Assembly: GCA_903813345.2 (NCBI GenBank)
Contig: CAIIXF020000008.1
Span: 21,436,822 to 21,500,821, forward strand
Reading direction: 5' to 3'
Length of the DNA: 64,000 nucleotides
Source: Owenia fusiformis
Lineage: Eukaryota; Annelida; Polychaeta; Sabellida; Oweniidae
Position numbers and translations under genes: made by a program. This document shows, one piece after another, positions 1 through 64,000 of the stretch (positions within the stretch are counted from its first letter, which is position 1; each line of letters begins with the position of its first letter). The notes beneath the pieces are model-generated. The model was not told the DNA's origin, did not search any database, and saw only the letters and a program-made list of their open reading frames with translations.

Positions 1-2264
1 TTAGGCCTGTTGTTATGGAAATTTTGAGATTTAAAGGGAAAATAGGTCTATATAATACCAATGAACTAAGTTCAAGTTGTGATATAGAGAAGGATTCCCT
101 CAGTTGTAAAGATATAATCTATGATAACTCAAATACCAGTTGATAGATTTAGGGAAAAAGGACTGCTCCAGAAGAAATTTGCATAGGACTGCTTTTTATT
201 TTGTCACTTTAGGCATAGGTGTAGATTTTCCAAAAGCAGAATTATTTCAATCATAAAATGTTATATGATGAGTGATTTGATAGAATAGTTTTTTAGTGAG
301 ATTTACTACTCCCAGTGTTGCTGACTTTCTAGTTTGACAGTTGTTTTATAGATATTCATTTCAAATCATTGTACAATAAAGCCTGCATAATTGAAACACA
401 TTTGATACCTCTAAAAAGTGTTCCACTTGGGAAGTGTTCCACTTATAGAGGTTCATTTAACATTAAGTCAGTCAGTTGGTCTTGGGACTCTCAAAAGTGT
501 TCTACTTCTAGAGTTGTTCTACTTTACAGGTTTCACTGTATGTGTGAACTGATATACTTTTCTCAAAACAAATGGAACAATGTCAGAAATTATCCTAAAT
601 TGGAAATATCTGTCAAGTATCAAGATTACAAGAATATTGATTTTTGAGAAATGTTTGATCTGAAGTGACTACCTGTCTGAAAATAGAAGCTTTCCTTGTT
701 ATTAGATCAAGATAGGAAATATGCCATTTCTTATATAATGTATACAGTCAGTGCATTTAAAACAAAAGATGAAAATGGGGTTATGTACATACAGTATAAC
801 CTATGTATGTGGAATGCCCTTGATTATGCCAAAAAGTGTTCCACTTGTGAGGTGCTTCATTGTGCATGAACTGAACTATATAATTTAACTGAACAACAAA
901 TTACAATTGTGTTTATATTGAAAGATAGCCTATTTGCAATTTACTTGAATTTAAGCATCTATAGAAATACAATGACCAGATTATTTTGAGGATATGTCAG
1001 AAATACTCCCTCTTGGGGGTCATAGCCACTACAACCTGTAAATTTGTTACTTTGATTTTAATAAAAAAAACATTTAAGTAAATTTAAATGAAACAAGAAA
1101 CAAAGATTTCTGAATGAAAATGGGTAGATGAAGTAAATGAAATTGCTTTAACTTGAAAAAGTCAGTCCTTTGGCTATAGCATGTAATTAGAGAGATCTAC
1201 TTTGGGAGCTTTAGATGAGGATTGATGATCCAACAATACACAAATTACCTACCTAACAACTAAATTAGATAGAAAAGCCATTTTCTGGGCTACCCTGTCC
1301 CATATTGCTATAGCAACTTAAACCGTAATTATAATTAGTGGTTATGTGAGACCTTAGTTGCATTGTGCAAATGCCGATTGGAGATTATTATGATCTGATT
1401 TTTTGACTCGCAGTTCTATTAATCAACCTGTTTGGGCATAAATTGTCATCGGGTCATTGTAATATAATTTTGACCATATTAGGTTCTACTACAGCTGTGT
1501 TATTCAGTGTCATCTTAATCCATAATATGACATAAGGAATGTACTAGTTTATATCGTGTCACATTCTGGTGATATTGTTTTATACAAGTACATTAATTTT
1601 TAGCAAGGTTTTGTAATATTTGCATTCATTAGGTGGTGCAGTCTGATGCTATTATACACATCAGACATTATTACATATTCAACAACATCAATCGGGAGCG
1701 AAGAGAGACATATTTATTCTCAATAGGAACCTTGTTCTACATATCACAAAATGGATACATACGTCAAACCCTTCTCAGAAGAGCACATCGATGGAAGTTA
1801 TGCAAATTCAATGGATTTATATTAACTGCACTTGAACCTTGCCAGTTATTGCTGAATGAATCCTTTATCAATTGCGTCTAGTTCTCGCAGCCTTTTGGGT
1901 TGTTTTCTCTATGGAATTAAAAAACGTATAGTGGCAATACCCCGCTGATGAGGATAATTGGATAACATTCCATATAGCTAGTAATATACTTCATGATAAA
2001 CAATGTTCCTTAAAGAATTGAACTATAGAGACAGTCCCATGGGATGGATGGAAATGTTAGACTGATATAACATTAGGCAATGTGTAATTAGGTAGTATTT
2101 TGAATAGTCTATTCATTTGTGATTATTTCCCTTGTGTAGATACAATATTTTGTTGACCGTTAACCTTTCATAATGCCACTTCTTGACAGTTAGTTGTATA
2201 TCATTTCAAAATATTTTCTCAACCAGAATGTACCTTATTCTCCCAGTTTTGCAATGTTTCACTA
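1..2264. other. Non-coding stretch left of the first repeat array
   Basis: AT-rich DNA with no exon I can support. It holds a short dispersed repeat near 395-540, listed separately. An open stretch at 1629-1881 follows an acceptor-like TTAG but has no usable donor. It is probably intron or upstream DNA of the MyTH4-FERM gene, whose first visible exon begins with a phase-2 acceptor at 11350. Confidence 0.4.
395..540. repeat. GTTCCACTT-rich dispersed repeat, copy 1
   Basis: Several short motifs reading AGTGTTCCACTTGGGA and variants lead to the end TTTCACTGTA. A clearly related copy lies at 29500-29669 and shares the central GAGGTTCATTTAACATTA and the same terminal TTTCAC(T/A)GTA. A third element at 62876 begins TACAGTAAAACCTGT, the inverse of that end. 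The three look like pieces of one short inverted-repeat DNA element family. No coding sequence is present. Confidence 0.55.
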
Positions 2265-3345
2265 TTTATCCCATCGAACAAACTTTGGAGGGATATAGGG
2301 AATGCCTCTGTCCGTCCGTACGTACATCCGTACGTACTCCCGTCCATCTGGGCAATAACTCAAATACCGTTGGCCCGATTTTGTTTATATTTTGTACACA
2401 TATACCCTATGGGGGTAGAAGTTCTGCTCGAAAGCCGATTTTCAAAATAGCGGCTCATTTCAAAATGGCGGCCATTTTAGTGCCGAATTTACAGTAATTT
2501 AGGTGCAATATGTAAAACTGTAATAGCAATATGTTTTAGATGTAAAAAAATGATATAGGACATTAATAAAGCTAGAAATGTAGATATTAAAGAAGCACAT
2601 GGCAGCCATCTTGAAAAATGGCGGCCTTTACTCGTTATTTTACGATTTTTAGTGTAACTCGAAAAGTAGTTGAGCGATTTTGTTCATATTTGGTATGTGA
2701 ATACTATAAACATTGCACACTGTCTAAAGACACTTTTGGTAGAAGGTGGCCATTTTAAAAAACGGCCGCCATTTTAACCTATTTTACTATAACTCGAAAA
2801 GTAGTGAAGCGATTTTGTTCATATTTGGTATGTGAATACTATAAGGATGGCACACTGTCTAATGACACTTTTGGTAGAAGGCGGCCATTTTTCAAAATGG
2901 CCGCCATTTTAACGTATTTTACTATAACTGGAAAAGTAGTGGAGCGATTTTGTTTATATTTGGTATGTGAATACTAAAAGCATGGTACACTGTCTAATGA
3001 CACTTTTGGTAGAAGGTGGCCATTTTGAAAAATGGCCCCATTTTAACGTATTTTACTATAACTTGAAAAGTAGTAGAGCGATTTTGTTCATATTTGGTAT
3101 GTTTCATATTTTATATGTGAATACTATAAGCATGGCACACTGTCTAATGACACTTGGGGTAGTAGGCGGCCATTTTTCAAAATGGCCGCCATTTTAACGT
3201 TTTTTACTATAACTCGAAAAGTAGTGGAGCGATTTTGTTCATATTTGGTATGTGAATACTATAAGTATGGCAAATGGTCTAATGACACTTTTGGTAGAAT
3301 GGGATTTGCTACGCTTTGGCGTTGCCGTTGTTCTGGTTCCATCTT
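2265..3345. repeat. Dispersed element with internal satellite array (about 135-bp units)
   Basis: The element starts TTATCCCATCGAAC, runs through a GTCCGTCCGTAC stretch and ends GGGATTTGCTACGCTTTGGC. The same two ends recur at 53621-54045 and in shorter form at 54068-54279, so it is a family. Between the ends lie about five tandem units of 134-150 bp (near 2673, 2809, 2943, 3078 and 3229). Each carries GCGATTTTGTTCATATTTGG, GGCACACTGTCTAATGACAC and a GGCCGCCATTTTAA motif. I see no conserved reading frame; short open stretches are by-products of the repeat. Confidence 0.75.
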
Positions 3346-3403
3346 ATCAAGTGGCCAGGTATAAGTGCATTTTCAACTTCATGTAAGTTGACCTTTATAT
3401 TTT

Positions 3404-3608
3404 GAGTACCTGATTGCTTTTTGAGCATTTTGAGTACCTGATTGCCTTTTGAGCATTTTGAGTACCTGATTGCTTATTTAGCATTTCGAGTACCTGATTG
3501 CTTTTTGAGCATTTTGAGTACCTGATTGCTTATTTAGCATTTCGAGTACCTGATTGCTTTTTGAGCATTTTGAGTACCTGATTGCTTATTTAGCATTTTG
3601 AGTATTGC
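3404..3608. repeat. 28-bp tandem repeat, seven units plus a partial one
   Basis: Units begin GAGTACCTGATTGC and are exactly 28 bp. Two variants, ending TTTTTGAGCATTTT and TTATTTAGCATTTC, alternate from the third unit on. This implies a 56-bp higher-order unit that has expanded. There are no unique spacers, so it is an ordinary minisatellite. Confidence 0.9.
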
Positions 3609-3963
3609 TTCAATTTCTAGGATTTGGTCACTGCATTTATTATACCAATGCATACTAAATGATACTGTTCCTTAGGAGGGCCCATAGCCAACGCTGACAT
3701 GTTACCCAGTATTGTTTTGGTTATATATATTTCTTAATTTGAACAAATAGATTAAGTCATCATTTTTTAATTTTTTTTATTTTCGATCTAGATCATCACC
3801 AAGAAGTCATTTTTCTTGTTTCTGGCAATCAGCGCTCAGTGTCTGTAACAGTTGTTACAATATTGTAACCATTTGCAAGTGGTGACATTTAATTGTTAAG
3901 TTTACTATTAAGACAGACCTACAGTATAACGCCAACCTTGAGACTTGTTTGTTTGCACATGGT

Positions 3964-4725
3964 GGCCCAAATGCCCTAATACGTCACTTCCGCTGAATAG
4001 AAAAAAGTAGTATTCAAAAATAAATGTAGTCCCAACACAATTGTGATCATGACGAGTCAGTAAGCTAGTATGTAGGCACAGTTGTCATCTTTTTGCAATG
4101 ACAACATGCCATTTCTTCTGAAAATGCGTTTATTTGGGTTATCTGAAGGAAAATTTCGAGTCAAGTGGCGCATTAATTTTGCCTTGATTTTTGTGAATTT
4201 CAATTTGTGTCGGCAGAGAGAGGGGGTAGTGTCACAATTGACCAATTATTTCAAAAAGTAGATGATTGGCCCCTATTGAGTTTTTTGTCAAGATGTAGCT
4301 TAGACATAGCTTTAGAACCTCAGATAGGCCAGTGGGGCCACATAAATCCATAACTCGAGATAAAAAGTCAGGCGTTTGCCCTTTTGCCCATTGACTAGTA
4401 TGGTGACGTGAATGGCCTTCAGGACTGCCAATAGATGGCATAAAATTCAGTGGGTTTAATAGCATACTTTAACATGTAAAAGTTGCTCCAAAAATCTTCC
4501 AAAATAAATTTTATTGAAAATATCCAAAACCTCATGATTTTGAATCTTAAAACATGTTTGTAAATAATAATGAAGGAAAATATGATATTTATTTGATATG
4601 TGTAGTGAATTTTAAGTTTTAAAACAGCAATATTTACACACAAACCAATGGGCCAGATGTGAAGAACAACCTAGTAGTTAACTGCCATCTATACGAGTCC
4701 TGGCTCCCATTAGGGCAGTTTGGCC
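3964..4725. mobile_element. TIR DNA element (MITE-like), longer copy
   Basis: The left end GGCCCAAATGCCCTAAT is mirrored by ATTAGGGCAGTTTGGCC at the right end (15 of 17 positions as terminal inverted repeats). The first 450 bp are, by eye, the same as 5589-6038 with no length difference. An identical 62-codon open stretch on the minus strand in both copies reflects that identity, not a gene. I cannot assign a superfamily because no clear target-site duplication is seen. Confidence 0.7.
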
Positions 4726-5588
4726 TATTGGTCACATGTGAGAGTGACCAACATTTTTTAAAACTACTCAGAATCGCCCAGAATTGAAGTTTATTAGTAC
4801 GAAACATATTCTGGACGTAGGCAAAAAGGGGAATTTTCATGAACAAATTTAAAGTTTTTGCTGAATCAGCAGTTTTCGCTTTTTACCCCAAAAACCACTG
4901 ATTTTGACGATATTTGGCCATAATTTCGTCCTTAGTGACCCCAAGATGTCATATGTTGTCGTAAATGGGAAAGCCAATGAGTTGCTGTTCATAATAAAGA
5001 TTGAATTTTCCATCTTTTGGTTTCTAGTAAAAAATGAAGGTACATATCAGGGGTACAGTCAGAGATTGGTCAGTTAAGTGTCAATTTTTGATGTATTTGT
5101 CCACTCTGAATGACCAAAATCGAGCTAAAACTATCTCAAAAGTCCCAATTCTCTAGGTCAGAGTCAAATCTGATCAAATTTGCCATCATTTTTCAAATCA
5201 GGAGGTTGTTGAATGAAATAAAATATCAAAAAAATGATAATTTTAGTAAAATTTTGCCTAAGTTGGCCAAATTTGCCCAATTTTCTGGTTCATGGTTCAG
5301 TGATTTTGGCTAAAAATCGCAATATGCAATGAAATACTCAATTTCTTGACACGACATTGTAAAATGTCACCATCAGGCAGTAGATTTCATGATGTAAATG
5401 AAAAACTAGTCAAATTTAAAGGAAAACCATTGGGTTCTTGGAAAAATGACCCCAGGGGTAATAAAGTAGCCATATTTTTCATAATTGCTGTCAGAATATT
5501 CTTAAACTGCACAAAACAACTTGAAAAACACTAGTAAATTGGAAAAATGCAATTTCAAGCCAGAAATCATCCAACCATGTTGCTATTA
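4726..5588. other. AT-rich spacer between the two TIR copies
   Basis: It contains repeated AAATTTG- and GGCC-bearing phrases but no recognisable gene. It may be older copies of similar elements; nothing in it can be supported as a feature. Confidence 0.3.
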
Positions 5589-6053
5589 GGCCCAAATGCC
5601 CTAATACGTCACTTCCGCTGAATAGAAAAAAGTAGTATTCAAAAATAAATGTAGTCCCAACACAATTGTGATCATGACGAGTCAGTAAGCTAGTATGTAG
5701 GCACAGTTGTCATCTTTTTGCAATGACAACATGCCATTTCTTCTGAAAATGCGTTTATTTGGGTTATCTGAAGGAAAATTTCGAGTCAAGTGGCGCATTA
5801 ATTTTGCCTTGATTTTTGTGAATTTCAATTTGTGTCGGCAGAGAGAGGGGGTAGTGTCACAATTGACCAATTATTTCAAAAAGTAGATGATTGGCCCCTA
5901 TTGAGTTTTTTGTCAAGATGTAGCTTAGACATAGCTTTAGAACCTCAGATAGGCCAGTGGGGCCACATAAATCCATAACTCGAGATAAAAAGTCAGGCGT
6001 TTGCCCTTTTGCCCATTGACTAGTATGGTGACGTGAATTAGGGCAGTTTGGCC
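5589..6053. mobile_element. TIR DNA element, internally deleted copy
   Basis: It has the same terminal inverted repeats as 3964-4725. It matches that copy for 450 bp, then jumps from GACGTGAAT directly to TAGGGCAGTTTGGCC, the shared right terminus. The 297 bp at about 4412-4708 of the longer copy are missing, with AT at the junction. This is the usual shape of a deletion derivative of a DNA transposon. Confidence 0.7.
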
Positions 6054-7212
6054 GGTGTTAGGATGCAAATCTATACCTCGAAGTCCGCCAGATTACTCAT
6101 TCTATTTGCTGCTACATTAAGCTAGGGTTGACATCAAATCATCAAATACAGTGAAACTGTAAACCTAGGAAATTTGTCCTCCAAACACTCGAATGTCTGT
6201 AACTCTTCATTGGCAAAATGAGGAAATTGGGTGCAATTGTGTTTCTTGATTGTTATGTTAACACCACAAAATGTTACTCATTTGTAACTATTTGTAAATG
6301 TTGCAAATTATCTGTGCCAATGACCTTTATTGGTTAACAGTGAAGTTTCATGCAGTCTGTCTCAGACTGAAGTCTTTTGTTCTGTGTTGATGTTTCTTTG
6401 TGAGGCCAATGTTATGGTACAATAAAGTAGCCATATCAATGTAGTTTATACCACCCCCCCCCCCAGTCTTCTAAAGGAGATCTTATAATCATGTAACCAA
6501 CATAAGTGGTGACATATTGTTATTGTCTCAAACTATTTTGTGGACAGTATTTGGTGTTCGGCATCTGTAACAAATGGCAGGTGGTAAAATTTTGCATGTT
6601 AATGCCTTGTTTAACATCTCGTTGTGTCCTCCATGTCTGCTGCATTAGACTGGACCATTTCATATCTCAACTTTGTCTCCTTTTATTTTTCTTCACCTTG
6701 TCTATGACTATTTCATGTCTGCAGTAACCTAATTTGCTTTAAGTTTTCCTATGAGTCAAAATTGAGTTTTTGCCATGTGTGACATTAATAGAAGAGGCGT
6801 TTATGCTTAGAATTAGATTCCAATATGGTGGGCTAATTACATTGAGTAAACATGTTAGACAAACCCAATACTTGTTCTCAATTATATCAATGAAAAAGAG
6901 GTAACATTGGAAGATAGATCCAACCTTAAACATATGAAAGCCCAATGTGAATGATACCTTATTTGCTGATTAGAAAACATTTTCAAAACTTATAAACACT
7001 CTTAACTGTTATGTATTTGGGCTTGGGTAAAAGAAAACAGTTTTAACTTTTAGCTAGTTCTTTGTTGAGAATTACATTCTGGATATTTTGGGTTTTGATA
7101 AGAATGGACCCCCCCCCCCTCCACACACACACAAGTAGAAAGGTTTTCCAGACTCCTGATCTCTGATTAATTAAATTGGCTCGTTGGTTCAGCCTGTCCA
7201 AGTTTCAGTGGT
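6054..7212. other. Non-coding stretch
   Basis: AT-rich DNA with a C-run near 6452 and a C-run plus CA dinucleotide run near 7089-7132. No exon or clear repeat family is visible; probably intronic or intergenic. Confidence 0.35.
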
Positions 7213-9158
7213 CAGGCCCGTAAGACACTTTTCTCCAAGGGGGGTGCTGTTTTAAGCTTACTAAAGAGAATATAAAATTGTCATTTTTTTGCCGCATAAA
7301 TCAAATCGCGTAAGACAGGGGGGGGGGTCAGTTACTCCCTATATTGGTTTGGAATTAACAAATGCAACTTCCAAATGTTCCAATTGTTTTGTGGGGGGTG
7401 TGAGGAGTGGTCCACTCCCCCTAGAAAATTTTACAGTTTTGAGATGCTATTTGATGCTTTCTGGGCACTTTCAAAGTGTAAGTTTCTAAGTAGTACGCCA
7501 CCACCACGGGAATAAGAGTTGAGTGAATAAAAAACCGAGCATTCAGGGGGGTCTGGGCTCCCCCAGGAAAATTTTGAAATTTGGTTGTATTTGGAGCGAA
7601 TTTGCAACCATCTGGTATGCCTGTGCGTTATGAGTCAATAAGAAAAATGTGAATTTTTTCAAATTCTTTTGGGGGTGTCAAAGAGGATGAGAAGGTGAAG
7701 TGGGGTGGGGTGCCAGGAGGGGAGCAAGGGGTTGTCCTCCAGAAACATTGACCATATCAAGGTGCTATTTGATGATGTCTGGGCACTTAAAAAATGTCTG
7801 AGACAATACATGAAATTCAGAATATTTTCTTTTGTTGTGTGGGGGATGTGAGGGGTGGCTAACTCTCCTAGAAAATTTTACAATTTAAAGATGATATTTG
7901 GTGCTTCTGGGCACTTTTAAAGTGTATTAGTCAATAAAAACATTGAAAAACAATCACATTTTTTTCAAATTTTGGGGGTGTCAAAGGGGGGGAGGGGTGC
8001 CACAGGGGGAGGTGGGGCTGGGGTGCCAGAGGGGGAGCAAGTGTTTGTCCCCCATATCAAAATTTACAATATCAAGGTGCTATTCGATGAAGTTTGGGCA
8101 CTTTAAAAGTGTCTGTGCCTAAAAGTGCCTATTTCCCAAGAAAATTTTACAATTTTAAGATGCTATTTGGTGCTTTCTAGGCACTTTCAAAGGGTATGAG
8201 TCAATAAAAAAATTTGAAAAATCTCAATGTTTTTTGGGGGGGGGTTGTTAAGGGAGGGGGGCTGCCAGAGGGGGAGGGGGAGTGGGGATGCCAGAGGGCG
8301 AGTAAGTGTTAGTGTTCCAGAATCATTAACTTTATCAAGGAGCTATTTGATGATGTCTGGGCAATTTAAAAGTGTCTGAGACAATACATAAAACAAATTC
8401 AGAACTTTTCCATTGTTTTGTTTGGGGTGTGAGGGGTGGCCCACTCCCCCTAGAAAATTTTACAATTTTACGACGCTATTTGGTGCTTTCTGGGCACTTT
8501 CAAAGTGTATGAGTCAATTAAAGAATTTGAGAAAATCACAATTTTTTTTGGGGGGGGGGTTCAAGGGGGGGGCGCAAGAGGGGGGGTTATGCAAGTGCAC
8601 GATGCAAGAGGGGGAGTAAGTCCCCCAGAAACACTAACTATATCAGATATTTGGGCACTTTAATTTTACAATTTTAAGATGCTATTTGGTGCTTTCTAGG
8701 CACTTTCAAAGGGTATGAGTCAATAAAAAAATTTGAAAAATCTCAATGTTTTTTGGGGGGGGGTTGTTAAGGGAGGGGGGCTGCCAGAGGGGGAGGGGGA
8801 GTGGAGATGCCAGAGGGCGAGTAAGTGTTAGTGTTCCAGAATCATTAACTTTATCAAGGAGCTATTTGATGATGTCTGGGCAATTTAAAAGTGTCTGAGA
8901 CAATACAAAACAAATTTAGAACTTTTCCATTGTTTTGTGGGGAGTGTGAGGGGTGGCCAATACCCCTAGAAAATTTTACAATTTTAAGATGCTATTTGGT
9001 GCTTTCTGGGTACTTTCAAAGTGTATGAGTCAATGAAAAAAAAATTACAAAAAAAATATTTTTCAAATTTTTTTTTTCAAATTTTTTTTGGGGGGTGACA
9101 AAGGGGGGTGCGGTCGCACCCACCGCACCCCCCCCCCCCCCCCCATCTGACGGCCCTG
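7213..9158. mobile_element. G-rich CAGG-ended element with internal tandem units
   Basis: The ends CAGGCCCGTAAGA and TCTGACGGCCCTG are imperfect inverted repeats, and both are flanked by GTGGT, a likely 5-bp target-site duplication. Inside are four to five diverged units of about 400-550 bp. Each contains AGAAAATTTTACAATTTTAAG, GTGCTTTCTGGGCACTTT, GTATGAGTCAATAAAAA and long G-runs. CAGG termini suggest a hAT-like non-autonomous element, but that is inference. No transposase frame is present. Confidence 0.6.
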
Positions 9159-11349
9159 GTGGTTGGCCCCAGATCTATTACTTTTCAGTAAGTGTCTCCA
9201 GCAGATATGCCATGCATTGATTGGTTTCTTTTAGCCATATAGAAATGACAAAAGAAGCCAAAGACGGATATTGTTAAAAGTCCACTTTGGTAAATTATGG
9301 ATCATCACGGATATCAGCCTTACTTAATTTAATCAATATTGTTTGAAATAAGAGGATGTTCATGCAGATAGTTTGTTGAAAGTGTTCCTATTTGCAAAGA
9401 ACAAAACACTGGGCACCCCTGTGAAATTGATCTGACAATCCCCCAAGATTAGCCAATAGTTTTTTGGGGAGTGAGGTAGAGCTTATTGGTCCCTTTTTAA
9501 TGGGCAAAATTTTCAAAAGGCCCAAAGTTTGCCATGGGAAAGAACTTCTGAATTCAAACATTTAACCTCCTCTATCTTGTTAATTTCCTGTTCTGCCCAT
9601 ATCATACTTATTTCTAATCGATTTGTTCACCAATTTTTTAATTTTTTTCACAAGACATAACATCAAAAATATTGGTAGTGTATATGACTTATTAAGACTT
9701 ATCTTATTTAAATTAACCTGGCTTGTTTGTTTGTTTCTTCTATTAGGATTGCTTTTATCTGTTATTGTTATCTATTATTGTTTTATCTATGTAAAATTGA
9801 GGTTTTGTATATCTTATGAAATAGAAAGTCTAAGATGTGTTTGTTCCTCATTAAAATTGAATCAACAATCGCAATTCTCCAATAAATGCTAAATGTGGTC
9901 ACTGCCAAAGATATCAATTGCTTTGTAATTTCAGTCTTTTACACCCTGAACACAAATTAGGCAAATATTCAAACTGTGTCCACTGAGCATCTTAAAAAAA
10001 TTATCTGGAAAACTCATTAGTCATTTAACAGGCCATTAATCATAGGATTTTGGTCTTCATATCACTTATTTAATTGAACTGTCTTAGTTTGAAGACAATG
10101 AAGGCTCAAATCAACAGTCAAACAGAATATCTCTTTGAAGCTATTAGTTTCACTTAATTAAGAAGCTTTAACTAAAGATTACTTTGTTTTTGTTTTGAAG
10201 GACAAATCATATGTTAGTGCTGATATAAAATGTCGTTTCCATCTTTTGACCATGTCATTGTGTTAATGTGTTTATTGGAAAGATGAACAGAATGATGTTC
10301 AGGAATGGTTTACACTGGTAGAAATGGAGATATGATCCAAGGGCTGACCCACCCTTTTTGGTGAACCTTCCAAAATGTTTTAGGCTCGTGTACCTCATTT
10401 TGCTAGAAAATTGGCCTGTTTGAAAAATGAGCTTTCATCTTGGACAGGTTGGACAAAATTTTGAAAAAGTGTCTATAAAGAATTTCAAAAATCATTTTAA
10501 GGTCCCTCTTCTCAATTTCCAGTACATCTTCTGGATGAGATGAACAGAAATGTCATTGGAATTGTCCCTTCTGTGAATTGTTGACAAATGCTTTGCCAAA
10601 CATGAAGAGGTCTCTGATATTTCATTCCATGTAAAGGATAAATAATATAAACAAAAATGTCATTGTATCCTAGGTCACCCTTTACATTAATAACATTACA
10701 GTACGTTGGAATTGCCCCCTCTTCAATCTAATTAACATGCAGACAGTCTCAATTTTTATTAATTACCTTTGCTGGAATAGTTATAAATTAAGACCTCCAA
10801 GTGCAAAGAGACCTTTCAGATATTCAGTTAGCTGTAATAGCCATGTAAATTTCAACGAAACTGTTACGTTAATGAAGATAATGGCATTAATGTTGTGAAG
10901 TTTATCACTGTTCCGCCATGATGTTTCATTTACACGCTAACTTTCCCGACATTGTACACGGAATGATTAAATAAATAACAGATACCTGAGTCTAGTAGCA
11001 TGACATGAGAACTATAGCTTGCTATTAATATATAAGAGGTTTTTCATTAGTCACATCATGGTTCACTGTTTGCTAATAAATGTTCTGTTTTTATTATTGT
11101 ATAATTGCCAGGGTGATAATGTGCATGTTAAATCATTCATATGTTCCTCATAAAAAATCTGAAAATGTATGGCAGATTAACTGCTGATTATGGTTCATTG
11201 TAAAAGTGGCAGCTACAGAGGGTCTCTTAAATCATTCATATGCAAATTCTGAAAAATGGCAAAACAATTGCCGATATTGGTATAGAGAACACAATGTAAT
11301 ATGTGAGATGTGAGTCGCTAATGAAAGTGCTTTTTTGCTGTATCTCCAG
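9159..11349. other. AT-rich non-coding stretch, probably intron
   Basis: No exon or repeat family is recognised. It ends in the polypyrimidine tract and acceptor (GCTGTATCTCCAG) of the large exon at 11350. That acceptor is in phase 2, so an upstream exon is expected outside what I can identify. Confidence 0.4.
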
Positions 11350-14300
11350 GGCCTCTAGTATAGAATTGGACTCCATTGCACGGATGGTAGAAGCATCATT
11401 TCTGGTAGAAACAGCCCAGTCATTGCCAGTGACACCAACGCATGGGGAAATACGATCACATACTTACCATCAACGGCCACGAAGCAATAGCTATAGCAGT
11501 TCTAACATCCTCCCTGGCTTATCTCGGTATAACAGTGGCTCTAGTCTCCATTCAGATCCCGGGGATCTAACAGTTACTCCCCAGAGCCCCAACTACAGAC
11601 GCCCCCAAAGACCACACTCAGCCGAGACATATAGACGCAACCGCAGTGCCCCGATTAAGATATCTGGCCAGAGGAAAAAGCAGGATTACTATGACATTGA
11701 AGATCGTCAATATGAGGCGTTTATACGACGTGCCAGTGACTGTGTAGATAGTGTGTCTATTGCATTAACAGCCCAGCAAATAACGCAGTCCACTGCCTTT
11801 AGCTGTGATAGTTCTAGAAATAATAGCAATTCTGAGTGCTCACTCTACAGTGACATTTTACATAATGAAGCGCTACTGAGCCATGATTCAGAGAGAAATA
11901 ATGAACTTATGCAAAAGGATCATCGCGCGACTAGAATAAAACATCTTGAGACAAACATCTGTGATAAAGTACAGAGTGACATAAGCAATGACAGGGAGCA
12001 ATATATAAAGCAAGCGCAAGTTGATAAAGTTAATAAGTCACTTTTACATGGCAACCTTAGGGACTCAGGTTCTATAGCACATCATTCAATAGACAGACAT
12101 AGGCCTATGCAACACAACAATTGTTCTTCAGTTATACATGATACTCAATCAACAGGCTTCATTTTGGGAGACTATTCATTAGCAGAACAGATACATTCCC
12201 TGGGTAATCCAGACAGTACAGCATCAGCAGAAAGAGCGCAATTAGATCAACGTGGTAATTTACATTTTATGATACACGCCACAGACGGATTATTTGAGCC
12301 AAATAACAAAAGCTTGCAAATCAATACTAACTCACCAAATTACAATGCATCTTCAAACAAATCAAAACCAGCGGAAGTAACTTTAAAGAAAATCACATGT
12401 CTTGATTCTTATGTCAATATAGATTCACCTAATGAAGAACCATCAACTGGAAGTAGTTTATGTAATATAGATGATGTTAACGTATCAAAATACACTGACT
12501 GGCAATATTCGGAGCACCCCTATGGTCATATCCCATCATGCAACCGTGGAATAATAAATAGACCACCTGAGGATTTAGCTGGATACTCTAGTGAAAATTC
12601 AGATGATATAAGGTTGGATAACACGAAACCTCTGAATAACCTCTCAGAAAGTGTAGACACTAAAAACCAATTTGATTTCAACCAACTTGATGAGGATTTA
12701 TGCAAAGATAACATAGGATTTAATCTTAATGACATTGAAGGGGATATTATTAACATAGATGATATTATTACATTCAAGGAGGGAGAATTCACTAGAGAGG
12801 TCCTTGAGACTTTAGCACAGTTAGACGATGGAACAATTGACCTGAGAAAAGGCTCAGAGAGCAGTGAAGCCAGTTCGACTTCACCTATTGTTACAGATCA
12901 CGGTAAAATTGAAATCAACACACAATCAATCATTTCTGATGGTAAAGGAAATGATGCTATTTCAGAAAGGCAAACAATTGATGTTAACACTCAAGATCAA
13001 AGTGAAAGTTCTGTTAATTATACTGCCGAAAAGACTCAAGTTCATTTAAGTTCAGGAAGCAATCAAATAGAAAACTCTAGAGTCTCAAGCAATGAGAAGA
13101 CATGCGTAGATGTTCCAGTCGAGGGCCCATTAACGTCAATGAACGATAGGAAGCCAGATGTGATCACAGGGGCAGCGGGTACATCCTTGGTAAGCGCAAC
13201 AGAGTTTGAATCTACCATTGACGCTTTATGTTCTAAAAATAATAGTGATGGTACTATCCTTATACAATTAGACAGTGCTATAGCACAGTCAGACATCACT
13301 GTTCAAGCACACTCAAACAATACTAAAGTGCAATCATCAGCACAATCAGACTCAATTACAGCACAATCTAATGCTTGTGCTTCTCACACTTCATACTCAA
13401 CAAGCTCAAATCTTTTGCCAGCACAATCAGCCAGTGCTGTTATACCTTCAGACAGTGCTGTAGAAGCAAAAGATGATACAGTGCTAACTCTGTTGACAAA
13501 CCAATCGCAAAGCTTGGCGCAATCAGATTGTGTTATTTCAACTTGTTTAACCAATCAGGCTCAGTCAACAGAGAAGGCAGTCATATATTCTAACTCTACT
13601 TCCAGGAAAACAGAAAATCTAAGTATCTCCCCCACAAACAGTGTTAGGATTTCATCCACGGAGACCTCAGGAAAATTAGCTGACCAACAGCCGTCATCAT
13701 GTCAATACCCTAACTCCCCTGTCAATAATAGTGAAGTCCAATCTGAGAAAATCATTCATGGAGAAAATCCCCATGGGTTTCTAATCAATTCAACACCTGA
13801 TTGTATTGTAAATCAACTCGAGAGATGTGGACTCAGTGACAAGTTTAATGATTCTAACATATTGTTACAATCTACTACGTTCTATGATATATCTCCCCAG
13901 AAAAACTCAATTAGAGAAAACATCAATAAAACAAATAGTGCTCTTCTAATGTCAACTAACATAGACCAGTTCTGCAAGGAAAAATCTGATAACCTAATAT
14001 TGGGGGAAAATATTGACACTTCTAATAATGTTACTTCACTTGAAGCAATACATGTATCTCAACAACATATTAATAGACCCATTATTGACAAGTTGACATC
14101 GGATAGGAATGACATTCAAGTTGTAACCATTGATGCAGTAAATAATCAAGAAGATGTTATACATCTCGGATTATCTAATGTAAATATAAAAGAAACATCT
14201 AATATTAGCAAAAGTATTATTCAATGTAATCCAAATAGTGCCAACACGGAGGAGAAAATAATGAATTGTAAAACTAATGATTCTGTATCTCATGTATCAA

Positions 14301-15694
14301 CGATGGAGGATGGACTTGAAAACTTAGAACAATGCAATAGTGACAACCATGCTTCCTCTCTATGTAACGATAACACAGTATTAACACAAGATGTAAATAT
14401 GACATCAAACAATGTCAGTGTGACATCACATGATGTCAGTATGGCATCTAGTGACATCACTTTACCACTATCATCTGAAAGTTTCAATATATCTACAAGA
14501 GACTCAATTAAATCAGCTTCAACCAGTGATTCAATCAATTTAGCATCTGTGGTGACAATTGATTCATTAAATGTAGGATCAACCAATGATTCTGTTAATT
14601 CTGCTTCAACAACTGACAGTTTAAATGGATCAGAGTTTTCTGTTGATACAGTGATCTTTGTTTCCCCTCAGAGTAATAATTGCACCTCCAAAAACAGTTT
14701 GGAAAACAGAGACTGCTCCGGCATTGACACTACAATAGATAATCGTGAAAACAATGAAACAATTCCAGACTCTGTTGACCATGAAAATGACTACACTGCT
14801 GATCCAAAGCAAGTTGATGGAAGTGAAACTGATTCAATTTGTATCGATTTATATGAAAATCCCTTGCATTCAGGAGTATCAGATAGTAGCATCAATACAT
14901 TTGCATCACCAGATCGTAGTATTGATTCCGGTAGTTTAGCAAGAGCTTCTCAGGATGTAGATACAACTTTAGAAAAAGAAAATATCTGTAAGGATTTCCG
15001 GGGGAGTAAAAGAGGCTTAGATCCATTAGCTCAAAACAAGGACACTACGATACGTGATTGTACATATACCGATAACAGTATTGACAATATCATAGCTGAT
15101 TTAAACGAAAATGAAAACATCGAAGAACAATTAAAATGTGCACTAGATATGTGCCAAGCAGATGCAAAGAGCAATAAAGTAAATCCACCATGTAATATTG
15201 CAATTAGTAGGCTACAACATAGGCAGAAAAGCCTCACACCTGTGCCAGAGGGAAGTACAGATGACCTTGAAAGTGTAGCTTCAACAGCAACAGCTGATAG
15301 CAAACATGATATACACACCACAGGCGAAGATATAAATAACGAAACAACACAAACAAAACCTACATGTACAAGTCAGGATAATGTAAATAGCCTGGAAGAA
15401 GATGGAATTATAAAAGCAAGATTACTGTGTCACTATGGAGATAAGGATATAACGTATCAAGATGAGGCTTCCAGGAATTGTTCCCCAAATAGTCAAGTTA
15501 CCCATAATGCATCAGACATAACAGACGACAATATGCAGTCCAGTGACAACAGCCAAGATTTACATATTATTGAAGAGATTTTGGACTCAAATGGATTAAA
15601 ATTTATCAACTTTGCCAAGGAGTATTTCAATTCACATATCCGGGATACTGGTAACTCGGTCCTCAAGACGCTTTATAAGAGACGTCAAAGTGGG
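11350..15694 (+). CDS. Giant disordered exon, ends at start of MyTH4-1
   Basis: This exon is 4,345 nt with acceptor CTCCAG (phase 2) and donor GTAAGA (phase 0), coding for 1,448 full codons. The N-terminal 130 residues are Arg/Ser/Pro-rich with basophilic kinase-like sites (RPRSNS, RYNS). The remainder is Ser/Asn/Asp/Thr-rich with degenerate repeats of AQSD and TDS(L/I)N type, as in intrinsically disordered regions. The last 45 residues (FINFAKEYF...LKTLYKRRQSG) are ordered and open the first MyTH4 domain. If an upstream coding exon does not exist, the first internal ATG is at 11384 (MVEASFLVETA). The frame is open throughout, far beyond chance in AT-rich DNA. Confidence 0.9.
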
Positions 15695-18600
15695 GTAAGA
15701 TATACATTCATTTATTTCATCTCTTTAATTTAATGAAACTCACAAATTTTTAAAGGATTATATCCCAAACTCCATATATGCGACTGAGAAATGGCATATT
15801 CATTTGATGGATTATACTTTTAGATATCATATTTACTTACACAAATCTGATGCTTAATGGAGTAATGGTATTTGAATATGAATATGCCAAATGCCATTTT
15901 CTGTTTTGACCATGAAGTAATACTATAAACTGCTAAATTAGAATTATGGATTTCCTCAATGGTTAATTAGACAATTTTGTCTCTATGTGATTGCTTGCAG
16001 GCACCGGTGAGTGAAATTTATTTTTGCTTGGCCTGATTACATAATTCTCTTGAGAAATTATTCTTAATTTCAAGTATTTTTCTTTGGAGTATAACCACAA
16101 ACCCTAGAAAAAGTGAGAAAATACCTTTCTGTGGCTTCCCCATCACTCTGATATTTCAGTTCAACAAATAGATCTGACCTTAAGCCAAAGCAACCAATTC
16201 TTCTCAATTATCATTCAGAAGTTAATAACATAACAGAAATAGCATATTGGGCTAAGAGCATTGATTTATATGTCAATGTTAAACTGTTTACAGGATAACA
16301 TCATCCAAGCTATTTAGAGAAATTAACTTAAATTAGTGAAATAGAAAGAAATGAAACAATATTATATCATGGACCATGATTTTGTATGTAGTTATTTTTA
16401 AGTACTGTACATGTTACTTCGAAAAAATTATGCTGATTTATAAGGATTATTGAGTATGTCTGATAATACCAAAAGCCACCAATTAATTGTTTGCTGCATC
16501 AATATAATGTAGCGTGATACGAAGAATATTAAAAATGCTATCACGCAATTTTCACAATTAATTTTTTTGTATAAGTTCACCCTTCACCTGCATGTCAGTT
16601 ATGATTAATCACAAAGCAAAATTCCAAATCAAGAAAAAAGAATGAAATATTGCCAAAGGATTGGTATCGATATGGTGAACTTTTTGAACACACGTTTCTG
16701 TTAAACCAGTCATCAAAAAATTCTGAAAATTTTACACATCATCAATTTAATGGTCATCTTTTGAATGGTAACAATATAATTTGAAAAATATATATATATT
16801 TTTCTCTATATTGTTTTAGAAAACACTTCTTTTGTTCTTGGTATCATATGTTTAATGAAATGAAACATCTATCTGAACCTCATTGAAACAAAATGTCATA
16901 AACACAACATGTTTAGGTCTCTCAATATTGTAATTGTACAAAGGAAAGTTTGGTTGATTTGAAAAAAGTATCTTGTTAATCTTAGTTTTGTCTATTTGGG
17001 ATGTTTTTGTTTGAATTTTTTGAATATTTTTTCTTAAATCAACCGAACTTTTCTCTGTATAACTATAATATTGAGAGGTCTAATAAAATGTATATGCTAT
17101 TTTGTTCCAACAAGGTTCCGAAAGATATTTTATTTCATTCTCAAGAATTGGTAGAAAGGAACAAAAATCAATTCAAAATGTTAACAAAAGCAGTTATATA
17201 AAATATATATAAATAATTTTCGCATTAAATTGTTGTCAATCAGTCAACATTACATAAAGGACCGTGTTTTTTTACAGAATGTTTTCAATAATTGGTTTAA
17301 GAGAATAACATTGTTGAATTCAGTTCACTATATCGATACCAATCCTTTTAATGTTTACCTTTCTACATATGCTTTACCTTCCCCTTTCTCACATGACTCA
17401 TGTTGCCTTTGGCAGAGTTGGCTCATGTTTAAAGCATGTTCTACTGTGAAGGAACATTGACATTTGAAAATAATCTAGCTGGAAATAATGTTTGTGTAAT
17501 GAGCTTGAAATTTTATATACTTATTTCTACTTATAAATGCTTTGAGCTCTTGCTCATGGGTCTTTAAATGCTTTTTATAAACTATTTTATGATCTGCTAC
17601 TTTTTATCAGAAGATTCACTTAATTGTTTTCTTAGCCAATTTGTTGCTGTATATTACAACATGGTTTTATTATACCAATAGTCTATTTCATTCTATTGAG
17701 AGGAATACCTTTGCATCTTTCACAAGTAACATACACTGAAGCCTGAATGAGCACCTATGGGAATATTTAGTACAGATATTCACCAAAATATTATTCACTG
17801 TTATATTCCGCTCTCTGACTGGGACAGCACTGGCTACAGAAAGCTACCTGTATATAAAAATAGACATGTGTTTGAGTACAGCTTCTGAATACAGTGTATC
17901 CTTTAAACATTTAAAAGAAATAAAACCTTGGAGATATGTGATAATTTACACTGAAAGAAATACCAGCCTGGCAATATGCTATTAATTTCTGTTGAAAACC
18001 CAAATGGTATAAATAAAGGATATCCTATGATTTACTCGTGATATGATTTTTATCCACGAATGGATATGATATCTGCACGAGTGAGCGTAGCGAGAGAGTG
18101 CAGATATCAATAACCATGAGTGGATTAAATTCATATCACGAGTAAATCATAGGATGTTCTTTTTATTCCATAGTTAAAGTCATCATCAGAATCGTCGGAA
18201 ATTAAGTCATTTAATTCGAATTTTCCAAACGATCCGGCGATGTTGACACTTAGCCTCGTTTTTGAGTCTGAAGTAGCAAAAATCCATAAACCATCGCATA
18301 CGACGTCGTATGTCATGGCTAAAAAACCGTATGCTATGGTTAAGTGAAAATTTGTCAAAAATATCATATTTTACCACTGATTACAAAAATACCGTTTTTA
18401 TTTTCACATGTTATCCTATGAATATCATGCTAACTATGGAATAAACCTGGATATGATCTTTATAGGGTCATATTCTTGACCAGGAAATATGGCTTATAAT
18501 TCCCAAGTCATGTGTACTGTAGGACATGGACCTATCAGAGAGTGGGGAATATGGCAGTTGTATAATAATGTTATTTATTTATTGTTTCATTATAGCAGGA

Positions 18601-21600
18601 TTTATTCCATAATACTACTGTTTTCCCTTGGAAATAAAATCATATTATCACTCTTAAATCATATATTCTCGAAAAATCATATTGTCCCTGGAAAAAAATC
18701 ATATATACTCGAAAAATCATATTTTTTTCAAAAAAAGTTCATTTTTTCAAAAAATCAGTTTTTCCAATTTTTCATTTTTCCAATTTTCAAAAAAAATAAT
18801 TTTTTCTTCAGAAATTTTCATTTTTTCAAAAAATTTTCAAAGATTTTCATTTATTTCAAAAATTTTCATTTTTTCAAAAAAAAAATTTTCTCAAAAATTA
18901 GATGATGGAATAAAAAGGTCATTTTATAGTTGATTTTCAATATGAATTTTATTCCACGGCGCGGGAAATATGACATTGACGCTCGTTCGGTCAATATCAT
19001 ATTTCCCTCGGTCAAAATCATATTACCCTGGAATAAAATTCATATTGAAATCAAGCATGAAATAATCTATATATAAAATGCTTATGTCCTGTTTTGGAAT
19101 TGATTACATGTTTTATACCTCTGTAAATATGATATGATATCATATATCATTAGCCCTCAACATATTGGCCATATTTAATTCCTCCCAGTAAGTAACCTCT
19201 GTTTATCCTATGATTTTAGCAGGAGTTATCCTATGATGAGATGACAAGATATATGACATCACACATCATCCCGACGTCCCATGTTCCATTACACTACCCC
19301 GACAGCATCAGTAGCGCCATCTCTATTTTCAAGGTACAGGGCAGGTAGCTCACAATGTTTCTTATGGAGTCTAGGCTAGATTAATTTTTTAATTAGTTTT
19401 TGTTCTTGAATTGTAAAAGGATAGGGGCACAGTGTAAGGTAATAGGTTAAAGCCTCAGTCATATTTGCTTCACAAAAGATTGGTACTTTAACGTACTGTA
19501 TATCAAGATGAAAGTGTTTTCAATCCTTTTTAAAGCCTTATTACTGCTGTGTATTACTGATATTTACTTACCCACTTGAAATTGATACTCAACTTTCATT
19601 CCATGTAAAGAAAACAGAAATTGATAGAATATTGACTGAATAGGAGTGTTTATTATTAACATATGTTGCATTTAGTAAATGAAAATGAATCCAATTGATG
19701 ATACTCCTCAAGAAGTCATTTTCTAAGCTCTTTGACCATATTCTCTCTGATAAGTGTACAGGGCGATTCCCAAATTAAAATCTAAAGGGAAAGGTATTGA
19801 GAGATTCTAATGAGTGTGTGCACATACAAAAATGTAGAAAAATCTCCAATAATCTTTTTAGTTTTTATCACTTAAGGTCTAGGGACTGTAGAGCTCCTTA
19901 TTTCTTTCTCTGCATTGAATGAATTAAATATTAAACGTTAAATAGTCAAATCAATCGATATCTTGTTGTGTAGATTATCAAAACTGATGCATTTAACTGT
20001 GTGTTTTCTTGAGACCATATGCTTAACATATATATACATACTGTATTTGCCGTAGTAGGCGCCCGGGCGCTTAAAGTAAGTCAAAACAGTTCAAAAAGTT
20101 GTCCTTATTAGCGCCCATATGAGTCTCGCCTGAGAAAAGATGCCGGAGTCTCATTTTCAGTTTTGAAAAAAATTGGAAGAAAATTTTGGTTCGTGAAATT
20201 CGCCACGTTTGCATGAACCGTGGGGTTCATACCTATCCCACTCTTTTTGCTACACTAATGGAATATAAAATATTTACTTACATCAGTATTTTACTCGATA
20301 AATCTATAGGAAAACGGACTTATACCTGCTGAATCGAAAAATGAATTTTTTCTCAGTCTCGTTTTGGAATTACAAGTCGGGACCTATTATAGCCCACTTG
20401 ACTTCTTACGTTTGACCACAATGATCATTGATTCTTCAACCAGGGACTCACTCTCGGGCCTCTAAAAGTCTGGGGGGCGCTAATAGGAACATGAGCGCCA
20501 ACTACGGCAAATACAGTATATATAAAAGGTGAGCGCTCATGAGAAATAATACGGTACATCCTTTACCTTCAGGCGTAATGAAATTTAAGAAATTTCAAAA
20601 TGATTTATGTAGATACAGGGTGTCCGGAAAGTAAAGATACAAATGCTCTAATTATAATAGATTTTCCTGTTGTGAGATGAAATTGCTCCAGAATGTAGAA
20701 TGACATTATAACAATATATCCTGCAACTGTCATGACTTTCAGTTTGAAAATGAAAAAGTTATGGTTGTTATGGTAACGAGAGTCGAGGGTAAGTGGAGCA
20801 ACGTCACAACTGTGTTCTACAAATCTCTTTCCTGCTCATATGATCTTGGCATTCCACCATCTATTCGTATACTATATCAAATTATGTACCACAACAGCAT
20901 AGGGATTAGTAATGTAACATTATTTTATCATTTCATATTACTACTATCATTGAATATTCAGTATTTTCCCCATTATCTATACATTCTTGGTGCATCTTGA
21001 CCGGCGATTCAAAGACCTGACAAAACCGCTGCTGTCCATCTCTCAGATTGCTGATAACATTTGGCTTCCAGCTGAGTCTCATTTGTATGTTTTTTACAAA
21101 TATTGCTTTCAAATGGTCATTAAGGTAGAAGTCTAAAGAGGCTTTATCAGGTGAATATGGGGCATTGTATAGAAAGGTTTAATGTCAAGACACTCCATTG
21201 CAAGATTTGTTTCTTACTTCATAAATTGGTGCATTGTGGAGATGCAATATTGGCTTTCCTACTAGCAATTTTTCACTTTTTAGCGTTGTTCTGGAACTGC
21301 TCCGCATACCTCTCACATCCGTAACCATGACAACCGTAACTTGAACACATTTAGACTATATGTGATGAAAGTTGGTAGATATATTGTAATATTGTTCCTC
21401 TACAATCTGTAGCAATTTCATTTCAAAAAACTCAAATTTCTTAAAATAAGTGTATTTGTATCTTTACTTTTCGGACACCCTGTACTAACAACCTTTTATC
21501 ATATAATTAATCACTTTTAATAATAAAAACTATAATTATTTAAAAGAAAAAAGATGCAAGGTTCCAATTTGTTGTTGGCATCATATGTTAACTCTGAGAC

Positions 21601-24600
21601 TTTACACTTAATGAAATTAGACAAATCCCAAAACAATTTATTATAGGTCCCAACAGCCACATTGGGATTATGAGATGTCAAAGGAAGACGCATGAGCCGA
21701 TTACTGTATCCATCTGATTTCTGATCCCGACTCTAGAGAAATAAGATTTATCTAAAAGTTTTCAAAATGGCTACATTTTGCAATATTCTTAAAGATGATA
21801 GCAGAATTTTATAGAATTTCCTCAAAAATAGCTAAAATTGTCATTTTAGAATTTTAGCGGCTTGTTTTTATAGTGTATATTATATAAGAATTATGAAATA
21901 AATAAATTGAATTGAAAAAAAAGAATCCTGTGTAACCAACCAAGTGAGGCAAAAATTGAGCTTTGACTTCGAAAAATTCATAGAATGGAAACAAAACTTA
22001 TTGAAAACTACTTAAATCATGTACAAGTATATGCAGTCTGTGAACCTGTAATTTATCTCTTGTATTTTTGTTGATAAAACATTGCATTTGGTTGAGGAAT
22101 GACATTGCTTTAAATCGGGGGAAAAGTTGGGGAATTTTGTTTTTTTAAAACTTGTGTAATTACAAGGGCAAGAATGTAGTATTTCACTCAATGCATAGTA
22201 GTAATTCAGTAATTGCATAGCAAAGCAACATTTCTAAAAGTGAATACCCTAAGGTACTAAAACAATGACTTGGCTTATAGTGATCAAATTACATGAATAA
22301 GTAGTAATAATTATAAACCGGAGTGATCATTTGGCATTGTATTGGATTATTGTTTGTAAAAGTGGTTTCCTTGAATATATTTTAAAACTCTAATAAACTA
22401 GAGAGAATGATTTAGCATTCAGGATACACGACTCATGGAGATAACACAATACGTATAGGATAAACATTTTTATCATTTTTTTAAAAAGTTGTATTTAAAA
22501 CATTTCAGCACAAATTGCAAAATGTTTAATTAAATTTTTGGGTATTGCCTGTAGTCATTGAAATTTCACATTAATTTTTAAGATACTGTACCATAGCTAT
22601 AGATAAAGTAGCCTAAAATTCAAATACTATAGTATGCAGTAAAACAGTTACATATGTTTTTGATAAGCAATTTTCTAAGCATTTATACATTACATGCAGC
22701 ACATCAAAATCAAGTGTATTCCAATATAAAAGACAAAGTGGCACTTATTACGAGAGCTGTATCGATCAGAATTGAAACAATGAATAATAAATAGAGTAAT
22801 TCACTTATTGAGCATGGAGGCTCTTCCCCACTAACTTGTAACCTCATCCTCACAGACTACAGTGAGACCTCAATATATGGACAGTATCATGCAGTTTGTT
22901 CTTGCTTCCTCTTTGTTGACCTGGATTAACTTGTTTTCCCGATCTCAAATTTATTTTACTTTACAACAGCATCATCCTCCGATCACAGAGCTTCAAGATC
23001 TAGAATATCTTCTTTCTCTTTCCCGCAGTTAGCATTTCCCCAATTAAGAACTCGCAAGCTGATTCGCTGTCGCAACACTGTGACAGCCAATCAAATTATC
23101 TCTTACATACCTTCCTGCTCAGGCGTGCTTTAATGTTACAACAATTTGAATTAAATTCTTTAAAAGCTGTCTCAAAAACATTCCAATCGTACATGTACAT
23201 GATTGAGGACACATGGGTATTTGGAGTGGTTTGTTTTTATTTATAAGGTATATATGCTCATTATTTTAGCAATTAAAATACACTATCAGTATAAATTACA
23301 TGCACATGAAATTCATGCGCCACTTCAAAATTGTTGACCTTATTTTCAATGAGTAATTATTTCAAGGAAAAGCAATATGATTCCTACTTCCTGTCGGCCA
23401 TTTTGAAGTCAAATGCTAAAATCCTTGTCTGCAAACTTTAAGAAAAACGGCTTCACAGATGCTTTTAAAACTTTAACATCTTGTTCAGCTCTAGTTATTG
23501 TTAACAGTAGTTATATGTGATAGTTTTGTAAAAGGAAATCAGCAAAAACTCATAATCACTTTTTTATTGTCGGCCATTTTGGATTATTCCGTCCTAAAAT
23601 CTTGTCTGTAAAGTCTTGATTCTTAGTATGAAAATCTAGATCTGGTTAGTTTTTGGGCATTCTGGAAAAATGTTAAGGCAGCCATTTTGGATTTTCCGTC
23701 CTAAAATCTTGTCTGTAAAGTCTTGTCTACGCATTTCCAGGTGAACCGTTTGGTAGATCAATTTCAAATTTTCAGGGATGATTCTTAGTATGAAAATCTA
23801 GATCTGATTAGTTTTTGGCCATTCTGGGTAGATGTCAAGGCAGCCATTTTGGATTTTCCGTCCTAAAATCTTGTCTGTAAAGTCTTGTCTACGCATTTCC
23901 AGGTGAACCGTTTGGTAAAACAATTTGAAATTTTCAGGGATGATTCTTGGTATGAAAATCTAAATCTGATTAGTTTTTTGGCATTCTGGATAAATGTCAA
24001 GGCAGCCATTTTGGATTTTCCGTCTTAAAATCTTGTCCGTAAAGTCTTGTCTACGCGTTTTTTAGGGGAACCGTTTGGTAGATCAATTTCAAATTTTCAG
24101 TGATGATTCTTAGTATGAAAGTTTTAGTTTTTTGGCATTCTGGGTAAATTTTCAGGGATGATTCTTAGTATGAAAATCTAGATCTGATAAGTTTTTTGGC
24201 ATTCTGGGTAAATGTCAAGGCAGCCATTTTGGATTTTCTGTCCTAAAACCTTGCCCATAAAGTCTTGTCTACGCATTTCCAGGTGAACCGTTTGGTAGAT
24301 CAGTTTCAATTTCAAATTTTCAGGGATGATTCTTAGTATGAAAATCTAGAACAGATTAGTTTTTTGGCATTCTGCATAATAGATGTCAAGGCAGCCTTTT
24401 TTGGATTTTCTGTCCTCAATTCTTGTCTGTAAAGTCTTGTTTACATGTTTTCTGGTTAACTGTGTGACGGATCAATTTCAAATTTTCAGGGGTGGTTCTT
24501 AGTATGAAAATCTAGAACTGACTAATTCTTTGGCATTCTGGGTAAATTTTAAGGTGGCCATTTTGGATTTTCCGTCCTCAAATTGTGTCGGTAAAGTCTT

Positions 24601-27600
24601 GTCTACTCATTTTTAGGATAACTATTTGGCGGGATCACCAATAGGTGGGAACATTTTGTACACATTTGTGTTCTTGTCATAAATGAAATCATTGATAACA
24701 CATGTATACATCATCATCGCATTATTAGATCACTTGATTGAGTTTAATTGTTCACTTCCAAATTGGTTATAGCAGGGGGGGAAGAAGGAAGTACTGATTC
24801 TGGACACCTGTTTAGTAGGATGCAACAGCATTGACTATATATAATGAAGTCATCATCAAGCATCTGAAAAAATACCTTGGATTAATAAAAATTGTCTTAA
24901 AGGGGTATTCCTTGCCAGACTATCTCTCTCCTAATATGGTAGCTATAACCATATACATACTTTGCAAGTTTATCAAAAAACAGAAAAATGTTTTGAAATG
25001 GTCAATTTTGATCACTAAAAAATGTAGTGCTCAATTCCAGTAGGCTGCCATCTTTTAAAATTTCACTCAGGAAGTGATGTCATCGACTCTCAACTTTGCA
25101 TATAACATTAGGTAAGAAGCTATTAGAATATTACTAAACCAGCTGAATATTTTTATCGCACTTTGAAAAAGTGCTATATTGTCGTCGTCTTGTGCTGTTG
25201 GGCGGGCGTGCGGATGTGCGGGCGTGCGGGCGGCACATAAACCAAATCTTGTCATCAAATTTCCAGGATAACTGCTTACCTGTTCAACTTGAAATTTTTA
25301 CAGATGCAAGAGCAGACTAGTACCAAGATCTGATTAGGTTAAGGGCATGCTGGGTAAACTATGTGGCGGCCATTTTGAATTTTTCAACAAATCTTGTCAT
25401 CAAAATTCCAGGAAAACCACTTATCCGTTCAACTTGAAATTTTTACAGATGCAAGAGCAGACTATTGCCGAGATCTGATTAGGTTTTGGGTATGCTGGCT
25501 GAATTACATGGTGGCCATTTTGAATTTTTCAATTTGGCGGCCATTTTGAATTTTTCAACTTGCTCCAAATTGACCAAATTTTTTTTTTAAAAACATCTAC
25601 AAGTTCTCAGAAGTTCAAATCTGACCTTAGATTTCAGATTTCACCTTTCATTCACCTTCAGTGACCTTGAAAAGGTCAAAAAAGTTGATTTTCTAAATTG
25701 ATATTTTGGATTTAAATTTAGGTCAGCTTAATTACTAAACACCTACTGAGGTCTGAAAAAGTGAAATTTTCAAGATCGAAGGTCAAGGTCATTAAACTAG
25801 GTCACAAATGATGTTATCCAAGTTTCTCAAAGTTTGAGGCTACAAATCAGTTCTTGTCATCAAAATTCCAAGAAAACCGCTAACCTGTTCAACTTGAAAT
25901 TTTTACACATGCAATAGCAGACTAGTGCCAAGATCTGATTAGGTTTAGGGCATGCTGGCTAAACTACTTGGCGGCCATTTTGAATTTATCAACAAATCTT
26001 GTCATCAAAATTTCAGGAAAACCACTTATCCGTTCAACTTGAAATTTTTACAGATGCAAGAGCAGACTATTGCCAAGATCTGATTAGGTTTTGGGTATGC
26101 TGGCTGAATTACATGGTGGCCATTTTGAATTTTCAAATTTGGCAGCCATCTTGAATTTTTCAACTTGCTCCAAATTGACCAAATTTTTTTTTTAAAAACA
26201 TCTACAAGTTCTCAGAAGTTCAAATCTGACCTTAGATTTCAGATTTGACCTTTCGTTGACCTTCAGTGACCTTGAAAAGGTCAAAAATTTGATTTTCTAA
26301 ATTGATATTTTGGATTTAAATTTAGGTCAGCTTAATTACTAAACACCTACTGAGGTCTGAAAAAGTGAAATTTTCAAGGTCATCAAATTAGGTCACAAAC
26401 AATGTTATCTAAATTTTCCCAAAGTTCAAGACTACAAATAAATTCTTGTCATCAAAATTGCAGGAAAACCGCTAATCTTGTCAACTTGAAATGTTTACAG
26501 ATGCAAGAGCAGACTAGTGCCAAGGTCTGATTAGGTTTTGGCCATGCTGGGTAAATTGCATGGTGGCCAGTTTGCTCTTCAAAGTGCGATATTTATCACT
26601 GTGTGTCTTGTTTTCAATTTGGTCTATGATTAAAATCCTTTTGATGATCTCTTCTTTAGTTATGAGTTGACAACTCCTGAAAATATTTTTACACAGAAGA
26701 TAAGGGCTTCTTGTTTAGAAGTGATTTTGTACTTCTTTCCTATACTGTAATAGACAAGGTTGAGACAGGTGAGACAGGTGAGACAGGTGAGACAGGTGAG
26801 AGTCGATGACATCACTTCCTGAAAGAAATCTGAAAAGATGGCAGCTTACTGGGAATGAGTACTACATTTTTAAATGATCAATATTGACCATATGAAAACA
26901 TTTCCCCGTGTTTTGCTAAATATGTAAAGTATATATATGATTGTAGCTACCATATCAGGAGAGAAATAGTCTGGCAAGGAATGTTCCTTTAAGTCTTGAA
27001 TTGATTGGTCATCTAATGATTACATTGAAAGGTGTTTGCATTAGCTTATTTGCTTACCATTATGAGAGTTCCATATTATGTAATATTCTCAAAAATTTGA
27101 CGTTAAAAAACATTCGCAGTTCTCAACACACATTCACTTGAAAGGTTTTACTGCATATTGTAGATATTGCCTTCCCCGGCAAGTATTGTCTCCTGTTGGT
27201 GGGTCAATTTGACATTCTGAAGTCATCCTAAGACCTTTTGTGAAATGTTTCAACCTTAAAGGGCTATTAACTTAATAGGGTGAAAGAAACATTCATTCAT
27301 TTCCTATGTGATGTTCCGGAATGATCTGGTCAAATAATTTCATTTGTATATATTGAATTTCCTTTTTGTTTGCAGGAACTCCTAAGAGGATAATTAAGCT
27401 AGGGTTGATAATTGTTTAGAATATCCTCTTGCATCTTATTTAGTGTATAATAAATAAAACTCATGGCTGGACTACTGACTAGAATTCTTGAATATTTGAT
27501 TTACTTCTGACATAAATATGTTTTGTACATAATAAGTTTACTTTCCTCTTAAAAAACAAGGATGATTTAGAATCTATGCCAGCAAAGACTAAAGAGTGTT

Positions 27601-30600
27601 AAATGTTGGAAGCAATCTTTAGAAAAAAAGAATTAAAATACCTGATTTTCCTCATTCCTCATGGCCACATTTTTTAAGATGGGCATTCAGATACACATGT
27701 TCAACTGTATTTGTACAAAATTATACAAGTAAAATTATTTTTTTTTTTAGGACCTTCATAAAATTCTAAAAAGTGATCTGAAGTCAGAACATACAATATG
27801 TACACTTAAGCACATCATCGGCCAAGGAATAAACAGGGTAGAGCTGAGGGATGAGATCTACTGTCAGCTACTGAGGTTCACCACTGATATGCCAGATAAA
27901 GGCGGGAAACATCGCTTGTGGTTTCTGATGGCGTTATCGGTGGTATCCTTTGTACCAAGCCGGACCTTATTGAAGGTATGAATTTTTGGGATGCACGTAA
28001 ATTCAAAATTCTGTCTAACACTCTCCAATTTCAGATTTTATTTTCATCAGTGAGAGAGTAAAATAAGTTGGCAGTTATTGCATTGATAACCACCCGTACA
28101 TGTTATAATTATGATATAATAATACATGCAACAGTTCATTAGTTGATAGCATTTTATTATAGTAATTTCCATTATTTTGTATATAAACAGTATGAATAAT
28201 TTATCTCCTCCATGTGATCACTTTAAGAGGATACATAGATAAGAGACCTGGAGTTCCAACCTGCAGCTTTTGTGTTTCATCTGAGCAAATTTGTGTACAT
28301 AATAAAAATGAAAAACTCGGTCAAAATGTAGTTAGAGCATGTAGTGTTGTCAGAGCAACAATTTCTCCTCTCTCTTTTGTCTTTTGTTGAAGCTGTAATT
28401 CCCACACTATAAGTTCTGGTCCCCTTTTTCATATTGGGGCAGGGGACAGTTGCCTGACATAATTACATTAAATTTCTGGAGATAACATTATGTAGTAATT
28501 TCATTATTTAATACAATATCTAAATAACATGCAAGTCCCACTGGACCTCCTTATTTTGAAACAAATCCCTAATCATAAGATTAATATTACTGATTAATCC
28601 TCTTTTCCTTGCTTTCTGACAAACACATAAATAATATATAATATATGGGATCGATGTGCTTTCTGTTGTATATTAATTACCATTACATAAGTAAACATTT
28701 TGTTAGAAGTGGAGAAATTTGTTTTCCAAATGTGAGTATCCTTATTAAAACTGTTAATTGGTATAACAAGGACAGGTATTTTTGAGACTGTCATTTGGCA
28801 TTTAGTGTAGGCGATCAGTGTTTGTTATAACAAGATCCTTGAGATGATTGAGTATTGTTTCCCCAAATCTGACACAAAAATAAATAATGAATGATAAAGG
28901 AGGTTTTGAGGTTCTGAATAACATATAACTCTCATACAATTAGTTAATTACAGAAAACAAAACATAAAACAAACTTTTACAGCCATTGGAGACCACTTAA
29001 AAAGTATAATTAACTAGTTTGATAGTATATGAACATGAATGACACTCCAGATAGTATTTCATGCACCATAGTACAGTAAGGGGAGGCATCAAAAGTTCGA
29101 TGTCGGATAGAAAACTAAATAAATCTAGTTAGGGGGGGAGGGGGTTCAAACCCATTTCAGTTTGCTATCCGACAAAATTCAACATTTCAAATTTTGGGCA
29201 ATTTCAACTCAGAATGCCTTGGAATGGTTTAAAAATAAAGATTTTACCTGATGCTTTCTTCATCAAGATCATTCCAATGGAATCTATTCTATCAATAGTT
29301 GTTAAAAGCCGCAAATTACGATAGGAATTAACAAAAACTAGATCGTGTTTAGCAATAATTTTTCAAATTTTCAAACCGGAAGTAAGCGATCAACTTTCAC
29401 GGTATTTAGTTTTTGGGGGGAGGGGGGGGGGTCTGAGTCAAAACTAGATTTATTTAGTTTCCGATCCGACATCGAACTTTTGATGCCTCCCCTAAGACCT
29501 GTCCAAGTGGAACACCTTTGGTACCTCTCTAAAGTGTTCCACTTGGGAGGTGTTCCACATATGGAGGTTCATTTAACATTATGTCAGTTGGTCTTAGGAC
29601 TCTGAAAAGTGCTCCACTAACAGAGGTGTTCTACCTCTAAAGGTGTTCCACTTTTCGGGTTTCACAGTACAAGGGACATTTTTATTGCCTGTACAGCTTC
29701 ATATGTGGTTTGTCATATATTTCAGTATGTGGTGTGTCACATTAAGGCACACATGCAGAACCAGGGACAAATTGGACACTACGCCACCTATTGTCTGGAG
29801 CACTTGAAACTCACTGTCCACAATCAACGCAAGATGCCCCCATCCACTGCAGAAATTGAGGTAAGTATTAATATCTGTTGTTTGATTGTTTGTTTGTGTA
29901 TTACTTGGTTTGGACCTATTTGCTACCCTATTGAAGGAGCCACATTAACATGGCATACCTTTTACCATATTACATAGTAATACAATTCAATGAAATGTTA
30001 TTTGGCCATTAAATATTCAAAAATAATACTCGAGGAAATGTTTTTGGGCCATTAAACATTGAAAACCCCCACATCATGACATATGCTCATTATTCATCCA
30101 GCATCAAGAAGTAGTGACATATTCTTAGTTTTTTATGTTATTGTTACTGGCACTCGCAATGCATTTGGCATCAGTATCTGTTAAATATTAAATCAGAAAA
30201 TTGATTAAAGGAAGAAATCATATTTCATGAAGATTTTGACTTATTTCAGGCTGTGAAATCAAGAAATCCTATAGTATGCAGAGTATATTTCTTGGATGAC
30301 AAGACAAAAGCTCTGAGCATCGACCCTTCTGATACTGCTGGTGATATGGTGCTAAAAGTTGCCAAGAAGATTGGACTGAAGACCAGTTATGGCTGGGAGC
30401 TGTATGATGTAAGTACACAAGTTGATTTGTATGTTGTTCATGTAAAGCAATCCTTTCATTATTTGGAGAGCAATCGTGCAAAAATCATCGAAGGTACAGC
30501 AAATATATTGCCTGAACATATCATGCAACTAGGCATTATTATCAACAGAATCCATGTGCAGGCGATATGCTGATCAATATGTCAAAGTTAGACAAGGTTG

Positions 30601-33600
30601 CCATTAATCAACCCAAAACTGAGAAGGTGTCCGATATGTTGTGGTATTTTGGTCATATGGTACTATGTCATCTCCAATCAAGAACCTGGGATTCAATATG
30701 ATATACATGTAATTCTGTTATTTATGTTACTTGAGTGAAGTTACCAGTGTAAGTATGCTGTAGGCCTATATGGATTTTTGAAATGAATATGAACCAAATA
30801 CATGTACAAGGTTTTTATTTTGAGACGCAATTATTATTTTCGGGCAGTCAGGATTGCAATTAATGTGCAAAGGCAGAATTGACATAAAATTCCAATATAC
30901 TGTAAACCAGAAATGCGCTGCATGGTCAACTGTAAAAACTATTGACCACACCTTAACCTATCATAATCAAGTATATTGACTATGGTACTAACAATATATA
31001 CATTTTATTTTAGAGAACACCAAATTATCTTCGCCATATCCACAGGCATGAATATGTGGCTGACATCTTGTACCAGTGGGAGTTGTAAGTGATTATAATG
31101 TAAAGTGCTGGCAGTTTGTGTGTTTCACATCTTTACAGGCAAATTATAGACCAGGAAAAAGTCTCGTTTTTGTCACTTAGCAGGTTGCAGAAATATTGAT
31201 TTAGATATTCACAATTTCGGTACAGTTTTTGTTCTTTCAAAGAGTGTAATTTTTTAAATACTTAAAAGAAAGGAAAAGCATGTCTGGTAGGCAGGTGGAA
31301 ATTAAGCAAGATTTTTTCCTAGCCTTATAGGTGAAGCACCCACTGGAATCACTACATATATTTGTCAATGTAGTCTCAGAACGTTTTTCTCTCAAATCAT
31401 AGGCTAAAGTAAATAAATACAATGCTTAGCATATACACAAAGTATCTATTTTAACGTCCAGACAGACAAAAATATGTTTACAGACAATAAAATCTGTGTC
31501 TGTGGAACACCCTTCCCTTCTGACCAAAAGTATTCTTTGTCGACAGGTGTTCCTCACAGGAATGTATGTTAATGACATGACTGTTCCTGTAATAGAGGGT
31601 TGTTTCTCACTGAAAAGTGTTCCTTACAGACAGGGTTTCTATTGGTCAGTTATTGATTAGTTAAATGATATACAGGATAAGAAAAAGATACATCCCATCA
31701 TTCAAAAACTAAATAGTGCTGAACAGAGAATTTATTTACTTTGGCCTTATTGTAACAGAGGAAATACTGTCATACACCACCAGAAGTATGTACCTCCAGG
31801 AAGATAACGAGGGAGGGTGAGATAGAGAAATTAATATGGACAGCATATTTCAATACATAAGCTCTAAAGAAACAAAGATAGGCTCTGCACCAGTGAATTA
31901 TTTTAGATGAAATATAGATATTTTGACTCACTGGCTTCTTAGAATTTTGAACTCAAATTCGATTGGGTAAATGAATGTCCATATGGTTTGATTTACAGAA
32001 CGGTCTATTGAATATGTTGATCACTAAATTTTGTAAAGTTACTAAATATTGTAATTTTTGATAACAATCCTGGTGATGGGAGTGCCATGTTAGATATATT
32101 TGGGAAAACATATTTATGGAGCAATGATACAAACATATTTCCCCACCCTGTATATTAGTAGATAATTGGGGACATTATGGTGACCATAATATATATGTTG
32201 AATAATCAATGCATGTTATTTCTTGCAAACTTTCTATGCAGCATGTTTGATATTTGATTTAGTCTTGTCTTTTCCAGTGTCTGCAGTGTCTACAGCATCA
32301 CCAATGTGTATATGTCATTGGCAGCTTTCTCTATTTGTATAAAATGTCATAGTATCTCCCACCTTAAGGTTGGCCTCGTAGGATGTCTTTTGCCAGTTTA
32401 TACCTGAATACGAGATGATTATTCATTCTACTCAGACTACCTTAAAGGAAGGAGACTATTTCTTTGTAATCCTGCTCTCCACCTTAAAATGCTCCTTCTA
32501 CTCTATTGCGTTTAGACTTAGATGGGTTTAAGCAAATAATACCAGGAATATATGTCATATCTATGAAGTGGGTCCAAAATATTGTATTACTTCCATTCAA
32601 ATGAGTACAATATGATATATCTGACCTGCTCCCAGGAATTTAAATCTCTAGCTGTCTTAAAGTATAAGATATACCAGTTTTGTATGGTTGATTTTGGAGG
32701 TAGTGTTTATCCCTTGGGTAATAACCTATGTCTGCCCTCTTACCCTACAATATAAAAATATATCTAGGGATAAACCTTAAATCCAAAACCACTCAGTGGA
32801 TAGTGGGGAGGTAGGGAGGTCCTCCCAGTTCACCAGACATGTTGGGCACCAGAGGCAGATCTGGGAACCAACAAGGGGGGGCCCAAATTTCAGGTCAGAG
32901 AAAAAAAGTTGCGCGCTTGAGTGGAAAAACATTTTGGGCCCCTAAAACTCAAAAGTGGGCCCAAATTTTGAAATTTTGAGGCCCATTCCTTTCAAATTTC
33001 ACCATCATGTTTCTTCAAAATGAGGCCTGAAATTAACAAATAAGGCCTTAAAAGGTCCAGTAATTACCAAAAAGGCCCACTTTTTGGGACCTTAAGGCCT
33101 TTTTGGCCCAAAATCTGCTTTGGGCCCAATTTTTTTTCTGGGCCCACCCAAGGGCCCACGCCAGTGGGCACATGCACAGCACACTTGAGACTTGGCCTCA
33201 CCACATGAATATCATGTGTTTCTTGCTGTACAAGTACAGTGGTAGCCAGGATTCAAAAATAGGTGGAGCAAACCTAAAAAGGCAAGGCAAATCTAAGATG
33301 ATATTCACTCTTGGACAAAAAGTCTGAAAGATTTTCCCTGTGACATTTTGTTGAGGCAGTTGCCCCATGTTGTATGTGTATATCTGTGACTGTACTGTAT
33401 GTGGCATGTTGCTTGTGTATTTGCAGAGCACCCCCAAACATATGCGCCACATCCAATCCAATGAGCACCTAGCTGATATAGTATCACAATGGGAACAGTA
33501 AGTTATCCCTTCTCTCTTTCACAGTGGGCAAGACAGTGTCATATGTTGACCTCATATTATGGACCTCAAATATTAACATGTCAATATGATTAATCAACGA

Positions 33601-36600
33601 AATCTAGAAATTCCAATTATTTGATTTTAAGTAATTTCTTGTAAGATTAAGATTTTTCTCTTTAATATTTTTTTTCCAAAAATTATCAATTTCCTCAATT
33701 TTCAAAAAAAATCTTTTTATTTACCTAGTTCAATCGATTGATCCTCTTGATGTTCTTTCGACTCTTTAAATACTTGCAACATATCAACTATTATTCTATA
33801 GTCAACTATTGTTCCATAGATGTTCTTAGCTTATTGAATGGTGGATGTTTCTTAGCTAATAGTGAAAACAATTGTTTATACAGTGTGTGTATTGAGTATT
33901 GTGTTTGTTGCTATAATACTTTCAAAATAGAAAACCTGCCATGACCATTCTCACATTGCAATCAATGTGTTGCTAACCTTTAATATGTACATAATCAATT
34001 GCAAGATGATATTTCTCATTGAATGATAAACAAACACTGATTTAATTAGCAATCTATGTAACTTTTCTAGAAGATTTGGGTTACATCACAAAGAGATATT
34101 CATATCAGTTTGTTCTATTTTCTTGAAATAGATAGGGTCCATCGATCAAAACTTTATCTCAACATTTTTCATCTTTAATGTCTTGTGACTGCCATTAATT
34201 TGAATTATAATTTCAGTTGACCATATAATATTTTTTGCATGCAATTCAAATAGTGTTCCCCCTTCATCTTTTCCCATGCTCGCATTTATAGCTAGGTCCT
34301 TAAAATGAATGAAACATTCACCATATCATTTAAATATTTGAATAGACAAAGAACCTTATTTATGCACCTGACAAAGAACCTTATTTATGCACCTGGCAAA
34401 GAACCTTATTTATGCATCTGACAAAAAATGTATTTATGCATCAGTGATATCAGAAGCTTGCTGCCAACCTGGCCTATTATGTAGTGTAGTGCCACCCTAC
34501 AATAACATCAACGAGTATGATATGCTTTTGAGTGACATGCTTGGGTAGCACCACTATGACATGCTTTTAAATTACATGCTTGGGTTATGGGTAGCACCAC
34601 TATGACACGCTTTTGAATGCCATGCTTGGGTAGCACCAATGTGACATGCTTCTCAATGACATGCTTGGGTAGCACCAATGTGACATGCTTTTCAATGACA
34701 TGCTTTGGTAGCACCACTATGACATGCTTTTGAATGACATGTTTGGGTAGTACCACTATGACATGTTTTTTAATGACATGCTTGGGTAGCACCAATGTGA
34801 CATGCTTCTCAATGACATGCTTGGGTAGCACCACTATGACATGCTTTTGAATGACATGTTTGGGTAGCACCACTATGACATGCTTTTGAATAACATGTTT
34901 GGGTAGTACCACTATGAAATGTTTTTGAATGCCATGCTTGGGTAGCACCAATGTGACATGCTTTTGAATGACATGCTTGGGTAGGACCACTATGGCATGC
35001 TTTTGAATAACATGTTTGGGTAGTACCACTATGACATGTTTTTGAATGACATGCTTGGGTAGCACCACTATGACATGCTTTTGGATGACATTCTTGGGTA
35101 GCACCACTATGACATGCTTTTGAATAACATGTTTGGGCAGTACCACTATGGCATGCTTTTGAATGACATGCTTGGGTAGCACCACTTTGACATGGTTTTG
35201 AATAACAAGTTTGGGTAGTACCACTATGGCATGCTTTTGAATGACATGCTTGGGTAGCACCACTATGACATGCTTTTGAATGACATGCTTGGGTAGCACC
35301 ACTATGACATGCTTTTGGATGACATTCTTGGGTAGCACCACTATGACATGCTTTTGAATGACATGCTTGGGTAGCACCACTATGACATGCTTTTGAATAA
35401 CATGTTTGGGTAGTACCACTAAGACATGCTTTTGAATGACATGTTTGGGTAGTACCACTATGGCATACTTTTGAATGAGACATACTCAGGTAGCACCACT
35501 CTGCTTCTTTGCCAAACGGAGACAGCTTTTGCTATTTTAAGCATGTTATTTGGTAAATGCTCATAATTATGGTAGCACTTTCTTGCTTCAGTCAGTTCAG
35601 GTACATGTACATTGCAGTAGATATAAACATGAATTAAATATAATATTCATGTAGATATAAACATGTCTAATTTTTATTTTATGTTGAAAAATCAATTGAT
35701 GATCAGAGAAGTGATATAAAAATCGACAATGTGTTTTCACCTATCAATTCCATATCTGTATCTTTTACAAGTAAAAGGAACATGTTCACATCTGCCTTGC
35801 TATTATATGGTGAGGAGTCAAAGAATGAAGGGAAGGGACAATGTGCATTCATGCAAGAAAAATATCAGGCACTTAATATAAGCTGTATAAACTATAATTA
35901 ATCCTCCATTACAGGGAAGGTTTCAGTACAAGCCACACATGTAAGCACCACTCTGTACATGTGACAGACAGCCCTAGTAAGAGCTTTGGATTTGAAGAGG
36001 CCAAGTTTGTTTTCTGTAAAAGGATATTTCAACCCCTCGGTGTCACCCTGGAGGACCCTTTAGAGGTGAACTTGATGTATGCCCAGGCAGTCTATAATGT
36101 TGTCAAGGTGGGATTTCATTTCATTTTTTTGTGTAGCAAACCAGGTTTTAGACTTGGATTAACACATTCATTGGTGCAATCTGGAGTCAATGATGCATAT
36201 CAATGATGCATATCGATGCAATATGGTTTTATGATCACTTTGATTGTCAGCATTCATCTTGTACACAATGTGAAATCATTTATTCATCATTATTACTATT
36301 ATTATATATTATTATATTATTTATCATTACAGCTTGATGCGTACCAAGCCTCAGAGGATCTTGCTTTGCGTTTAGCAGGGCTTCAAGCTCAAGTCACTCT
36401 GGGACCATATGAGGAAGATAAATCTTTCAGGTATTCTACTGATCCCAATGTTGTTCTAGCCACCCCCCCCCCTGATTTTATTAATTAAGTTATGAGGATA
36501 GACATTCTATTTGTTTTGCTTTTTTTGAAAAATGATAAACAAATATGGTAAAGGAAAACCACCATGCTTTTCCAATGGCCAAAGTTTTTGAATTCTGAGA

Positions 36601-39600
36601 TAAGTCAGGGAATTGAAATGAGCAAATGTTATGACCGTAAAATATAAAGATTTGTCAAAAATGACAATACATGCCGTTCTTTATGTGAAGGAATAATTTA
36701 ATCTTATAATCATGATTGTGTACAGTACATGTGTATATCAAAAGTAGTCTATATTGTAGGTATGATGATGTAGAACAATATCTCTGCCCTAGACTTGTGT
36801 CCTGTGGAAAACACCGTAACCTCAGCAGAGATATAGAGAGATCACATAAGGTAAAACACATGTAATCTGCTGTGATCTACGTTTTTATGATTTTTATAAT
36901 ATTTCATTTCAATTTGTTCCTAAAACATTACTATACTATACTTTACTATACAATGTACCATACCATACCATACCATACCATACCATACCATACTATACCA
37001 TACTATACTATACTATACCATCCCATACTATACTATACTATACTACATGTATATCTGTACCTTAGAAGTTTTTAAAGTTTTAAGCTGAAATGGCATTTTA
37101 TCAATTTCATGAACAATTCATGCACGAAGAAATTTTACAAAATAAGAACTATATCGTAATACCAATTACCAAATGTCACCTGAGAATGCATCAATTCTTT
37201 ATATAGAGAAAATGTCAAACTGTGTTTTAATTTCTGTTCTAGTGGCTTGCAGCTGGTAAGAGTAAGCTAGATGCCCAGACAGATTACCTTCAATTAATGG
37301 ACCAGTTTCCCTTATATGGAAGCACCATGTTCCTGGTGAATTACAAAGGAGAGTGGGCCTATGGCCGAGAGACATTCATTGCAATTAGCATTGACAGTAT
37401 ACGCTTTGTTAGTATACAAGACCGTTCCCTCATTCATGTGTACTCCTATGATGAGATTGAGAAGATTGTGATAGATGACTTGAAGGAGATTCTTACAATT
37501 GAGATCAAGTAAGAATTTGCACATAAGCCTAAAAGTGAGAAAATGCAAGGTGGTCCAAGAGTAAGAAAATACAGGGTGGTCCAATTGTGTAAGGAAATAT
37601 AGGGTTAAACAAAATAAGGGTGGTCCAGGATCGGGAAAATGCAGAGTGGCCTCAGTGTAAGAAAATATAGGGTTATCCAAAGTGAAACGAAATAAGGGTG
37701 GTCCAAAAGTAGTAGTTGTAGTATACTAAAGGGTTATCTTGGAGTGAGGAAATAAAGGTGGTCCAAGAGTGAAAAAATGCTGGGCAGTCCAAAGGGTTTT
37801 TCAAGAATGACAAAATACAAAATGGTCCAACAGTAAGAAGGTGTTCATTTAAGAAGGGTCAAAGATTATGAAAAGTAAGATTATCAATGACTACTATATC
37901 TAATGACTTTTAGATCCACATGTGTTTTACAGGATATTTATAGTATTTTCCCTTTCAGTTATATAAGTTTTCATTGAGTAGTGTAGATGTATTTGAATGA
38001 ATTGGGCAAAATATAGAGCTGACATAATATAAGCTAATCAATATATAAGATGAAAACAACCTAGAATGAAACGACACTTAACTAAATATTTTTTAATTGG
38101 ATGTATTGATTGTAGGTCAGAAATTGAGACGTGCCAAAAATGTTACATGTTTGAGATTGATGCAAAAGATGATTTCAAAGATCTCATTGCTGCTTATTCT
38201 CCACAACACATATCATGGAGATCAATTCACCCAGTTGTAAGTTGATCATTTAAAATATTTAAAAAAATATCACTTAAGAGGTTTGCCTTTTCTGTTATTG
38301 GATGCTTAATGTCATTATTAAAATGGGTTGACTCATCTGCGGTAGGGAATATAATATCAAACAAAATCAGCATGGGATTAATTTGTTCATGGAGTTCTTT
38401 CAACATTGGTCCATGATTATTTCTGAAATTGGCTTTGTTGGATCCAAAATACTAAGATGAAAACACATAGATGAGAATAGAACTCCCAAAAGTAACTATT
38501 ATGATATTGACCACAACACTCATGGGTGTGATATTGAAGTACATGTACTGGTAATGTACAGGGTGGTCCAAAAAAAAGTGAACCCCTGCAAGTGGCCATA
38601 TTTCCCTTATTACTTGCAGGAATTCTTTTTTATTTTCACATGTTGTAGAGGAAGGTCTAAAATTTATGTTGGGGCCATACATTTTTCTTAGTCTTGAAAT
38701 TTGCAGAAATTATAAGCCCTAACCAAACATTACTGAAAATGGACAAATTGTGATTTTCAATATCCGCGATTCTTCAACCCTTTAACACCTTTCCCCCTGA
38801 GAATTTTTTAAGCTGCAGTCTTAAAGAACTAATATTTTCTGACTTTGTTCAATTTTAAATCCTGCACATTATGGCTTAAAACTAGCATCCTACATTTGTT
38901 AGTTGCAAAGTTATTGTGATCCAAAGAGATGTGCTAAGCTTCCACAGACGAAAACATTTTCCAGTGAAATCATGAACATACCCCTATATGATCTTGAAAT
39001 GTCAATATCTTCATAAATCATGGACCAATTCTAATGATTTATGGCTCAAAACATTGGATATTGGATTTTCTTTTGATTTTTTAAAGATATTTGATAAAGG
39101 GGTTATCAGATTCCTGGTCACAGGGGGCAACTCCCTTCCATAAGAGGCCCCCTCTAACTGTTGGTGTAGGTAACATACCCCTGAAACTGTTGAACAGTTA
39201 AAAATGCTTCAAAATGATCAATGAAAGTGTGAAATGTGTTTTCTGCTTGAACAGTGTCCCTTTTGTCATATGGTAGGGTTTTAAATTTGTATCTCTAACT
39301 GAAAGCTGTTTAAGATCATCCACTATGTTTCAACAATTTCCTTGAATCACATTTGTAAAATTTTGTACAATATCTAATTTCCAGGCATGTTTGTTAAACG
39401 CTTGTAATTTCTTCAAAATTTAAGACTGAGAATAAATTATGGCATCAACCAAAATTTTAGACCTTTCTCTACAACATGTGATAATATGAGCCAATTCATG
39501 CATGTATTAAGAAAAATATAGCCTGTTGCAGGGGTTCACTTTTTTTGGACCACCCTGTATATGAAATACTGTAAAGACAACTCCATGATTGTTGCAGGGA

Positions 39601-42600
39601 TTTATTTTTTATTGACTTATTCTGCACTCAAAATAAAAGTTTTCATGCCTGTGTTAAACATATACCTGGAATTATACCTGTAATTAAAATGACTTTTTCT
39701 TTTAATAACTCAGAAGCTGTCGGAAGATAGGTTCCAACTCTCTGATGATATAGAGGAGATACGCAAAGTTTTGATCCGCTCAAAAATCCTACAAAAACCT
39801 TATGAAGAAGATCTAGGTTTTATTAGGTCTACCCTGAAAAGGTCAGTTATATTTGATAATCCGCTGCATGATGTGTTTGTTTCATGTTAAAATTATTCTC
39901 AAAATATGTTTGGATTTTAATTCATTTGAATACTATCTGGCCAAAATACTCATCATAATTTTTTGGAGATCTTGTTCCAAAATGACAGGTTGTTCATAAC
40001 ATATTAGATCTAGACACCTTGTAATATGTATTAATATAAAGATAACTTAAAATTAATTTCAATGATATTTGTTTTGGTATTAAGATGGACAGTGCCTGAT
40101 CCAAGGTAAAGTGTGAGCCACTAATACTAGAAAGCTGAGTGACTGCTGTGAATTGATACTTCTGAACAATTCCTGGCCAATGTATCCCAAATTCTTAAAT
40201 ATTTTTATTTCCAAGTCAGGATGATTCATTCATGTATAAACAACTATAATTATACCATTATTGAGATATCCAAAAGATGAAGTATAAAGATTGAAATTAG
40301 AAATATTTTGAAATTCCTGTTATTGACCAGGTTGTGTACAGAAGTAACAAAAAGTTTCCACCTTTGCCAAATTTAATGTCCACATTGCATTTTTATATTA
40401 CATATAATTGCACATATTCTTGAGTTACCCTGTACCTAACGAACCGATATGGTTGATATTCACGTTGGTCATTATTTTCTTATTTATTTACCAAATACTA
40501 TCACACTTAAGTTTGCTGCTATTTAATGTTGCAGGTTTTGTTAACACCCTCGTCACTATAGTTAAAGCGTGTCTGTTAAACAAATTATAACATTTTATTT
40601 TTTAATAATATTTTTGAATTATACCAAATGGGCCTATTTCAGCCATATTCAGACCTCTGTACACTCACTGTGACAATGCTTATTTGATTCTTTCTGTTAT
40701 GCGTATCGGTTATACCATCTATTTATTTCACAAAATAATTCCCAAAAATGGGCAGGGATATAGTAAGAGAGATGATGACCATATATGGAATGTTTAAACT
40801 TGATACAGGTCAATATTTTACTTGGCCTATTGCACAGACCCTAGACATGGCACAAGTAAATCTCGATTTTGCGATGTTGTCTTTGGTCAGTGCACTAGGC
40901 TGTTCTAGTAGTAGCAGCCTCCAACTTACAGATTGGGCTCCATATTGTATACTTATACTCTGGGAGTTCACAATAGGGTGATCCAGAAATAGTGCACCAG
41001 ATGTTGATATTTTCGTATGACTTGATACATGAGGAAGAAAAATCCAATATGGATGCAATTAGTTTGGGTCACCCTTGGATATGAAAGTTACAATGCTATA
41101 ATATGATTTGAGTTATAAATGAACAATTTTACAATGATATAGGGAATCAAGAACCATATGGGATCACTCCATAGAGAGTGCTGTTAAAATTTCAATTTGA
41201 TGATTGATAAAATTCACATTCTATCAGTGACACCAAAAATCCTCATTTTTCAGGATGATGTCAAAAATGATCATGCTTTTCATTGGATAATATCAGAGTA
41301 TGTCACTGTGGGGTAATCCCTATGGTTTCAGGAGTTACATTATCACCAATTATTTGATCCATTAATAGTCATCTTAGCATTGTAATTTCTTTATTTGAAG
41401 CAATAATGCACTATGTGTGTTCCAATTAGATTCTTGCTAGTGTCATTAAATGACAACACATGTATATAATAGTTATAATACAAATAAGTTCATACAACCT
41501 TATTAGATATATTGATGTCTAGATACAGAGTGCTAGTTGTACAGTCCAGTGCAGAGTTCCTGTAATCATAATCTCGCATCAAATCTCTGCTTCCATCTCC
41601 CTCCTCTTCCCTATTGTTCAATATCCCCAACTAGACTATGTTTGAGGGCTTTCGAAAGGGAGGGAGCTTCGACCCTTTCATTGGTATTAGACACGGGTTA
41701 AGTTTATGTACTAATGTTGAATTTTGATTCACAAGTGGTTGCCATCCGCCATCTTCGAATTAAAGGGCTGGCTATGTTCACATGGACTAAATGCAAGACT
41801 AATAAATCAAAACTAGTTCAATAATTTGCCCAAAAGTGAATGATGAGAGCAGAGACTCAAATTGAGCCATTTTGGGAATTGTGCACAGGACTATACATAT
41901 ATATATAGAATCACACATGTAGATGCATTGGCATATCTGTTTTAATGGTAGACATGAGAGTTTCAGGGTGTGCATTTTTAAAATATCATTTTTTATAGTT
42001 AAGGTGGGCCCAGTGGGAAGTTAATAAGATGTTAAAGTGGCAGCAAAGGATAGAAAATGTAAAATGATATACACAGTCTTTCAATAAAAATGCTATTCTT
42101 GCTTTATCAATTCCAATTTTTGTATTTGAAAATAAATTTAAGATGTCTGATCAAGGCTGAATGGAACTGAAGATTAAGATGTACAAATATCAAAATGCTG
42201 GGTCGACACTTTTTCAGGGATATTGCCAAAAAATCCTCTTAGACTTCTAAGAGATTAGGGTTGACAGGTAGACTAAGGGAATGCTATGAGCAAAAAATAT
42301 TGTAAAACTGTGACAATTTTTCAATAAGTTTCTCTAGATTTTTTTCTATCCTTTCTTGTCTCTTTATCACCAAACAACTCATTCTTCTCTGCTTACCTTA
42401 ACTGAACCTGAATTGCAAGGCTACAGGTGTTATTACATGTAGTTTAATACGGCACAAATACTTCACTCATTTTAGGCATAACTTTACTAAATATGCATTT
42501 TTATTAGTTTTAGTTTTAAACCAAGTTGTATAGAGCAGACTAGATCTCACTTCCTGTATACGATTAGTTGGGATCAAAATGGCGCTCTCAATTAGTAGTA

Positions 42601-45600
42601 ACTAATAAATGAGTCCCTCAACTCACTTAATGGTTTAACCCATTGGGCACCCACCGTTGCCCCAAATATTAATAATATTGAATATTAACATACAAAATCC
42701 ATGGAAGTGGTTTCTCTTGCATTAGATTACATTGCTTTAACAGAACAGCATGTCAAAAATAGTCATTTTTAAATAACAATAGAAAATGATTAATCAAAAT
42801 AACTAGAGTAATATTATACTAACAGCCTGGTTGATTTATAAACCATTGTACATGTAGTTTAATTGCTCTGAGTATACATGAATGATAAAGTAAAGCTTTT
42901 CACTACCATAGAAAGTTACATGTATTTAGCATTTAAGGTGGGCCATGTGGGATAACTTTTGAAACCATATGTGTTAAATGTTCAGGTTAATTAGCCTGAT
43001 TATTCATTCTATTTAGCCTACCTTAAACGAACCAGCTAAGGGAGAGCAAACTTGAATATAAAACTTGTTTGACACTGAATGATAGCTTTATGGGATCTCC
43101 ATGCACTTGGGGAGGTACAGCTGCAGTAGGACAAAAGTTTAAACCTTTCTGGCCATCGTAACCCTTTTCAAATTGTTTAATATGCACTGTTCCTTTATTT
43201 GTATATTCGTGAATTTTGTAATGTCTGCTTGGAGATGAGAAGTCAAGTTTGCTCTGTCTGGGTCAGATAAACCATAGTCTACATATGCCATGCCCATAAT
43301 ACTATTCTATTATCCACATACTGGTATTTTGCTATGCCCACATACATGCTTGTGCCAACTGTCAATACCACTGCATCTTGCCCCTATTCATTATGCTAAA
43401 GATTTTCTTTCATGTTACCCCTACCCCTATATAGAGAAGGATGTCACTGAATTTGCAATAGTTCTCCCTTGTGAAAAATTGCAGAACTAAACATGATACC
43501 TTCACATTAAAAGTTCCATTACCTAGGCCTGTCTGCATGATCATGCTCCCCCCCCCAGACCCCCAACCTGCTTTCACATTAGGGTAATATTAAGGAATGC
43601 AGATTTGGTTCAAAAGAATACAACATCCTTCAACAAACGAACTAACAGCCCTGACTACACCATATAGTTACATACTCTATTCCTACTACAAAATTTCCCA
43701 ATTGGTTTTCGTGTTTTGTGTAATAAAAACTAATATTTCCTTTATAGGTTTCACAGAACCCAGTTTGACAAAATATCTATGCCAGGAGCCAGTAATGTGC
43801 GCCTCAGTCATTTCAAGCCTCCATTTTGGTCAAGTTCAAAAACAGAAATGCGACAATCGTTGATGCTATTTGAGAGCCAGGAGCTAGAGGATGTTGCAGT
43901 GAAGATGTTTAATTCTTCCTTGATTTATGCAGGCATTGAAACTGGAGGTACTGAATGTTTGTAGTTTTGTTGATTTTTCATATTGTTGTTTTACTCTGCC
44001 AGTGCAGAATTATATATGTAAAAGTATGTTTGTGGGATGCTATATTCAAAAGTAATATCAAAAGTAATATTAAAGAATGCTCTTTCATTAAGAAATATGC
44101 AAGACAGTTTCATTAGATTTCATTAGAGCAGATCTAGTGTTCCACTTATACATTTAATTTCATTTTACCAGATTGTCACTTTTGGATAATTTTATTGTGT
44201 TGTTTTACAAAGACCAATTTTTCTTGTTAGGTTTGGAAAGTAAAGACCATGCTGTTGTCATACAAACACTGATAAGTAAATGCCTGGAAAATAGTCAGCT
44301 CTGCAATGAATTCTTTCTTCAGCTTATCAAACAAACTACAGCCCAACCAGGTAATGCATAAGAAAGATGACTATTTTTGTTGTGACAATAGGTTGAGACA
44401 GGATTGAATTACAATGTTTTATTCCTCAAGAGTGAAAGTATATTTTAGCTTGATGCCCAATAGCCTGTTTCATTCATTGCAATATTTGATATTTTATTAT
44501 ATTAGTTTGTAACCATTTACATGATCCCATCTTATTTCATTGAATAATAATATTCATAATATGAGAATTAAACAATTTCTATACAGGCCTGTAACCAGGG
44601 GGGTTCGATGGGTTCGAGCGAATTCTTTCAAAATCATGCATTTTTGCATCATTCTGAGCATTTTTTATGTGATTTTGGCCATTTTTGAACCGAAATTGTC
44701 AAAAGTGAACCCCCTGGAATTTTTCAAAAACTGAACCACCCTTGGCAAATCCTGGCTACGGGCCTGCTATAATGTAAACAAATGTCTTGGTTTATGCACT
44801 TGTGCTTGTTGTTTATTTACTATAGAGCCCGTTGGTGCAGTAAGTGCTAACTACTGGCAGATGTTGTGCCTCTTGACGTGTGTCATGGTTCCTGCCAACA
44901 AGGACATCCTCACATACTTGCGGCTTCATCTCCGTCTCACAGCTACAGACACAAACTGCACTGATGGCAAATATGCAGCCTACTGCCTCCAGGTAGGCTT
45001 TCTTGTTTTTTTCAGAAATGTCCTCTTTGTTCTGTTGTTTCAGAAATTTTCCTTTTGTTCTGGTCATATATTGACTCCTACATTTTGAAAGTGTCCAGAA
45101 AGCAAAAAATAGCATCTTAAAATTGTAAAAGGAGGAGGGAAAGTATCGCAACAGATTTTATACAGTCATATGTTGGATTTTGTCTATTTTCTGAGGATTT
45201 AAACAGGTGCATATGTTAGACCAATGCATTACCTCCAGGAAAAGCACTCCTAAAGATGATAAAATAATTTTTTGACTTTGAGACATTGAAGATGCAAACA
45301 ACCCACCCACCTGTTTTTTCTGAAATGTTTTCCTGATTTTCAACCCCTTCCTACTTTTCTAATTTTTCTTGCATTAATATATTGTGTTTTGACACACAAT
45401 TAACCCCTTTAAAGGAATAAGTGATTCCTTTTAAATAAAGTGGAAAACAATATTTCCCATGTTATTTTCCCATAGGGAAAATTCATGTGATCCATTGCTT
45501 TCAGCTAATTTTGGTCACCCATAATGGATATCTTTAGAGCCCCCCAAAGAATCATTCCTTTAAAGGGGTTAATTGTGTGTCAAAACACAACATATTGATA

Positions 45601-45978
45601 CAAGCCTAACACTAAGATATATCAATTTAACAAGGCTTTTAATCATACATAATACCTATATATTTCATTTTCTCATATACAAAAAACTATACTATGGTTG
45701 TGTATTATACAAATATTGATGTCTCTTGAAGTTACCATCAGAATTATATCTCTGCTATGTTAAACAAGTCACAGAATATAAAACTATGTAAAATAGATGC
45801 ATGTTGTTAATATTTGATATGCGGTGATTTGGTAATGTTATGAGAGTTTATAATGGAGAGCTAAGATGTACAGTTACCGTGTATTGAAAACTAATATGAC
45901 CCTTACTGTATCTTACATTTCCAGTTACCTTCCCTTGAGCGGTGGAAGATATTGTTAAACTGTGGCGCCCACGCATAA
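11350..45978 (+). CDS. MyTH4-FERM-MyTH4 protein, unconventional-myosin-tail type
   Basis: Gene-level entry. Exons: 11350-15694, 16001-16006 (possible microexon), 19223-19333, 27751-27975, 29726-29860, 30250-30408, 31014-31084 or 33427-33497, 35915-36107, 36333-36430, 36760-36850, 37243-37508, 38116-38236, 39714-39841, 43748-43947, 44231-44350, 44826-44992 and probably 45925-45978. All junctions keep frame, giving about 2,160 residues in the window. Order: about 1,400 disordered residues; MyTH4 (FAKEYF, then RDEIYCQLLR); FERM F1 (CRVYFLDDKTKAL), F2 (FVFCKRIF) and F3 (GSTMFLVNYKG); a second MyTH4 (HFKPPFW, NEFFLQLIKQTT). Such tails bind cargo or microtubules in actin-based transport. No SH3 separates FERM and MyTH4-2, which favours a class XXII-like layout over class VII. 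No motor or IQ exon is visible, so the class is unproven; a motor-less MyTH4-FERM protein is the alternative. Confidence 0.85.
15695..16000. other. Intron, donor side of the giant exon
   Basis: AT-rich intron sequence ending in a strong acceptor (TTGCTTGCAG) at 16000. No other feature is seen. Confidence 0.5.
16001..16006 (+). CDS. Candidate 6-nt microexon (Ala-Pro)
   Basis: GCACCG is bounded by a textbook acceptor (TTGCTTGCAG) and a textbook donor (GTGAGT). It is in phase 0 with both neighbouring exons, so it would insert Ala-Pro into the early MyTH4-1 loop. A longer exon from this acceptor meets a stop within twelve codons. Chance pairing of splice signals remains possible. Confidence 0.35.
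16007..18022. other. Intron, AT-rich
   Basis: Nothing coding or repetitive is recognised apart from AT-rich runs such as the TA run near 16788. Confidence 0.4.
18023..18154. repeat. Palindromic MITE-like hairpin
   Basis: The arm TCCTATGATTTACTCGTGAT at 18023 is matched in inverted orientation by ATCACGAGTAAATCATAGGA at 18135-18154. The loop contains a second inverted pair, GATATCTGCAC/GTGCAGATATC, around GAGCGTAGCGAG. It sits in the intron before the 19223 exon. Confidence 0.8.
18162..18445. repeat. Inverted-repeat element bounded by TTTATTCCATAGTTA
   Basis: The 15-bp end TTTATTCCATAGTTA (18162) is perfectly inverted at 18431-18445. It abuts the neighbouring palindrome, and both ends share the TATCCTATGA phrase, so it may be part of one nested element. 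A 78-codon minus-strand open stretch inside has no recognisable homology. Confidence 0.5.
18640..18925. repeat. Low-complexity TTTTTCAAAAA tract
   Basis: Runs of TTTTTCA/AAAAATC and short near-palindromes fill this tract. The overlapping open frames here translate to Phe/Lys/Ser strings and are an effect of the simple sequence, not genes. Confidence 0.7.
18931..19053. repeat. Palindromic MITE-like hairpin
   Basis: The arm TGATTTTCAATATGAATTTT (18931) pairs with AAAATTCATATTGAAATCA ending at 19053, continuing into TATTCCA/TGGAATA. The loop carries GACGCTCGTTCGGTC. It resembles the 18023 palindrome in layout but not in sequence. Confidence 0.75.
19223..19333 (+). CDS. MyTH4-1 exon with NAGNAG acceptor
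   Basis: 111 nt, phase 0/0, coding for 37 residues from ELSYDEMTRYM to SSAISIFK, the second helix block of the first MyTH4. The acceptor reads TTTTAGCAG, so splicing at 19220 would add one Gln in frame. The donor is AAG/GTACAG. Confidence 0.85.
19334..20038. other. Intron, AT-rich
   Basis: No supported feature is seen between the MyTH4-1 exon and the TIR element at 20039. Confidence 0.4.
20039..20518. mobile_element. TIR MITE with TACTGTATTTGCCGTAG ends
   Basis: The left end TACTGTATTTGCCGTAG is perfectly inverted at 20502-20518, and the match continues imperfectly into GGCGC/GCGCC. It lies in TA-rich flanks, compatible with a TA target. It is 480 bp and carries no coding potential. Confidence 0.85.
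20614..21484 (-). mobile_element. Mariner/Tc1-like element with transposase C-terminal remnant
   Basis: The ends TACAGGGTGTCCGGAAAGTA and its inverse (GGACACCCTGTA at the right) form TIRs of about 30 bp flanked by TA. On the minus strand, about 21260-20940, a remnant reads YSPDKASLDFYLNDHLKAIF, then ISNLRDGQQRFCQVFE and FESPVKMHQECIDNG. YSPD-x4-DFYL-x3-LK is the third catalytic Asp region of Tc1/mariner transposases. Most of the transposase is missing and the copy is interrupted, so it is a dead non-autonomous derivative. A second copy lies at 51970-52524. Confidence 0.8.
21485..23384. other. Intron, AT-rich
   Basis: No exon or clear repeat family is recognised in this part of the long intron between exons 19223-19333 and 27751-27975. 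Confidence 0.4.
23385..24640. repeat. Diverged satellite, about 165-bp units with GCCATTTTGGATTTTCCGTC
   Basis: Six to seven units recur near 23572, 23680, 23843, 24002, 24221, 24390 and 24557. Each has GGCAGCCATTTTGGATTTTC, AAATCTTGTCTGTAAAGTCT, AATTTTCAGGGATGATTCTT and ATCTGATTAGTTTTTTGGCA in that order. It is related in order and wording to the satellite inside 24897-26992. Confidence 0.85.
25220..26575. repeat. Higher-order satellite inside the TTAA element
   Basis: Five units of about 125-170 bp are grouped into two larger units of roughly 620 bp (about 25250-25850 and 25850-26450). Their shared linker contains TTGACCAAATT, a CTTCAGTGACCTTGAAAAGG phrase and AGGTCAGCTTAATTAC. The two larger units are nearly the same, so the second duplication is the younger one. 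Confidence 0.75.
26763..26800. repeat. 9-bp microsatellite (AGACAGGTG)
   Basis: Four perfect copies of AGACAGGTG lie at the inner edge of the right arm of the TTAA element. Confidence 0.9.
26993..27750. other. Intron end
   Basis: AT-rich DNA ending in a T-run and TTTTTTTTAG acceptor. Nothing else is seen. Confidence 0.5.
27751..27975 (+). CDS. MyTH4-1 core exon
   Basis: 225 nt, phase 0/0, 75 residues from DLHKILKSDLKSE to VPSRTLLK. It contains ELRDEIYCQLLRFTTD, the MyTH4 signature helix (compare ALRDEIYCQI of myosin VII), then WFLMALSVVSFVPS. The donor is GTATGA. Confidence 0.95.
27976..29079. other. Intron, AT-rich
   Basis: No supported feature is seen until the Harbinger-like MITE at 29080. 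Confidence 0.4.
29080..29492. mobile_element. PIF/Harbinger-like MITE with 51-bp TIRs
   Basis: The end GGGGAGGCATCAAAAGTTCG is inverted at the right edge, and the match runs 51 bp with two mismatches. TAA on both sides fits the 3-bp TWA target duplication of PIF/Harbinger elements. The subterminal regions hold G-runs; there is no transposase. It lies in the intron before the 29726 exon. Confidence 0.8.
29500..29669. repeat. GTTCCACTT-rich dispersed repeat, copy 2
   Basis: Related to 395-540, with the same GAGGTTCATTTAACATTA core and TTTCACAGTA end. It sits within 10 bp of the Harbinger-like MITE and 56 bp from the next exon. Confidence 0.6.
29726..29860 (+). CDS. MyTH4-1 end exon
   Basis: 135 nt, phase 0/0, 45 residues YVVCHIKAHM through GHYATYCLEHLKLTV to PPSTAEIE. 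YATYCLEHL is the terminal MyTH4 helix, and PPSTAEIE matches the conserved PPS-x-E-x-A that leads into FERM. Acceptor TTTCAG, donor GTAAGT. Confidence 0.95.
30250..30408 (+). CDS. FERM F1 exon
   Basis: 159 nt, phase 0/0, 53 residues. AVKSRNPIVCRVYFLDDKTK, SIDPSDTAGDM and KKIGLKTSYGWELYD form the ubiquitin-like F1 strand-helix pattern of MyTH4-FERM tails. The donor after TATGAT is GTAAGT. Confidence 0.95.
30409..31013. other. Intron before the alternative exon pair
   Basis: AT-rich DNA with no repeat family recognised. It ends in CATTTTATTTTAG. Confidence 0.5.
31014..31084 (+). CDS. FERM F1/F2 linker exon, version a (alternative to 33427-33497)
   Basis: 71 nt, enters in phase 0 and leaves with two bases over. 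It codes for RTPNYLRHIHRHEYVADI then LYQWE, the end of FERM F1 (HEYVADILYQWE is like the HEY-ADV-WE of other MyTH4-FERM tails). It joins in frame to 35915. The homologous exon at 33427 has the same length and phases, so only one of the two can be used. Confidence 0.9.
31085..32363. other. Intron between the two alternative exons, left part
   Basis: AT-rich DNA with no supported feature until the small TTAA element at 32364. Confidence 0.45.
32364..32445. mobile_element. Small TTAAGGT MITE, copy 1 (82 bp)
   Basis: It starts TTAAGGTTGGCC and ends CAGACTACCTTAA, inverted TTAA-bounded ends. It aligns with 42933-43026 over its whole length, including GATTATTCATTCTA near the right end. Confidence 0.7.
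32850..33170. repeat. GGGCCC-rich degenerate repeat
   Basis: Many GGCCC and AAGGCC phrases, flanked by AGATCTGGGAACC and CACGCCAGTGG. It resembles the G-rich MITE class around 44584 but has no clear terminal inverted repeat. Confidence 0.4.
33427..33497 (+). CDS. FERM F1/F2 linker exon, version b (alternative to 31014-31084)
   Basis: 71 nt with acceptor GTATTTGCAG and donor GTAAGT, the same phases as 31014-31084. It codes for STPKHMRHIQSNEHLADI then VSQWE; 12 of 23 residues match version a (TP, RHI, E, AD, I, QWE). Inclusion of both would add 142 nt and break the frame, so it fits mutually exclusive splicing. The changed residues are mostly surface-type (Tyr/His, His/Gln, Arg/Ser, Tyr/Ser). 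Confidence 0.9.
33498..34344. other. Intron, AT-rich
   Basis: Poly-pyrimidine and TTTTCAAAAA runs near 33660-33720; no exon is seen. Confidence 0.45.
34345..34444. repeat. 25-bp tandem repeat
   Basis: Four units starting GACAAAGAACCTTATTTATG, the last one degraded, at 34345, 34370, 34395 and 34420. Confidence 0.85.
34520..35490. repeat. 39-bp minisatellite, about 24 units
   Basis: The unit reads ATGCTTGGGTAGCACCACTA then TGACATGCTTTTGAATGAC (39 bp). Because 39 is a multiple of three, the minus strand stays open in two frames, one giving a 13-residue repeat VLPKHVIQKHVIV. The array lies in the intron before exon 35915, on the opposite strand from the gene, with no start, splice or regulatory context of its own. 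I treat it as non-coding. Confidence 0.9.
35491..35914. other. Intron end
   Basis: AT-rich DNA, then the TCCATTACAG acceptor. Nothing else is seen. Confidence 0.5.
35915..36107 (+). CDS. FERM F2 exon
   Basis: 193 nt, enters in phase 2, leaves in phase 0. It codes for EGFSTSHTCKHHSVHV, FVFCKRIFQPLGV and NLMYAQAVYNVVK. FVFCKRIF corresponds to the W-L-FFRK/V-F strand and helix at the F1-F2 border, and the rest is the first F2 helix (D-x-x-E-x-x-L-x-Y-x-Q). It accepts either 71-nt upstream exon in frame. Confidence 0.95.
36333..36430 (+). CDS. FERM F2 exon
   Basis: 98 nt, phase 0 to 2. LDAYQASEDLALRLAGLQAQ then VTLGPYEEDKSF is the F2 acyl-CoA-binding-protein-like helix (A-x-x-LA-x-LQ-x-Q). Acceptor TCATTACAG, donor GTATTC. 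Confidence 0.95.
36760..36850 (+). CDS. FERM F2 exon
   Basis: 91 nt, phase 2 to 0. YDDVEQYLCPRLVSCGKHRN then LSRDIERSHK continues F2. Acceptor TATTGTAG, donor GTAAAA. Confidence 0.9.
36940..37045. repeat. CCATA/CTATA pentanucleotide microsatellite
   Basis: Perfect TACCATACCATACC repeats grade into TACTATACTATAC in the intron before 37243. Confidence 0.9.
37243..37508 (+). CDS. FERM F2 end and F3 exon
   Basis: 266 nt, phase 0 to 2. WLAAGKSKLDAQTDYLQLMD closes F2. GSTMFLVNYKGEWAYG, FIAISIDSIRFVSIQD and HVYSYDEIEKIVIDD are the beta strands of the PH-like F3 lobe (compare GV-F and SFPEI of myosin VII FERM). The donor is CAA/GTAAGA, so the genomic reading frame ends in the intron right after. 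Confidence 0.95.
37530..37870. repeat. Diverged tandem repeat, about 26 bp (AAAATACAGGGTGGTCCAA)
   Basis: About twelve diverged units of AGTAAGAAAATACAGGGTGG with TCCAA. They start some 20 bp after the donor of the F3 exon. Confidence 0.75.
37871..38115. other. Intron end
   Basis: AT-rich DNA to the GATTGTAG acceptor; nothing else is seen. Confidence 0.5.
38116..38236 (+). CDS. FERM F3 exon
   Basis: 121 nt, phase 2 to 0. SEIETCQKCYMFEIDAKDDF then KDLIAAYSPQHISWRSIHPV includes the last F3 strand (YMFEID) and the C-terminal helix (DLIAAY). Donor GTAAGT. Confidence 0.95.
38557..39559. mobile_element. Mariner-like MITE, 1.0 kb, with about 125-bp TIRs
   Basis: The ends TACAGGGTGGTCCAAAAAAA and its inverse (TTTTTTGGACCACCCTGTA) are TA-flanked. 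The inverted match extends inward, with gaps, through GTGAACCCCTGCAA, CACATGTTGTAGAG and AAGGTCTAAAATTT for about 125 bp. No transposase remnant was recognised. It lies wholly within one intron. Confidence 0.85.
39714..39841 (+). CDS. Linker between FERM and MyTH4-2
   Basis: 128 nt, phase 0 to 2. KLSEDRFQLSDDIEEIRKVL then IRSKILQKPYEEDLGFIRST. It is short and helical-looking; there is no SH3 sequence between the FERM and the second MyTH4, unlike myosin VII. Confidence 0.9.
39842..41998. other. Intron, AT-rich
   Basis: First part of a 3.9-kb intron. No exon or firm repeat family is recognised. Short open frames at 40408-41058 show no homology or splice context. Confidence 0.4.
41999..42401. 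mobile_element. TTAAGGTGGGCC MITE, copy 2 (403 bp)
   Basis: It starts TTAAGGTGGGCCCAGTGGG and ends CTGCTTACCTTAA, with TTAA at both ends. It shares ends with 32364-32445 and 42933-43026 but has a longer interior. Confidence 0.65.
42933..43026. mobile_element. TTAAGGTGGGCC MITE, copy 3 (94 bp)
   Basis: It starts TTAAGGTGGGCCATGTGGG and ends TTTAGCCTACCTTAA, with TTAA at both ends. It aligns along its length with 32364-32445. Confidence 0.7.
43027..43747. other. Intron end
   Basis: A C-run near 43550 and AT-rich sequence lead to the CCTTTATAG acceptor. No other feature. Confidence 0.45.
43748..43947 (+). CDS. MyTH4-2 first exon
   Basis: 200 nt, phase 2 to 1. RFHRTQFDKISMPGASNVRL, HFKPPFWSSSKTEMRQSLML and AVKMFNSSLIYAGIETG. 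HFKPP and AVKMFNSSLIY are the opening motif and second helix of a MyTH4 domain (compare EHFRPPP of myosin VII MyTH4-2). Confidence 0.9.
44231..44350 (+). CDS. MyTH4-2 exon
   Basis: 120 nt, phase 1 to 1. LESKDHAVVIQTLISKCLEN then QLCNEFFLQLIKQTTAQP. NEFFLQLIKQTT aligns with RDEIYCQLLRQTT, with the usual Asp-Glu-Ile-Tyr replaced by Asn-Glu-Phe-Phe. Confidence 0.9.
44584..44766. mobile_element. CAGGCC MITE with 5-bp target duplication (CTATA)
   Basis: The ends CAGGCCTGTAACCAGG and CCTGGCTACGGGCCTG are inverted, with CTATA on both sides. The same element in inverse orientation lies at 55984-56185, sharing AATTGTCAAAAGTGAACC-like interior wording and GCATGATTTTGAAAGAATT. It lies in the 44351-44825 intron. 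Confidence 0.85.
44826..44992 (+). CDS. MyTH4-2 exon
   Basis: 167 nt, phase 1 to 0. EPVGAVSANYWQMLCLLTCV, MVPANKDILTYLRLHLRLT and DGKYAAYCLQ. WQMLCLLTCVMVPANKDIL is the W-x-L-x-x-L-x-x-x-x-x-P helix, and YAAYCLQ is the last MyTH4 helix. The donor is CAG/GTAGGC. Confidence 0.92.
45381..45591. repeat. Palindromic MITE with about 45-bp arms
   Basis: TTTTGACACACAATTAACCC and CTTTAAAGGAAT are mirrored at the right by ATTCCTTTAAAGGGGTTAAT and TGTGTGTCAAAACACAA. It lies between the last MyTH4-2 exon and the presumed terminal exon. Confidence 0.85.
45925..45978 (+). CDS. Possible terminal exon
   Basis: Acceptor TCTTACATTTCCAG, phase 0, then 17 codons LPSLERWKILLNCGAHA and TAA. After YAAYCLQ this resembles the loose C-terminal MyTH4 pattern L-E-R-x-x-x-x-x-x-G, which supports it. 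It would end the protein without a second FERM. No clear AATAAA follows nearby. A competing acceptor at 46818 gives YGFRNAIPD and stop, but lies inside a transposon. Confidence 0.4.
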   Translation, partial: LPSLERWKILLNCGAHA

Positions 45979-46325
45979 TATATGAACAAATGATCAAACC
46001 CCAGAGTTTCCATGTCTTATAAGTCGGATTTAGTTCAAATATCAAAGCATTTGGTCAACTATAAAGTAGTTTAATTCGATGAAAACTAAATATATCGAAA
46101 TCTCTAAATTCTATGGATTTTTTAATCATCAAAAATGAATGTACATGTATATTTTTTTTACTAATAATTTTTTGGTTTCTGGAATAAGTATATTATACAG
46201 AACTTTAAAATATAGCTAAATTAATAGCTATGTTAAAATAAGTCATTGCATTATATATGGAGTTAAGGGTATATTTACCACTTTATATTTCATATACAAG
46301 TATATAAAGTAATTTCAGTCATCTA
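45979..46325. other. Stretch after the presumed gene end
   Basis: AT-rich DNA, possible 3' UTR. No polyadenylation signal I can defend. Confidence 0.3.
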
Positions 46326-47673
46326 CCCTTATAAAAAATTCAACCTTGAAAGTCCGAATTTAAACCGTTTCCATCAATCATTGAATACTGATTGTTTCAA
46401 CTACTAAGATCAAAGGAAAAACCATTGTACGGTGATAAGCAATCATTGTGCAACCATTGCGTTCAACCAAACAAAGTCAACTCTTTTTCAATGACTGCGC
46501 AACCATTTCTATACAATCATTGTAATCTGCAACCATTGTAAACTGCAACCATTTCACATTGAAATGTAAATGGTTGCAATACGTTTTGTTCAATGATTAC
46601 ATAGTTCAAGCCCTGCAACCATCCTGAATTGAACCATCCTGAATTGGTATCGTTCCAAAAAAGTAATCATTTTACTTGAATTAAAATTATCTTTAAGTAA
46701 GGATTTGAATCTACCTCTATTCAACAACAGTATATTAGGATATTTTTTCTGCAAGCATACATGCATGTTTATTATAGTAAATTACTAAATTCATGTTCAT
46801 ATGTTTCTTTCTCCAGTACGGATTTAGGAATGCGATACCAGACTAGTTTTCCACTCAATGGCATATGATAATTTATGTTCTCTGTCATTTACATTATTTA
46901 CACAATTAGAAGTACCATATCTAGTGTTTATTTCCCGTTATCTGATATTGCCAAAATAATGTATTTTTAATATTAATTATGAAAAGAATTGAGCAAAATT
47001 CCAATTTGGTTAAGAAATTGACCAAGGAAAATCTTAAGATTTCCTTTAAACTTAACAAAATCACAAGATGAGACACCATTGTTTTTGTTCATGATTAGAC
47101 TGATATACATGTATGATCAAAAGAAGCAGGGTATGATGTACAAAATAATACAAACATGTAATCACAAGTTGATTGCTTTATTTAGTGAAAATGTTTTTAT
47201 AATAATAATGCATTCAGGCACCAAAGACTTAATTTTCACAGTTTCAATGGAAAACATCTGAATTAATAATTTCAGTAAAATTTTGTCAAGGTAGATGGAT
47301 TATTGCTATACCCATGATATACAAATAGATTGGTTTGGGTACATATTGATATCGGAGGGTTTAGCTCAGGACCCCCGCAAAAGTTTATATACAATGAACA
47401 GGCCAGTAGTCAGCCCCCCCCCCCCAGCAAAATGGTTCTTCAAATGTATCCATGTGTAGTTAACACCAAATATCAAGAGTATGACTCACTTAAATTTAAA
47501 AAATACAAACAAGAGGACTATTTTGATATTGACTGTATATTATGTGTGAAACACATTATTCACAACAGATTTAATTACCATGTTCTTTCTTGGCAAATAT
47601 TTTTTATAACAATGCTCAACACAACAATACCTACTACATATTGATATTCTCATGGGTTTAAGAAAATCAAAAT

Positions 47674-47765
47674 GCTTGAACAGCCAATTAAAACGGTTGA
47701 AAAGCTAATTAAAACGGTTGAACAGCTAATTAAAACGGTTGAACGGCTAATTAAAATGCTTGACC
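47674..47765. repeat. 21-bp tandem repeat inside the 2.9-kb TIR element
   Basis: Four units of TTGAACAGCTAATTAAAACGG with few changes. Confidence 0.85.
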
Positions 47766-48644
47766 AGAAAAAGGGTTCATAGTCCTAGTTTCTGTTATAT
47801 CTATTTTCATCTTGTGTTATACTATATATTTATTTTAATTATCTATTTCATGCAGAGGGGGGGAGTTAAAATTTAAAAAGTGTTTTCAGATTTTTGAGGG
47901 TTTATTTCTTTATTCAATTACTTCAATAAGTGCTGAGAAATCTCAAATAGCAAGTATATGAAACTGCAAATAATATTTTCAGAATTTTTTATTTCATTTT
48001 TATTTAGTTTGTTTTACCATAGGCATTCAATAGATTGAAAGTCCATGGTTTTAATTTATTCACTAGGGCAGAGCATTTGTACTGAAGTGTTTTCAGTTTA
48101 AATGATATGTGTTGATGATTAAAAAATAAAAACCAAAAACAGGGCTTATTTTTCAAAACTCTAAACTTGGAAAAATCTGGAGGAAAATATGGGAGATTTT
48201 CTTTGGCAAATTATTTATCAAGTTCTGTGTATGGAATAATTTAAATTACATAGGATGCTTCCTTTATAGCAGACTCTAATCAAACTGATATAATAAGGTT
48301 TGTTTTGCCTTGCCGAATTATTTTTGTTTTGTTTATGGATTAATGGATTAATAAAGTTTCTTCAGACACATCCTTCAAATCAGACTCTAATCAAACTAGA
48401 TAGACTGAGTCTAACTGTAATCAGAGTTTTTTAAGTTATGCTTATCGACTTAATTATTTAAAACACATCCTGTAATGTCTGATTGCATTTTCTCTATCAA
48501 ATCAAAAATATCAAATCAAAACAGATTATTTTCCCATTGAAGGATTTCTTCCTTCCAGACACATCTTCCTTCCTTTATAATTGCGATGATTGCAAGGTGA
48601 AGTGTAAAATCCAAGACTTGACCCAATCAACATTTTTTTCAAAT

Positions 48645-48745
48645 GATTTTGCAATAACTTAAAAAGTAGTGAAGTGATTTTGTAAAAATGATAGTCATGA
48701 CAGCGAGGGGGATTTGCTATGCCTAAGCATTGCTGTTATCTAGAT
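48645..48745. repeat. Fragment of the TTATCCCATCG-family element
   Basis: Contains AACTTAAAAAGTAGTGAAGT and GGGGGATTTGCTATGCCTAA, close to the right end of 2265-3345. It is nested within the 2.9-kb TIR element. Confidence 0.6.
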
Positions 48746-49205
48746 AATATACATGTGAGTTAGACAATCACCATCCTTCAAAGTTAGATAAAAATTGGTT
48801 CAATATATTTTCATTCACAAGACAAGTTTACTTAACTATTTCAATACTTTAAATATCTTTTTGATCAAACCATTTAAATTCTGACATGTACAGTATGCAT
48901 GAAATACACACATTTGAAATATATTTTTAAAGAGCAAGATAATTATTTTATGTTGTATTGAGATAAAATTGCCATAGTTTTAAAGGGTTGCATTCGATTG
49001 AAACGGTTGCAAGAAATGCAACCAAAATTGTCAAGCGTTTACAATGGTTACATATGATTGAAACATTTCAATGAGTTTACAACCAAAATTGTAATGGTTG
49101 CATCGTAACGGTTGGCATGGTTGCATAAATGATCAGATCAATGATTGTACAATGATTGTGCAACGGTTTAAATTCGGACTTTCAAGGTTGAATTTTTTAT
49201 AAGGG

Positions 49206-49444
49206 TATTTACATGTATATGTTAAGTATAATTGTAATATATCATTCCTAGATGGTTTTGAAATTATTACGGTAAAGTTTTTCAGTCTTGGAATTATTGC
49301 CATTTTTACTGAAGGGTATAATGTTAAATTTTACTATGATTTTAGTTTTGCCCAAATATATATTGGAATCAGATGTCTTAAATAATCAGTCATGGACATA
49401 TTTCTAAGGTGATTTTGGGGAATATGTGCAGAGTCCAAGATGTA
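49206..49444. other. Gap between TIR element and gene A
   Basis: AT-rich sequence, likely gene A 3' UTR on the minus strand. Nothing else is seen. Confidence 0.35.
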
Positions 49445-49548
49445 TTAGAACCTTAACTGTTCTTCTTTCTGTGGATGCTGCGCATGAATGGGATTTTGTT
49501 GCATCTCTTGTCCATATCTATAGGGAATATGTCCAGAATTATCAGCAC
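49445..49548 (-). CDS. Gene A exon 6 (C-terminal tail)
   Basis: Acceptor TAAATTACAG, phase 1, 104 nt: GADNSGHIPYRYGQEMQQNP then IHAQHPQKEEQLRF and stop. Polar, Gln/His-rich cytosolic tail. Confidence 0.7.
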
Positions 49549-52500
49549 CTGTAATTTATATAAAAAATCACATTTTTGATATTGAGTAGAATGATTAATA
49601 TCAGCATTTCACTGGGATAGAAGAAAAGGACAGTTTGAATTTAAAGTGAAAAAATACTATTTAATTCTTGATAAATTGGTCAAAGGGGTATATCATAAAC
49701 AGTTGTCAAACCCAATAACATTCAGGACTCGATCAAACCCCATTATACGTATGAAAGTCTTAATCATATGCCAAGTACATAACAAAGGATCATCTGTATC
49801 CCACTGCATCCTTGCTGCAAGGGTATTTTACAAGTACAATTTAAGCATAAATGAAGTCCTTTGAGGAAGGATGTCCCACTGATCTTGACACAATTTACAA
49901 GCAGGCTATGCAATCAGAGATTTAACAAATAGTCTCATATTCTTACCTGGGTAGTTCCATGAAGGGATTTCCTACAAAACATGTAAAATAGATGTTGTTA
50001 TATTATCATATGGCATTTCTAGGAATAAATGAATCAACTTTATTTTGTCACATAAATGCCTATAAGGGTCATTTATAAATGGAACCACATTTATATGCTG
50101 TTATTTATTTATAGACCCATTTCTTGGTTCTATTAAGTCACTCTTATTCACACTCATCTTTTATGATACTCATATTTTGTGTTGTTTAAACATTTATAGT
50201 ATGATCTGTAAAATGAAGCTCTCTGATTGGTCAATCTGTATTGCTTCTTAGATTGTCTCCGTCGCAACACAGAAAATATTGGTACGGAGGGAACAATCTC
50301 AGTAGCAATACAGAGGATGACACGATAAAACGTTATTGAATGATTTGAAGTGCAATACAGGATATATTCTGCTCGATATTCTGTATTGGCACTCGACTTT
50401 GTCTCGTTCCAATATGTAATTTCTCGAACAGAATATATCCTGTATTGCACTTCAAATCATTCAATTACTTATATTATCGTATGATCTGTAAAATGAAGTC
50501 CTCTGATTGGTCAGTTTTTGTGCTGTACCAATCTGTATTGCTACTGAGATTGTCCCCGTTGATCATCTCCCTCACAATACAGAAAATATTGGTACGGAGG
50601 AGACAATCTCAGTAGGATTACAGAGGATACACGATAAAACGTTATTTGAAGTGCAATACAGGATATATTCTGCTCGATATTCTGTATTGGCACTCGACTT
50701 TGTCTCGTTCCAATACGTAATTTCTCGAACAGAATATATCCTGTATTGCACTTTAAATCATTCAATAACTTATAGTATTATGGTTATATAGCTGTGTCCT
50801 CTATGCTCTTGATGTCCCATATGTTGTTTAAACATGTAGTGTGATGTATTGTAATGTCCCTTATAAGCCTTATGCTGTTTAAACATGTAGTGTAATGTAT
50901 GTTGTGTCCCTTCTGCTTTTTAAACATGTAGTGTGATGTAATTATTGAACATGTAGTGTGATATATCATTGTGCCTCTATGCTGTTTAAAGATGTAGTGC
51001 CAAAAGCTGTACATTTACATGTGTTGTTGTGTCCTTATATCATTCATTAGAGGGAGGGTAAATGGTAATCAGTTGATCAAATATAAAGGTCTTAAATTAT
51101 CAAATTATGTGGAACTCACATTCCTTCTGCCACAACAAACAACTGCACAGCCAAATATAGAGGATACAATGCACAGAATACCACAGATAACTCCAATGGC
51201 AATCGATATCACACTTAGGTCGAGTAACTGAAATTTTTTTAATCATTCTTCAATCCAACAAAGGAATTTTTCTTAATCATGGCATAGATATGTAAGATAT
51301 CAGTGGTATAGAACTCAGCAGTTTGATTGGCTCAATTTGGACTCGAACATGCTCAATGATGAAGCCTCGATGGAATACATGCTGTCAGTGATGTTCATAT
51401 AAAACTGAGCTTGTTAAAGACATTTTATTAGTCCTTGAAAACCTTTTTTATCGATTGGTTTATTTTATAAATACATGCACACAGTGAGTAAACAGGGTTG
51501 GGTCCTTGAAAACTAAAAAGTTTGACTGCTTCAAATCGTGTACCTACCGTGACAGATTCCAATGACCATCCTACATATGATACCATAAAGCTATAGTATA
51601 TTATCAAGGAAATGGCGAAGAATATTCCAAGAACACTAAGAACCAAATGTGTTGCAATCTGAAAAATTTTAAACAACCATTTTATATTATACAATCTTAG
51701 GCAATTGATTTTTGATAGTAATTCAGTTACGTTGAAAATTACAGAACCAGTTTTTGGAAAATGAAAAGTCCCTGTAGTTATTTTCTGAACTGAATACTGA
51801 TAATTCACAACATTGGTCCCAACTTTTTTGCCTCATTTTGAGGGATTTTTTGTTCAAAATATCACATTTTCATGAAATGCAAGTCTGTAAATTAAACTGT
51901 TATTAAATCAGATAATATATTTTGCAATTGGTTAATCAGCGAAAAATTATATAAGTGCTTAGAAAAAAGCTCCCTGGATTAATAGGAAAGTTAATAGTTC
52001 ACCTCTATGATGCTCCAATTCACAAAGCAAAGAAAAAAATCTTAAAATTAAATGTCTTGACCTTAAACTTTTCTGTACATTTGGCCATATTTCCCTGATA
52101 TTTCCCATTGGACTTCTACTAGTGAATATCTTAAAGTTGAACATAAAAATGAAACTCTGCTTGAAGCCAATGTTATCAGCAATCTGAGAGATGGACAGCA
52201 GTGGTTTTGTCAGGTCTTTGAATCTCCAGTCAAGATGCACCACATGTGTTTAGATAATGTTGGGAAATACATAATACTGGTCAAGATGATATGAGCAGGA
52301 AAAAGAATTGTAAAACACAATTGTGACGCTGCTCCACATACCTGTGACTCCTGTTACCATGGCAACCATAACATTTTCATTTTGAAACAATTTGTCATGA
52401 CAGTTGCAGGATAGATTATTAAATTATTAAAATGTCATTCTATAATCTGTAGCAATTTCATCTCACAACAGGTAGATCTATTGAAATTAGAGCAATTGTA

Positions 52501-54720
52501 TCTTTACTTTCCAGACACCCTGTACTCTGATGTAGGTGCTTGTAATTGTAATCACATAATGGTGTTCAACTGCTTTAAACACCCAATGCACACATACTGC
52601 AGTTGATTCCATACTGGACAATGACATTGGATGGATTGAAGTATGGCAGTTCAATCTCATTTTGAATTTCATAAAAACATCTCATGTCCAATGAGTGCAC
52701 ACAGTATTACAGATATAGATATTGTCATATATATAAATATATATAGATATTGAATATAAGCCCTGCCATAATTCAGCAAACACTGCTAGAATGTATTGAG
52801 AACTAGTTTTGTGTTTTCTTGACATATGGGTCGTACTTATATGCAATATTTTGTAATTTGACCTGCTTTTACGATTGAGCCTATTTTTCAACTTGACATG
52901 CGGTTTGATTATGTGATGCTTCTAAATACATACAAGTTCTTTGAATTTTCCAAGTAAAACTATTGACTGTATGGAATGTGAACATTAAAGTATGACCTGT
53001 TTTGGAGAAATCATTTTTTCACCATGTGAGCCCAGCAAATAGTGCAATATTTTAATTATTTAGACATAGCTCACATGACATTATCAACAAAGACTTTGAA
53101 ACTTAGACTTAGCTGGTCAAACAAATGTATTTCTTATACATTATTGCATAAGACACCTGAATGAGTGAATTCACAATCCTGTAGGCTATGTAGGATAGAA
53201 ATTGGTAGTCTAAAAATTGTTTGACTTCAACATTAATAGGGTCTCAAAATAATATGTTTACATACCATACATTGCGTTTTAGACGTTCCTGCCACAATAC
53301 CAATAATACCAGTCAGAACAAACACCTGTTAACAAAATTGAAAACAAAGGAAAATCACATTAAACAAACATAGCTAGACAGAGGCAGAACAGAGTTCATT
53401 GTAATAGATCATTGAAGGATTGAACATGATGAACATGACATTTAACGTATAAATGCTTCCCTGAGGTTGACTTCAATGTGAAAAGTGATTCAGAAATATT
53501 GTTAGAGATACCCTCAGATATTGAAATCTGGGTATTCGTAGCCCATATTCTCATCTAGGTACGGATAATGATTCTGGCAATCAATGTCAGCATGAATCGT
53601 TTCATCAAAACTTTTTTTTGATTATCCCATCGAACGAAGTTGGGAGGGATATAGGGAACACCTCCGTCTGTTGCTGTATGTCTGCCATCCATCCGTCCAT
53701 TCTGGCAATAACTCAAATACCGTTGGCCCAATTTTGTTCATATTTTGTACACTTATATCCTATGGGGTAGAAGTTCTGCTCGAAAGCCGATTTTTGTAAT
53801 ATCCGCTCATTCAAAAATGGCGGCCATTTTAGTGCCGATTTTACAGTAATGAAAAATGTAGTGGAGCGATTTTGTTCATATTTGGTATGTGAATACTATA
53901 AGCATGGCACACTGTCTAATGACACTTTTGGCAAAAGGTGGCCATTTTGAAAAATGGCCGCCATTTTTGCTATTAACTTTGTAAAAATGCCAGCCATGGC
54001 TGTTCGATGGGATTTGCTACGCTTTGGCCTCGCTGTTGTCTAGTTTAACCTCTTTTATATCATTGTAATTATCCCACCCAACGAAGCTCAGAGGGATATA
54101 GGAACGCCTCTCTCTGTCCGTCTGCACATAAGTACATCTGTCTGTCTGTCCAATCAATAACTCAAATACCCTTGGCCCATTTTTTCATATTTTGTATTAT
54201 ATGCCCTATGGGAGAAGAAGCTTGAAAGCTAATTTACAAAATAGCTACCATTGATTTGGTGTTGCTGTTATCTAGTTTCTTTATAATATTTAAATACAAT
54301 GTAGCCTATTTTGTTTTTAGAGTTTAGAAATTTAAATTGATTTTCATTTGTTGTTTTTACATCTTCTGCTATTGACCGTAACAGTTCAAACTTGTGAACA
54401 TGCAGTGAGTAATTTAGGAAATATTATTATTAATTTTATCAGCATGGTGTAATATTATTGTGCATAGCACTATTTTTCAGCTAATTGTAATAAAAACTTA
54501 CAGCTCCACCACAAACTCCAGTAAACCAGAAGGGAGTGGATAAAGAAAGATATTGTTGAAAGTCGAATTTGAAAATCATCCCATCGATTATTGCAGCTCC
54601 AATACCCAATATTATCAACAATAAGCCGAAGGAAATTGCGCTACGACCTTTAAATTCATCAATTTTCTCTCTCACTGGTGCATTGTCTGGGACGGTTTGT
54701 TGTGGATTCTGGCTCTCCAT
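49445..54720 (-). CDS. CD20/MS4A-like four-transmembrane protein, gene A
   Basis: Gene-level entry, six coding exons (minus strand): 54502-54720, 53266-53325, 51548-51658, 51120-51227, 49947-49971, 49445-49548. They total 627 nt, giving 208 residues plus stop, and all phases agree. Transmembrane segments: about 28-50 (FGLLLIILGIGAAIIDGMIF), 64-87 (WFTGVCGGAVFVLTGIIGIV), 95-120 (LVLSVLGIFFAISLIIYY) and 134-160 (SIAIGVICGILCIVSSIFG), then cytoplasmic VVCCGRRN and a polar Gln-rich tail. A short cytosolic N-terminus, a small loop after TM1 and PFW-F-G-G-x-F-x-L-x-G before TM2 match the CD20 family (MS4A), membrane proteins that act in signalling and ion or receptor complexes. Function here is unknown. 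The tandem paralogue is at 55280-61881. A conserved TATACAG 2 bp before the A of ATG in both suggests a 5' UTR intron. Confidence 0.75.
49947..49971 (-). CDS. Gene A exon 5 (25-nt mini-exon)
   Basis: Acceptor GTTTTGTAG, donor GTAAGA. Codes for EIPSWNYP plus one base. Gene B has the matching 22-nt exon at 55280-55301, which supports it. Confidence 0.7.
50195..50780. repeat. Tandem pair of palindrome-bearing repeats (about 280-300 bp each)
   Basis: Two direct copies each start TATGATCTGTAAAATGAAG with TGATTGGTCA. Each contains a long hairpin whose arms are TGCAATACAGGATATATTCTG and its inverse around a TCTGTATTGGCACTCGACTT loop. The several open frames here are hairpin artefacts. It lies in gene A intron 4. 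Confidence 0.8.
50795..51010. repeat. Degenerate minisatellite (GTTTAAACATGTAGTGTGATG)
   Basis: Five units spaced about 35-65 bp in gene A intron 4, adjacent to exon 4. Confidence 0.7.
51120..51227 (-). CDS. Gene A exon 4 (TM4)
   Basis: 108 nt, phase 0/0: LLDLSVISIAIGVICGILCI then VSSIFGCAVVCCGRRN. Acceptor AAATTTCAG, donor GTGAGT. Confidence 0.85.
51548..51658 (-). CDS. Gene A exon 3 (TM3)
   Basis: 111 nt, phase 0/0: IATHLVLSVLGIFFAISLII then YYSFMVSYVGWSLESVT. Acceptor TTTTTCAG, donor GTAGGT. Confidence 0.85.
51970..52524 (+). mobile_element. Mariner/Tc1-like element, second copy, left end missing
   Basis: Homologous to 20614-21484 in opposite orientation; the right end TTTCCAGACACCCTGTA is present and the left TIR is absent. 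The plus strand carries the transposase tail remnant NVISNLRDGQQWFCQVFESP then VKMHHMCLDN, matching the other copy. It lies in gene A intron 2. Confidence 0.8.
52525..53265. other. Gene A intron 2, upstream part
   Basis: AT-rich with a short TATATA run near 52730. No other feature recognised. Confidence 0.4.
53266..53325 (-). CDS. Gene A exon 2 (TM2 second half)
   Basis: 60 nt, phase 0/0: VFVLTGIIGIVAGTSKTQCM. Acceptor TTGTTAACAG, donor GTATGT. Gene B's matching exon differs at three residues. Confidence 0.9.
53621..54045. repeat. TTATCCCATCG-family element, copy with one satellite unit
   Basis: It starts ATTATCCCATCGAACGAAG and ends GGGATTTGCTACGCTTTGGC with CTCGCTGTTGTCTAG. It carries one GCGATTTTGTTCATATTTGG unit where 2265-3345 has about five. 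In gene A intron 1. Confidence 0.85.
54068..54279. repeat. TTATCCCATCG-family element, shortened copy
   Basis: It starts AATTATCCCACCCAACGAAG and ends TTGATTTGGTGTTGCTGTTA with TCTAG. Satellite units are absent. It follows the preceding copy by 22 bp. Confidence 0.7.
54502..54720 (-). CDS. Gene A exon 1 (start, TM1, TM2 first half)
   Basis: 219 nt from ATG, phase 0 at the end (GGAGCT/GTAAGT): MESQNPQQTVPDNAPVREKI, FGLLLIILGIGAAIIDGMIF and WFTGVCGGA. The start is supported by the same MESQNPQQT start in gene B. Confidence 0.85.
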
Positions 54721-55279
54721 CTCTGTATATAATATTCAAAAGCATATAAACATTTTTGAATGCCTTGATTGATATATATGTCTGAATTATACAAAAAAGC
54801 AACAGTATAATCCAGGAACATCTTTTTTAATCATGTCGGAATCTTCTTGATACTATATATGGAGTGTTTAATGCATGAAATGTATATGTATTGCATCAAT
54901 GACTTTGCAAGTTAGAGAAACTTCAGCAATCTACCTGTTTGAGTGTATCACCAAGGGTCAGAGCAGGCCCCAGATGGCCTTAAAACACTGAAATACTAGT
55001 TTTTGACTTTGACTAATCCTTGAGATGGACCATAATTAACCATAGTTGACCCATAATGTTGACTTAGACATCAGGTCTCGAGTCGCCAAGGATGACAGCA
55101 AAGGCCAAATATCTAGATATTGATCTGTGGCATTGAGATGACCTTGACCCATGAATGTTGACTTTGATTAAAGGTCACCTAATAAAGGGTAGCAAAGGGT
55201 CACTTCAGCCCCCAAAGGCCTTAAAATGCCAAACACTTAGATACCCTTTGAGGTTCGACAAATAGTGTCATATTCTTAC
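54721..55279. other. Region between gene A start and gene B mini-exon
   Basis: The expected last exon of gene B (homologous to 49445-49548) was not recognised here. The rest is AT-rich with repeated phrases of the type TTGACTTTGA and AAGGTCA. Gene A's promoter presumably lies here. Confidence 0.35.
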
Positions 55280-55301
55280 CTAGGTAGTGTCCAGTGTTTG
55301 C
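55280..55301 (-). CDS. Gene B mini-exon (22 nt)
   Basis: Acceptor GTTTTGTAG, donor GTAAGA, coding for ANTGHYL plus one base. It mirrors the 25-nt exon of gene A, including identical acceptor and donor surroundings (GTAAGAATATGA). Confidence 0.6.
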
Positions 55302-58300
55302 CTACAAAACATGTAAAATTTATATGATAAATATGTTATATATGTGTTATACTGGATCAACATATATATATAGTTTGTCGGAGAATTGCTATGGGAAGGT
55401 AACCAGGTCCGTAGCCAGGGCAAGGGGTTCTGGGGATTCAAGCGTATCATCATTGTATCATTCTTTATTGGATTTCAAAGCATGTACTAACGGAACCTTA
55501 CATTGTAGCAGGCTCCACCACTCCATCCTTGTTTATAATGTGCATGGGTTAGTACTCATGCTTTTCAATTTATAAAAAATGATACATGATTCTTTATTTC
55601 CTAAATATACAAGAATTTATATGTGTATTGAAAGTGTAAAAAGATAAAAGAAAAGGCACAGTAATTTTATTATATATTTTTTAATTTTATCAAGAAGATT
55701 TAAGTCATCATTTGAACTTATTGACTGCCCCTTCCCTGTTAATTAGAAAAATGGCAAATGGAAGTCAAGTAATTAATCAGATTTATATAAAACACTACTT
55801 ACATTCCTCCTGCCACAACAAACAACTGCACAGCCCAATATAGAGGATACAATGCACAGAAAACCACTGACGACTCCAATAGTAAATAATGCCCCATCAA
55901 GTCCGGCCCATAGTTCCTGTAATAATGTTTATTTCAATTCCTCTGTTTTGATTTGAAGTATTATTTATTGAATGCTAATAACGCAGGCCCGCAGCCAGGA
56001 TTTGCCAAGGGGGGCTCAGTTTTCAAAAATTTCCAGGGGGGGTTCAAATTTGACAATTTTGGTCCAAATATGGCTAAAATCACTTGAGAAGTGCTCAAAA
56101 TGATGAAAAACTGCATGATTTTGAAAGAATTTTTGGCAAGGGGGGGGTCGCCCAAACCCTGCGAACCCCCCTGGCTATGAGCCTGGTATGATTTTTCTTT
56201 TTTCCTTATGTCACGTGTTGTGAGCAGAATCTCACAACATTTTTATCACAAATGTGTGTCAGTTTCATATGTTTAAGAAAATCTACATTTTTGTGAACAA
56301 ATAGTTCAGAAGACAACAGAATCGTCAATTTAATACCTCACTTAAGTTACGTAAACGGAATCAGTTAGAAATGCAGATCTTAACCATTTTAGAAGTTCCA
56401 TTCACGCAACTTAAGTGAGGTATTAAATCGATGATTCTGTGGTCTTCCGAACTATTTGTTCGCAAATATGTACATTTTCTCAGACATATAGTACTGACAC
56501 ATGTTTGTTAAAAAAACGGGTGGAATAAGGAAACAAAAAAATTGTACATTTGAGGTTCCAACATTTTGTTACCGAAACGGTTCGTTTCGTTATCCAGCGT
56601 AATCAAGCAGATCACAAAGCTGCCCCACCTTTTTGTTGTTTTAGCTACTATAGCAACCCTAACTTTAGCCTATTAAATGGGAAGAGCTAATAATTTATGA
56701 ATTGAAGGTTAATATGTTTGGGTTTAAACCTCATCAAATGTCATCAGTATTGGTGCAACACTAAGAAAGTTACACATTTATAAAACACCCTGTAAATATT
56801 TTTTAGATTAAATTCTTGTCATTCAATGACAATAACATTCAGGATGTGCATTTTTTAGATGTTTTTTGATAATCAGTTGAAGAGAAAAACAATTGAATTG
56901 AGCTCACCAACCGCAACCAGTCTTTAAGGCAACGCTGTGAACTGAGCATAAATATGAGAATTCATTGTTTTTTGCCTGCTCGAGCAATAGCAAAAAAAGG
57001 TCATGTGATTACCCCCTGTGAGATCATAATATCTCTTGTTATAATTAACCAATTGATTTAAAGGGAGCATATTGCACACCCTTAAAAATGAGAGATTGGT
57101 GAAATCCAACTTACCCAATTTATTAGTTCTGCTCGTTGGTTTTCCTGGTCTTCATTTCTTAGACCTTCCATTACAAATGGCAATGTAACTGCATAGGTAC
57201 TCAACAAGGCAATGGCAAAGAATATTCCACTAACACTCAGTACCAAAAGTGTTGCAATCTGCAACACAATTTTGAGAACCAGGATTTTGCAAGTCAGGGT
57301 GATGGAAGATCATTTTAGAAAATTAAGTTGGATTTTCATGAAAATAGTAATAACAAAGTAAATAGCATAAACACTTAGTTGATTTGCATATAACATTATA
57401 AGATATTTGAATAAAGGGCATAGAGGTCACTTCTTTCAGTAATGTTTGTTTTACAGAGACAAACAATATAGAGTTCCATTAAAAATCCATTTCTTTTAAA
57501 ATTTCATAAATATTCATAGTTGTCATAATGCAGCATAATCATTATTGTGTAAAAAATTGGGATATTATTTTCTAAAATTTGGGAAAATTCAAAATAATTT
57601 CTAGAAAAATTGGGAGAAAATCGGGATTTGTGAAATAAATCGAGAGAAAATCAGGATTTCTAAAAGAATTTGGGTGAGAAAAACTATATCAATTATTCAA
57701 AAAAAATTGGGGTTGTTTGGAAAAAATCAGGGTGGAAACTAGGGTTCATTTTTGAAAAATTAGGATTTTTAGAAAAAATCTGGAGAAAATAAGGGTTTTT
57801 AAAAACATTCAGATAAAAATGGGGGTCACAAAAAATAAATTGACAATGCAAAAATAAATCAGGAGAAATATCAGGGTTTGCAAAAAATAATTTGACAAAT
57901 TGGGATTTTTAAAGTCCCCATATAAAGTTTAAACTATTTTGACTTGTATTGAAGTCTTTGTCATTGTTTTTTGAAGGACTTTTTGTTCAAAAACTCTTGA
58001 AATTATTTAAACTAACTTTTAGTTATCACACATATATCTTTTAAGAAGCCACAATTCATACCAATGCATAGCATTCATCCTCGCATGTTTTTTGCCAAAA
58101 AATCAAGAAAATCAGTTCATAAATAAGCGATTAGTGCATGAAAATGGTTCAGAGAAAAATGCATTTCAAAATTTTAGTTCTCATAGAAACCAATGGTATA
58201 ATGATATCTAAAACATAATATATTCTTCCTTTAAACCTGGCTATACAATCAACATTGGTATATTATTGAAGTTCAGCATATTTAAAAAAGATTGACATAG

Positions 58301-61300
58301 AAAAAAGATTTTGCCACCTGAGTGAATCATAATGACATCACTAATGTTGCAAAATATTTTTGATATGCTAAAACATTGAAGTGGCCCATTAAATACGGCA
58401 TTTTATTATTGAAATAGTGTGTCCTTTGTTCAATATTTGCATTGATGTTAAAAAATATAATCTTTTTTGATCTATGCAGATGATACCTCCTTATACTCTT
58501 TCTTTCACCATTCTGGTAATCAAACTGGCCAACTCCAAAATGACCTAAATCTTTTAAGTGTATGGTCTAGAACCTGGCAATTGAAATTTAAAGCATCTAA
58601 AAGTGCTCATTTAGTTTTTCGCTCAAGCCGACAAAAAAATATTCAAATGTCTCCGCTTTACTTTGATGGTGAAATGATCCCCCAAAAGCAATCACACAAG
58701 CACCTGGGTTTCATCTTAGATGAGAATTTGACTTTTAATGACCATATGAACTATCTGTCTAATAAAGTTCAAAAACTGTTAAATCCTTTGAAGCTCATAT
58801 CAAACAAAATACAGTCGCACCATCTTGAAATAATGTATAATTCATATTTGGCGTCTCATTTTGACTATTGTAGCTCCATTTACGGATCGTCATCCTTGGC
58901 GGCCTTGTCAAAGCTTGATAAAATCCACTACTAAGCTGCTGTTATATGTGCTGGGGTACTGCATGGCTCTAACACCTCAAAAACTTTAAAATGTTTACAG
59001 TGGAAATCGCTTACTGACAAAAGACACGAAAAAAATCTAAGACTGATGTTCAAAATTGTAAGAAAGGAAGTGCCTTATTATGTCCATAGTCTTTTTGACC
59101 AACATCGCAACCAAGCAACTAGAATTTTAAGACACTCTTTACCATTTTCCTGCCCAAGAAATATTTCAATGAGACTCTCAAAAGCACCAGTTTTAAAACT
59201 TATAAATGATTGGAACCAGCTAAGCCAGACTTTTCGTGAAATTCAAACCATTTCTAGATTCAAAAGCTCTATTAAACAGATATTTATCCCTATCTCAAAC
59301 TTCATACCAACTACAAAACTAAATTTAAGTAGAACCAACGAAAAACTGCTAAATAGGCTTCGAGTTGATTTTGCCCTTAAAGACCATTTCTTTACTCATA
59401 ATTTTACTGGAATAATTGACAACAAATGCCTCTGTGGCTCTACTGAAGACACAAAGCATTTCATTCTATCCTGCCCTCGCCATACCCATGAACGTAATAA
59501 AATGATGACTGCACTTCGTGAATAGAATTTATTGTTTGATACTCAACTTATTTCTAGTAAGACAGAACAGGTCAAATACTTAATTTATGAAAATGAACTC
59601 ACTATTGATTCTCAGAAAATCCTGTTAGATACAGTGATGCAATTTGTACAGGCCTGTTATAAGTTTCCATCAAATTAATGTTATTCTCATTTGTATCTTG
59701 TGACAACCCGCCCCCCCCCCTCCCTCCCAACCTCTCACATTACCAATAAACCATCTATGATTACTGTAATTAATCCTCTATTGTAATTTAAACTACCTAG
59801 AATGCCTATGGCTATTGGTAGTAGATATTTTGTGTATTTTTTATTATGAAGGAAATAAATAATATGTTAAAAAAAAATCGTTGAAATGTATGAACAAATA
59901 TTTGATGATTAAAAAATGTCAACTTTTTTTGAAAAATGGCGGGAAATTTGAATATTTGAGAAATGAAATGCTCACAGCTTTTTTTCAAAAATGATATTTT
60001 TTCAAAAATCTCTAAAATAACTAAAAAACTAATAATAAAGTCATGATAAATAGTAAATGAATGATAAAATAATATTTTCCAACTATACATGGGGACTTTA
60101 ATGAAAAATGTAGGTAAAAAAATTGGGGGGTTTTCTGATTTACTGGATTTTTTGAAAATCTGGGTATGCCTGAATAAGTATATAAACACCAAGTTGGCAA
60201 AACATTCAAGAAACTGATATGTATTCATTAATAATTATACATATTCTTAAATAATTAATTAATAACCTACAAATAAATGTAACTATCATCTACTCGGTGC
60301 TTTAACTGCCATTCATGATTAAAAAAAGGTAAGATTATAATGCAAATCATGTTGCTGCATTTTCCTTGAGTGCAAAGGGACATCTATTTTTGATGGCAGC
60401 ACACAAACCGAATAAGTGAATAAAATGTGTGTAACAAAATTGGCTAACATACGGAGAATAAGAGAAAACTTGAAATGCAGTTTCAGTTCATAGGTACAGT
60501 ATATAACTAAACATTCAAATGACAGAATCATATAACGGTCTACATTCCCGATACTATTACATGTTTCTTTTCAAGGGCTTTCAAATAAAGACCCATGAAA
60601 AATAGATGTTCAGTTGGCATATTAGAGAGAACATAAGTGAAACTTCTGACAGTACATGTACATACCATACATTGACTTTTAGATATTCCTGCCACAATCC
60701 CAATAATACCAGTCAGTACAAAAAACTGAAAAGGAAATATAAAATTGAAAATAAATTTAAATTTGCAAAGAACATCTCTAAATAGGTCATTAAAGGTCAA
60801 TAAAAGGTCAAATCTGAAGTAGGCTCACATAAATGGACTGGTATCTTGGACCATTGAACTGGTTCAATGTTCTTCAATCTCCCTAGTTTGTCTGGTCTAT
60901 TATATGTCCAATGGTTGAGATTTTGGGACCATTTTACAAAACATAGCATAAAATACTGACATCATGTCTGGCGACTGGACATAGTTGTTCTACACAAAAA
61001 CAGACATCCTGTGTTGTGGCTCTCATTATTTCTTCTTATCTCCTGTTTCAATGTTTCAAGGGCTGTTTGTGTAGAAATTAGACCCACAGATAAAATCTGG
61101 TGGGATTTATGTCCAGTGAGTGTGGCACATTTTGGCATTTGGATCATGTTTTGTAAATAGCCATTAAAGTGTGACCATTGGAGTTGAATCAAAGAAACTC
61201 AACAGAAGGAAAGAACATTGAACAAGATTCAATTGTGCCTTTGATCACAAACCAAGCTGAATGACTCAGTTATCAACATACATTTGTTTGGGTTACCTTT

Positions 61301-61881
61301 TTTGGCTCACCCTGTAAAAAGTTATGAAAATAAAATGTTGAATTTAAAGCAAGATAATACATGTACTGTACATCTAAATTGGATCCATTTTTATCGCACC
61401 CTTAGGTGCTACATGTATATTGTGATCAGGGTTTCCACCCAAATCATTCGAGGGATTCATGTGAAATGTTCAGGGATGTTTTTTTTTGTCTCGAAAACTT
61501 GTCAAATGGACAAGGGTGCGATACTGTTCACTCTGTGTCTTGTTTACAAAATGCATGGGGAAATATAACATTTGGTTTATAGATTTTTGAAACACCATTT
61601 CCCATTTCTATCAAATATTCAAACCTTATAGTAATATAACTTACAACTCCAGTCCAAACTCCAACAAAAAATCTAGAATTAACGTTCAGGTACATCTTTT
61701 CAGGATACTCGTATGACTTGTATGTATAATGGTATGTCATCCCACCAATTATTATGGCTCCAAGACCTAATTTTAGCAGGAATGAGCCTAAGAAAATTGC
61801 GCCATATCCTTTAAATTCCTTTATTTTCTGTCTCACTGGTGTATTGTATGAGATAGTTTGTTGTGGATTCTGGCTCTCCAT
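55280..61881 (-). CDS. CD20/MS4A-like four-transmembrane protein, gene B
   Basis: Gene-level entry. Exons: 61645-61881, 60666-60725, 57115-57258, 55803-55916 and 55280-55301; the last exon was not found. It is a tandem paralogue of gene A with the same exon order and phases. The start MESQNPQQT, TGIIGIVAG, GIFFAIA and CIVSSILGCAVVCCGRRN are shared. TM segments: about 27-48, 71-93, 101-124 and 155-180. It differs by longer loops after TM1 (TYKSYEYPEKMYLNVN) and after TM3 (EGLRNEDQENQRAELIN), the extracellular side in the CD20 fold. If the mini-exon donor is not used, translation runs 18 more codons after YLG to a stop. The gene is either complete with an unseen last exon or ends by that read-through. 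Confidence 0.7.
55395..55445. repeat. Fragment of the CAGGCC MITE family
   Basis: GGTCCGTAGCCAGGGCAAGG and GGGGATTCAAGCG match the end of 55984-56185. Confidence 0.45.
55803..55916 (-). CDS. Gene B exon 4 (TM4)
   Basis: 114 nt, phase 0/0: ELWAGLDGALFTIGVVSGFL then CIVSSILGCAVVCCGRRN. Acceptor ATTATTACAG, donor GTAAGT. Confidence 0.85.
55984..56185. mobile_element. CAGGCC MITE, second copy
   Basis: The ends CAGGCCCGCAGCCAGG and CTGGCTATGAGCCTG are inverted repeats, in opposite orientation to 44584-44766. The G-runs are longer than in that copy. In gene B intron 3. Confidence 0.8.
56195..56535. repeat. Long palindrome, about 340 bp
   Basis: Arms CAGTTTCATATG-region, GAACAAATAGTTC and TTTAATACCTCACTTAAGTT are mirrored by AACTTAAGTGAGGTATTAAA, GAACTATTTGTTC and CTGACACATG. 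The loop is about 50 bp. MITE-like, in gene B intron 3. Confidence 0.8.
57115..57258 (-). CDS. Gene B exon 3 (TM3 and loop)
   Basis: 144 nt, phase 0/0: IATLLVLSVSGIFFAIALLS, then TYAVTLPFVMEGLRNEDQEN and QRAELINW. Acceptor TTGTGTTGCAG, donor GTAAGT. It is 33 nt longer than gene A's exon because of the charged loop. Confidence 0.85.
57259..58466. other. Gene B intron 2, lower part
   Basis: AT-rich; 57540-57920 is a degenerate repeat of AAATTGGGAGAAAATC type. No exon is seen. Confidence 0.5.
58467..59678 (+). mobile_element. 5'-truncated LINE (non-LTR) reverse transcriptase fragment
   Basis: It begins at the reverse transcriptase active site (IYADDTSLYSFFHHSG) and continues HKHLGFILDENLTFNDHM, HLEIMYNSYLASHFDYCSSI, and a C-terminal CLCGSTEDTKHFILSCP, the C-x-C-x-H-x-C motif of LINE proteins. 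The frame is continuous to a final stop at 59676-59678 except for two in-frame stops, at 58932-58934 and 59523-59525. The start at YADD shows 5' truncation. It is most like CR1/Jockey-type elements, but the clade is inference. It sits antisense to gene B in its intron 2, so it is a relic. Confidence 0.9.
59679..60665. other. Gene B intron 2, upper part, with LINE 3' tail
   Basis: A C-run near 59709 and an ATCCTCTATTGTAATT phrase may be the LINE 3' end. The rest is AT-rich with T-rich runs whose open frames (59812-60228) are low complexity. No exon is seen. Confidence 0.45.
60666..60725 (-). CDS. Gene B exon 2 (TM2 second half)
   Basis: 60 nt, phase 0/0: FFVLTGIIGIVAGISKSQCM. Acceptor CCTTTTCAG, donor GTATGT. 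Confidence 0.9.
60726..61644. other. Gene B intron 1
   Basis: Contains a mariner-like end at about 61289-61316 (TTTTTTGGCTCACCCTGTA) without a recognised partner, and an inverted pair ATCGCACCCTTAGGTG (61375) and GGACAAGGGTGCGAT (61508). That pair marks a 150-bp relative of the inner part of the 24897 TTAA element, with TCACTCTGTGTCTTGTTTAC next to it. Confidence 0.5.
61645..61881 (-). CDS. Gene B exon 1 (start, TM1, TM2 first half)
   Basis: 237 nt from ATG: MESQNPQQTISYNTPVRQKI, LGSFLLKLGLGAIIIGGM and FFVGVWTGV, ending GTT/GTAAGT in phase 0. Upstream reads TATATACAGAG before ATG, as in gene A, so a 5' UTR intron acceptor is likely. Confidence 0.85.
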
Positions 61882-62648
61882 CTCTGTATATAAATAATAA
61901 AGTGTTATTTGTTAGTTGCATGTTATGAGATCATTGTCCAGCTCATAGTGTCTGTGCACTCACCCCAATTTTAAAGATGTTTCATTTACTAAACTGTCAT
62001 GAAAGGACAGTTGGTATCTTTCAAACACGCCAGAGGTTGTCTCTAGAGGGTGGGCCCTAAATGTATGTAAATGTATGCAAAATGGTCGCCATTTTTGTCT
62101 TGTGAAATTCACTTGTGGCCCGTTTGATCTAAAAGGAAAAGTAGATTACTCCAGGAACTTTATCTATGGGGAAATAACGCGGAACACTATAATTTTAGAG
62201 AAATTCAGTTTTTATTTCAAGAACTTTGTGTAATTGATCTGATGCATTAGATTAAAACATTGAACAATTCCTTTTTGGTGAAAACGAGGTCAATGACTGA
62301 AAAAGTATGTTGAATATCACCAAAACATATATATACTTTTTGAGAAACTGAATGGATCTACAAGATAAATTAACTAATCTTCATGGTCAGAAAATAGTCA
62401 TAATCTCGCCTATTTGCAAAATGGTCGCCATTTTTGTCTTGCGAAATTCACTTGTGGCCCATTTCCTAGCTTTACAAATAATTTCAGGTGTCCTGCATTG
62501 TAAAAAGCAATGTCACTGTAAAGAGTAGTTGTATGAAATAATTTTGTTAAAAAAAAGCTGCAAAAATTACATCCATTTTTCTTATTTTCTGCCATTTTAG
62601 CCATCATTCACTTTTGAGCAACACTATGTGAGCCCAGCACCCACGGTA
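61882..62648. other. Region upstream of gene B
   Basis: Contains a 50-bp direct repeat (GCAAAATGGTCGCCATTTTT with GTCTTG, at 62077 and 62417). Gene B's promoter may be here, but no motif can be defended. Confidence 0.45.
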
Positions 62649-62875
62649 CTATTTTTTACTGTTTAGTTCTAAAATGTAAGATTTGTAAATGCTGTAGGCA
62701 ACTATACTTGTAAAATAATTGAAAAAATTAGTTTGAGAGTCTTGGCCATTATAAACAATTATTATTTTTCTATAGGAAATATTGAGACAACATATGTTGT
62801 ATATAAATTTCCATATATCCTTTGACAAACAACATTCAAATAGAATATGTTTCAAATCACATAAGTGATTGCAAA
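62649..62875 (-). mobile_element. Possible LINE C-terminal fragment
   Basis: The minus strand reads CICNHLCDLKHILFECCLSK then DIWKFIYNICCLN. HILFEC-x-x-SK-x-IW is the zinc-knuckle tail typical of L1/Tx1-type LINE proteins. Short and isolated, so only tentative. Confidence 0.45.
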
Positions 62876-62975
62876 TACAGTAAAACCTGTCTAATCCGAA
62901 CACCCATGGGACCAGCCAAAAGCGTTCAAATTGGCAGGTGTTCAAATTTCAAGGATTTTGTTGGTCAGGGGGGGG
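62876..62975. repeat. TACAGTAAAACCTGT element fragment
   Basis: TACAGTAAAACCTGTCTAAT with CCGAACACCC and GGCAGGTGTTCAAA is the TIR-end type of the family at 395-540 and 29500-29669. It interrupts the minus-strand LINE-like frame. Confidence 0.5.
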
Positions 62976-64000
62976 ATTTTCATTATTCAGTGCACTATAT
63001 TGAACACTAAATACTAAGTCAGAAAACAATACATGTTGTTAATGAGTTAATTCTACAATAGGCCTATAGCCTATATGCTATGTTTTATTTATATTTTGAA
63101 CAATTTCATCATTTTAGTAAAAATAACTCTTATATTTTGGCAAAAACTTTGTAATACACTGTAAAAGTATATGATAGTCTCGTACGAAATCTCATGCTTA
63201 TCAAATGGCTTATCCCATATTATGGTTATATAGCACTGCTTTACTTTTGCTTGAAAAAGTCCTTCATTGTTGTTTGTTTCTTGGCACTTTTAGCATTAGC
63301 AATATTTGAGTAGATATCCTCAAGTAAAAATAATTTTTCATGAGTGTTCATTCGAGATGATGTATAATCCTTCAAAATATCAAGGGCATTCAGGATGTCA
63401 GATGTATGCAAATATTACAAAGTTGAATTTTTTCTCCTTCTCGTGATATAATCGTGTCTGCAAATGGCGTCTGTGTTGTCTTTGTGATTATGAAACATTT
63501 ACTGATTGAATCTTAGCTATCATAACAGACCCATGGGATATAAAACAGTTAAAGGGTTCCGATAAGCATCCCGTATAAAAACAATATGGCGGCTCCAGGC
63601 GAATCAACTGGATCAGTCCATTTTTAAGAAATAAGGGGAGTTCTGTAAAATCCAGTTTATTGAAATTGTCTTTGAGATAAAGTAATCCGTTTATAATGAT
63701 TTTGAAAACGTTATACATGGATTGATTGCGTTCAAACAGTACATTTACAATAGCCAATATAAATCCTTGTATTAGAACTGCTTTGTTTCATTTGTAGGAT
63801 ATTTCATATGCCAAGCTGTGTGCTATTACGTTATGGGGAAATTTAGATGCCAATTTTTCCTTATTATACACAAATAGAAGATCCTGAAACTTCACCCATA
63901 AATTTGGAATTTATTTGTCAAAATAAAAATCACCCTTTTATAAATGTGTGACGATCTATAATATACTTATGCTATATAACAGTTAGAGGTGTTGACACAA
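62976..64000. other. Right-edge AT-rich stretch
   Basis: A minus-strand open stretch at 63488-63757 (89 codons) has no motif I recognise and may belong to an old LINE. No other feature is supported. Confidence 0.3.

Follow-up and report, generated by a model that had tools for sequence, protein, structure and literature searches.

A candidate pair of mutually exclusive exons in the FERM domain of a MyTH4-FERM gene of the annelid Owenia fusiformis

The window considered here is the whole stretch of 64,000 nucleotides analysed from Owenia fusiformis (contig CAIIXF020000008.1, positions 21,436,822 to 21,500,821 of the forward strand), and all positions given below count from its first letter. 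On its + strand lies a gene whose product, judged from its Pfam profile, is a MyTH4-FERM protein, with a MyTH4 domain followed by a FERM domain. The MyTH4 profile scores 48.6 and 28.6 bits on two exons, RA_2 76-83 bits and FERM_M 26-28 bits, and the exon that ends the first MyTH4 domain is in phase with the FERM domain. Two further exons downstream are assigned to a second MyTH4 domain (Table 1). Three-frame Pfam scans of the + strand from 37700 to 64000 gave no match to SH3 or to a second FERM domain, with the proviso that intron-split domains can escape such scans, and no match to the myosin motor was obtained in + strand 1400-11400 or in the other stretches scanned (1-1399 and 15734-20599 being left out). 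Within this coverage, 11401-15733 was compared with Pfam as a long ORF only, 30301-37699 via its exons, and the - strand via five ORFs. The gene may begin outside the window. From 11300 to 15733 (+) runs one uninterrupted frame of 1477 codons; it is rich in Ser (14.5%) and Asn (9.3%), has no Pfam match and probably encodes a disordered product. It would be a giant exon before the first MyTH4 domain, and FINFAKEYFNSH, near the end of this frame, presumably resembles the lead-in of MyTH4 domains.

Other features are found elsewhere in the window. The first 9 kb are rich in repeats and include a duplicated stretch, at 4076-4261 and 5701-5886, with identical translations. On the - strand, 51428-61911 holds two sets of ORFs suggestive of a small membrane protein in duplicate, the string MESQNPQQT occurring in both of the ORFs 54481-54735 and 61528-61911; when five - strand ORFs were compared with Pfam, no family scored above its cut-off. 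Pieces of a LINE-type reverse transcriptase lie at 58461-59525 (+), where RVT_1 reaches 20.5 bits, under the cut-off of 29.6.

Table 1. Positions of the exon pair (E1 and E2), of neighbouring exons of the MyTH4-FERM gene and of candidate splicing elements
Feature	Position	Strand	Remarks
End of MyTH4 domain 1	29726..29860	+	Pfam MyTH4 28.6 bits, profile 54-104; AG/GTAAGT bounds
Upstream exon	30250..30408	+	Start of F1 lobe; ends ...WELYD, phase 0; presumed constitutive
Branch-point-like TACTAAC 5' of E1	30986..30992	+	Identified by sequence; putative function
Alternative exon E1	31014..31084	+	71 nt; encodes RTPNYLRHIHRHEYVADILYQWE + TT
Alternative exon E2	33427..33497	+	71 nt; encodes STPKHMRHIQSNEHLADIVSQWE + CA
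Pyrimidine tract	33503..33520	+	17/18 pyrimidines, then ACAG; five bases into the intron after E2
Downstream exon	35915..36107	+	End of F1 and start of F2; presumed constitutive
F2 exon	36333..36430	+	In frame with upstream exons
F2 exon (by position)	36760..36850	+	Phase only
End of F2 and start of F3 (the latter by position)	37243..37508	+	FERM_M 18.1 bits, under cut-off 23.8
F3 exon (by position)	38116..38236	+	Phase only; no Pfam match (ORF 38054-38245)
Second MyTH4 domain, exon a	44260-44361	+	30.3 or 25.5 bits (two scans), cut-off 27
Second MyTH4 domain, exon b	44837-44992	+	26.6 bits, cut-off 27

The layout of this gene recalls that of two groups of myosins. In the tails of myosins VIIa and VIIb (PDB 3pvl and 5f3y), as here, MyTH4 stands directly before an F1 lobe, whose layout is alike in the two cases, and identity over the aligned stretch is 31% and 24%, respectively; they differ from the present gene in that no SH3 is seen here. 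Class-22 myosins are described in the available text of PMC2375034 as carrying two tandem MyTH4-FERM units. The present gene resembles them in its two MyTH4 domains, in the FERM domain after the first and in the lack of any SH3 found, and departs from them in that neither a motor nor a second FERM domain was seen in the window.

The part of the gene that encodes the FERM domain contains two homologous exons, E1 and E2, which are separated by 2,342 nt and are alike in being entered in phase 0 and in leaving two bases over at exit. They are bounded by TTTTAG/AGA...GTT/GTAAGT and TTGCAG/AGC...ACA/GTAAGT, respectively. Their DNA is identical at 43 of 71 bases, and their translations have 12 of 23 residues in common (TP, RHI, E, AD, I and QWE), with a BLOSUM62 score of 74. 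The original prediction had set out the coordinates of this pair, its two 71-nt lengths, phases, consensus sites and 12 common residues, all of which were reproduced. With either exon alone, a single open frame of 333 residues runs through seven exons (30250-30408, E1 or E2, 35915-36107, 36333-36430, 36760-36850, 37243-37508 and 38116-38236). Translation also bore out the proposal that each exon joins in frame to its two neighbours and that using both breaks the frame: joint inclusion leads to a stop codon within E2, and skipping of both leads to a stop nine residues into 35915-36107. A second AG lies two bases into E1 and into E2; 69-nt exons starting from it were rejected as out of frame, and because they hit stops, 71 nt is the frame-keeping reading.

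When the gene is aligned with myosins VIIa and VIIb, the alternative exon extends from just past ELY(D) to QWE, which faces a VIIa stretch ending ISQCE. The downstream exon aligns with talin F1-F2, and since it holds both the end of F1 and the start of F2, the swap falls inside F1. The switch had been proposed to alter an F1/F2 surface; the alignments with myosin VIIa/VIIb and talin instead place the alternative segment within the F1 lobe, in what we take to be the stretch between strands beta-3 and beta-5 of the FERM fold. In all, 24 residues of the F1 lobe of the first FERM domain are exchanged, namely 23 plus one from the split codon (L or Q). The swap retains TP, RHI, E, AD.I and QWE; most of the residues that it alters are polar, charged or aromatic, as where HRH becomes QSN. 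The Pfam RA_2 profile scores 76.8 bits with E1 and 83.8 bits with E2, compared with 49.5 bits when the exon is masked (gains of 27 and 34 bits) and with 56.9 and 53.8 bits when E1 and E2 are scrambled (one scramble each). The spliced F1 query (residues 1-75) matches the F1 lobe of myosin VIIa with 29 bits in total and 24.1 in the best stretch, 3pvl being its best myosin match; ubiquitin repeats outscore myosin VIIa in this search because the F1 lobe is ubiquitin-like.

The likeness of E1 and E2 was set against the rest of the window in several ways. Among the 90 open 71-nt AG..GT candidates in the 64 kb (50 on the + strand and 40 on the - strand, E1 and E2 counted), the best third candidate has a BLOSUM62 score of 2 to E1 and 1 to E2, as against 74 between the two, and outside the pair no ungapped match anywhere on either strand exceeds 30 to E1 or 27 to E2. 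A third copy of the exon was rejected, as nothing in the window comes near the E1-E2 score. Pairs of equal length and phase, no more than 5 kb apart, with lengths of 45-151 and in three phases, were also surveyed. On the + strand, 35,771 such pairs were formed, 339 whose DNA was 75% or more identical were removed and 35,432 were scored (mean per-residue score -0.92, SD 0.50). Three reach 3.22 per residue; two of these are readings of E1/E2 and the third lies in the repeats at 7.4-7.7 kb. Ranked by total score, the 69- and 71-nt readings of E1/E2 take fourth and fifth place, and the three pairs above them are overlapping readings of a single repeat at about 2.8-3.2 kb. On the - strand, 30,711 pairs were formed and 3,743 removed; of the 26,968 scored, 12 reach 3.22 per residue, all of them from either a 39-nt minisatellite or, near 50 kb, a duplicated stretch, and 45 reach a total of 74, at the same two places as judged from coarse positions. 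The minisatellite (34516-35500, 25 copies) lies in the intron after E2, and the - strand around it is open for 325 codons. According to the available portion of PMC3228551, the fly X chromosome has 16,180 exons that are not spliced exclusively, of which 90 (in 6 of 1,705 genes) resemble a neighbour in length and frame and are homologous to it, and with look-alikes as rare as in that source, a pair such as E1/E2 would seldom be something else. When all ORFs of the window were compared with one another as proteins (E up to 0.01), the E1-E2 match had E=8e-7 and was the only match touching any of ten exons of this gene.

Neither a physical device nor a frame break upon joint use is strictly required for exons to belong to the mutually exclusive class. 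At the present locus, the sites are of the GT-AG kind, with GTAAGT donors at E1, E2 and the upstream exon; with such donors and AG acceptors, a clash of U2 and U12 sites is not applicable, and the distance between the two exons sets no steric bar, the spacing limit being about 50 nt. Among human clusters, as given in the accessible part of PMC5740500, U2/U12 clash accounts for 0.79% and steric spacing for 9%, lengths are not multiples of three in 60% of the exclusive clusters, and reads joining both exons are found in 22% of the frame-breaking ones. Docking/selector RNA pairing was sought in three layouts and did not exceed dinucleotide shuffles, of which 11/40, 7/25 and 13/25 were as good. 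The region 30250-36107 contains 15 pairs of inverted repeats (raw count); one 14-nt pair encloses both exons, a few short pairs enclose E2, and none of the sites can by itself pair with the flanks of both exons. The window yielded no Rfam family, and the Fox motif TGCATG is not enriched, occurring once in each of the three introns against expectations of 0.5, 0.9 and 3.1. With no RNA-structure device and so wide a gap, exclusivity at the RNA level finds no explanation in these features. The pyrimidine tract at 33503-33520 contains the sole CTCTCT of the three introns (0.2 expected in that intron) and continues, within 33498-33524, into an AG 27 nt past E2; it might serve as a PTB-type repressor site or as a decoy acceptor. 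A splicing factor would choose between the two exons, the sites of both of which look strong, perhaps acting via this tract, and messages containing both exons or neither would meet a stop and hence be destroyed by decay. Because none of the usual devices was found and the frame breaks with both exons or with neither, the best account would be a regulated choice combined with decay of the frame-broken products.

The two exons differ at 17 of 23 wobble positions and at 11 of the 48 others (p=5.5e-5), an excess found in the coding frame only (0.84 and 1.0 in the other two frames). Silent change is saturated (pS 0.99), unlike replacement change (pN 0.23); in a simulation with 20,000 random changes of equal size, 0.18% keep an open frame and at least 12 residues. 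The pattern looks like one that old coding DNA would show when subject to purifying selection. Upstream of the exons, the 200-nt flanks resemble each other slightly more than shuffled sequences do (18 of 500 shuffles as good), and the 200 nt downstream are alike no more than shuffles (78 of 500 as good). A recent duplication or a duplication in the assembly was rejected in view of the unlike downstream flanks, the only slightly alike upstream flanks and the saturated silent sites, and the origin of the pair would be an old exon duplication, both copies of which appear to have been held by selection. In similarity to MYO7A and MYO7B, E2 scores 28 and 24 and E1 scores 10 and 3. Since E2 is nearer to the myosin VII sequence, E1 is probably the derived copy, a weak reading given that the outgroups are two distant myosins only. 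A search for relatives of the pair produced 18 pattern matches among viral contigs, with 0 confirmed.

Altogether, E1 and E2 very probably form a pair of mutually exclusive exons that arose by an old tandem duplication in a MyTH4-FERM gene, and each protein-yielding transcript presumably carries one of them. Mutually exclusive use, the core of the original prediction, has good sequence support in the length, phase and homology of the two exons, the saturated silent change alongside a conserved protein, and the frame breaks, and the gene probably makes two proteins that are distinguished by a single small patch of F1. The greater distance of E1 from MYO7A and MYO7B, together with an RA_2 score 7 bits under that of E2, would suit a situation in which one of the two exons, E1 probably, is on its way to becoming a relic, still open by chance and hardly or no longer spliced in, leaving the work to E2, and E1 could be rarely used. 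A free old copy should, however, lose its frame and its similarity, whereas here the protein and both splice sites are retained next to saturated silent sites, and E1 adds to the RA_2 score not only over the masked exon but also, by 20 bits, over its own scramble; that E1 is such a relic thus appears unlikely.

It is also conceivable, and in our estimation decidedly improbable, that the pair is regulated and that frequent double inclusion or skipping acts as an off switch, its main role being control of the amount of protein rather than production of a second form. The early stops that follow from both kinds of message, and a gap between the exons that poses no physical bar to double inclusion, would be compatible with this role, yet an off switch alone would not cause both copies to keep their protein sequence or to go on fitting the domain. 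There is only a very slight chance that the two exons belong to separate transcripts, through an alternative promoter, a gene fragment or trans-splicing. The available portion of PMC3228551 does name terminal exons, copies of a gene in tandem and trans-spliced groups as known false positives of such prediction, but E1 and E2 are both internal and share the same flanking exons in frame, and none of the ten exons checked has a second copy save for E1-E2.

Taken as mutually exclusive exons, E1 and E2 would represent a known kind of exon pair in a new place, the MyTH4-FERM tail. Class II muscle myosins have tandem homologous, frame-keeping exons inside a folded domain, as does the probable myosin described here; their clusters lie in the motor domain, whereas E1/E2 lie in the FERM domain of a MyTH4-FERM gene (PMC3912159 and PMC5740500, in the text available). 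In a survey of shrimp myosins, alternative splicing is reported for 4 of 29 genes, including a mutually excluded exon 4 in LvMYH2 (PMC6537884, available text). Curators of myosin sequences state, in the accessible part of PMC5583752, that splice variants occur in many myosins and that the 5' exon of each exclusive cluster was retained; pairs like E1/E2 may therefore sit unreported in their tables. The claim that no such pair has been described for MyTH4-FERM genes agrees with the open-licence literature, where none is present among the matches listed in the text available, most subscription papers lying outside it. The matches listed there for MYO7A and MYO7B likewise contain no exclusive exon at the matching place.

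In muscle myosins, exclusive exons of the motor domain are well known and serve to tune the motor; the FERM domain presumably binds cargo. The E1 and E2 forms may differ in a partner, a lipid or an intramolecular tail contact. In ERM proteins, inositol phosphate is located at the F1/F3 junction (PMC6041286, in the excerpt available), and by likeness to these proteins the change from HRH to QSN could tune membrane binding, the alignment being uncertain. An exact mapping of the segment onto the ERM phosphoinositide pocket was dropped because MAFFT shifts this segment in ezrin, so that the comparison with the pocket is an analogy only. More tentatively, and as a possibility on which we would not insist, a regulated either-or exon might rewire the F1 lobe to provide two cargo, lipid or self-inhibition specificities, amounting to a cargo switch controlled by tissue or stage and long kept. 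An exclusive pair in the FERM domain of a tail would adjust the protein's cargo or binding partners, and if relatives share the pair, the natural variants would constitute a ready-made experiment on the F1 lobe in which only 24 residues are swapped.
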